Shown one piece after another: positions 1-38,647 of a DNA stretch of 38,647 nt. The notes beneath the pieces are model-generated. The model was not told the DNA's origin, searched no databases, and was given only the letters and a program-made list of their open reading frames with translations. This DNA comes from Candidatus Moranbacteria bacterium GW2011_GWF2_35_54 (GTDB taxonomy: Bacteria; Patescibacteriota; Minisyncoccia; Moranbacterales; UBA9337). How positions within the stretch are numbered: the first letter of the stretch is position 1; each line of letters starts with the position of its first letter. Both the position numbers and the translations under genes were made by a program. The stretch lies in contig LBQR01000004.1 of NCBI GenBank assembly GCA_000990945.1, positions 1 to 38,647 of the forward strand, in the 5' to 3' direction.

Positions 1-108
1 GCAAATTTTTTGCATCTCTGCAATCTCTCTTTGCAGGTCAATTATCAGCCCCTCGACGACTTTAGCCCTTTCCCAAAGTACTGGCGGTGTATTTTTCTCG
101 TCAAACAT
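1..108 (-). CDS. Hypothetical protein, N-terminal part only (runs off left edge)
   Basis: Reading the minus strand from an ATG at 106-108 gives 36 open codons to the window edge, starting MFDEKNTPPVLWERAKVVEG. The start is supported by a very good Shine-Dalgarno sequence (AAGGAGGGAG, about 112-123) seven bases before the ATG, the best ribosome site I saw in this window. The visible part is charged and could be the start of a helix or coiled coil (LQREIAEMQK). No family can be assigned from so little. The plus-strand open frame over the same bases has no comparable start signal and is treated as its shadow. Confidence 0.6.
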   Translation of the reverse strand, partial: MFDEKNTPPVLWERAKVVEGLIIDLQREIAEMQKIC

Positions 109-249
109 TTCACTCCCTCCTTGATCAAATGTTTTAAGCACAACGAATATCCCCGGAAATCTTTATCTAAAGCTAGCAAGATTAAGTCGCGAAGTCAAGC
201 ACGCCATTCATACATTAATAATTTTTAAAAACAATTTTCCAATTTAAAA

Positions 250-276
250 GCCCTGCGAGTCAATGACTGGCAGGGC
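250..276 (-). terminator. Rho-independent terminator after the zinc-ribbon gene
   Basis: A 7-bp GC-rich stem (GCCCTGC / GCAGGGC) encloses a second self-complementary stretch (AGTCA / TGACT). On the minus strand it is followed by TTTTAAATT. It lies 25 bases past the stop of the gene at 301-2103, so it probably ends that transcript. Confidence 0.6.
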
Positions 277-300
277 GTTCTCCCTTTGTTTTCTATGTTT

Positions 301-2103
301 TTAATTTTTTAAACTTTCAGCAACCTTTTCCGGTTCACCTGAATTTTTTATTGCCAGAAATTCGTTTCGTGCGCTAGTGTCGCCTTCTTTAACTAAAAGC
401 TCAAGTCCTCTAGCAATGATTATTTCTTTGGACAAACCCATCCTGGCGACAACTTCTTTAAACTTTGAAACCGACAAACATTGCTGTTTATTGCCGCCGA
501 TTTTCAAAGCACATAGAGAAGATGTATAAATGCCGATGGTTTTTCCAAAGTCCACGATGGTCATTCTTTTTTCCTTGGCCGTCTCGTTAATAAAAGCCCA
601 CAAAGCCTTCGCAACAGGGGGAGCTTCTCTGAGATTTTTTTGAATTTTTCCCAGCAGAGACTCGGCCAATTTCACAAATACAATCTCTTCATCATCCGCT
701 AACTGTTCCTCTGGATTGGTCTTCTTATCTACGACCTCAGTCGAGTCGTCGACCACAATCTTCTCCTGATTGTTTTTTTCTAAATCAGTTTCAGAAAGAG
801 AACTCTTTTGAAGATTTTCTTTCTGACTCTGAGTCAACAAACCCTCTGCCAATATCTCCTCACCGGACATCGTGAAATATTCAGCCAGTTCAGTAAAAAA
901 TTTCAAAGAGCAATTACCACTTTGCTTGAGTTGCTCGAGAAATTTTTCTGAAAAAGGAACCTTGGCAAAAAATTCTCTTGTGTCTGGATTTTTCTTGCCG
1001 GTAGCTTCTTTCCATTCTAAAACCTTTTGGGAAAGAAAAGCGGCTAGAGATTCTCCCGTTCGAAGATTCTCATTAAGGTTTTCACTTATCCCCGCAAACA
1101 TCTCTGAAGCTTCTCTCGAGAAACTTTCTCTGGTGAGAATTTTCACAGGGATAGGAACTGCCGGTTCAGTGAGTTTGATTATTGCCTCAGCGGCATCTTG
1201 CGGAATTATTTCCGTAGCAATAATTGGCTGAGTAATAATTTCCCCTGGATTGCTAGAGGGAGCACCCTTAAACCAGGGTTTGCCATCAACAATAGCGAAA
1301 GCATGAAAAACTACTTTGCTCACGATGCAAGAAGCAACCGGCAATCTCCAGCTTTCCAGGTCGGGAGAATACCTCAGGAGAGTTCTTAGATATCTAGGTT
1401 TTTTGGCAAAAAGATCTCTAGCTGGGGAGCTTAAGACCTTGACCGCAAATCTCAAAAGAATCTCTTCAGTTTCTTGCTCACAGATAATTCCGTCAACAAA
1501 ACTCACATGCGCAGGTAATCTAATGATTGAATATTGAATTAAGTTCCTCTTGAACATAAAACTTCTTCTCTCTTCTGCACAAGAAAAACACATCCAATTC
1601 TCATTTCCTTTGGGACTTTTGCAGATCGGGCAATTCACCTCAACTCCAGGCTCTCTATTTGCCATTTTCCTAATCTCATCTTCGTACAAATAAAACCCAG
1701 GCACAATTTCGAGCAAATTATTTTCTCCGCTGATGTTTTTGGGAATATCCTGGCAAGGCATTTCCACGCTACTCTCCTCGACTTTTATCTCGGTCGGGGT
1801 TTCTAGTTTTTTAACGGCAGGCCGCCCATCTACAATTTCAAATTCAATCGTAACACTTCTTTTTTGCTGATATCGCTCAGGACAAATTTCGCAAAGGGCG
1901 TTATGGATGACTATATTCAGTTCATTTCCATACCGGCCGATACATTTATCGCAGACTAAATCATCAGGATTTTTTATTTTTTCACATACTGGGCAAGTCC
2001 GCCTTGTACTTTTCTCTCCGTAGGCCATTTTCCACAAAACTGATTTTGAGAGAGAAATCTTACTTACGCCTTTTGCATCCAAAGCAGGTTTTTTTGCGTT
2101 CAT
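301..2103 (-). CDS. Zinc-ribbon protein of unknown function, 600 aa
   Basis: I do not recognise a named family. Two Cys4 zinc-binding sites are visible: C37-x2-C40 with C51-x2-C54, and C158-x2-C161 with C172-x2-C175. A further CxxC occurs at C71/C74. The middle (about 330-520) is acidic and helical. Near 520-570 a segment looks like a helix-turn-helix (TIVDFGKTIGIYTSSLCALK followed by a second helix), which may bind nucleic acid; that is inference. No signal peptide or membrane segment is present, so it should be cytoplasmic. The start has a GGAG motif eight bases upstream (in GGAGACAGGCT). It is transcribed alone and followed by a terminator. Confidence 0.7.
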   Translation of the reverse strand: MNAKKPALDAKGVSKISLSKSVLWKMAYGEKSTRRTCPVCEKIKNPDDLVCDKCIGRYGNELNIVIHNALCEICPERYQQKRSVTIEFEIVDGRPAVKKLETPTEIKVEESSVEMPCQDIPKNISGENNLLEIVPGFYLYEDEIRKMANREPGVEVNCPICKSPKGNENWMCFSCAEERRSFMFKRNLIQYSIIRLPAHVSFVDGIICEQETEEILLRFAVKVLSSPARDLFAKKPRYLRTLLRYSPDLESWRLPVASCIVSKVVFHAFAIVDGKPWFKGAPSSNPGEIITQPIIATEIIPQDAAEAIIKLTEPAVPIPVKILTRESFSREASEMFAGISENLNENLRTGESLAAFLSQKVLEWKEATGKKNPDTREFFAKVPFSEKFLEQLKQSGNCSLKFFTELAEYFTMSGEEILAEGLLTQSQKENLQKSSLSETDLEKNNQEKIVVDDSTEVVDKKTNPEEQLADDEEIVFVKLAESLLGKIQKNLREAPPVAKALWAFINETAKEKRMTIVDFGKTIGIYTSSLCALKIGGNKQQCLSVSKFKEVVARMGLSKEIIIARGLELLVKEGDTSARNEFLAIKNSGEPEKVAESLKN

Positions 2104-2276
2104 AGCCTGTCTCCAATCTTGAAGTTTAAATAGCCTTTTTCGTTTTAGAGTGACATATAATCGATTAGCTTAATTTCAAGGTACAGCCAAAATTAAATAT
2201 TTTGGTTATTAAGAATATCATGGAATCATTTTTTTGCAAAATTTTTCTCTCCTACTATCTTCTCTTTAGCACATTC

Positions 2277-2322
2277 CTGGGTTGCCACGTCGGGAGTACC
2301 CTCCTCGCAAAGACATGTCTGC
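2277..2322. repeat. REP-like dispersed repeat fragment
   Basis: The stretch contains GTTGCCACGTCGGGAGTACC, CTCCTCGCAAAG and ACATGT. Read on the minus strand it resembles the 'cattgcgaggag...acgtggcaa' intergenic repeat found in many bacterial genomes (general knowledge, not a search result). It sits in the 244-bp gap between the M3 peptidase and the zinc-ribbon gene, where I see no other gene. A second hairpin (CCAAAAT / ATTTTGG) lies near 2189-2207. Confidence 0.35.
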
Positions 2323-2347
2323 TTTTTTTCATAGGGCTAGTGAGGAG

Positions 2348-4045
2348 CTACCTCAATTCCCCTTTCACAAACTCCATTAATTCTGCGATATATTTTTGAG
2401 AAAAATCAAATTTAATTCCCGCGGCTTTATAAACTTCAGAAACTGGCTTTGTATAACCCAAAGCTAGAAAATTTTTATATTGTTCCACTGCTTTTTGTGG
2501 ATTCTGGCGATAGTTGCGATAAATCGCAATTGCTCCCAGTTGAGCAATCGCATATTCGATATAATAAAACGGCAACTGAAAAATATGCAGTTGCATCATC
2601 CAGCGCATAGCTTTTTCTTTTTCCAAGTCAGTCCAATCGCCATCAATTTTAAACCTATCCAAAAGACTGGCAAAATATTCACCCCGCTCTTTCGCCGTGT
2701 GATTAGGATTTAAATATATCCAATGTTGAAAAGCATCCACCGCAACCTCCCAAGGAAGAAAATTTATTTTATCTATCAGTTCTTTTTTTATTATAATTTC
2801 CGACATGCCTGATTTGTAAAAATTATCCCAGTGATCTATAGAGATAAGCTCCATTCCCATAGAGGCCAATTCGGCGACCTCCATTGGCATATCTAAATAT
2901 TGAGAAATTGCCTGCTCTTTACTCATCATGTTATGCATCGCATGACCTGACTCATGAATAAATGTAGTTACATCACGCTCAATACCGACCGCATTCATAA
3001 AAATAAAAGATGAACCCTGCTCAAACAGAGGATAGCAATACCCACCGGGAGCTTTGGCTTTGCGATTTTGAGCATCGATAAATCCATTTTTTTGCATATT
3101 TTCCAACTCTTCTCCAAACAATGAGTCCACTTGGGAAATTGTTTTTATTCCTTTTGCGATTAGATCTTGATGCGTTTCAAATGGATTTGGAAATTCGCCT
3201 TCAACATTTACTTTCATATCCCAAGGCTTTAAAATTTCTAAACCTAATTTATCTTTTCGCTCTTTCTTAAATTCTTCCACCAAGGGAACAACTACTTTTT
3301 CAACAGTCTCATGAAATTTTAATAAATCCTCAGGCGTATACGAAAATCGTCCTTTGGCCTGGTGCGCATAATCACGATAATTTTTGAAGCCGGCATTTTG
3401 AGCTATTTGCACGCGGATGCTTTTTAATTCGTCAAATAAATTATCCAATCGGATTTGCTCTTTTTTATAACAGCCCAGCATAAGTTGCCAAGCTTCTTGC
3501 CGCACATGGCGATTATTGTTCTCAAGATATAAAGAAAGTTGTTGAATTGTTTTTTCCTCACCCTCATAAATTGCTGTCATCTTTGAAACTATCTCTCTAT
3601 ATTTTACAAAAAGCTTTTGCTCAGCTACAAACAACGGGGTGTTTTCTTCTCTGAATAATTCAATTTCATTGGCAATAATTTTTTTTAGATGAACATACTC
3701 TGAAGAAAGTTCTCTAGAAAATTGACTGTCGTAAAATTTCTTTTTTAATTTAAATGAATATAGCTCACTATTGGCCGCTATTTCAGAAATAAATAAATTA
3801 AACGCATCTCGATATTCAGTGTTATTTGAAAAACGCGTCATGTTTATATATAGCCAAGCTCCTTTATCTCCAACTATTTTATCCAACTCGCTAACCGTTT
3901 CCCAAAAATTAATCAAATCCTCTTTTGAATCAATTTTATAAGACAAAAGTTTTTCCAGTTCAATCTGTAAATTTTTCCAATTCGTAATTTCAAAGTCTCC
4001 GGAAAAATATTTTCTCTTTAATTGTTTTTTATTATTATTTTTCAT
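2348..4045 (-). CDS. pepF: M3 family oligoendopeptidase (PepF-like zinc peptidase)
   Basis: The zinc-binding motif HESGH (HExxH, in FIHESGHAMHNMM) lies around residue 363, followed by the downstream glutamate region MPMEVAELASMGME that supplies the third ligand in M3 peptidases. Preceding features also fit the family: PGGYCYP and the catalytic-domain segment FIFMNAVGIERDVTTF. The length of 565 residues matches oligoendopeptidase F-type enzymes, which hydrolyse short peptides in the cytoplasm. No signal peptide is present. The start has a weak AAAAGG upstream. It is separated from both neighbours and probably makes its own transcript. The M3 assignment is secure; the PepF subgroup is the likely one. 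Confidence 0.92.
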   Translation of the reverse strand: MKNNNKKQLKRKYFSGDFEITNWKNLQIELEKLLSYKIDSKEDLINFWETVSELDKIVGDKGAWLYINMTRFSNNTEYRDAFNLFISEIAANSELYSFKLKKKFYDSQFSRELSSEYVHLKKIIANEIELFREENTPLFVAEQKLFVKYREIVSKMTAIYEGEEKTIQQLSLYLENNNRHVRQEAWQLMLGCYKKEQIRLDNLFDELKSIRVQIAQNAGFKNYRDYAHQAKGRFSYTPEDLLKFHETVEKVVVPLVEEFKKERKDKLGLEILKPWDMKVNVEGEFPNPFETHQDLIAKGIKTISQVDSLFGEELENMQKNGFIDAQNRKAKAPGGYCYPLFEQGSSFIFMNAVGIERDVTTFIHESGHAMHNMMSKEQAISQYLDMPMEVAELASMGMELISIDHWDNFYKSGMSEIIIKKELIDKINFLPWEVAVDAFQHWIYLNPNHTAKERGEYFASLLDRFKIDGDWTDLEKEKAMRWMMQLHIFQLPFYYIEYAIAQLGAIAIYRNYRQNPQKAVEQYKNFLALGYTKPVSEVYKAAGIKFDFSQKYIAELMEFVKGELR

Positions 4046-4189
4046 AAATTAAATACCTTTTTTCTATTTGGATTTATCAATATGCTCGTTATAATAAATT
4101 AAATTCTAGTCTAAACTTATCATGAATGTATTTTGAAATCAACAAATTATTTGTAAACTTCCGCATTTTATAATTTTTATTTTAGCCCT

Positions 4190-4223
4190 CCCTCACCAAT
4201 GTCCGGCCGGACATTGGTGAGGG
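4190..4223. repeat. 34-bp perfect palindrome (REP-like element)
   Basis: CCCTCACCAATGTCCGG is followed directly by its exact reverse complement, with no unpaired centre. It sits in the 375-bp gap between the divergent M3 peptidase and the dehydrogenase gene. Neither side has a convincing T-run, so a terminator role is not clear. It belongs with the other C/G-rich palindromes of the window (19586-19669, 26863-26912, 34360-34458). Confidence 0.7.
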
Positions 4224-4270
4224 AACTTAATTTTTCTTAATTATTAACAGCGTTGCAATTATTTGTTGAA

Positions 4271-4331
4271 GATAAAAAAATAAAATAAAAATAAAAAAAT
4301 AAAATAAAAATAAAAATAAAATAAAATAAAA
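4271..4331. repeat. Low-complexity AAAAT/AAATAAA tract
   Basis: About 60 bases consist only of A-runs interrupted by single T's, with one G at the left end. It lies immediately upstream of the -35 box at 4332. Such a tract could act as an intrinsically curved or UP-element-like region for the promoter (inference), or simply be a slippage-prone sequence. Confidence 0.6.
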
Positions 4332-4360
4332 TTGACTATTTCCAAAAAAAGCTATAAAAT
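4332..4360 (+). promoter_or_regulatory. Predicted sigma-70 promoter of the polysaccharide locus
   Basis: TTGACT at 4332-4337 and TAAAAT at 4355-4360 are separated by 17 bases. Each matches the consensus hexamer at five of six positions. The predicted transcript starts near 4367 and reads the dehydrogenase gene at 4421. The upstream A/T tract may strengthen it. Confidence 0.55.
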
Positions 4361-4420
4361 TAAAGTACTTATAGTGTTCTATACCGTTAGTTTTTAGATA
4401 ATCAACCTAAATTCAAAACT

Positions 4421-5344
4421 ATGGAAACACGAGAAACTACAAAAAACCCAATTGTTCCTGTTAATATTAATAAGAAAAAAATTTCCATAATCGGCTCTGG
4501 CTTTGTGGGAAAAGCCGCTGGGAAAGGCTTTCTGAGCCTGGGTCATGATGTAACCTTTGTTGATATTAACACCATTCTTATTGAATCTCTCAATAAGGAA
4601 GGGTTAGAAGCGTGCAATATCGGGGCAAGTTGCTCCAATGATCGCGACATTTACGTGGTCAGCGTCCTTACTCCAACCATTAACGACCACTTAGATTTTC
4701 GTTTTATTGATTCCGCCCTAGCTAGCCTCGGACGCGTCCTTAAAAGTAACGCCAACTGGCCCTTGATAATAATCCGCTCCACCGTCCCTCCGGGAACAGT
4801 GGAAAAGCGCTTTGCTCCAATTCTGGAAAAATATTCTGACAAAAAAGCGGATAAGGATTTTGGCATTGCTATGAATCCCGAATTTCTTCGCGAGGTTAGT
4901 GCTGAAGAAGATTTTATGCATCCTTGGATTGTCATCCTTGGTAGTCGCGAACCCAGAGTCGCTCAAATTCTCCAGGAGCTCTATCAACCTTTCAACGCAC
5001 CCATCATCCACATGACTATCAAAGAAGCTGAGATGATGAAATACGTGCACAACATCTATAACGCCAATAAAATCTCTTTCTTCAATGAGATGCGCCTCGT
5101 AGCTGAATCAGCCGGGGTTGATGCTGATAAGATTTTTGAAGCTGTGGTTGAAAGCGCTGAGGCTTCTTGGAATAAAAAATATGGCATCCGAAATTTCGGG
5201 CCATTTGATGGTTCTTGCTTGCCCAAAGACACGTTAGCCTTCTTGAATTGGGCTAACGAAAAAACAAAAAAGAAAATGCCCCTCTTGCACGCTGTTATTA
5301 AGATCAACGAGCATCTGAAAGAAAAAGAATACTTGGGATATTAA
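4421..5344 (+). CDS. UDP-glucose/GDP-mannose 6-dehydrogenase-like protein, short form without the C-terminal domain
   Basis: The N-terminal Rossmann domain has the NAD motif GSGFVG near residue 26, followed by an aspartate-ended strand (TFVDINT). The central domain ends with the catalytic-cysteine motif GSCLPKD (C266), which matches the GxCxPKD signature of Ugd and AlgD. Enzymes of this family oxidise a nucleotide sugar twice to the uronic acid, giving UDP-glucuronate or GDP-mannuronate. Family members are usually 390-440 residues long; this one stops at 307 and lacks the C-terminal domain that completes the nucleotide-sugar site. No in-frame remainder follows. It is the first gene after the 4332 promoter and 43 bases ahead of the Alg8/AlgG-like fusion, so GDP-mannuronate is the product suggested by context, not proven. 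Confidence 0.85.
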   Translation: METRETTKNPIVPVNINKKKISIIGSGFVGKAAGKGFLSLGHDVTFVDINTILIESLNKEGLEACNIGASCSNDRDIYVVSVLTPTINDHLDFRFIDSALASLGRVLKSNANWPLIIIRSTVPPGTVEKRFAPILEKYSDKKADKDFGIAMNPEFLREVSAEEDFMHPWIVILGSREPRVAQILQELYQPFNAPIIHMTIKEAEMMKYVHNIYNANKISFFNEMRLVAESAGVDADKIFEAVVESAEASWNKKYGIRNFGPFDGSCLPKDTLAFLNWANEKTKKKMPLLHAVIKINEHLKEKEYLGY

Positions 5345-5387
5345 AATCCCACAGCAATGTTTTTTTATCCATTAAAAGAATAATTTT

Positions 5388-8204
5388 ATGGACGCATTAT
5401 TTTCTTTTTTAAATCATTTTAATTATCTTTTGCTTTTTTATATCCCCATCGGCATCATTGGATTTTGGCGCTGGAGTGTTTGGATTATTCGAAAAATAAT
5501 TTCTCTTTTTTATCGTCCGCCCCAGGGAGATTATCAAACCACTCTTTCCATCATTACTCCGGTTTATAATGAAGATCCGGGAATGTTTCAACTGGCCTTG
5601 CAGTCTTGGAAAATCAACCAGCCGGATGAAATTATTGCTGTGATTGACTATACAGACAAAAGTTCAATTGAAATTTTCAAAGAATTTTCAAAGAATTTTT
5701 CCGGTGCCAAATTAATCGCCACCAAAAAACCTGGCAAGCGCCCCGCCCTAGCCGATGGCGCTCGCACAGCCACAAGTGAAATTATCGCCTTTGTTGATAG
5801 CGACACTATCTGGAGCCCGGATATTAAAGACGACCTACTGGGTCCCTTTGCCGACACTGAAGTTGGCGGACTGGTAACCAGGCAAGATATTTTAAAGCCC
5901 GATACTCTGGCGCGAAAATTATTTAAAATTCTTTTAGACGACCGCTATCTGTTTGAATATCCTTTTCTCGCTACCGTAAGCGACGCTATGCTTTGTATCT
6001 CTGGACGAACTGCCGTCTATCGCCGAATCGCGATCATTGATGAATTAAAAAAGCTCGAAAATGAAAAGTTTTGGGGCAAAAAAATGATTAGTGGCGATGA
6101 TAAATCCCTTACCAATTTTATTCACGCCAAGGGCTGGAAAACTCGCTATCTAAAAAACGTTACAGTTTACACCAATGGCACGCCAGACATCGTCAGCTAC
6201 CTCAAACAAAAAATACGCTGGACCAGAAACGGTTTGCGTTCTGATTCCCGGGTTTTATTGAGTGGATGGCTTTGGAAAAATCATAAAATATTAGCTCTTC
6301 ACATGCTGGACAAATTAGTTTCGCCCGTAACACTTCTGATTGGCCTTTCTTATTTCATAATCTCGCTTTATTTCGGCCACTGGCAAATCGCTCTTATTAT
6401 TGCCATTTGGTGGATTTTGAGCCGCATCATAAAAATATTTCCCCACCTCAGAGAAAAGCCTGCTGACATTTTTATCTTGCCACTCTACATCATCACTACT
6501 TTTGCCATCGCCGTAATTAAAATTTATGCTTTAGTCACCATCGATAAACAAAGTTGGATTACTCGCTGGGATAGAAGCCGTTTAAAAAGTTTTACTTTTT
6601 TAGAAAGCTTCGCAACTTACATAGCAACTTTTTCTATGGTTTTTGGAATATTTTTCATTATTTTTTCTTACAAAAATACCACTTTAAAAATTGTTTCGCT
6701 CCAAGAGTTAGAGGCATCAACACTTCAAAGAAATAATCTTAAAAATAAAAATAAACTTCCTTCAATTTTTACACCAGAAAAACCGCGCCCCGCTAGCGCT
6801 GAATTGGAAAGCCAAGGAATCGAACTTGCCAAGGAAAATCAATCCGATCCTTACGGCTATTACATCTCAAAAATCGACGAAACTTTGCCTTTATTAGAAA
6901 AAAGATTTAATTTAATCTCAACGGGGAAAATTTTAAACGCCGATACAAAAGCGCCCATTCCAAGATTCACAATTCTTAGCCCCGGCACAAAAGTTGCTAT
7001 TGCCATAAAAGATTTGCACAGTCCCATCAGTCTTAATTTATTAAACGTTTTTGCCAAGCCCATAAACGTTACCTATGATGCGCCTAGCAACACAATTTTT
7101 GTAAAACAGGGAGGAAGTGTCGCGACACTCGGCAGAATAAATCGCGCCCTCGCTCTGGAAAATAAACATCTTCTCCAGCAGCTATCTCCAGGGGAATGGA
7201 TTTTGCGGGCCAATCTTTATATCGGCAAAGATGTAACTTTAATCTTAAATAGTCCTGAGACAAATTATTTAAAATTAAAAAGCAACCGCGATGATTTTGT
7301 CTGGCTTCGCTCCGAAACTGGCAACATGCTTTTTTCCAAAACAAAAATTACCTCTTGGGACGAGCAAAATAACACGCCTGATTTTAATTATGCAAATGGC
7401 CGAGCTTACATCACTGCCAAAAACAGCGGGCGCATGGACATCCTTAATTCAGAGCTTGCTTACCTCGGCTATGCCGGACTGCCCAAGCGTGGCGGACCAT
7501 TTGGCGGTTCCTATGGAGTTTCTTGGAAAATCAAAAGCCAAGGATTGCATGACCGCTTGCTTACCGGCGTAGTAACTGGCAGCAAATTTCACAATAACTA
7601 TTTTGGAGCTTATACTTTCGGCGTAACGGGAATAGTTTTTTCAAAAAACGAATTTTATGACAACATCGAATACGGCCTAGATCCGCACGACGATTCTAAT
7701 AATTTATTAATTGAAAATAATCTAGCTTATCAAAATGGCAATCATGGAATAATTCTTTCCAAGCGTTGTTTCGATAATGCCATCGTTGGCAATATCTCTT
7801 ACAATAACCGTTTGCATGGCATAATGCTGGACCGCAGTTCTAATAATAATCTCGTTCAAAAAAACACAATCTACGGCAATGTGGATGGCATTGCAATCTA
7901 TCAGTCCAATAGAAATATTATTTTGGATAATAATATCCATAACAATATCCGTGGCATCCGGTTGAATGAGGGCGCCCGGGAAAATTTCTTAAAAAATAAT
8001 TCTATCACCAAAAACAGCAATGGTTTCTATATCTACGATCAAGCCGAGAAAAATATTCTGGCAAATAATTCTGTTTTGGATAATAAGATTGGAATTACGT
8101 TAAAAAATGCCAACCATAATATCTTTCTTGATAATTTCAAAACTCTTGAAAATACCAAGGATGGCGTTATAGCAAAAGATGCTTATGAAAACAATATTCA
8201 GTAA
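5388..8204 (+). CDS. Fusion of Alg8-like membrane glycosyltransferase (GT2) and AlgG-like parallel beta-helix epimerase
   Basis: Residues 1-430 form a processive GT2 synthase. Membrane helices occur near 5-35, and the catalytic domain contains SIITPVYNED, the DxD motif D137-S-D139, G236-DD and the Q274-KIRW motif typical of cellulose, hyaluronan and mannuronan synthases. Further helices follow at about 305-425. Residues about 490-938 are a right-handed parallel beta-helix with repeated 'N..I..N....N..GI.L' coils. They carry D765-P-H-D768, the signature of AlgG mannuronan C5-epimerases, in the context YGLDPHD...HGIIL. In Pseudomonas these activities are separate proteins (Alg8 in the inner membrane, AlgG outside it). 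Here the helix would follow the last membrane segment and face outward (inferred). A hydrophobic segment near 410-430 precedes the linker. The 3' end overlaps the next gene by 26 bases, so translation is probably coupled. The GT2 call is certain; the exact polymer is inferred. Confidence 0.88.
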   Translation: MDALFSFLNHFNYLLLFYIPIGIIGFWRWSVWIIRKIISLFYRPPQGDYQTTLSIITPVYNEDPGMFQLALQSWKINQPDEIIAVIDYTDKSSIEIFKEFSKNFSGAKLIATKKPGKRPALADGARTATSEIIAFVDSDTIWSPDIKDDLLGPFADTEVGGLVTRQDILKPDTLARKLFKILLDDRYLFEYPFLATVSDAMLCISGRTAVYRRIAIIDELKKLENEKFWGKKMISGDDKSLTNFIHAKGWKTRYLKNVTVYTNGTPDIVSYLKQKIRWTRNGLRSDSRVLLSGWLWKNHKILALHMLDKLVSPVTLLIGLSYFIISLYFGHWQIALIIAIWWILSRIIKIFPHLREKPADIFILPLYIITTFAIAVIKIYALVTIDKQSWITRWDRSRLKSFTFLESFATYIATFSMVFGIFFIIFSYKNTTLKIVSLQELEASTLQRNNLKNKNKLPSIFTPEKPRPASAELESQGIELAKENQSDPYGYYISKIDETLPLLEKRFNLISTGKILNADTKAPIPRFTILSPGTKVAIAIKDLHSPISLNLLNVFAKPINVTYDAPSNTIFVKQGGSVATLGRINRALALENKHLLQQLSPGEWILRANLYIGKDVTLILNSPETNYLKLKSNRDDFVWLRSETGNMLFSKTKITSWDEQNNTPDFNYANGRAYITAKNSGRMDILNSELAYLGYAGLPKRGGPFGGSYGVSWKIKSQGLHDRLLTGVVTGSKFHNNYFGAYTFGVTGIVFSKNEFYDNIEYGLDPHDDSNNLLIENNLAYQNGNHGIILSKRCFDNAIVGNISYNNRLHGIMLDRSSNNNLVQKNTIYGNVDGIAIYQSNRNIILDNNIHNNIRGIRLNEGARENFLKNNSITKNSNGFYIYDQAEKNILANNSVLDNKIGITLKNANHNIFLDNFKTLENTKDGVIAKDAYENNIQ

Positions 8205-9504
8205 AAAAATTTACACCCAGCTGTTTCTCTCTTTTTTAATTATGCTAATTTTTTCCGCTATTGGCGTCCTAATTCTCAGAAAGACTCAACAATTGGAAAA
8301 AGAACGTTTTTTCGCTGGAGAACTTCAAATCGATACCATTTCAGATTCGCGCGCGCTGGGTTATTCCGGCCAAAGAAAGCTTGTTCAAGACAGCGCGGGA
8401 AATATTTTTGTCGGCTACAGAAAAGATTACCAGAAAAATGCAGAAATCTTTATCGCGAAAATTTCCCAAACCCTATCTGATTGGCGCATCTCCGGCACCG
8501 AAAAACCAATCATCTCCATTGAAAGAAATAATGACCAGCGCGTCCCTTCCTTGGCAATTGATGCGAAAAATACTCTGCATGTTGTCTGGTATGGCTCCGA
8601 CACAGAAAACAAAAAAAATAATCGCCAGATAAAATACTCCCGCAAATCTTCAGACGCTGAAAATTGGGAAAGCTGGCGCAACATCGCCTATGTCAGCGGC
8701 TATGAAAATGATGAACTTTGGCAAGAGCATCCAATGCTTTTGGCTGGAAAAGACGATACCCTCTATGTCGCTTGGGAGGGGAAGGATGAAGAAAATGAAA
8801 AACAGCAGATCAAATTTAGCAAATCAAATACTGGCGGAGCCGTTTGGACAAAATGGAAAAATATTTCTCCCTCAAAAAATAATACCCACTCGCGACCCGC
8901 TTTGATTGAAGACAAAAATGGAAAACTTTATTTATTTGCTTATTCATCTTTGGGAAATGAAGATAATCTGCAACAGATCCAATATGCATCTTCCTCAGAT
9001 CAAGGAGAAACTTGGACCGCTTGGCAAGCAATCTCTGATTCCTTTTTTGACTCCAGGCACATCAGTGTGACTATTGATAAGCTGGAAAAAATACATGTTG
9101 TCTGGAGAGCTCAAACGATGATTGATGGACCAAGCCAAATAATTTACCGCAATTTTTATGACGACCGCTGGTCCGAAATTGAAATCGTTTCTCCTTCAGA
9201 AAATTACCAATTTTTTCCCAATATTGGCACCAATCAATCTGGCGCAATTTATGTTTCTTGGATGGAAAGCCCGGATCCAGCCGAATTTCCCCGAGAAAAT
9301 CCAACTGGCAGTCTGGGATTAATTTCTTTTTTGAAAAAAGAAAGGTTTCAGCCTCCATTCAAAATTTCCGAAAAAAATAATATTCTTTATCCCAATCTAA
9401 GCGAAAAAAATAACCTTGATAAATTTGTTCCGGTTTTTTATGCCCAACAACTAAACGAAAAAGAACTTAACTTAAAACTTAAATTTTTCGACAGTAGCAA
9501 ATAA
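8179..9504 (+). CDS. Membrane-anchored BNR/Asp-box beta-propeller protein
   Basis: An N-terminal signal-anchor (about residues 13-33, LFLSFLIMLIFSAIGVLIL) is followed by an extracytoplasmic domain. That domain has at least five similar blades: 'LHVVWYGSD...IKYSRKSSD', 'LYVAWEGKD...IKFSKSNT', 'LYLFAYSS...IQYASSSD', 'IHVVWRAQ...IIYRNF' and 'IYVSWMES'. Asp-box-like S-x-D-x-G-x-x-W occurs as SSDQGETW. The fold is that of sialidase-type propellers, but I do not see the sialidase arginine triad, so a binding or scaffold role for the polysaccharide is as likely as hydrolysis. The start overlaps the fusion gene; a second ATG two codons on (8185) is possible. Confidence 0.75.
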   Translation: MLMKTIFSKKIYTQLFLSFLIMLIFSAIGVLILRKTQQLEKERFFAGELQIDTISDSRALGYSGQRKLVQDSAGNIFVGYRKDYQKNAEIFIAKISQTLSDWRISGTEKPIISIERNNDQRVPSLAIDAKNTLHVVWYGSDTENKKNNRQIKYSRKSSDAENWESWRNIAYVSGYENDELWQEHPMLLAGKDDTLYVAWEGKDEENEKQQIKFSKSNTGGAVWTKWKNISPSKNNTHSRPALIEDKNGKLYLFAYSSLGNEDNLQQIQYASSSDQGETWTAWQAISDSFFDSRHISVTIDKLEKIHVVWRAQTMIDGPSQIIYRNFYDDRWSEIEIVSPSENYQFFPNIGTNQSGAIYVSWMESPDPAEFPRENPTGSLGLISFLKKERFQPPFKISEKNNILYPNLSEKNNLDKFVPVFYAQQLNEKELNLKLKFFDSSK

Positions 9505-9543
9505 TATTCAAACACGTAAACTCTAAATCAGATTATTTTAGGG

Positions 9544-10743
9544 TTATGAACTACACTTTATAATAGGATCGAATTTTTTGGAAAAATCACCCACGCAGAT
9601 TCCCTTGCCACAATTTGTAACAGTATTTCCGCAGATTGTTTGCGGAGAACGCATAACTTTTACACCGCCATTTTTATTGTCATAAATATTATTAGCTTTT
9701 TCATCGCCACCTAACCGCACTCCCGCGCCCAAACAGCCGAAGATTTGATTGTTACGAAAAATATTTCCATTGCCACGCGCATCCAAGCCGGCCGATTCAG
9801 TATCTTTCTGTCCGGTACATTTATTTCTTTCCACAATATTTCCCGAAGAAGATTCTTTGATATCGACACATTCATTGCCTTGCGTATCAATCACATTATC
9901 ATGAATCCAGTTCTCGTTAGATTGATCCGGATCAGTGGTTGGATTTTTTCCATCCTTTAATTGTTCGGGAGCCGTTCCGATATAAATCCCTTCGCCGTTT
10001 TTTCCGCCACCATCAAATTTAAAATCAACCACTCCACAATTAGTGATTACATTATTAACAATTTCGTTTTTGGTCGCAAAATAACGCAAACGGATGCATT
10101 CTCCGCCCGCATTTTTAATATTCATATTTTTAATTTTAAATCCAGTTACGCCATCTTTTTTTTCTTTCCCAAGCGCATAGATTAATTTATCTCGATAGCT
10201 CTCCACTTTTTTGGCTGAGTCAAAAAAACCATCAACAGTAAACCCGTCCAAAACAATATGATCATGATTAATTTCGATTACTCGTCCTTTTCCTCCGCCC
10301 TTCACAATAGACTCCGCTGTCCCCTTGATTATAATGGGAGCATCGATATTGCCATTGCGTTTGGAAACAAAGTCTTGCAGATATGTTCCTTTGGTTAGAT
10401 TTATTGTCTCGCCTGACTGAGCCAGATCAATAGCTTTTTGTATCGATTTAAAAGCTTTGACTTCAGACAACCCATCGGCGCTATCGCTACCAGATGGACT
10501 GACATAATAATTTACTGCCACGACATCGGGAGTGGCATCTGTTGCCTCTTTTCTGACACTCTCTTCGGAAATAGCTTGATATTCCAGAGGCTTATCCTCC
10601 ACTACAGTCATCTCTCCGAATGCAGGCTCTCCACTAACAGCTTGCACTGGCGTATTGTTTTTTGCTGAGAAAAAATAATACAATAAAAAAAATAACCCAA
10701 TAATAAAAAGAGTTATCGAAACAAAACCAAATAATTTTTTCAT
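9544..10743 (-). CDS. Membrane-anchored right-handed beta-helix protein (pectate-lyase-like fold)
   Basis: A single N-terminal membrane segment (about residues 5-27) is followed by a linker and the hallmark beta-helix opening YYVSPSGSDSADGLSEVKAF...IQKAIDLAQSGETINLTKGTY (DUF1565/PL6/PL9-type). Parallel beta-helix coils with repeated N-x-I/V-x-N steps run to the C-terminus. Proteins with this fold include polysaccharide lyases and epimerases. It faces the alginate-like operon tail to tail (39 bases apart), so it may trim or modify the same polymer. I cannot identify catalytic residues with confidence, so no lyase activity is claimed. It is a lone gene on the minus strand. Confidence 0.75.
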   Translation of the reverse strand: MKKLFGFVSITLFIIGLFFLLYYFFSAKNNTPVQAVSGEPAFGEMTVVEDKPLEYQAISEESVRKEATDATPDVVAVNYYVSPSGSDSADGLSEVKAFKSIQKAIDLAQSGETINLTKGTYLQDFVSKRNGNIDAPIIIKGTAESIVKGGGKGRVIEINHDHIVLDGFTVDGFFDSAKKVESYRDKLIYALGKEKKDGVTGFKIKNMNIKNAGGECIRLRYFATKNEIVNNVITNCGVVDFKFDGGGKNGEGIYIGTAPEQLKDGKNPTTDPDQSNENWIHDNVIDTQGNECVDIKESSSGNIVERNKCTGQKDTESAGLDARGNGNIFRNNQIFGCLGAGVRLGGDEKANNIYDNKNGGVKVMRSPQTICGNTVTNCGKGICVGDFSKKFDPIIKCSS

Positions 10744-10883
10744 ATTTATTTAGCGGAGAAATATTTAATTTTCTTGCGCGATCTCCTTATTTCGAGCAAG
10801 GTGATAGTAATTATACGCTACAAATAGAAATGCGTCAATTAAAAAAATCTTTAACCACAACGATGGTCCCAGCTTTATTCTAT

Positions 10884-10906
10884 GCAGTCAAACTTGACTG
10901 CTTTTT
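10884..10906 (+). terminator. Hairpin with T-run between genes
   Basis: GCAGTC-AAACTT-GACTGC is followed on the plus strand by TTTTT. In that direction it has the form of a factor-independent terminator. It begins four bases past the stop of the minus-strand gene at 10905, where it is preceded rather than followed by a U-rich tract. Its polarity therefore fits protection against read-through from the left better than termination of the unknown gene. Confidence 0.4.
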
Positions 10907-11693
10907 ATCTTTTCTTTTTTTCTGCGCCAATTGCCAAACAGCTCTGGGCAAAACCCGCGACTAGTTCTTCGGCGAGAATTTCCGAAAAATCATCTCGGCC
11001 TTCTATGAGTCCTCGCTCAAAAACTTTCATGGTCATCAAGGCGGAAAAGTTATGGCCATTGAGATTGCCAGCAACGAATTTTCTGACAAATTTTTCATAG
11101 AAATCTTGTTTTCTTTTATTTGCCGATAGAAAGTCAAGAAATTTTCTGAGGAAGGCATCACCTTCTGCATTTCTTTCTCTGCTTAGGCCGCCCAAAAAAG
11201 CAAGTTGCTTTACAACCTCATTGACGTCTAGGCCAATAATTTCTCCCCCCAAATCGACACTCTGTCCAAAGGGAATAAAGGCACTGTCGGAAACTACTTT
11301 CAGATTTGCACCCATCGCAAATATAGGCACTCCAAAGCCGGGTAGTGTATTATTATTTCTGAACGTTTTCAGCGCTACCCAATACATTCTCTCAGCATGA
11401 TTTTCTGCAATACCGAGATGTTTCTTTCTGTCCAGACTGATAATGTCCATCATAACAATTTCGCCAAAGTTATGAAATCTCAGGCTAAGAACATATGGTT
11501 GCTTCTCTTTGGATTGATTACCATTTTCGATAAAAATACGGACAAAAATTGGGATTGTGCTACCAAAATTTTTTTCTCCGCCAGAAATTGCAAAACATCT
11601 GCTGATATTTTCACCTCTTACATTCTGATAGGCTTCTTGAAAAGATTTTTCAAGAAAAGTATGCCTTAACTCCTCGCCACTGATAATTCTCAT
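10905..11693 (-). CDS. Unrecognised cytoplasmic protein, 262 aa
   Basis: I do not recognise the family. The protein has no signal peptide or membrane helix. The N-terminal half has alternating strands (IFVRIFIENGN, YVLSLRFHNFGEIVMMDIIS) and the C-terminal half is helical and charged, ending in AEKKKR. The start codon has GGGAG a few bases upstream. An 18-bp perfect inverted repeat (11732-11749) lies about 40 bases ahead of the start. Codon use is less A/T-biased than in the DUF4386 neighbour, and the open frame is long and free of stops, so it is probably a real gene. Confidence 0.6.
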   Translation of the reverse strand: MRIISGEELRHTFLEKSFQEAYQNVRGENISRCFAISGGEKNFGSTIPIFVRIFIENGNQSKEKQPYVLSLRFHNFGEIVMMDIISLDRKKHLGIAENHAERMYWVALKTFRNNNTLPGFGVPIFAMGANLKVVSDSAFIPFGQSVDLGGEIIGLDVNEVVKQLAFLGGLSRERNAEGDAFLRKFLDFLSANKRKQDFYEKFVRKFVAGNLNGHNFSALMTMKVFERGLIEGRDDFSEILAEELVAGFAQSCLAIGAEKKKR

Positions 11694-11731
11694 AATCTCC
11701 CTTTCTTATTCTCTTTTGTTTTTTGATAAAA

Positions 11732-11749
11732 CAGAACAATTTTGTTCTG
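11732..11749. promoter_or_regulatory. 18-bp inverted repeat, possible operator
   Basis: CAGAACAA-TT-TTGTTCTG is a perfect palindrome with a two-base centre. It lies 39-56 bases upstream of the start of the unknown gene at 10905-11693. The size and position suit binding of a dimeric repressor near the promoter, but no regulator gene is adjacent and no clear T-run follows. Confidence 0.35.
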
Positions 11750-11807
11750 CGGACTAAAAACTAGCTTAATACATTCCGATTGATGTGTCAATCCGTCGTC
11801 TCTTGAG

Positions 11808-11860
11808 TTCAAGAAATAGTTGCAACACTTTGATTAAATTAAATAAAATCAAAATATATA
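11808..11860. repeat. Dispersed intergenic repeat, copy A
   Basis: It contains TTCAAGAAATAGTTGCAACA followed by CTTTGATTAAATTAAATAAA and ATCAAAATATAT. It matches copies at 12682-12745 and 25142-25202. Part of the repeat is self-complementary (TTTGATT ... AATCAAA). It occupies the 210-bp gap between the unknown gene and the DUF4386 gene; I see no coding sequence there. Confidence 0.6.
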
Positions 11861-11903
11861 TTTCGCAAGAACGGTCCTTGCATTTATTTTTTTCTTTTTA
11901 TTT

Positions 11904-12554
11904 TTAGACTTTCTCCGTCTCAAATATTTTAGCTCCCCGAAACACAAGCCACATTATAAATACCATTTCTCCTAAAGTTAGGATATCAAATATTGGCATT
12001 ATTTTTTCGGGGTTAGACATTAGCAACTGAACGAATGATCCAAATAAATATCCAATTCCTCCTATCACTACAGCTGGTCCAATAAGCTTTGGGAAATAGC
12101 CTGATTGTCTAATTAAATTTCCAAGCGGAAATAGCCAAAGTCCCCAAAATATTGAAGCGATAATAATACCTTGCTCGTTTAGATTTATGAAAAGCATCAT
12201 AAGAGCATTGTCACTCCCGGCAAGATTGAGTGCTGCAAGTTGTCCGAGTGTACTAACCATAGCAATAGGTACTGATATTAGAGCAAAAATAAGCATGTTT
12301 AAAGTGCATGTTTTACTAACTGACCTAAATAAATGATAGAGCAAAATAACTGTAAAGATAAAGAGTAATTGAGCAAACAAATTGCCAACAATACCAAGCT
12401 TAAAAAGCAGTTCATTGCCTAAAATATTATTTGCAGTCTGAACTGCATCCTCAGCAATAAGCCTAGATGGAACATACACGAGACTAAACATTCCCACCAC
12501 CATCCAAATAGGATAAAGAATCCGCAAACCCTTTAATGCTTCTTTTTGTGTCAT
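11904..12554 (-). CDS. DUF4386-type polytopic membrane protein
   Basis: The 216-residue protein has about six hydrophobic segments (near 15-30, 50-75, 85-110, 125-150, 160-180 and 190-208). The segment order and motifs such as ALKGLRILYPIWMVVGMFSL, LNEQGIIIASIFWGLWLFPLG and SGYFPKLIGPAVVIGGIGYL are what I associate with the DUF4386 family. Its function is unknown. It is separated from the DUF2892 gene by about 305 bases containing repeat copy B, so it is probably not part of the regulator operon. Confidence 0.75.
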   Translation of the reverse strand: MTQKEALKGLRILYPIWMVVGMFSLVYVPSRLIAEDAVQTANNILGNELLFKLGIVGNLFAQLLFIFTVILLYHLFRSVSKTCTLNMLIFALISVPIAMVSTLGQLAALNLAGSDNALMMLFINLNEQGIIIASIFWGLWLFPLGNLIRQSGYFPKLIGPAVVIGGIGYLFGSFVQLLMSNPEKIMPIFDILTLGEMVFIMWLVFRGAKIFETEKV

Positions 12555-12681
12555 ATGATTATATTTTAATTATTTTTTTGACATTCTCCTCGCATCCATA
12601 CTATTTTTTAATAATAAATTTATTTTATTTAATTTTATCATAAAACATTCCAATACGTAAACTACGTTGTACAATTCTGCT

Positions 12682-12745
12682 TTCAAGAAATAATTACAAT
12701 ACCGCCTTAATTAAACTAGCTAAAATCAAAGTGTATGAAAAAATT
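12682..12745. repeat. Dispersed intergenic repeat, copy B
   Basis: TTCAAGAAATAATTACAATA starts the copy and GCTAAAATCAAAGTGTATGA plus AAAAATT ends it. The right half is nearly identical to copy C at 25142-25202. It fills much of the 305-bp gap 12555-12860. Next to it a hairpin ACGAAG-AATTA-CTTCGT lies at 12749-12765. No gene is visible in the gap. Confidence 0.65.
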
Positions 12746-12860
12746 ACCACGAAGAATTACTTCGTCATCTCGTAATTCACGCAAAATTCGCATAATGTCT
12801 AAGCGACGCTGCGAGACAAAAAACTGCCTTTAGCTGAACTGTACTTTTATAATTTTCGTC

Positions 12861-13055
12861 TTATTTATTATCCGTATTGATTCCAAAAAGCTTATACCCC
12901 AAACAAAATCCTGTCATTGCAGTAAAAAGCATAACAACCGCCAAAACATATGCGACCACACTCAATACGCCAGTAAAAATATAAGCCCCTAAGATAAAAA
13001 ATATAACTGCCAGAACTACTCTAATTATGCGATCTAGACCACTTTCGTTTTTCAT
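12861..13055 (-). CDS. DUF2892 (YgaP-like) small membrane protein
   Basis: The protein has 64 residues with two membrane helices separated by a short turn (about 10-30 and 33-52). The family features are visible: an N-terminal amphipathic GLDRIIRVVLAV and the motif TGFCLGYKLFGI with its cysteine. DUF2892 domains often occur beside rhodanese domains or thiol-related genes. It starts 18 bases after the CsoR-family gene, so it is the third gene of the minus-strand operon driven from the operator at 14366-14400. Confidence 0.85.
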   Translation of the reverse strand: MKNESGLDRIIRVVLAVIFFILGAYIFTGVLSVVAYVLAVVMLFTAMTGFCLGYKLFGINTDNK

Positions 13056-13073
13056 ATGATTATTAATAAAAAA

Positions 13074-13337
13074 TTAACTTATTTTAAATAATGTTTTTAG
13101 GTACGACTCATCGATAGTCTTCTTTCCTTGCTGTTTACACGCAAGGTCATTTTTCAACAGCTCCACACCCAGATTAGAAATAGCCGATCTAATGGCCGAT
13201 ACTTGCATGATAATATCAACGCATTTCTTTTCTTCTTTAATCATGCGATGAATACCCCTTAGCTGTCCTTCAATACGAACAATTCTATTGGATAGTTGTT
13301 CTCGTAATTCTTTTTCCGTTTTTTTTGCTTTTGCCAT
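13074..13337 (-). CDS. CsoR/FrmR/RcnR-family metal- or thiol-sensing repressor
   Basis: The protein has 87 residues with the all-helical fold and motifs of the family: RIEGQLRGIHRMI, then C39 in EEKKCVDIIMQVSAIRSAIS. The copper-sensing triad of CsoR is Cys-His-Cys. Here C39 is conserved, the His position is Asp (D64, in LLKNDLACK), and the second cysteine, C67, is one residue early. Loss of the histidine argues against a normal Cu(I) sensor and is more like thiol-sensing members (CstR, FrmR-type); this is inference. It lies between two DUF2892 genes and 1.0 kb from a typical CsoR-type operator that covers two divergent promoters, so it most likely represses both its own operon and the RND pump. 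Confidence 0.9.
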   Translation of the reverse strand: MAKAKKTEKELREQLSNRIVRIEGQLRGIHRMIKEEKKCVDIIMQVSAIRSAISNLGVELLKNDLACKQQGKKTIDESYLKTLFKIS

Positions 13338-13382
13338 AAAATTAAATCTTTATGATTTTATTATACACCATAATGTAAAAAT

Positions 13383-14273
13383 TTAGCCACGAATTAAATA
13401 CACTTTTACAAAGTTTTTTTTAAGCTCTCCTGCCATTGTTGGCAATTGATCTGACTTTCCATCCTTGGCAAGCTGTAAAATTTCATCCAAATTTTTGCGA
13501 ATTACTTGAATCTCAACGTCATTGGCCTCTTGTTCAACTGCTAATAATTTATTGTTGGCTTCATCATATGTTGCGATTACTTTTGCCGCATCTTTTGCAT
13601 TTGCCCCATCGAGAACTTTTTCCATTGAATCATGAAAATCCACCAATGTTATTGCAAGCATAGAAAAACCATTGCGCTTCAAGATGTCCTGGGTAATTGG
13701 ACGCACTTTTTCAAATTCTAAGTGCATCGCTTTTAAATCCCCATTATACACACCATCCTTTGCGCCCAGAATAATTTCCTCAATCTTTTTTAAATCAGCA
13801 TCAAATGACACGTCCCCTCGCAAAGAATAAGGGTGGTATACTAAATATTTGTTTTCAAAAATTGCGTATGAAACAACTAGTTTATCGTAATTTTCTTTAG
13901 ACTCCATTCTCTTCCCTTGTCCAGTCTCAAAAAGTGTCTGCTTGTAATCCTTGTTCATTGCATTAAAATCCTCCACAAATATTTTCTTGGTTAAAAAAAC
14001 ACTTCCATATGCTCCCGCAGAAAGTAAAATAAACGTGTAAACAAAAAGAAATAAAAATTTTCCTTTGGTTATTTTTTTAACCGAATATAACGACTCTTTA
14101 CCAATCAAGACGTACAGCGGACAAAATCCAATTATCGCAAACACACCAATAGCCATAGCCCCGATAAGAAGCCCGACTTGCCAAATTCCACTTACCCAAA
14201 AAAACGCACCTAGAAACAAGATCGCTGAAATGGCTATTTGAATACTCCTTTCAATGATTCCTTCGTTTTTCAT
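13383..14273 (-). CDS. DUF2892 domain fused to a membrane helix and an extracytoplasmic helical domain
   Basis: Residues 1-65 repeat the two-helix DUF2892 unit, including IGFCPLYVLIGKES. A third membrane segment follows at about 72-95 (FLFLFVYTFILLSAGAYGSV). The remaining 200 residues are soluble and strongly helical, with a pattern (NEFE/ILEL..) suggesting a four-helix bundle; I do not recognise a family for it. By topology this part is probably outside the membrane. It is the first gene of the minus-strand operon, 45 bases ahead of the CsoR-family regulator, and starts about 90 bases from the predicted transcript start. A sensory or substrate-binding role for the pump's ligand is possible but unproven. 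Confidence 0.75.
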   Translation of the reverse strand: MKNEGIIERSIQIAISAILFLGAFFWVSGIWQVGLLIGAMAIGVFAIIGFCPLYVLIGKESLYSVKKITKGKFLFLFVYTFILLSAGAYGSVFLTKKIFVEDFNAMNKDYKQTLFETGQGKRMESKENYDKLVVSYAIFENKYLVYHPYSLRGDVSFDADLKKIEEIILGAKDGVYNGDLKAMHLEFEKVRPITQDILKRNGFSMLAITLVDFHDSMEKVLDGANAKDAAKVIATYDEANNKLLAVEQEANDVEIQVIRKNLDEILQLAKDGKSDQLPTMAGELKKNFVKVYLIRG

Positions 14274-14365
14274 ATGTTTGTCTTAAATATATTAATTAAT
14301 TACTAAATATAATAGGTTAAACTTAATATTGCTTTTGCTCAAATAAAATCTATTCTCCTACATAC

Positions 14366-14395
14366 TTGACAGTATATACCCCCCTGGGGTATTAT
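14366..14395 (+). promoter_or_regulatory. Promoter of the RND efflux operon
   Basis: A perfect -35 TTGACA (14366-14371) and a -10 TATTAT (14390-14395) are separated by 18 bases. The spacer contains the CsoR-type operator. The transcript would start near 14402, about 57 bases ahead of the adaptor gene. Confidence 0.75.
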
Positions 14396-14400
14396 GTCAA
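14371..14400 (-). promoter_or_regulatory. Divergent promoter of the DUF2892-CsoR operon
   Basis: On the minus strand a perfect -35 TTGACA (14400-14395) and a -10 TATACT (14376-14371) are separated by 18 bases. It overlaps the plus-strand promoter almost completely: each -35 abuts or shares a base with the other's -10. Two polymerases could not occupy the site together. Confidence 0.7.
14376..14392. promoter_or_regulatory. CsoR-family operator
   Basis: ATACCCC-CCT-GGGGTAT matches the known style of CsoR/CstR sites, which are G/C-tract inverted repeats flanked by AT. It sits exactly in the shared spacer of both promoters, so a bound tetramer would block both. The obvious candidate ligand is the regulator encoded at 13074-13337. 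Confidence 0.8.
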
Positions 14401-14458
14401 ATACATAGTCTCGAAAGATTTTTTATTTACAATTAATTAATAACCCATTTAAAAAAAT

Positions 14459-15574
14459 ATGCAAAAGTTTTTCATTAAACAGCGTTACTCCATATTTGGA
14501 GTAATTACCATAGTTATTCTAGTCACATTTTTATTCTCAAAGATGAATAGTAACAGCGCTAACAAAAATATTCCAACAGTTCAAGTGGTAAAAATTATTA
14601 CAGCGCATGCGGCTGACAAAAGTATACCATTAGAAATTTCCGGATTTGTTCGCGGAGAAAATAGGGCTGATATTTCCCCAGCAAGTAGCGGGAGAATTTT
14701 ACATATATTCAAGCATGAAGGAGAAACAGTAAAAAAAGGCACTGTCCTTGCAACAATCGATGCAAATGTTTCTAACGCTCAAATTGCAGCAGCGTCAGCA
14801 AATGTTGATGCATTAGCTAAAACATTAGTTGATAGCAAAAAATATTATGACCAACTTGTCGATCAAGCTAAAAGTGACTCTGGCTCAAACAATGAGGCAA
14901 CGAAGAGTGCTAAGCGTGGCCGTGATCTCCAAATTCAAGCAGCTAAAGATCAGCTAATTGCAGCTCAAGGAGCGTTGGGTGTCGCCCAGGCTAATAAAGA
15001 TAATTCAACCCTCGTTGCTCCATTTTCGGGAACAATAACAACCATTTATGGACATGAAGGCGGATTTGCAAACTTTTCTATGCCACTTGTCAGTATCAGT
15101 ACTCAAAATAGCAAGGAGCTGGAAACTTATGTTTCAGCCACCAATGGACAGAGTGTTACCGTTGGAGCAATTGCAACATTACAAACCTCAAGTGGACAAC
15201 CTGTCTCTGGTGTAGTAACTACCGTTTCAGCTGGCAGTGATACACAAAGTCTAAAGACACTCCTACGCATACACATAGACGATACTTCTGATACTATTTA
15301 CTTGGGGGATTTTTTGCATGGGCAGATTTTAATTCCAAGCACCAAAGAGGCAGTTTCGATTCCAAGAAACGCAGTCGTTTCTCGCGGAGGAGATCAAATT
15401 GTTTTTACTCTAGATGATAATAATATTGCCAAAGAACAATCAATAAAAATAAGCTCTGAACATAATGGTCTAATTGATGTGACTCAAGGTTTAGAAATAA
15501 ATCAAAAAATCGTAACAGAGGGTCAACAATATTTAATCAATGGATCAGTCACAAAACCTTATGAATCAAATTAA
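14459..15574 (+). CDS. RND efflux periplasmic adaptor (membrane-fusion protein, HlyD/AcrA type)
   Basis: An N-terminal membrane anchor (about residues 13-30) is followed by the first half of a lipoyl-like domain (GRILHIFKHEGETVKKGTVLATID), an alanine/glutamine-rich coiled-coil hairpin (about 100-175) and the second lipoyl half (STLVAPFSGTITTIYGHEGG). A beta-barrel region follows to the C-terminus. The adaptor would link the RND pump at 15576-18809 to the outside. Its stop lies one base before the likely pump start, so the two are translationally coupled. Expression is probably controlled by the operator at 14376-14392. Confidence 0.93.
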   Translation: MQKFFIKQRYSIFGVITIVILVTFLFSKMNSNSANKNIPTVQVVKIITAHAADKSIPLEISGFVRGENRADISPASSGRILHIFKHEGETVKKGTVLATIDANVSNAQIAAASANVDALAKTLVDSKKYYDQLVDQAKSDSGSNNEATKSAKRGRDLQIQAAKDQLIAAQGALGVAQANKDNSTLVAPFSGTITTIYGHEGGFANFSMPLVSISTQNSKELETYVSATNGQSVTVGAIATLQTSSGQPVSGVVTTVSAGSDTQSLKTLLRIHIDDTSDTIYLGDFLHGQILIPSTKEAVSIPRNAVVSRGGDQIVFTLDDNNIAKEQSIKISSEHNGLIDVTQGLEINQKIVTEGQQYLINGSVTKPYESN

Positions 15575-15575
15575 T

Positions 15576-18500
15576 ATGTCAAACCAAGAGCATCCAAAAA
15601 AATTAAGCTTAGCTGGACGCATGGCTAGTCTTTTTGTAAAAAATAAAGAGCTAAATATTTTAGTTATGCTTTTTATCGTAGCTTGGGGCATCGGTAGTTT
15701 CATCTTGATGCCAAAAAACTACAATCCTGATATTGTTGCGCCAGCTTTTACTATCACGACTGCTTTTCCTGGAGCGACTGCTCAGCAAGTTCAAGAGCTT
15801 GTTACTCGTCCTATGGAAGATGCGATAAGTGAGCTTCCTGATATCGATCAACTTATTTCTCATTCATTTGATGGGGGCCAAAGCGTTGTGATGGTGCAAT
15901 TTAAAGTTGGCACTCCCGCTGAAAATGCAAAAATTTCACTCTCTCAAAAATTTAAGGATAACATGTTTCAAAAACCAATTGGTGCCAGCGATCCATCTAT
16001 GATAACGTTGGATCCTGATGATGTTCCAATAATTTCCATAGCACTGACATCCGACACTCGCTCTCCACAAGCCTTACGAAATTTAGCTTTCGACTTAGCT
16101 GATGAACTAAAATTAGTAACTGGTACCTCAAAAGTAGCTGTAGTTGGCGGGCTTAGCAATAATCTACAAATAGAATTAAATGCCGAAAAATTGTCCGCCT
16201 ATCATTTAGCTGTTTCAGATGTAATTAACACACTCAATACTTCCAACGGCATATATACAGCCGAACCCTTAAAAAATAATAACGATACAGAAACATTGAG
16301 AGTTAACGGCAGCATAGCATCGACCGAAGATGCTGCGCATATCGTCCTAATCCCAAGTCAGGATAAACCCATCGCCCTTGGCGATGTGGCAATAATTACG
16401 CAGGGACCTGGGGAGATAACTAAAAATGTACACTTCACAGAAAAAAATTCTGACCCAAAAAATGCAGCCTACGTTACGATTGCAAAAATCAAAGGTGCCA
16501 ATATAAGTTCGGTTACAAATGCTGTTCGAGAAAAACTTGCCACTGCAAAAAAACAAGGTCAATTTTCATCAGTCAATTTTTCAGTCTTGAGAGATGATGG
16601 CGAAACTGCCCATGATGAAATATTTACTCTCACCAAACATCTTATTTTATCAATCGTTATTGTGGTAATCATTTTAATGGCATTTTTAGGAATTAGAAAC
16701 TCCTTAATTGTGGCTATTTCTATTCCACTTACCCTTTTGACTTCTTTTGGAATTGGGCTCCTGGCTGGTCAAACTGTAAATCGCATTACGCTTTTTGCAC
16801 TCATTTTGGCCTTAGGACTTCTCGTTGATGATGCCATTGTGATTATTGAAAATGTGCACAGAACAATAAAAAATAATCCTGGCGGTCGCAAATCAACTCT
16901 AATTATCCAAGCAGTTGATGAGGTTGGCGTGGGAGTATTTATGTCCACAATTACAATACTCCTCGCTTTTATTCCTATGGCATTTGTAAGTGGCATGATG
17001 GGTCCATATATGAGCCCTATTCCATTTTTCGTATCTGTAACTCTTTTGGTTTCATTGTTTTTTGCCTTCACTATCAATCCAGCGCTTACTGGAATGTTTT
17101 CTTCGCACAAGGCTGAGGAAAAAGAAAATGTGTTTGTGAAATCAATTCATAAAATTGAAAATCACTATGCCACATTAATTGGTAATCTCGCAAAAAATAA
17201 GCGTAAAAAAAATATCGTATTAATCTCAGCTGGAGTTTTGCTTTTTCTCTCTTTGCTTTTGCCCCTATTTAAAATAGTACAATTCCGTATGTTACCGAAA
17301 GCCAACAAAGAACAATTTTACATTTATTTAAATATGCCAAATGGAACCACTTACACCAAAACAAATGAAGTATCCACTGAGTTGGAAAAAGCATCGCTTA
17401 ATTCAAAAGAAGTTACAAGTGTTGAGAGCTTTATCGGTACAGCACCCATATCTGATTTTAATGGACTCTTCAAAGGAAGTTTTATGCGCTCTCAGGAGAA
17501 TCAAGCAACCTTAAAAATAAATCTTACACCCCACACCCAACGTAGCGAAACATCAGAGCAAATCGCTCTGCGCCTACGTGACACTTTAAACCAAGAAGTT
17601 CTCACTCATGTTGGTGATGCAAAAATAATAGTTGTTGAAGACCCGCCAGGGCCACCAGTGCGCTCAACTTTTTTCCTAAAAGTCCAGGGTAATGATCAGC
17701 AGCTCTTGGACTCTACTGCCAAAGATTTAGCACAAATATCTAGTAGCATCGCTGGCATTGTCGATTTAAATACATCTTCATCTCAACGATCCATTGAAAA
17801 ACAATATAAAGTTGATATTGAAAAAGCTGGTCGAATTGGGGTTGCACCAGCGGTAATTATTGAAACTCTTCACGCGGCGCTATCAGGCATAAATGTTGCG
17901 CGCTATCAAACAACTCTGGCTAATACTGATCGTCAAGCTGAACAACAATTCGTAATTTTGCGCATGAAGCAGTCTGATCGGACCGATATTAATGACCTTT
18001 CTCATATCACTGTAAAAAGTACTCTTGGCGCCACTGTGCCCATATCGGAGTTATTAATTGAGGAACCTCTTGCCGCCCAAAGTGAACTTGCCACAGACGC
18101 GAGACAACAAGTTATATATGTTAGCGGAGAAATGGGAGCCAGAAGTGTTATGTATGCTGTCTTTGACCTCTTTCCTAAACTCTTTGGATATCATCTCAAT
18201 GATGGCACTGGACACATAACATCATGGTCGCCACTAGGAGTAACTTACACAAATGCAGTTGGTCAAAGTGTAGATGTTCGCATTGATGGAGAGTGGAAAC
18301 TTACACTTGAAATTTTTCGTGATCTTGGCACAGCTATGGCAGTAGCATTACTACTTATATATTTTGTATTGGTTATTCAAATTCGTTCTGTTGTGGTGCC
18401 TCTTCTTATTATGGCAACTATTCCACTAGCATTGATTGGGGTGCTTGTTGGATTTGCAGTCCTGGGCGCAACTAAAGGTACATATTTCAATGCCACATCC

Positions 18501-18809
18501 ATGATTGGAGTTATTGCGTTGTCTGGTATCGTAGTGAAAAACGCTATCATATATCTGGCTTATCTTGATGAGCTTAAAGAGCGTAAGTTGCCACTTACTG
18601 ATGCTTTAATGGAAGCAGGACGTGTCAGATTACTTCCGATTCTTCTAACATCCCTTACTGCAATCTTGGGATCACTCACTATTATTGCCGACCCAGTTTG
18701 GGAAGGTTTGGCTTGGGCAATTATCTTTGGGCTTTCAGTTTCAACTATTCTAACGCTTATTATATTCCCCCTATTATATCAAACATTTGAAGGAAAAAAG
18801 TGGGATTAA
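15576..18809 (+). CDS. RND-family efflux pump (AcrB/MexB-like)
   Basis: The protein is about 1077 residues long, near the usual 1030-1050, with twelve predicted membrane helices and two large loops. The proton-relay motif LLVDDAIVIIENVHR (the two Asp of helix 4) and the helix-10 lysine in SGIVVKNAIIYLAYL are both present, so the pump should be functional. It exports substrates by proton exchange together with the adaptor. The open frame extends back to 15540, but starts at 15540 or 15561 would overlap the adaptor gene; the ATG at 15576, one base after the adaptor stop, is preferred. No outer-membrane channel gene is nearby. The substrate cannot be told from sequence alone. Confidence 0.95.
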   Translation: MSNQEHPKKLSLAGRMASLFVKNKELNILVMLFIVAWGIGSFILMPKNYNPDIVAPAFTITTAFPGATAQQVQELVTRPMEDAISELPDIDQLISHSFDGGQSVVMVQFKVGTPAENAKISLSQKFKDNMFQKPIGASDPSMITLDPDDVPIISIALTSDTRSPQALRNLAFDLADELKLVTGTSKVAVVGGLSNNLQIELNAEKLSAYHLAVSDVINTLNTSNGIYTAEPLKNNNDTETLRVNGSIASTEDAAHIVLIPSQDKPIALGDVAIITQGPGEITKNVHFTEKNSDPKNAAYVTIAKIKGANISSVTNAVREKLATAKKQGQFSSVNFSVLRDDGETAHDEIFTLTKHLILSIVIVVIILMAFLGIRNSLIVAISIPLTLLTSFGIGLLAGQTVNRITLFALILALGLLVDDAIVIIENVHRTIKNNPGGRKSTLIIQAVDEVGVGVFMSTITILLAFIPMAFVSGMMGPYMSPIPFFVSVTLLVSLFFAFTINPALTGMFSSHKAEEKENVFVKSIHKIENHYATLIGNLAKNKRKKNIVLISAGVLLFLSLLLPLFKIVQFRMLPKANKEQFYIYLNMPNGTTYTKTNEVSTELEKASLNSKEVTSVESFIGTAPISDFNGLFKGSFMRSQENQATLKINLTPHTQRSETSEQIALRLRDTLNQEVLTHVGDAKIIVVEDPPGPPVRSTFFLKVQGNDQQLLDSTAKDLAQISSSIAGIVDLNTSSSQRSIEKQYKVDIEKAGRIGVAPAVIIETLHAALSGINVARYQTTLANTDRQAEQQFVILRMKQSDRTDINDLSHITVKSTLGATVPISELLIEEPLAAQSELATDARQQVIYVSGEMGARSVMYAVFDLFPKLFGYHLNDGTGHITSWSPLGVTYTNAVGQSVDVRIDGEWKLTLEIFRDLGTAMAVALLLIYFVLVIQIRSVVVPLLIMATIPLALIGVLVGFAVLGATKGTYFNATSMIGVIALSGIVVKNAIIYLAYLDELKERKLPLTDALMEAGRVRLLPILLTSLTAILGSLTIIADPVWEGLAWAIIFGLSVSTILTLIIFPLLYQTFEGKKWD

Positions 18810-18854
18810 ATTTTGAAATAAATTGGTTTAAATTCCAGATTAAGATAATAAAAA

Positions 18855-18880
18855 AAATTATCCTGGCAAGATAGTCTTTT
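18855..18880 (+). terminator. Weak terminator-like hairpin after the RND pump
   Basis: TATC-CTGGCAA-GATA followed by GTCTTTTT lies about 50 bases past the pump stop codon. The stem is only four pairs, so support is limited. A similar sequence (ATCCTATAAGACAGTCTTTTT-like) recurs near 19759-19782. Confidence 0.3.
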
Positions 18881-18975
18881 TAAATTTTAGAATAAATTTG
18901 AATCGCATTTCTATAAAAATAGAAAACCCACCAATAGTGCAGTCTATTGCAGATACTGCTCAAAATGTAGACTAT

Positions 18976-19575
18976 TTAAAACGAACCTGTTTTCACATCG
19001 CCTGCACGTTTATAGTTAGCGATGATGACTCCGTTCGGTGAAGTCAAGTTTTGAGTCAGCTTAAATGCCCCAGGAATCGTGCCTTCGGCAAACAGTCTCT
19101 TACCTGAACCTAACGTAATGGGAAAAATTTTAAGCCACAATTCGTCAACCAAATCATGTTTCAAAAGCGTTTGAATGAGATTGCCACTGCCATGCACTTG
19201 CAAATCAGGGCCGTTTTGCGCTTTGAGTTTTTTCACCTCCTCGGCGACATCTTCTGCAAGCAACACAGAATTATCCCAATCAAGTTTTAGCGATGCGTCA
19301 TGTGAAGCAACATATTTAGTAGCCTCATTAATACCCGGCCATTCTTTTTCGTGGCTCGGCCAATACCCGGCAAATATTTCATAAGTTTTTCTACCTAAAA
19401 GCAGATCAAAGGGTCTCTTCATTTGCTCATTCATAATTTTGCCCGCAAAGTCATCAAAATACGGCACGGTCCACCCGCCGTATTTGAAGCCACCCGAAGT
19501 ATCCTCCTCGGGTCCGCCCGGTGCTTGCATCACGCCATCGAGTGTAATAAATGTGAGTACAATAATTTTTCTCAT
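18976..19575 (-). CDS. Dihydrofolate-reductase-fold protein, RibD C-terminal family
   Basis: The protein has 199 residues with the opening typical of this family (MRKIIVLTFITLDGVMQAPG). It also has a glycine-rich nucleotide segment in the middle (LLGRKTYEIFAGYWP) and the later motif DLQVHGSGNLIQTLLKHDLVDELWLKIFPI followed by GSGKRLF. These are the NADPH-binding features of RibD-type pyrimidine reductases. Stand-alone family members of this length are common and mostly uncharacterised, so a role in riboflavin or folate synthesis is not assumed. It stands alone. Confidence 0.88.
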   Translation of the reverse strand: MRKIIVLTFITLDGVMQAPGGPEEDTSGGFKYGGWTVPYFDDFAGKIMNEQMKRPFDLLLGRKTYEIFAGYWPSHEKEWPGINEATKYVASHDASLKLDWDNSVLLAEDVAEEVKKLKAQNGPDLQVHGSGNLIQTLLKHDLVDELWLKIFPITLGSGKRLFAEGTIPGAFKLTQNLTSPNGVIIANYKRAGDVKTGSF

Positions 19576-19585
19576 ATAATTATTT

Positions 19586-19669
19586 TTATACCCGCACCCT
19601 CTCCCCCTCCTTGACCGCGTGTCGTTATAGCTTTAGCGGTGGCGCAGGGGGAGAATTAAAGAGGGGGTG
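19586..19669. repeat. C/G-rich palindromic repeat, copy with 24 bases shared with 26863-26886
   Basis: The left part reads ACCCTCTCCCCCTCCTTGAC and the right part AGGGGGAGAATTAAAGAGGG plus GGTG (19646-19669). The right 24 bases are the exact reverse complement of 26863-26886. The whole element can fold back on itself. It occupies part of the 450-base gap 19576-20025 ahead of the reductase gene. Confidence 0.65.
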
Positions 19670-19796
19670 TTTTTATAAATATTAATTTAAACAAATTATA
19701 ATATCAATCAACATATAATACGCTCAAGCACCAAATAAATTTTCAAAATAAAAAAACTATCCTATAAGACAGTCTTTTTGAGTTTTTTGAAGCGGT

Positions 19797-19852
19797 GCCA
19801 CGCGATAAAAAATCTGCCTCGTTTAAAGGGCAGTTTTTTTATTTTGCGTGGC
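19797..19852. terminator. Nested hairpin, probable bidirectional terminator
   Basis: An inner hairpin (CTGCC / GGCAG, 19814-19833) is flanked by an A/T-rich run on each side: AAAAAAT on the left, T7 on the right. It therefore has terminator form in both directions. An outer stem GCCACGC / GCGTGGC (19797-19803 and 19846-19852) encloses it. It lies 170 bases past the end of the STAND NTPase gene on the minus strand. The rest of the gap to 20025 holds a small palindrome (TGCCAC-A-GTGGCA near 19907) and no gene. Confidence 0.5.
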
Positions 19853-20025
19853 TCCGAAAGCTGGAGGAAGTTCGAACCTGTTTCAAAAAACAAGAATCAA
19901 CAAGTTGCCACAGTGGCAGATTAGGTTAATTAATCTCGAGCAATCTAATTGCCCCTTGTTTGTCCATGTGACCAAAGATTAAAAGATAATTATCAAATCG
20001 TACACAAAATTTAAGATCCCTGACA

Positions 20026-23000
20026 TTATTCTTCAAACATCTCCTCATCTCTCATTGCACTTTCTTTAATTTCCCCTTCAGCATATTCCTTAATATCCTT
20101 ATAAAATTCATATACAGGTGTGCCAATCTGGTATTTTTGCATAAGTTCATAGGATGCATCTCTCATTTTTATATCCTCAGGCATTGGTTGGCCAGCAGTG
20201 CCACTTTTGGAACGTGAATTAGCTCCCCAAAATAAATTACTTCTTACGCTTTTATAGCATTCTTCTCCTAAGTTTTTAGCTGCATTTAATAATTTTTCAA
20301 CAAAATCAGGATTCTCAAAAATAAAATCATGATATGCATGATGTATTAATGATCCTATTCCCATTATTTTTGATTTATCCTGGGAATCAATCGATTCCGT
20401 GAGAATACCCAAGGTAGTTTCATTAAAATTTCCAGTAAGAACTTTAAACAATTTTGCATACGCATGATTATCTTTCTTATACTCACATGCAACATCCCTA
20501 ATTTTTCGGAGGACTTTTTCGTAATCAGGCGAGTCTTTTAGTGGAGAAACTTGTTTATGCAGTGAATGACCAAATGGCTCATACGTGTATTTTTTTCTTT
20601 TCTCGCCTATCTTAACCCTATTCAATAAAAAATCGATAAACATCTCCGGAAATTTTTCGCTAACATATTTTAGGAAATTTTCAATCCAGTAATGTCCTAT
20701 TTTTTCTACTTGAGTCAGTTTCGAAAAAATCATAGCGATTTCCTCTTTATCAAGAGAATCTGGATCTATAGCATACGCCTTGTTAATCTGTTCAACATAT
20801 TCTTCAGCCACTTGTTCATCTTTCCCAACTTTAGCCAATTTCATAAGTTTCATTCCTAGATTGCGATCATTTTTTCCTATGCGTCCAATTGCCCTAACAG
20901 CCAATCTCCTTACAGTTGGATTTCTGTGCGTAATTAACTTCTTTATATTTTCAATATCTAGTTTGTTTATTTTTTCCACAGAAACTCTATATCCATAATA
21001 ACTTGCCATTGAAAACAATAACTTCTCATCCTGAATTTCAATAGCTTTTCTGGCAATTTTTGATGAAGCGTCATGATCTGTATCATCCATTCCATACAAC
21101 AAAAAATCAACCTGCTTTCTAAGTAATGCTTTCTTGCTTCTTATCGTTATGGTACACAATTTATTTGCATAATCAGGATACAATTTTGCGAGCTCTGACA
21201 GAAACATGCTAGAGCTATAAAAGCTGGTGCTCAATTCAAGCTCCTTGAAAATTTCCTCAATTTTTTTAAATCCTATTTCAGCTTTTGGATATTCTTTTAT
21301 AAATTTTTTAGCTGTAGACTTTTGAAAATTTAGATTAATTTTTTGTCTGTCCTCATATGAATATTTTTCATCTTCAGCTAACCATTCTTTCCCATCGGGT
21401 CGCATTAAGCATTCGGTTAAATTTGTCTCAAATGATTTAGACAAGCTTTCGAATAATTTGCGAGCGCCATCTCTTACTCCATTATTTCTACTTCTCTTAA
21501 TATACCAAACAATGTCGTCTTTTATGGCTATATGAACCAAGGGTTCTTTTCTACTTTTAGATATTTTCCTTAAACTATCCAATGCTGCTAATTGTTCACT
21601 TTCCCATTTTTTATGTTCCTCTTCTGAAATTGTTCCATTAAAATGTGCAGTTGGCTCAGCTAAGGCCTTGTGCAAACTTGAAATCGCACGTAAAGCGATA
21701 GATAGATCACTTTTTAAAGCATATTCAGTAGCAATATTTAATGCTTCATTCCTTATTGTAGCCGTATTTTCCTTACTTACCATGAAAGGATGAAAGGTTA
21801 TTTTATTTCCTTCATATGTATCAGAATGAGAAGACTTTTCAAATAGCGGATCTAATACATCAAAGGTAGAATGGGTATATTTGTGAGCATCATCATTTTC
21901 TAGCCATTTTTTTACAGCCTCGAGCATTAGTTTATTAACTTGCACAATTTTACCTATGTCATATTTAGCCAAGCCCTCGAGAACTCTCATAGCATGCTCG
22001 GGATGTTGATTTGTGGCTCTTTTATCATTTCTTCCTAGCTCCCAAAGGATATTGGAACAACGGGGCAAATATTCAAGATGATAAGATATTTTTTGAAGCA
22101 AGGCGGGCAATTTTGTCAGACAATCCTTATGGCTAAAGCCGTATAGTTTAGAAAATTTTTTATCTTCAGGTTTAATTGCTGGATTATGTATAACATGCTC
22201 AATAATGCGCAGTGTTTGTTCAGGCTGATAATATGCAACCGATTCTAATTTCTTAAGAATCTCGCTTCTTTCGTAATGATTTCCATTTTTGATACTTTCT
22301 TCTATTTTTTTCCAGATATCTTCCAATAAATTAACCTTTCCTTTCGACCTGCTCACTCTCCAGTCAAGCTCACCTAAATTTTGCAGAATTTCTTCAAAAC
22401 ATCTTTCCTGAAAATGATCAAAGGCTTTTTGCGCAAAACCATTCGGCTTCCCGGATACGGTTAGACAAGCTCTGGAAACTATATGATCAGCAAGTACGTC
22501 TGGAATTATTCTGATCATGCGTCCTCGTCTTACTAACACGCCATCAGTCTCCAGTAAATCCAAAATATTTATAACGTCAGTTTTGTCTAATGGTAAAAAA
22601 GATGCCAAAAGATCAAGCACAGTTTCATCTGATGGATTTATTGGCTGTATAATAGCCAGTATATTTATAAAGCTCTTTAGAATATTTGTGTCATAACCTT
22701 CTTCTATTTTCCCCAATGCAACGTCACTAAATCTATCCAGGACAATTCTTGTAAAATTCTCATCCTGCTCCAATAATTCAAGCGGGATGTCCTTTTGAAC
22801 AATTAACTTACCACCAACGACTAATATCAAGGGGCAATCTTTTGCTTGTTTTGCCAAATGCTCGATCAATCTCTTATTTGCGCTTCCAAGAACCTGTTCT
22901 GCCAACTGCTTTGCTTCTTCTAAAGAAAGTTTTTCAACCTTCTCATTTTCAATAATAGAAGGATCATAATTATTTTGGATAAAAGTAGATCTAACGGGAG

Positions 23001-23916
23001 TAGATCCTTGTGGACGAGTAGAAAGTACGAATTTGATGCTTCTAGGATGTGCTTTTAGTAAATTGATGATATTCGCTATATCCTCACGACGATGAGCGTC
23101 ATCAATCACAATAACATATGACTCTAATTCTAGATCTTTAATATCTTCTGGCCTTACCGACATTTCATTCTGTAAAAATAGCAGTTTTACTCCAGGATGC
23201 TTTTCGCTGAATTTGCCTGCAAATTCCTTTAATACCTTTGTTTTTCCAATGCCGCCTATGCCTTCCAAAATAAACACAGCCCTGTCTGATTCAACAAAAT
23301 CATCAAGTTTTTTGATAATCCCATCCCTGCCCACTAAATCCCATGCCTGATTGAAAAGATCGTTTTTATTTATCAATCTTTCAAAATAGTATTCTGAAGA
23401 AATAAAGGGAGAAACGCTTTTCAGGCCAAGAAATTTTTCAGCCCACCTATGACCAAAGTGATTAACAACCAGCCTTCTTTGATTTTCAGGAGATAAGCCA
23501 GACTTAATTTTTCTGCAAATATCATCAGCATCAAGCACATCCCACTTTTTGTTATTTCTGCAGACATCTCTGACTCCAGTTCCCACCAATGAGGATACGA
23601 GTATGGTGTAACTATCAGCTTTATAGGTAGTGTCCTTAATAGCTTTCTTCGCATTGGCTTTTGTAAAGGATTGATATTCCTTGCTTTGGTAAGTTATATG
23701 CTTACCATCCTGCTTATCCACAAACATATCTATGCCTCTCTGCTTACTTCCCTTAACTCCATACTTGTGAACTTTTGTAGCAGATCCTGTATGTAACGCA
23801 TTAATAAAATCAATGCAAAAAGATTCAAATTGTTCCCATGAAATAAAATTCAATGGAAGAAGCTCATCGTGCGATATTATTGGCTCAGGAATTAATCCCT
23901 TTTGTTTTTTAGGCAT
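20026..23916 (-). CDS. Nuclease-STAND NTPase with helical repeat C-terminus (Avs-like antiphage candidate)
   Basis: Residues about 20-165 look like an Mrr-type PD-(D/E)xK nuclease: E31 region, then G61-I-D63 and Q77-S-K79 (the D...QxK variant). Residues about 170-420 form a P-loop NTPase with Walker A GIGGIGKT (219-226), Walker B VIVIDDAH (D272, D273) and the sensor STRP (R301), as in STAND/NACHT proteins. About 430-1296 is all-helical, with HEAT-like units near 980-1060 (NPTVRRLAVRAIGRIG). This order (nuclease effector, STAND switch, repeat sensor) and the size match AVAST/Avs antiviral proteins, which sense phage proteins and then cut DNA. It stands alone, next to a Fic enzyme. Family assignment is by architecture only, and the sensed ligand is unknown. 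Confidence 0.85.
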   Translation of the reverse strand: MPKKQKGLIPEPIISHDELLPLNFISWEQFESFCIDFINALHTGSATKVHKYGVKGSKQRGIDMFVDKQDGKHITYQSKEYQSFTKANAKKAIKDTTYKADSYTILVSSLVGTGVRDVCRNNKKWDVLDADDICRKIKSGLSPENQRRLVVNHFGHRWAEKFLGLKSVSPFISSEYYFERLINKNDLFNQAWDLVGRDGIIKKLDDFVESDRAVFILEGIGGIGKTKVLKEFAGKFSEKHPGVKLLFLQNEMSVRPEDIKDLELESYVIVIDDAHRREDIANIINLLKAHPRSIKFVLSTRPQGSTPVRSTFIQNNYDPSIIENEKVEKLSLEEAKQLAEQVLGSANKRLIEHLAKQAKDCPLILVVGGKLIVQKDIPLELLEQDENFTRIVLDRFSDVALGKIEEGYDTNILKSFINILAIIQPINPSDETVLDLLASFLPLDKTDVINILDLLETDGVLVRRGRMIRIIPDVLADHIVSRACLTVSGKPNGFAQKAFDHFQERCFEEILQNLGELDWRVSRSKGKVNLLEDIWKKIEESIKNGNHYERSEILKKLESVAYYQPEQTLRIIEHVIHNPAIKPEDKKFSKLYGFSHKDCLTKLPALLQKISYHLEYLPRCSNILWELGRNDKRATNQHPEHAMRVLEGLAKYDIGKIVQVNKLMLEAVKKWLENDDAHKYTHSTFDVLDPLFEKSSHSDTYEGNKITFHPFMVSKENTATIRNEALNIATEYALKSDLSIALRAISSLHKALAEPTAHFNGTISEEEHKKWESEQLAALDSLRKISKSRKEPLVHIAIKDDIVWYIKRSRNNGVRDGARKLFESLSKSFETNLTECLMRPDGKEWLAEDEKYSYEDRQKINLNFQKSTAKKFIKEYPKAEIGFKKIEEIFKELELSTSFYSSSMFLSELAKLYPDYANKLCTITIRSKKALLRKQVDFLLYGMDDTDHDASSKIARKAIEIQDEKLLFSMASYYGYRVSVEKINKLDIENIKKLITHRNPTVRRLAVRAIGRIGKNDRNLGMKLMKLAKVGKDEQVAEEYVEQINKAYAIDPDSLDKEEIAMIFSKLTQVEKIGHYWIENFLKYVSEKFPEMFIDFLLNRVKIGEKRKKYTYEPFGHSLHKQVSPLKDSPDYEKVLRKIRDVACEYKKDNHAYAKLFKVLTGNFNETTLGILTESIDSQDKSKIMGIGSLIHHAYHDFIFENPDFVEKLLNAAKNLGEECYKSVRSNLFWGANSRSKSGTAGQPMPEDIKMRDASYELMQKYQIGTPVYEFYKDIKEYAEGEIKESAMRDEEMFEE

Positions 23917-24010
23917 ACTATTTTTTTGAAAGTTAATAAAAAATAGCTTTATGATTAGTCTATCACTTCTATTAACTTTATAAAGGCCCTTAATGATTTT
24001 TAATAGAAAA

Positions 24011-24079
24011 TCATAATTTAGCTACCTGCTTATTAAAAGAATACGTTTCAATAAATTCAGCTATGCTTTCTTTTTTCAT
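24011..24079 (-). other. Possible gene remnant or micro-ORF after the Fic gene
   Basis: An ATG at 24079 opens 22 codons ending in a TGA at 24011 (MKKESIAEFIETYSFNKQVA...). The same frame stays open upstream through YEYAKSKPEWGIR and back to the Fic stop region. It looks like the C-terminal tail of a protein, but no start with a ribosome site supports a full gene. It could be a remnant of a gene displaced next to the Fic enzyme. Low certainty. Confidence 0.25.
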
Positions 24080-24119
24080 TCTTATCCCCCACTCTGGCTT
24101 GCTTTTGGCATATTCATAA

Positions 24120-25064
24120 TTATTTTCTTACCCTTTCGCGACTGTCCATATATCTCTTCAATGCATCTTTAGACGAAAGCCAATTGCGGCCTTCTTTGTG
24201 TGCTTCAAGTTTTCCGCTACGCGCCAAAAGATTGAGATATTTTTCTGTAAATTTTGATTTCTTAGCCAATTCAGCTAGAGAAATAAATTTTTCATTACCT
24301 TTTCTGCTTGGTGCTAATATTTTCAAATAAATATCAAGAGTTCTTTCGACCGCTCTACCGATAAAATTTACAAATAAAGCATAATCACCCTTATCTGCTA
24401 AAGACAATGTTTTATAATATCTTTTACGATCATTCTTCATTACAATTACTAAGGGGAATCCAGCTTGCATAAGAATAATATTCATAGCCAAACGTGAAGT
24501 CCTACCATTACCATCAAAGAATGGATGAATGTAAACCAACTTGTGATGCAATATGCTCGCCAATTCAACTGGGTGCATTTTTTTCTTATTATCTCCGACC
24601 CAGTCGATTAGATTACTCATCATTTTGGGAATTTCCAATGCCTCGGGCGGTCGATGATCAGCACCACCAATTATCACGGCGCTATTGCGATATCTTCCAG
24701 CCCATTCTTTATCAATATTTTGCTGAACTATTTGATTAAGCGATCTGATTAAATTTTCTGAAAAAGTGTTTTTCTTATTAGAGTCAACCATATCATAAAG
24801 ATATTCCAACGCTTCTTGATGATTCTTAGCTTCAAGATGATCTTTGAGCGGTTTCCCTTTTATGGTTAACCCCTCATTTATCACCAAATAAGTTTCTTTG
24901 AGCGTCAAGCTATTGCCTTCAATCGCATTAGAATTGTAAGTCATCTCTACTTCAAACTGCTCCTTAAGTTTTTTAACCGCAGAAACTGGAAGTGGACGAA
25001 ACGAATTAAGCAATGTCAATTTTTCATCAATTCTTTTTTGAATTTTTTTGTCTAAATATTGCAT
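24120..25064 (-). CDS. Fic family enzyme with N-terminal inhibitory motif and C-terminal winged helix
   Basis: The catalytic motif H180-PFFDGNGRTSR is complete (HxFx[D/E]GNGRxxR), so transfer of AMP or another nucleotide monophosphate to a protein hydroxyl is expected. S45-NAIEG matches the [S/T]xxxE[G/N] inhibitory helix, here placed N-terminal as in class II Fic proteins, so the enzyme should be self-inhibited. Residues about 255-305 (LAELAKKSKFTEKYLNLLAR) look like a winged helix. The protein has 314 residues with no signal peptide. It lies about 200 bases upstream of the STAND NTPase on the same strand, possibly in a defence-type region. The target is unknown. Confidence 0.92.
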   Translation of the reverse strand: MQYLDKKIQKRIDEKLTLLNSFRPLPVSAVKKLKEQFEVEMTYNSNAIEGNSLTLKETYLVINEGLTIKGKPLKDHLEAKNHQEALEYLYDMVDSNKKNTFSENLIRSLNQIVQQNIDKEWAGRYRNSAVIIGGADHRPPEALEIPKMMSNLIDWVGDNKKKMHPVELASILHHKLVYIHPFFDGNGRTSRLAMNIILMQAGFPLVIVMKNDRKRYYKTLSLADKGDYALFVNFIGRAVERTLDIYLKILAPSRKGNEKFISLAELAKKSKFTEKYLNLLARSGKLEAHKEGRNWLSSKDALKRYMDSRERVRK

Positions 25065-25141
25065 AAATTTCTTAATATGGTTTAAATGATTATTTATAGT
25101 ATACCATATTAAGAAAAGCCGTCAATACATCCAGCATCAAA

Positions 25142-25202
25142 TTCAAGAACTAATTGCAACACTTTGATTAAATTAGCTAAAATCAAGGTGTATGAAAAAA
25201 TT
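25142..25202. repeat. Dispersed intergenic repeat, copy C
   Basis: TTCAAGAACTAATTGCAACA is followed by CTTTGATTAAATTAGCTAAA and ATCAAGGTGTATGAAAAAATT. It is the closest to the consensus of the three copies (11808, 12682, 25142). It lies about 80 bases upstream of the Fic start, within the 350-base gap that also holds a tRNA fragment (25234) and a GIY-YIG remnant (25332). Confidence 0.65.
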
Positions 25203-25233
25203 CAGTATACAAAGCTTGCTCATATAGCAGTAT

Positions 25234-25248
25234 CGCGAGAGGGATTCG
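25234..25248 (-). pseudogene. 3' fragment of tRNA-Asn (T-arm/acceptor)
   Basis: Fifteen bases are identical to 25885-25899, the T-loop to acceptor part of the intact tRNA-Asn, in the same orientation. The match ends two bases before the tRNA 3' end. A 15-base match within 650 bases of the tRNA is unlikely by chance. It lies downstream of the GIY-YIG gene and its remnant. Confidence 0.5.
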
Positions 25249-25331
25249 GTCACAGATATTTTTATTGGTATAAAAATTCTTCGACCCCGTCTTTCTCTGT
25301 ATATAGATAGGTAATTCTTTTATTATCACAA

Positions 25332-25412
25332 TTAAATATCTTTTTTAAAATAATGTTTCAATTGCTTATTTAAATACTTTCTTCCAGATCCGCCCTTGAG
25401 GAATTTTTCTCT
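25332..25412 (-). pseudogene. C-terminal remnant of a second GIY-YIG endonuclease
   Basis: Directly after the stop of the GIY-YIG gene at 25417 an open stretch of 26 codons reads REKFLKGGSGRKYLNKQLKH and ends at TAA (25332-25334). This is the usual tail of GIY-YIG proteins of this type (compare LRREKYFKTT and KREKQLKSFRGREF in the two full genes here). No start or catalytic part is present. It probably marks an older copy that was replaced. Confidence 0.55.
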
Positions 25413-25416
25413 TTAC

Positions 25417-25692
25417 CTATTTTTTATTTAAATACTCTCTCAACATACTTCTAAGAGTAGTTTTGCCTTTTGTGGTTTTGAAATATTTTTCCCGTCTCAA
25501 CGCGTCATATTTATTTCTATAAGCTTCATAAAATATTATTTCAAAAGGCTTTCTGCATTTAGTGGAAAAAGTTTTTCCACTATTATGCTCAGAAACTCTT
25601 CTTTTTAAATCCTCTGTAAATCCAATGTAAAAATTACCATCTTTCAGACTAAGTAATATATAGACATAATAAAATACAATTTTATTTTTCAT
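25417..25692 (-). CDS. GIY-YIG endonuclease, single-domain (copy 1)
   Basis: The GIY-YIG core is clear: YYVYILLSLKDGNFYIG supplies the two tyrosine motifs, followed by T-x-DLKRRVSEHNSG with its arginine and FYEAYRNKYDALRREKYFKT with the metal-binding glutamate region. The length from the preferred ATG at 25692 is 91 residues; an in-frame upstream ATG at 25725 lies in the terminator hairpin and is less likely. It is a small stand-alone nuclease of the UvrC-like/URI type. It lies 190 bases past the 3' end of tRNA-Asn, in the same orientation, as one half of a symmetric arrangement around the tRNA. Confidence 0.88.
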   Translation of the reverse strand: MKNKIVFYYVYILLSLKDGNFYIGFTEDLKRRVSEHNSGKTFSTKCRKPFEIIFYEAYRNKYDALRREKYFKTTKGKTTLRSMLREYLNKK

Positions 25693-25715
25693 ACAATAAT
25701 TATATACTACAAAAT

Positions 25716-25742
25716 AAAAAATCACACTACTGTGTGATTTTT
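25716..25742. terminator. Hairpin with A/T tails between tRNA-Asn and GIY-YIG copy 1
   Basis: AAAAATCACAC-TACT-GTGTGATTTTT is a perfect hairpin that ends in T's on both strands. On the minus strand it would end the tRNA-Asn transcript before the GIY-YIG gene. Confidence 0.65.
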
Positions 25743-25800
25743 CCGACTGGAAGGCGAAGTCAATGGAACTTCATTCTGTATTATAAACATTACAAAACAA

Positions 25801-25878
25801 AGTTTTCCGTGGCTCCGCCCTGTACCAGCCGGTACAAAACGGAGTTTTCCGTGGCTCCGCCCTGTACCAGCCGGTACA
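25801..25878. repeat. 42-bp tandem duplication with palindromic core
   Basis: A 36-base unit (AGTTTTCCGTGGCTCCGCCC then TGTACCAGCCGGTACA) at 25801-25836 is repeated exactly at 25843-25878. Each unit ends in an interrupted palindrome TGTACC-AGCC-GGTACA. It sits immediately at the 3' end of the tRNA-Asn gene. Confidence 0.8.
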
Positions 25879-25882
25879 GGGC

Positions 25883-25953
25883 TCCGCGAGAGGGATTCGA
25901 ACCCCCGACCAATTGATTAACAGTCAACTGCTCTACCACTGAGCTATCGCGGA
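25883..25953 (-). tRNA. tRNA-Asn (anticodon GTT)
   Basis: On the minus strand the 71-base sequence folds into a full cloverleaf: acceptor TCCGCGA/TCGCGGA, D-arm GCTC...GAGC, anticodon arm GTTGA-CTGTTAA-TCAAT with anticodon GTT, five-base variable loop, and T-arm around TTCGAAT. The CCA end is not encoded (GCC follows). The stop codon of GIY-YIG copy 2 lies within its first ten bases. It is the only intact RNA gene I see in the window. Confidence 0.95.
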
Positions 25954-26192
25954 ATAAAATTTTTAACAAACTCTCTACCTCTGAAACTTTTTAATTGCTT
26001 CTCCCTCTTTAAGGCATCTATGCGAGATTCAACTTCTTCAGAGTAGATTAGAATCCATTCACCATCAAAACGAGAAGTAAAACCTTTAAACGTTTTTTGA
26101 TTGTGTAACTCTAATCTATTCTCAAGATCTTTTGTTTGTCCTATATAAATCTTATTGTTTTTTTTATTATAAATGCAATATATATGAAACAT
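25944..26192 (-). CDS. GIY-YIG endonuclease, single-domain (copy 2), ending inside tRNA-Asn
   Basis: The 82-residue protein has the motifs HIYCIYNKKNNKIYIG, TKDLENRLELHN and the C-terminal ALKREKQLKSFRGREF. Its last codons (I-P-R-stop) are read from ATTCCGCGATAG, so the stop TAG is part of the tRNA-Asn 5' end. Directly upstream of its ATG lies a second copy of the tRNA 5' half (26194-26239). It differs clearly from copy 1 at 25417, so the two are not a recent duplication. It may be a homing-type nuclease associated with this tRNA. Confidence 0.85.
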   Translation of the reverse strand: MFHIYCIYNKKNNKIYIGQTKDLENRLELHNQKTFKGFTSRFDGEWILIYSEEVESRIDALKREKQLKSFRGREFVKNFIPR

Positions 26193-26193
26193 A

Positions 26194-26239
26194 TGACAAC
26201 TACTCTACCTCCGCCAGCTGGCGGAGAGCTATCGCGGAA
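26194..26239 (-). pseudogene. 5' half of tRNA-Asn interrupted by a palindrome
   Basis: On the minus strand it reads TTCCGCGATAGCTC, then a 16-base self-complementary insert (TCCGCCAGCTGGCGGA), then GGTAGAGTAGTTG. Without the insert this matches tRNA-Asn positions from the 5' end to the 5' side of the anticodon stem, with one substitution after the insert. It ends directly at the ATG of GIY-YIG copy 2. The plus-strand GAGCTATCGCGGAA is identical at 25941-25954 and 26226-26239. Confidence 0.6.
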
Positions 26240-26246
26240 TGCTTGG

Positions 26247-26276
26247 CCCGTTAAATTTGTGCTCTATTTAACTGGG
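26247..26276. repeat. CCCGTTAAAT/ATTTAACTGGG inverted element
   Basis: CCCGTTAAAT and ATTTAACTGGG form an imperfect inverted repeat with a nine-base gap. Related elements occur at 34869-34968 and 38227-38280. The rest of the 220-base stretch up to 26460 is A/T-rich and shows no gene. Confidence 0.5.
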
Positions 26277-26460
26277 TTAAATTTTCAATGTTTGATTAAC
26301 AATAAAATTATTAATCAAATTTTAAAAATTAGTCCAAAGGGAGAGAGGGGAAATCTAATATAAAAAATTTACTGGCTTTAAATATCAAAAAACCCATCAC
26401 AAAGCCAACAAAGACTATTATATATTATTTATATAATAAATCAAGGGTCTGCTGTTATTT

Positions 26461-26847
26461 TTAATGAGTATACTTATTTTTGAACTCAGGCTTTTCCATA
26501 ATAGCTGTATACATCACGCTAGCAAAATCCCTTGCTTGCTCCTTTTCTACCAAACTCGCTTCTTCATTTATTCTATCAGCCAAGGTTGACTTCCAAGTTT
26601 CAGTCAACATTTCAATAGTAGAGCCATTTCCATCATTCAAATATTTAGTTTCGATAAATTCCATTAAATCTTTCTCTTCTCGAACATTTCTCAAGCCCAA
26701 TCCCAATTTTTTTGATAACTCCGCTAAAGCACCCTCCACTATTCTATCTTTGAGGCTTAAATATCCTTCGTGCTCACGACCCTCATTTGAAATCCTTCCT
26801 TCTACAGGAGGTTCAAAAACTACATCTTCTATTCCAAAATTTTCCAT
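26461..26847 (-). CDS. Unrecognised small soluble protein, 128 aa
   Basis: The protein is acidic and mostly helical, with no membrane segment, signal peptide or known motif. The N-terminus (MENFGIEDVVFEPPVEGRIS) looks disordered and the rest may form a helical bundle. The opposite strand is also open over the same bases (26480-26860), but that frame is Ser/Phe-rich with no ribosome site, so the minus frame is preferred. It lies between two repeat elements and 80 bases past the end of rpoD. Confidence 0.55.
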   Translation of the reverse strand: MENFGIEDVVFEPPVEGRISNEGREHEGYLSLKDRIVEGALAELSKKLGLGLRNVREEKDLMEFIETKYLNDGNGSTIEMLTETWKSTLADRINEEASLVEKEQARDFASVMYTAIMEKPEFKNKYTH

Positions 26848-26862
26848 ATTTTTATTTTAATC

Positions 26863-26912
26863 CACCCCCTCTTTAATTCTCCCCCTCCAAAGGTGGAGAG
26901 GGAACGGTGAAA
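26863..26912. repeat. C/G-rich palindromic repeat, second copy
   Basis: CACCCCCTCTTTAATTCTCC CCCT (26863-26886) is the exact reverse complement of 19646-19669. It continues into CCAAAGGTGGAGAGGGAAC, which folds back on the first part. It lies between the 128-residue protein gene and the end of rpoD, where it could act as a weak terminator. Confidence 0.6.
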
Positions 26913-26929
26913 TTTTATATTTTTTAAAA

Positions 26930-28330
26930 TTAATAATCTCTTAATTTTCCAAGGCCTTTTTGATTTCTTATTTTGTCCAAGGCTTTAGCTTCAATTTGTC
27001 GGATGCGTTCTCGGGTTACGCCAAACTCTTGCCCCACTTCTTCCAAAGTATGAGTTACGCCATCATCCAAACCAAAACGAATTTTTAAAATCCTTTGTTC
27101 GCGTGGACTTAATTCTTCTAGTATTTCAATCACGTGGCTTTTCAGAAGTGTCCGAGAAGCGGTTTGGTCGGGCATAATAGTTTCTGTGTCTTCGATAAAA
27201 TCACCCAACACACTATCATCATCACTATCTCCGATAGAAGTCTCCAAAGAAACAGTTTCTTGGGAAATTTTTTGAATGTGCCTAATCTTGTCCACTTCCA
27301 TATCCATTTCAGCAGCAATTTCCTCTGCCAAAGGCTCTCGGCCCAATTCTTGGACTAATTGTCTCACTATCTGTGTGTATTTATTGATAGTTTCTACCAT
27401 ATGCACGGGGATACGAATCGTTCTGGATTGATCAGCTAGGGCTCGAGTAATCGCTTGACGAATCCACCACGTTGCATAAGTGGAAAATTTATAACCCTTA
27501 TGATAATCGAATTTCTCTACTGCTTTATGAATCAAATCTAATAAAGACAAATTATTAGATCTGCCCACGTATTTTTTGGCGATACTCACCACTAAACGAA
27601 GGTTAGCTTCGGTTAATTTTTGCTTGGCGGAAATCTCTCCTTTTTCAATTAATTTCGCCAACCGAACCTCGTCATCAGATTTCAAAAGAGGAACCTTGCC
27701 AATCTCCCGCAAATACATCTGAACTGAATCATTATAATTAGGCTCCGATTCTTCCACGGTTTTCTTTTTCTTTTTACCGGCTTTATTTTTCTCAACCACA
27801 AAATCTTCCGCAATTTTGTCCGTTTCGTTTTTAATTACTTCGCCTGAACTCATTATTCTCACTCCGCCCGTTTCCAGCTTGCTATAAAGCTCCTCTAATT
27901 CTTCAATATTCTTTTCCATATCTGGAAAAGTATGAATAATCTCATCTTCTGTTATAAAGCCCCGTTGCTTTCCACGAGAAACTAAATCATCTATGACATT
28001 ATTTATTTTTTCTTTGGGCTTAAGCGCCTTCTTGCCTTTATTTAATACCGCCGATTTTTTGACTGATTTTTTCGGCGTTGCTTTGACCATCTTTTTATTT
28101 ATTTTTTTCAATTTTTTCTTAATTATTTTTTTATCTTTTTTCACAGTTTTCTTAATATTTTTTGCAATATTCTTCTTTTTAACTATCTTTTTAAAACTCT
28201 TTTTAACATTTTTCTTGATCGCCTTTTTATTTTTCGATTTTGGCGCAACGTTTCTCTTGGGAGATTTTTTGGCAATCCCTTTTTTATTGGCAGTTATTTT
28301 TTTATTGTTCCTTTTTTTGATTGTAACCAT
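26930..28330 (-). CDS. rpoD: Primary sigma factor RpoD with lysine-rich N-terminal tail and a gap in region 2.2
   Basis: Regions 1.2 ([18 protein letters not shown]), 2 ([34 protein letters not shown]), 3 ([20 protein letters not shown]) and 4 ([37 protein letters not shown]) are all present, so it is the housekeeping sigma factor. Residues 1-105 are a tail with roughly half lysine, unlike the acidic region 1.1 of most RpoD proteins. Region 2.2 reads [14 protein letters not shown], whereas the usual form is LLDLIQEGNIGLxKAVEKFD. About eight residues that contact the RNA polymerase beta' clamp are missing, with the frame kept. This may be a real deletion between short repeats or an assembly error. 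It lies downstream of dnaG, as in the common dnaG-rpoD order. Confidence 0.95.
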
Positions 28331-28388
28331 TTTTTTGAAAGTAATGCTAGTTAAAAAACAAAAAATATCAATGCAAAAATGCCCTTCC

Positions 28389-28898
28389 TCAACAGTTGTA
28401 TTCTATACTATTTCTAGCATAAAAACAACTGCAAGCAAACATTTTCAACTTGCTAGTCAACCTTTTCAGCTCCTCTTTATCGCCTCTTTTTTCTGCTTCT
28501 TTGATTTCATTTATAATAATCGCGCTTTTTCCCCTGATGACTTCCCGTTTTAGCTCTACAAAATATTGATCAACTACCCGCCATCTATCTTTAACCGATA
28601 CGATTTCTTCATTCTTTTCGCAATTTTTGAAATACAATTCTCGCAAAAATTTCTTTTGTTCTAAATTATCTAATCCATCCAATAACTTTTCAAAATTAAA
28701 ATCGTATAGTTTCCCTTTATCCAGAATAATTTCCACTATCTTTGGATTATTAAAATATTCGCTTATTTCTCCTTTGTATTTCCGAGTAGCCTCTTTCCAG
28801 ATGCTATTATCGCTAATAAATGTCCCCATTATTTGAATTTGGATATCTTTAATTTTGTCATAACTGTTTTTGTTATTGCTTGGATTGATATAGTTCAA
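28389..28898 (-). CDS. dnaG: DnaG primase, C-terminal (helicase-binding) part in a different frame
   Basis: The 169-residue frame starts at TTG 28898 and overlaps the end of the main dnaG frame by 26 bases, shifted by one base. Its content ([44 protein letters not shown]; then a helical tail) resembles the DnaB-binding C-terminal domain of DnaG. Removing one T from the TTT at 28897-28899 would join the two frames directly. It may therefore be an error or a real frameshift; a separate translated subunit starting at TTG is also possible. The tail ends in a cysteine-rich stretch ([17 protein letters not shown]). Confidence 0.75.
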
Positions 28899-30183
28899 AT
28901 TGTGCTTCCCTTAAAGCACTTTCCGATATATTCAATCTCTCCGCCACTTCTCTCATCCAATGCTCCCGCTCAATTTTATTTGAAAAACTGTTGATCAAAC
29001 CGGACAATTCTTCAATTATTTTTTTCTTATCTTCAATATCTGATTTGTTTCTCCCGCGCAAAGTTTTCTCAATAAAATAATTCATTGCCACAACTGAGCC
29101 GTCGATTGCTTTTATGAATTTTTGCACATCTTCTTTCACTGCATCCGCCGCATCTTTGCCCTCATCAATTGACACTATAAAAACATTTAATTCTCTGTCA
29201 AAAGCTAACTGGGCGCTGCGTTTAGCCGCTTTTTGCCCGGCTTCATCCATGTCAAAAAACATTCTTATATTTTTTGTATACCTCTTAATGATACTCAACT
29301 GTTCCAACGTGAGAGCTGTGCCAGAGACAGCTACGGTGTTTTTTATTCCAGCCTGATTGGTGGCAATAACATCCATCTGACCCTCTACTAGAAGAATCCA
29401 ATCTTTTTCTTTGGCACTCATCTTAGCTTTATCTATTCCATACAAAACATTGCTCTTATGGTAAACTTCAGTTTCAGGAGTGTTAATATATTTAGCCTGA
29501 GACTCATCTTCTCCAGGAACAATTCTAGCTGAATATCCGATTACTTTCCCAACTGGATTAGTAATTGGGAACATTATTCTATTCCTAAATCGATCATAAA
29601 AATTTTCTATTTCTTGGCTTTTCCCCTCTTTATGGATAACCAATCCCGCCCTTAAAATGTCTCCTATTTTATAATTTCTGCCTACCAAAAATTGCGCGAT
29701 ATTTCTCCAGCCGTCAGGAGCATACCCCAACCTAAAATCACGCACTGTCGATTCTTCCAATCCTCGTCCTTTGAGATATTCTAGAATTTTTTTTCCGCCT
29801 TCGGTTTCCCAAAGTTGCTTTTCGTAAAACAGAGTTGCTTCTTCTAAGATATCTTCTATTTTATTTTTTTCTAAATTAGTTATATTTTCTCTTGCGCTAT
29901 ACTTAGGCAATTCCACTCCTGTTTTTTGAGCTAAGTTTTCCAAGGCCTCCCTAAAACTTAATCCTTCTATCTCCATCAAAAAGCCAAAAGCATCTCCGCC
30001 CTTGCCACAACCAAAGCAATGCCAAACCTGCTTATCCTCGCTGACAGAAAAAGATGGAGTTTTTTCATTGTGGAATGGACAACATGCTTTCCAATTATTG
30101 CCTGCTTTTTGCAAGCGCACATATTCTCCGATTAAATCCACAATATTTAATTTAGCTTTTATAGCTTCTATTTCTTGGCTCAT
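28873..30183 (-). CDS. dnaG: DNA primase DnaG, zinc-finger and catalytic parts
   Basis: The CHC2 zinc finger (C-PFH ... C-FGC, about residues 36-60) is followed by the RNA-polymerase domain and the TOPRIM domain: LLVEGQMDVIATNQAG with its catalytic glutamate and MFFDMDEAGQKAAKRSA with the DxD aspartates. The next region (IEREHWMREVAERLNISESALREA) is the usual link to the C-terminal helicase-binding domain. At residue 436 the frame stops, and the remainder continues in a shifted frame (28389-28898). The protein makes RNA primers for replication. It lies upstream of rpoD, in the same order as in many bacteria. Confidence 0.95.
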   Translation of the reverse strand: MSQEIEAIKAKLNIVDLIGEYVRLQKAGNNWKACCPFHNEKTPSFSVSEDKQVWHCFGCGKGGDAFGFLMEIEGLSFREALENLAQKTGVELPKYSARENITNLEKNKIEDILEEATLFYEKQLWETEGGKKILEYLKGRGLEESTVRDFRLGYAPDGWRNIAQFLVGRNYKIGDILRAGLVIHKEGKSQEIENFYDRFRNRIMFPITNPVGKVIGYSARIVPGEDESQAKYINTPETEVYHKSNVLYGIDKAKMSAKEKDWILLVEGQMDVIATNQAGIKNTVAVSGTALTLEQLSIIKRYTKNIRMFFDMDEAGQKAAKRSAQLAFDRELNVFIVSIDEGKDAADAVKEDVQKFIKAIDGSVVAMNYFIEKTLRGRNKSDIEDKKKIIEELSGLINSFSNKIEREHWMREVAERLNISESALREAQFELYQSKQ

Positions 30184-30259
30184 TATTTTAGTTTATAAAT
30201 AGTGTCTGTTATTATTGCACAATAACAGATTTTTTGAAAGAGTTTGATTTTTAAAATAA

Positions 30260-32044
30260 CTAGTCTTGGCTAAGTGTAACTTTTATCCTAGAAGGATACC
30301 GAGGAAAACTATTAGAAAGAAAACTGGGTGAAATCACTGCTTCTACTTTGCTTATTTCCGGATAATTGCGCACTACATCACTGAGTTCATCTCTATTCTT
30401 TCCGGCTAAACTATTTGAAATTTTATCTGCATCAATTTTAGATCTTAATTTTGCATTCACGTTCACATCCATCTTTATCGTTTTCTTAGAAAAATCAATA
30501 TCAGCATTTCCATAATTATTTTCAAAAGAAATTAATTCCATGGAAAATTTATCTTGATCAGAATTAGCTTTAATGAAACTAGTTATCTTTTCATTCATTT
30601 CTTTGGCAGAAAATACAAGTGCTTTGATTTTAATTTTTGCCTGATATTCAAAATTTTCAGTAATTGAGCCTTCCTCAGGAAAAACAGAAAAATCCACAAC
30701 TTCATAAGCCATCGCATTGTCCAGTAAATATTTTTCTTCCGTCAGGCTATTTTTAATATTCTCTCTTAACTGAGTCTTCAATTGCTCTTCTGTTTTAAAT
30801 TTGGCGCTCTCAATATCACTTTTAGAAACTACTTTCAACCCGTTGCCACTGCTACCGCCGCCCTTTGTCTCTTGCTCCAATTTTGCATAAAATTTTTCAT
30901 ATTTAGAACTTCCCTTGAAACCTGGAATTGTGAAAGTGGCTTCTTTAATATTAAATTCTTCACCGGCTTCATCAGCTACAATGTCCGCTTCTATTTTTCC
31001 CGGCTCCATCTTGCCATCTTTCATCGCCATCCCCGGAACAGTAACTGTTTCCAACAACCTAAATAATTTATTGTCATTGCTTAAAAAACGAGTAGTAACT
31101 ACCAATATCTGGCTTGCCTCGCTAAATTCATTATAAATAGTCATTTTCCCTCGAGCTTTTTGATTTGAATCGCCTTTTTCTCCGCTAGCATCAAAATTAA
31201 GCGATAGCATACTCTCTTTTTCAATTACTTCTGTTTTCAAATTAATCAAACTGTTCTGCTCGCCAAAACTACCGGAATCTTCTGCTACATTTAATTTCAG
31301 ACTCAAGTTTTCATTCTTATTGAAAGGAAAAACCTTCACTTCAGCGCTAGGCAAGAAAAAATAAGCGCCTATGCCCGCAATTAAAATTACAATGACTACT
31401 GCAAAAATCCAAAGAAATTTCAATATTCTATTTGTAGAAAATTCATCCTTATTTTCAGGCATCGTTTGCTCTGGGGATTTTGTAAAAAGATTTTTGAAAG
31501 CGATTTCTTGTTGCTCTAAAAATGAATCATTTCCAGCATTATCTTCTGGAAATTTGTCGAAAACGCTTTCTTTCTCTGACAATTTGATATTTTTAATTTC
31601 ATCTGACTCTCTTTTTCTTTCCGCTATTGCACCAGCCGAGATGAAACTGTCCGATCCTAAATTGATCAATCTATTTTTTTTATCTGCTATATTACTTAAA
31701 TCCAAACTATCAGATTCTTTTCTGCTCAGCTCTCTATTTGCTTGAATATCTGTTTTTTTTAATACTGCTTGAGTATTCAAGCCTTTGACATCTTCTAAAC
31801 TTTTTTTTACCGGAAAACCGATTTTCTCAGCCATAGACGCCGCTCTTTCATCTCTGATAATCATCATCACTTTTTTATCAAGCGAATCAATTTCTCTTTT
31901 TATTAATTTTAAACTAACAGCGCTCTGCATCAATAAAGCACCTTGGGCAATAACCAAAATATTATATTTGGAATTTGATTTTTTAATTTTACCGATAATA
32001 GAATTTACTTCTTCATCGACATCGATATAAAAAATTTGATGCAT
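30260..32044 (-). CDS. Single-span membrane protein with large extracytoplasmic domain (baseplate-J-like)
   Basis: Residues 1-90 form a soluble alpha/beta domain (IFYIDVDEEVNSIIGKIKKS, YNILVIAQGALLMQSAVSLK). A flexible acidic linker, one membrane helix (about 209-231, FLWIFAVVIVILIAGIGAYF) and a long beta-rich domain follow. The outer part has the look of 'baseplate J-like' or fimbrial assembly proteins (SQILVVTTRFLSNDNKLFRL, GEEFNIKEATFTIPGFKGSS). It starts 15 bases after the FtsA-like gene, so the two are co-transcribed. The function is unknown; a link with a pilus or envelope machine is suggested by context. Confidence 0.65.
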   Translation of the reverse strand: MHQIFYIDVDEEVNSIIGKIKKSNSKYNILVIAQGALLMQSAVSLKLIKREIDSLDKKVMMIIRDERAASMAEKIGFPVKKSLEDVKGLNTQAVLKKTDIQANRELSRKESDSLDLSNIADKKNRLINLGSDSFISAGAIAERKRESDEIKNIKLSEKESVFDKFPEDNAGNDSFLEQQEIAFKNLFTKSPEQTMPENKDEFSTNRILKFLWIFAVVIVILIAGIGAYFFLPSAEVKVFPFNKNENLSLKLNVAEDSGSFGEQNSLINLKTEVIEKESMLSLNFDASGEKGDSNQKARGKMTIYNEFSEASQILVVTTRFLSNDNKLFRLLETVTVPGMAMKDGKMEPGKIEADIVADEAGEEFNIKEATFTIPGFKGSSKYEKFYAKLEQETKGGGSSGNGLKVVSKSDIESAKFKTEEQLKTQLRENIKNSLTEEKYLLDNAMAYEVVDFSVFPEEGSITENFEYQAKIKIKALVFSAKEMNEKITSFIKANSDQDKFSMELISFENNYGNADIDFSKKTIKMDVNVNAKLRSKIDADKISNSLAGKNRDELSDVVRNYPEISKVEAVISPSFLSNSFPRYPSRIKVTLSQD

Positions 32045-32059
32045 AAAAATATTTATAAA

Positions 32060-33328
32060 TTATTTATAATCAACTTTATTCATAGCTCTTTTCAAAATTC
32101 CCGCTAAGACTTTCTCTTCTTGGGACAGTTCCAATACCAATCCTGCCAGACCCATCGGGGTAACGTCTTGCGTACTCGTCAATTCGCCGGTTTTATCGAT
32201 AATGTTGGCGGCATCCTGCGGTCGCAAAAAAGATATTTTGGGCGGGTTGACAAAAGCCAGCTTGCTCAGCCATTCCTTGGACAAAAGAGCTTTCTTTATA
32301 CCAGGCAATCCCGAACCCCCTCCGCACATTAAAATTTTATTTGGCAAAAGATCACTTTGGGAAAATTCTGCCAAGGCTAATTCTATGCCATTTAACCATA
32401 TTCGGCAATCATCTTCGAAAATTCTTTCTACTTTTTCTGTATCCATCTTGCTTAATTTTCCCAAGGAATAATTTATTTTTAATTTCTCTGCTCTTTCGAA
32501 ATCCACGCGTACTTCCTGCGCTAATCTTTTAGTAAAAGCTCGTCCGCCTAAAGCAAACATTTTCGTTCCTTCCAAGCCACCATTTCTAACTACGGCAATA
32601 TCAGTTGTGCCTCCCCCGATATCGATAAAGATAGAATTGAAATTCAAATCTCCTTCAAAATCAACTAATTTTGCTACGGCATAAGGCTCCGCAGCAATAC
32701 TAACTAAATCAATTCCCAATTCATTTACGATAGATTCAATCGCCCCCAAATGGATAGTTGGAGCATATGCATTGAAAACACTGATGGAAACATTATGCCC
32801 TTGGAAGCCGAGGGGATTGTTAATTCTGTAACCATCAATGCGCACATCTGAAACTGCCGCGTTGATTAATTTTATATCAATATTGCTTTGTCCGGTTTCC
32901 CAAGCAATTTGTTCTCCAATTCTTTCATAAGCTTTCTGTTGAACTTTTTGAATAATATTGCTCAATTCGGGCAAACCAATTTTTAAATCAGCATTGGCAC
33001 GCTCATAATGCACCGTAGTTGTGGTTCCCTTAACTAATTCTCCAGCTATTCCGACTATAGCATACTTTACATTTTTTACCCCCGCTTTTTCCTTGGCGAT
33101 ATCAATCGCTTCTCTGGCTATTTTTACCACTCCGGCAATATCGGACACTGCTCCGCTTTGCATATTTCCCAGTTCCTGCCGAATCTTTCCTACTCCAATA
33201 ACTATCCCTTTATTATTAGCACTATCCACCTGAAAAACAAGTGCTTTAATAACTTCTGTTCCGATATCCAAAGCCAAAACTACATCTGATTTTTTTTGAA
33301 TAGATAAAATTTTTGAAATAAATCCCAT
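32060..33328 (-). CDS. FtsA/PilM-like actin-fold ATPase
   Basis: The first phosphate motif (LALDIGTEVIKALVF), an SHS2/1C-type insert (YAIVGIAGELVKGTTTTVHY to VQQKAYERIGEQ) and the second phosphate motif (IFIDIGGGTTDIAVVRNGGL) are all present. The adenosine motif is MCGGGSGLPGIKKAL. The length of 422 residues fits FtsA. Such proteins polymerise at the membrane in cell division (FtsA) or assemble type IV pili (PilM). I see no C-terminal amphipathic helix as clear as that of canonical FtsA. The gene lies ahead of a single-span membrane protein, which could be its partner. Confidence 0.85.
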   Translation of the reverse strand: MGFISKILSIQKKSDVVLALDIGTEVIKALVFQVDSANNKGIVIGVGKIRQELGNMQSGAVSDIAGVVKIAREAIDIAKEKAGVKNVKYAIVGIAGELVKGTTTTVHYERANADLKIGLPELSNIIQKVQQKAYERIGEQIAWETGQSNIDIKLINAAVSDVRIDGYRINNPLGFQGHNVSISVFNAYAPTIHLGAIESIVNELGIDLVSIAAEPYAVAKLVDFEGDLNFNSIFIDIGGGTTDIAVVRNGGLEGTKMFALGGRAFTKRLAQEVRVDFERAEKLKINYSLGKLSKMDTEKVERIFEDDCRIWLNGIELALAEFSQSDLLPNKILMCGGGSGLPGIKKALLSKEWLSKLAFVNPPKISFLRPQDAANIIDKTGELTSTQDVTPMGLAGLVLELSQEEKVLAGILKRAMNKVDYK

Positions 33329-33337
33329 AATTATGTG

Positions 33338-34292
33338 CTAGTTTAACTTTTTTATTTTAATCTTCTTTATTTTTTTTTCAATCGCATCACTATTTAATAA
33401 TCCTTGCTTGCCACCGTAATATAAAATAACATTACTACTATTAGCTATTCCCATTTTTAAAGATTCTTCTAGCGATTCACCTTTTATATGACCAGCTGAA
33501 AAGCCGCTAAAAAAGGCATCACCTGCACCAGTAGAATCAACTGCCTCTATTTTCATGGCATCTGCATGCAAAAATTCTAATCCATCATATACCCAAGCTC
33601 CCCTATTTCCGTCGGTAATAATTACTATTTTGGCGCCTGATTTCTTCAATTCGGTCAAGAGAAATTTTTCATCATTAATTTTATCCGCTTCTATTGTCTC
33701 TCCCTTAATTCTATTAACAATCTCAATTGCCTCATCTTTATTCACAAAAAATAATTCTGTTTTTCCCGCAAAAGCATAAACAGCCGCCGCATCTTCAACG
33801 ATATTTTTTCCCCGTGGAGTAAAAGAAATCTTGGCATCTGTTTGCGCAGAAGTCTCTGCTACTTTTTTTAAAATATCTCGCCAATCACCACTGGGATCAG
33901 ACACGCTATTGTTACATTTAAGCGTTCATTAGCTTCTTGGTTGGAAAAAATAATTCTTTCTCCGCTGTTTTTATCAATCACTATTGCCGAAAGTCCGCTC
34001 AAACAATTTTCTTTTTTAATCAAATTCGTTTCCACTTTTTCTTTTTTCAGTTCATTTTCAATCCACTCTCCATCCGCGTCATTTCCCAAGACAGTATAAC
34101 AAGAACTTTGGATATTCAATCTTTGCAAACCGCAGGCCACATTGACTGCGCAACCTCCCACTGATTCAAATCTATCCTCTATGTGATATTTAGCCCCTAA
34201 TTCAAAAGTTATTTTTTTCTGAGCCGTAATATCTTCGGGCGTATCAAAAAAATATCTTTGGATGTTGACCCAATACAAATCACTTGAAACAT
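33338..34292 (-). pseudogene. PfkB-family sugar kinase, disrupted by two lesions
   Basis: From the ATG at 34292 the frame begins MFQVICIGSTSKDIFF, a normal PfkB start. It then breaks at a run of seven T's (minus strand, near 34246-34252), where eight would keep the frame. The second frame continues with FESVGGCAVNVACGLQRL and SGERIIFSNQEANERLNV, then breaks again near 33900. The third frame reads SDPSGDWRDILKK and carries the C-terminal kinase motif DSTGAGDAFFSGF, with the catalytic aspartate. About 14 residues usually found between ERLNV and SGDW are absent. The gene is probably dead unless these are assembly errors. It lies just upstream of the FtsA-like gene. Confidence 0.75.
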
Positions 34293-34359
34293 AAATTATT
34301 TATTACATTGAATTACGAAACTGGTTCCCAGTTTCCTCATAGGGAGAAGATCTCTTATC

Positions 34360-34387
34360 CTCTCCCTCTTGTACTCAAGGGGGAGAG
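34360..34387. repeat. Hairpin CTCTCCCTCTTG-TACT-CAAGGGGGAGAG
   Basis: A 12-bp stem with one wobble pair and a four-base loop. It is followed by CTAGAGAGGGGGTTTCTTTTT and resembles the other C/G-rich elements (19586-19669, 26863-26912). It lies in the 180-base gap between the pilin-like gene and the PfkB remnant. Confidence 0.55.
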
Positions 34388-34437
34388 CTAGAGAGGGGGT
34401 TTCTTTTTCCACATTTTAATTCTAACCCCTCCTCAAT

Positions 34438-34458
34438 CCTCCCCTTTCAAAGGGGAGG
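34438..34458. repeat. Palindrome CCTCCCCTTT-C-AAAGGGGAGG
   Basis: Ten-base perfect arms around one central base. It lies 14 bases past the stop of the pilin-like gene on the minus strand and belongs to the same class as the hairpin at 34360-34387. It may help to end the pilin transcript, but no T-run follows on that strand. Confidence 0.6.
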
Positions 34459-34471
34459 AGGCTCTGTTTGA

Positions 34472-34858
34472 TTATTTTAAATTTTCAACACTCTTCACTG
34501 AAATATTAACTAAATCCGGATTAATCGTATTTAATATTATCCAGGCAAACAAAACCGCAATCAATCCATATAGGGCATCCGCAATTACTTTCTTGCCGCT
34601 TTCCATTTTAGAATTATTACCCGCCGCTGTAAAGTACATAAATCCGCCGATAGAAATCATCAATAAAGCCGCAATTCCCACTGACCACATAGCAAACTTA
34701 TAAATTGCGTTGACATAGGCAGGGAATTCTTTAATTGCGCTTGTTCCGCCTGAGGTGCCTGGGATTGGTTCCAATGGCTCATAGACTGCCCCAGCTTGAT
34801 CGCCCAAGAATAAAACCGCTAAAATCAATACACTGGCTACCAAAAAAAATTTTCTCAT
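34472..34858 (-). CDS. VirB2/TrbC-like pilin protein
   Basis: A signal peptide (about residues 1-24, LVASVLILAVLFLGDQAGA) is followed by two membrane helices (about 53-77 and 92-112) with a short cytoplasmic loop (AGNNSKMESGKK). This layout and the 128-residue length match VirB2/TrbC-type major pilins of type IV secretion systems. The start is preceded by ATTTAACGGGGTAAATAAAA, a leader also seen at the gene at 37763. It lies downstream of the TraG/VirD4-like ATPase gene, supporting a role in the same conjugation- or secretion-like machine. Confidence 0.8.
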   Translation of the reverse strand: MRKFFLVASVLILAVLFLGDQAGAVYEPLEPIPGTSGGTSAIKEFPAYVNAIYKFAMWSVGIAALLMISIGGFMYFTAAGNNSKMESGKKVIADALYGLIAVLFAWIILNTINPDLVNISVKSVENLK

Positions 34859-34868
34859 ATTTTTATTT

Positions 34869-34968
34869 ACCCCGTTAAATCAATATTGATTAAACAAAGC
34901 TTTATAATTAATTGTTATTTATTTGTAATTTATCACATCACTAGAAATAGATTCTTATTTAACGGGGT
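34869..34968. promoter_or_regulatory. Inverted pair ACCCCGTTAAAT ... ATTTAACGGGGT upstream of the pilin gene
   Basis: The 12-base arms at 34869-34880 and 34957-34968 are exact reverse complements, 76 bases apart. The segment between them is A/T-rich and holds a possible minus-strand promoter: TTACAA near 34927-34932, 16 bases, then TATAAA near 34905-34910. Related boxes lie at 38227 and 26247. The left arm falls in the pilin leader and the right arm just past the ATPase stop, so the pair might act on RNA structure or bind a protein. Confidence 0.5.
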
Positions 34969-34978
34969 GAATTAATTA

Positions 34979-37468
34979 TTAAGTCCTAAATTTTGTCCGA
35001 TTCATTATCTCCTTATTAACTATACTCGCATCCCGCCCATATTTCAAACGAGACATTTCTTTGAGATATCCCACTATTTCTTTATTGCCAGCTTTAGGCG
35101 GATAAGTTTTTATGTTGAAAGGCTTAGTGGTTTCATTGTTGATTAATAATTTTGCAAATCCGCTATAATTACTTACATTGATCAAATCACTAGCCGCAAA
35201 AATCGGCTCAAATTGTTTTTCTAAAAATTCCGCATCTGCCGGTCCTACGCGAAAAGCGCACAATGATCCCACATTGCCGAAAACAGCCTTGGAAATTTCT
35301 TCGCTCAACTGGCCGATAAATTGATGCGCGATAATCAAATTTAATTTATATTTCCTAGCTTCGGAAAGAATTTGGGAAATTGAATCCGTAGTAACATTTT
35401 GAAATTCATCAATATAAAGATAGAAATCTTTTCTTTCATCTTCCGGCATATCTACCCGAGAAAGTGCAGCCATTAAAATTTTTCCCACAATCACCATTCC
35501 CAAGAGATGGCTATTGATTTCTCCAATTCTTCCCTTGGAAAGATTAATCAGTAATATCTTACCTTCATCCATTATTTTTCTAAAATCTAAAGCACTTTTT
35601 TGCTGAGCGATAATTGGTCGCATCAAATCATTGGAAATGAACGTTGTCAATTTGGAAGTAATGTAAGGCACCATATTGGCTAGCGCAGCTTCTCCCCCCG
35701 CTTTCTCCGCTTCCTTTAGCCAGAAATCTCGCACCACTGGATTTTGACAATGTTCTAATTTCATTTTTCTAAATTCTTCATCTGCCAAAACTTTAGGTAT
35801 CTCCATTAGAGTTGACCCTGATTCCGGATGTTCCATAATCAAAAGCATCGCGTTTCTGGCATATTGTTCAAACATCGGACCGCCTGTTTGCTTGAGATCA
35901 TACAACTTATCAAAAATACCAATCATTTCATTGATCACAAAACTTTTTTCCTCCGGTCTGCCATATTCCAACATATTAAGCCCCAACGGCCGTTCACTAT
36001 CGGCCGGATTAAAAATAATCACATCCTCAGCACGCTCTTTGGGAATAGCTGTTAAAATGTCCTCAATAGCATCGCCGTGCGGATCAATAAAGCACATTCC
36101 TTTGCCATTGCGCACATCTTGCTTAGCCATTTCTTGAAGAAAATTTGATTTTCCAACTCCGGTTTGTCCGATAGCATAGAGATGTCTTCTTCTGTCGCTA
36201 TCTGTTATTCTTATATCAGTCTTTTCTCCACGATAGTCATTGTAACCCAATAATATTCCTTCTGCAGGAATACTAATTGGCGGTGGAGCGGCTCCAGCTT
36301 TTAACCATTTAATCTTAGGGGTTTCGGTGGTTGAAATAGGAAAATGAAAAATACTGGCGATTTCCTCGGTATTCAAAATTACCGCGCTCTCTTCACTAAA
36401 ATTTCTAAAAATATAATCGAAAGAAACTGTTTTATTTTTTATTCTTTTTTTGACTTTAAAAAAATTTATTCCATAATTTTCAAATTGGGAAAAAGAATTT
36501 TCTATCTGTGATAGGATCTCATCCGCTCTTTCTTGAGAATTGGCCGAGGCTAAAAGTCTGATGTTGACCATGAAGCCCGCTTTGTTGGATTTGCCCTCAA
36601 TAGACTTGATGAGCTCCTGCTCTTCCGGAGTTAAATGGATAATATCCTTTTTTTCCATTTCTCCCGCATTCGCTTTACTACTTGAAATCATCGTATTAAC
36701 AAAGTCTCCGGCTCCTTTTCCGATGTCATTTCCTACTTTCAAAAATAGAGAATTACTATGAACATCTTTCAATCTTTTTCCTTGTTGCATTTTATGTGCG
36801 ATTGTTTTTCCCAATGTCTGCCAGCCTTTCTTGGCAGGAGCAATCACCAATTGGATAGCCGCCCCCTCTTCCTCTGTTTTAAATTTACTGAGAGAATTGG
36901 ATAATTCATTGAGCGGATCGCTATTCATACTGGCATAAGTTTTAATTGGCAGGGCATATTTATTTTTTAATTCCAGTACCGCCGAAGAAGTAAAGCTCCC
37001 TGGAGAAAAAATAGTGTAATCGGAAATTTTTTCGATAGAAGCATTGGGGAAATAACTATGAATTTGTTTTTCGATAGTTTCCCTGAATTTTTTCGAAATA
37101 GCCACATAAAAAGATATTTCTTCGCTGTTTGATGGATTGGCTATCTCAAAAGAAACGCAGGGCGTATCATAAAATAAATTTACAAAAAAAGATTGGCTTA
37201 TTCTAATTTTAGACAAAGTCGTCAGCAATTGTTCCATTGCTCCAATTTCCTCTTTCCAAGCCTCTCCAGTCTGTCCGCCTGTCCCCGTGCCACTTTCTTT
37301 CTTGTTTAGCTTAACTACCCGCACCACTTCCAAATCCATATTCATGGAATGATTTATTTGGATGCGAAAGCGAAAAAAACTGCGCACCACCAAAAAAAGT
37401 CCGCTACAAGCGGCAATGGCGCTTAACGAAATCATTAAAAACACTAAAATTAAATTAAAATCCAACAT
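34979..37468 (-). CDS. TraG/VirD4-like type IV secretion coupling ATPase
   Basis: One N-terminal membrane helix (about residues 3-28) is followed by a large soluble part. Walker A is GQTGVGKSNFLQEMAK (near 432-447), and FIDPHGDAIEDILTAIP and the Walker B segment LYIDEFQNVTT (near 688) come later, followed by LIIAHQFIGQL. This order is that of HerA/VirD4-type hexameric pump ATPases that move DNA or protein through a secretion channel. The length of 829 residues is typical of the Patescibacteria forms. Upstream of the start is AAGGA. The pilin-like gene follows directly downstream. Confidence 0.9.
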   Translation of the reverse strand: MLDFNLILVFLMISLSAIAACSGLFLVVRSFFRFRIQINHSMNMDLEVVRVVKLNKKESGTGTGGQTGEAWKEEIGAMEQLLTTLSKIRISQSFFVNLFYDTPCVSFEIANPSNSEEISFYVAISKKFRETIEKQIHSYFPNASIEKISDYTIFSPGSFTSSAVLELKNKYALPIKTYASMNSDPLNELSNSLSKFKTEEEGAAIQLVIAPAKKGWQTLGKTIAHKMQQGKRLKDVHSNSLFLKVGNDIGKGAGDFVNTMISSSKANAGEMEKKDIIHLTPEEQELIKSIEGKSNKAGFMVNIRLLASANSQERADEILSQIENSFSQFENYGINFFKVKKRIKNKTVSFDYIFRNFSEESAVILNTEEIASIFHFPISTTETPKIKWLKAGAAPPPISIPAEGILLGYNDYRGEKTDIRITDSDRRRHLYAIGQTGVGKSNFLQEMAKQDVRNGKGMCFIDPHGDAIEDILTAIPKERAEDVIIFNPADSERPLGLNMLEYGRPEEKSFVINEMIGIFDKLYDLKQTGGPMFEQYARNAMLLIMEHPESGSTLMEIPKVLADEEFRKMKLEHCQNPVVRDFWLKEAEKAGGEAALANMVPYITSKLTTFISNDLMRPIIAQQKSALDFRKIMDEGKILLINLSKGRIGEINSHLLGMVIVGKILMAALSRVDMPEDERKDFYLYIDEFQNVTTDSISQILSEARKYKLNLIIAHQFIGQLSEEISKAVFGNVGSLCAFRVGPADAEFLEKQFEPIFAASDLINVSNYSGFAKLLINNETTKPFNIKTYPPKAGNKEIVGYLKEMSRLKYGRDASIVNKEIMNRTKFRT

Positions 37469-37575
37469 TTTTATTTTTCCTTTTTTATTATTTTATTTTC
37501 CTACAAAATATATACTCCGTTACTCGAGTCATTAGAGTGATAATACCAAATCAAATAAATCAGTTCCGTAGTGTT

Positions 37576-37692
37576 TGTCATCTTGAGCGGAATTGAGCTC
37601 AGCAGAGCGAAATGAAGTCGAAAGATCTGGGTTTAGATTCCTCGATTTCGTTCATCCTCCTTGAGGTCGGATTCGCTTCACTCGGAATGACA
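37576..37692. repeat. REP-like imperfect inverted repeat
   Basis: It starts TGTCATCTTGAGCGG and ends CACTCGGAATGACA, with GTCGAAAGATCT and AGATTCCTCGATTTCG inside. The two ends are partly complementary, so the whole 117-base unit can fold back. It resembles the 'gtcatcctgagcg...gtcgaaggatct' repeat present in many genomes (general knowledge). It occupies the 294-base gap between the ATPase gene and the 151-residue protein gene; nothing else is visible in the gap. Confidence 0.6.
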
Positions 37693-37762
37693 TTATAGCA
37701 GTATTTAAGTTGATTCAGTATAATTCATGTATTCGAGTCGCACTACTAAAACGACCCTAAAT

Positions 37763-38218
37763 TTATTCTGGAGAAATGAAATTTTTTTCTACTAAAACTT
37801 TATGCAATTCTTCTGAAATCATTTTGTCATGCAATATATCCAATACATAATTGTCATCCAAATGCTTGGCTACTTTAACGGCATGCACAACTCCCTTGGC
37901 TGCAGCCAAGTCCACCAAGTGCTGAATTTGACTCTCAGCATCCATCTTTTCGGAAACTGCTTGAGCATCGTTTTTAACATCGCTGCCCGTCACATCGCTG
38001 GCTTGCTGGGAAACTTTGGAAACAATTTTGCTATAAGCTGAGTCTTTTTCCACTTCGGATATTTCTTTTTGACCTTCTTTTTCTAAATCAAAAACAATAG
38101 ATTCTTTTTTATCCAATTTCGGCTTAGCCCCCTCAACATGTCCGAATTTCTGGGCTAAATCAGAATCTTTATCATCAATCGACTCTAAGTTAGGATTTAT
38201 CACTTTTTCATCAGGCAT
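37763..38218 (-). CDS. Small acidic protein of unknown function (T4SS-locus associated)
   Basis: The protein has 151 residues and no membrane segment. The N-terminal two thirds are acidic and probably disordered. The C-terminal third is a helical domain (IQHLVDLAAAKGVVHAVKVA followed by KHLDDNYVLDILHDKMISEE). I associate that tail with small proteins encoded next to TraG/VirB2-like genes in Patescibacteria, but the function is unknown. The leader ATTTTAACGGGGTAAAAATA directly before the ATG is shared with the pilin gene at 34472. Confidence 0.65.
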   Translation of the reverse strand: MPDEKVINPNLESIDDKDSDLAQKFGHVEGAKPKLDKKESIVFDLEKEGQKEISEVEKDSAYSKIVSKVSQQASDVTGSDVKNDAQAVSEKMDAESQIQHLVDLAAAKGVVHAVKVAKHLDDNYVLDILHDKMISEELHKVLVEKNFISPE

Positions 38219-38226
38219 ATATTTTT

Positions 38227-38280
38227 ACCCCGTTAAAATGCGGTAGTTCGCACTATTTAACTGGGATTACCCCATTAAAT
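38227..38280. repeat. AACGGGGT-type element, second leader copy
   Basis: ACCCCGTTAAAAT (38227-38239), ATTTAACTGGG (38255-38265) and ACCCCATTAAAT (38269-38280) form a set of inverted and direct boxes like those at 34869-34968 and 26247-26276. Further TTTAACT repeats run to about 38338. The whole 113-base gap ahead of the 151-residue gene consists of these boxes. Confidence 0.5.
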
Positions 38281-38331
38281 TGTTTAAATTTAACTGGAAT
38301 TAACTTTTTAACTATTTAACTGTTCAACTAT

Positions 38332-38634
38332 TTAACTATTCTTTATATCATTTTTAACTTCCTCAACTATTCTACTTATTATCATATCATAATTTTCAAT
38401 TTTTGTATTGAGAAATTTTTCTATGCTATCTGCGTCCGTTCCTTCTTTAAGCATTTTTTCAAATTCCGCCCTATCTGTCTCTCCTAGTTTATCTACCGTT
38501 TCAATAAATATTTTTTTTAAGATAATTTCTCCAATTTTCGCCAAAATCTCATCTTGTTTATCTTGAGAAAGTTTATTCAATCCCAGATATTGCATGATAT
38601 CCTCCTTGATTTTGTCTTGGTTTTTTTGGTTCAT
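38332..38634 (-). CDS. Small helical protein, DUF5663-like
   Basis: The protein has 100 residues, all helical and charged, starting MNQKNQDKIKEDIMQYLGL and followed by LSQDKQDEILAKIGEIILKK. The pattern resembles the DUF5663 family that I associate with Patescibacteria T4SS/pilus loci; this is recognition by pattern only. It has no membrane part. The ATG lies 13 bases from the window edge, so upstream signals cannot be judged. It is the first gene of the visible minus-strand group (38634 to 34472). Confidence 0.6.
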   Translation of the reverse strand: MNQKNQDKIKEDIMQYLGLNKLSQDKQDEILAKIGEIILKKIFIETVDKLGETDRAEFEKMLKEGTDADSIEKFLNTKIENYDMIISRIVEEVKNDIKNS

Positions 38635-38647
38635 ATTTTTAATTTTA

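Follow-up and report, generated by a model that had tools for sequence, protein, structure and literature searches.

A CsoR-family protein with a two-cysteine fingerprint as a predicted thiol-redox repressor of a thioredoxin regulon and an RND pump in Patescibacteria

The CsoR-family regulator described here is, judging from its sequence and genomic context, probably a CsoR-fold dithiol sensor and repressor that responds to disulfides, persulfides or electrophiles and controls a thioredoxin–NADPH regulon, of which an RND efflux pump would form one branch. Its gene lies in a stretch of 38,647 nt from Candidatus Moranbacteria bacterium GW2011_GWF2_35_54 (GCA_000990945.1, LBQR01000004.1, positions 1-38,647), hereafter called the window (Table 1). 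All five open reading frames of the original prediction were confirmed at their coordinates (12861-18809), and Pfam matches and positions agree with the linkage it had claimed between a CsoR-family regulator, DUF2892 proteins and an RND pump. The regulator gene is flanked by the two DUF2892/YgaP-TM genes, and the MFP–RND pump operon is divergent to this regulator operon. Both DUF2892 proteins score above the PF11127 YgaP-like_TM cut-off of 25.3 bits. The smaller, DUF2892s, has an 89% identical counterpart in a relative. DUF2892L joins a YgaP-like transmembrane part to an all-helical C-terminal region that is conserved in a 10-member alignment and present in the structure model, and for which a fold search of the model returned no usable match. 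Starts in relatives indicate that the RND permease probably begins near 15561 (MNQINMSNQ...) and not at the called 15540.

Table 1 Features of the regulator–pump locus in the window
Feature	Position	Strand	Evidence
DUF2892s, 64-aa YgaP-like transmembrane protein, third minus-strand operon gene	12861..13055	-	PF11127 61.1 bits
CsoR/DUF156 regulator, 87 aa, thiol-type fingerprint C39-D64-C67	13074..13337	-	PF02583 70.1 bits
DUF2892L, 296 aa, first minus-strand operon gene	13383..14273	-	PF11127 39.2 bits
MFP–RND promoter, TTGACA-18-TATTAT, operator within spacer	14366..14395	+	sequence
DUF2892L–regulator–DUF2892s promoter, TTGACA-18-TATACT, operator within spacer	14371..14400	-	sequence
Predicted operator ATACCCCCCTGGGGTAT, palindrome with C4/G4 tracts	14376..14392		pattern search
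MFP, RND periplasmic adaptor	14459..15574	+	TIGR01730 (RND_mfp) 159 bits, over cut-off
RND permease, ACR_tran	15540..18809	+	PF00873 521.6 bits

The regulator exceeds the PF02583 cut-off (22.8 bits) that defines membership of the CsoR/RcnR (DUF156) family. The best fold matches of its AF2 model (mean pLDDT 81) are all DUF156 proteins, namely CsoR, InrS, CstR and FrmR, at probability 1.00 yet with E above 0.001; the first Foldseek match is 4m1p, a copper CsoR. Its potential ligand residues do not follow the metal-sensing patterns of the family. The C-H-C copper ligands of CsoR (C36, H61 and C65) correspond to C39, D64 and C67, and the histidine of RcnR and InrS (C-H-H/C-H-C position) is likewise an aspartate. 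Formaldehyde sensing by FrmR needs an N-terminal Pro2 facing Cys35 (PMC5016687), and the window regulator, which starts MAKAKK, lacks this proline. The original prediction had noted the retained C39, the aspartate in place of the histidine ligand and a second cysteine displaced by one residue, and the same features recur in the clade to which the protein belongs. Both cysteines are kept in all 43 distinct clade members, and none of these has histidine at the ligand position, which is occupied by D in 35, E in 6 and Q or S in one each. The second cysteine sits in a [ND][DE]xxC motif, 28 residues from the first in 40 members, including the window protein, and 27 in the other 3, as against 29 in 53 of the 66 other CsoR-type sequences fetched. 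C39 is invariant in the regulator alignment.

The phylogeny proposed in the original prediction, which would have discarded its hypothesis had the protein fallen among copper-sensing CsoRs, placed the window regulator outside the canonical patescibacterial copper clade and within a monophyletic Patescibacteria clade (support 100/99). Within it, the regulators of RND-type loci form a single sub-clade (100/99). The tree, built on only about 100 columns, separates this clade from CstR, with a p-AU of 0.776 for a joint clade; in AU tests for its sister group several alternatives tie. Copper exporter and chaperone genes are not linked to the window regulator, whose neighbours are DUF2892 and RND–MFP genes and, in relatives, thioredoxin (Trx) and thioredoxin reductase (TrxR) genes. 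Another CsoR in the host genome, of canonical C-H-C type, lies next to copper genes. On the basis of fingerprint, separate clade and gene context, we rejected a copper CsoR with a substitute ligand.

The genes linked to the clade point to thiol redox. Trx and/or TrxR lie directly downstream of the regulator in 35 of 38 distinct clade loci, with intact catalytic motifs (WCxPC in Trx, C[AS]TCD in TrxR), as compared with Trx or TrxR within 1.5 kb in only about 5 of about 63 non-clade CsoR-type loci. The promoters of the clade Trx/TrxR loci contain the palindrome ATACCC-N5-GGGTAT. Within the order, this pattern was found in 28 of 37 regulator-positive genomes but in 6 of 94 that lack the regulator (52 versus 7 sites; Fisher 3.5e-15, with genomes counted regardless of shared ancestry). 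Among 29 distinct operator-promoters anchored on TTGAC, 28 have an operator that starts 26-28 nt downstream of the first base of TTGAC and overlaps the -10 element. In other genomes, sites in trans lie at genes for thioredoxin, peroxiredoxin/redoxin, glutamate dehydrogenase (GDH) and 6-phosphogluconate dehydrogenase (6PGD), as well as DUF2892L/ferredoxin genes and the pump. Because palindromes with G/C tracts are common across the CsoR family, a small number of the sites may instead be targets of a canonical CsoR encoded in the genome concerned. Three matches were set aside as unrelated: one inside a tRNA gene (judged by eye), one with no clear promoter and one at a canonical CsoR–CopA operon.

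In the window, the two divergent promoters overlap and share one predicted operator in their common spacer, an arrangement that is kept in relatives. This operator–promoter element (14366-14400) did not figure in the original prediction. The operator is the sole exact ATACCC-N3-6-GGGTAT site in the host genome assembly. A chance palindrome was rejected, as 0.01 would be expected per window and the sites cluster in regulator-positive genomes. A search at the host's own thioredoxin and thioredoxin reductase genes found no operator, so that in this host only the pump/DUF2892 cassette would be under the predicted control.

By sequence, the RND permease is nearest to multidrug (HAE1-type) models, scoring 436 bits with RND_permease_2 versus 284 bits with CusA/CzcA, both under cut-off. 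It is paired with an MFP, as in HAE1-type pumps, and the best NCBIfam models are multidrug ones, at scores below equivalog/subfamily cut-offs. No outer-membrane factor (PF02321) was found in the host genome, which is 92% complete. The pump subfamily, defined by an adaptor identity of 56% or more, occurs in 12 genomes; every one of them is regulator-positive and has an operator at the pump, including 9 in which the regulator is not local to it. As a control, the regulator-negative genome G336 has a 46% identical pump beside a TetR-type gene, with no operator at that pump.

By sequence, the window cassette was acquired horizontally. Its RND and regulator proteins are 91-93% identical to those of genome G223, whereas the DnaG of this contig shares 83% identity with that of the same-genus genome G396 (partial, 255 aa) and only 50% with that of G223; because of this discrepancy, mis-binning of the contig is disfavoured as the source of the apparent transfer. 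The pump is best read as one regulon branch that in this host travels as an autonomous cassette, complete with a regulator gene of its own.

We infer a mechanism in which the reduced regulator would bind the ATACCC-N4-5-GGGTAT site within the spacer that the divergent promoters share and silence both its own operon (DUF2892L–regulator–DUF2892s) and MFP–RND. Oxidation, persulfidation or alkylation of thiols would cross-link or modify C39 and the C67 of an adjacent protomer (C67'), and the regulator would leave the DNA, allowing expression of both operons. The geometry of a C39–C67' cross-link is assumed, since the second cysteine is shifted by one residue relative to that of CstR. Regulators of this clade in relatives would control thioredoxin, thioredoxin reductase, peroxiredoxin and NADPH-supplying dehydrogenases, so cytoplasmic thiol/disulfide, or reactive-sulfur, stress is the most plausible signal. 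The earlier suggestion that the protein responds to persulfides or some other thiol-reactive compound is supported at the level of thiol or redox sensing only, through the Trx/TrxR loci and in-trans operators.

A special case of this dithiol sensing would be a CstR-like sensor of persulfides (reactive sulfur species), in which C39 attacks a persulfide to form di- to tetrasulfide bridges with C67', and the DUF2892 proteins and pump handle sulfane sulfur. We consider this specific form possible, if somewhat doubtful. It would fit the two cysteines without a histidine ligand, as in CstR, and DUF2892 as the transmembrane part of YgaP, and, according to PMC6196236, protein persulfides can be reduced by thioredoxin-like proteins. 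However, the identified neighbours and in-trans targets include no rhodanese, SQR, CoA-persulfide reductase or TauE and are instead Trx, TrxR, Prx and NADPH dehydrogenases; the cysteine spacing departs from 29; and the tree does not support monophyly with CstR, although a joint clade is not rejected.

A metal or metalloid sensor, with C39, D/E64 and C67 as substitute ligands for Cu(I), As(III) or Zn and a pump that exports the metal, appears unlikely. Aspartate or glutamate could act as a ligand, As(III) targets the thioredoxin system, and some clade operons include an SBF/ACR3-like permease. With 69.5 bits, this permease falls far short of the ACR3 cut-off of 282.8, so the hint of arsenite sensing is weak. 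Moreover, variation at residue 64 and the shift of the second cysteine within the clade are unlike a fixed coordination site, the pump is closer to multidrug than to heavy-metal models, and copper in the host has its own canonical CsoR and operon. Even less probable, to the point that we give it very little credence, is an ordinary copper CsoR with degraded ligands and coincidental neighbours: it would share the family and a similar operator type, but the Trx/TrxR linkage recurs across loci, the divergent promoter-operator is conserved in 12 genomes and the regulator clade is separate and well supported.

Beyond thiol sensing itself, we offer as a speculative and rather doubtful extension that a Patescibacteria-specific CsoR subgroup, with [DE]xxC for HxxxC, serves specifically to regulate a coherent thioredoxin–NADPH–peroxiredoxin–efflux regulon in response to thiol redox, and that the RND branch moves a thiol compound that is oxidised, persulfidated or conjugated to an electrophile out across the single membrane. 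Stress sensing in ultra-small Patescibacteria is almost wholly unstudied, and this locus provides a concrete regulon that can be tested, having a short operator and small proteins suited to production in laboratory E. coli. If the reading is true, no redox regulon would have been defined in candidate-phyla-radiation bacteria before this one, and the CsoR family would gain a new effector class that widens its range in the direction of general thiol redox. The pump would then be an example of one taken over by a redox regulator and later bundled with that regulator into a cassette that can be transferred.

Among known systems, copper CsoR (M. tuberculosis, G. thermodenitrificans and the host's own) shares with the window regulator the fold, the N-terminal cysteine and a C/G-tract operator overlapping the promoter, whereas the latter lacks the C-H-C copper site, HxxxC and linked copper genes. 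TetR-regulated HAE1-type pumps of the MtrR/AcrR type resemble the window pump through the related RND–MFP pair in G336, but the window subfamily is under a predicted CsoR-family thiol-type regulator, in a host genome where no outer-membrane factor was found. Precedents for two-cysteine thiol sensing in the family are CstR (PMC9405070) and TTHA1953. Like the window regulator, CstR (S. aureus, S. pneumoniae and E. faecalis; YrkD of B. licheniformis, PMC9918477) has the DUF156 fold, two cysteines without the copper histidine ligand and an autoregulated operon, autoregulation being predicted for the window regulator; it differs in its targets (rhodanese, sulfurtransferase, SQR, PDO and CoA-persulfide reductase), its ENLxxC motif at spacing 29 and its own well-supported clade. 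TTHA1953 of Thermus thermophilus, with C39 and C68, differs in its operator TACNNTACNNNNGTANNGTA, which has no G/C tract, its Sox regulon, its cysteine spacing of 29, its lack of linkage to its targets and the absence of a pump (PMC10318464). It shares with the window regulator a CsoR fold and two cysteines. Its DNA binding is redox-sensitive, being lowered by a disulfide, with no metal response found, and it represses a thioredoxin gene, SoxW, and controls genes in trans, much as is predicted for the clade of the window regulator (PMC10318464).

All five genes of the cassette lay at the coordinates that the original prediction had assigned to them, and its reading of the regulator also held: C39 is present, Asp64 occupies the position of His61 in CsoR, and C67 comes one residue early. 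Model searches identified the divergent gene pair as an RND adaptor and an RND permease, for which the top curated models were multidrug pumps, not heavy-metal pumps. Judging from the starts in relatives, the permease probably begins at 15561 instead of 15540. DUF2892L has, beyond its YgaP-like transmembrane part, a conserved helical region of unmatched fold (alignment, model and fold search). The AlphaFold monomer of the regulator (mean pLDDT 81) contains one long helix with C39 at its start and C67 near its end, and its nearest solved structures are CsoR, InrS and CstR.

Features of the regulator operon and its divergent promoter region
Feature	Position	Strand	Description
Regulator	13074-13337	minus	87 aa; PF02583, 70.1 bits
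Two YgaP-like_TM (DUF2892) proteins	flank regulator		64 aa and 296 aa; family models
Predicted operator palindrome ATACCCCCCTGGGGTAT	14376-14392		common spacer of two face-to-face promoters

Relatives of the regulator were gathered from searches of the class, the order and named genomes. A tree built with structural references (copied from solved-structure alignments, except for RcnR and S. aureus CstR) placed this clade on one side of a 100/99 branch, with CstR, FrmR/RcnR and the canonical CsoR proteins of Patescibacteria falling outside it; within the clade, the window, L033 and L153 grouped with 100/99 support. For the deeper order, AU tests gave p-AU values of 0.776 for the clade with CstR and 0.79 for the clade with canonical CsoR. 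The clade signature is C-x27-C with a C-terminal KxIDExYLKxLFK. Both cysteines occur in all 43 distinct members, the second at +28 in 40 and +27 in 3, and the histidine position is D, E, Q or S, whereas 61 of 66 other sequences in the comparison set keep the histidine and 53 have the second cysteine at +29. Because residue 64 and the position of the second cysteine both vary, a thiol cross-link fits better than a metal site.

Gene neighbourhoods are much alike across the clade. Thioredoxin and/or a thioredoxin-reductase-like flavoprotein lies immediately downstream in 35 of 38 distinct loci, with intact WCxPC and C[AS]TCD catalytic motifs, and some of these loci also carry an SBF/ACR3-like permease or glutamate dehydrogenase. 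Such genes were found within 1.5 kb in 6 of 65 comparison loci, including one clade duplicate and L019, which encodes a related two-cysteine protein. The remaining three clade loci (the window, L033 and L153/L171) are of the RND type. Two contigs of G076, which overlap at their ends by 141 bases with slightly different last codons, suggest a thioredoxin-linked regulator divergent to MFP-RND, uniting both contexts at one locus. Outside the order, a CsoR-like protein with cysteines spaced by 28 (L019/L174, G225; long branch, placement unsure) sits in a Trx-x155-TrxR operon with the same operator. In the window's own family, L240 (4039-4683, G394) encodes a highly divergent CsoR-like protein; a thioredoxin gene comes next, and the promoter contains a ATACCCTATGGGGGTAT site. 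This locus is possibly that family's form of the switch. In Bacillota, His-retaining CsoR-type proteins lie near thioredoxin or thioredoxin-reductase-like genes (L087, L094, L108 and L078), so thiol-linked CsoRs may extend beyond Patescibacteria.

The two window promoters, TTGACA-18-TATTAT on the plus strand and TTGACA-18-TATACT on the minus strand, each match 11 of 12 consensus positions, although the scan is not significant by itself. The core of the palindrome in their common spacer is expected 0.01 times per window, and it is the sole exact ATACCC-N3-6-GGGTAT site in the genome. The same divergent layout is kept in L033, L171, L191, L224, L227, L228, L230, L233, L235 and L258 (the last with N4 spacing at divergent pump promoters) and is altered in L232. 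At thioredoxin-type operons it overlaps the -10 box instead, and in 28 of the 29 distinct sequences it starts 26-28 nt after the TTGAC start. In the order as a whole, exact sites were present in 28 of 37 genomes with the regulator (52 sites) and in 6 of 94 without it (7 sites), counts that ignore phylogeny; some regulator-positive genomes lacking an exact site have TACTC...GAGTA variants.

Operators were also found away from the regulator, at genes for thioredoxin (L193, L226, L232, L233), glutamate dehydrogenase (L192, L195, L225, L229, L236, L238), a redoxin-family peroxiredoxin (L196), 6-phosphogluconate dehydrogenase (L234) and DUF2892L (L165, with a small Fe-S ferredoxin gene next). At L195 (4021-4082, G127:C2), L236 and L238, a tandem pair flanks the -35 box of glutamate dehydrogenase. 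Pump genes likewise carry operators in trans. All 12 genomes with an adaptor at least 56% identical to that of the window are regulator-positive with an operator at the pump, and in 9 the regulator gene lies elsewhere. The next homologue (46%), in regulator-negative G336, is accompanied by a TetR-type gene, and its locus lacks the operator. This makes the pump a regular member of the predicted regulon, and the window arrangement is a self-regulated version of its pump branch. Three pump loci (L033, 8187-11385; L232, 4158-8808; L228, 2079-3779) share a module downstream of DUF2892: a small 4Fe-4S ferredoxin, a NosR-like membrane Fe-S protein, an ECF sigma factor, a membrane protein and a small Met/Gly-rich exported protein.

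We consider thiol-type sensing, as originally proposed, the probable function of the regulator; within that reading, a persulfide as the main signal is a tentative suggestion. In its reduced state the regulator would most likely keep both operons repressed, and it would leave the DNA once C39/C67' is oxidised, persulfidated or alkylated. A possible role of the pump is to clear the compound that causes the stress, or a thiol product formed by oxidation. A search of the window genome for an outer-membrane factor (PF02321) found none.

The window is contig C4 of a 1.22 Mb assembly, whose named relatives are Candidatus Moranbacteria/Moraniibacteriota MAGs and which encodes exactly two PF02583 proteins. 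The second is a canonical C-H-C copper CsoR (motif C..NHLNTC; L046, 7613-9301, G000:C24) surrounded, as read by eye, by heavy-metal-domain (HMA-like), TauE-like membrane and cupredoxin-like proteins and a CopA-type ATPase; its promoter has an operator-like ATACC...GGTAT. DNA similarity between the window and L033, from another family (f2), spans 12826-18805 (82.6%) and stops at the cassette ends, with 91% identity for RND and 93% for the regulator. The cassette was absent from same-genus G396. This pattern fits horizontal transfer, and the DnaG of the contig, 83% identical to that of G396 (partial, 255 aa) versus 50% to that of G223, argues against mis-binning. Only the cassette is under predicted control in this genome, because the resident Trx and TrxR genes have no operator. 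Elsewhere in the window, a 1296-aa nSTAND-type NTPase (20026-23916; restriction-like N terminus by eye) adjoins a Fic-domain protein (24120-25064), a possible defence island; a glycosyltransferase family 2 fused with a NosD/beta-helix region (5388-8204) precedes a BNR-repeat protein (8179-9504); and DnaG (28873-30183) has 436 aa versus about 600 aa in the open frames of relatives, and is possibly truncated or frameshifted.

A literature search, with most subscription journals and preprints outside its coverage, returned no account of the clade or its thioredoxin regulon, and no thiol-type CsoR reported as controlling an RND pump. CstR and YrkD are precedents for persulfide sensing (PMC9405070; PMC9918477). 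The nearest experimental precedent for the window regulator is TTHA1953, which has two cysteines, binds DNA in a redox-dependent manner and counts a thioredoxin (SoxW) among its targets (PMC10318464).
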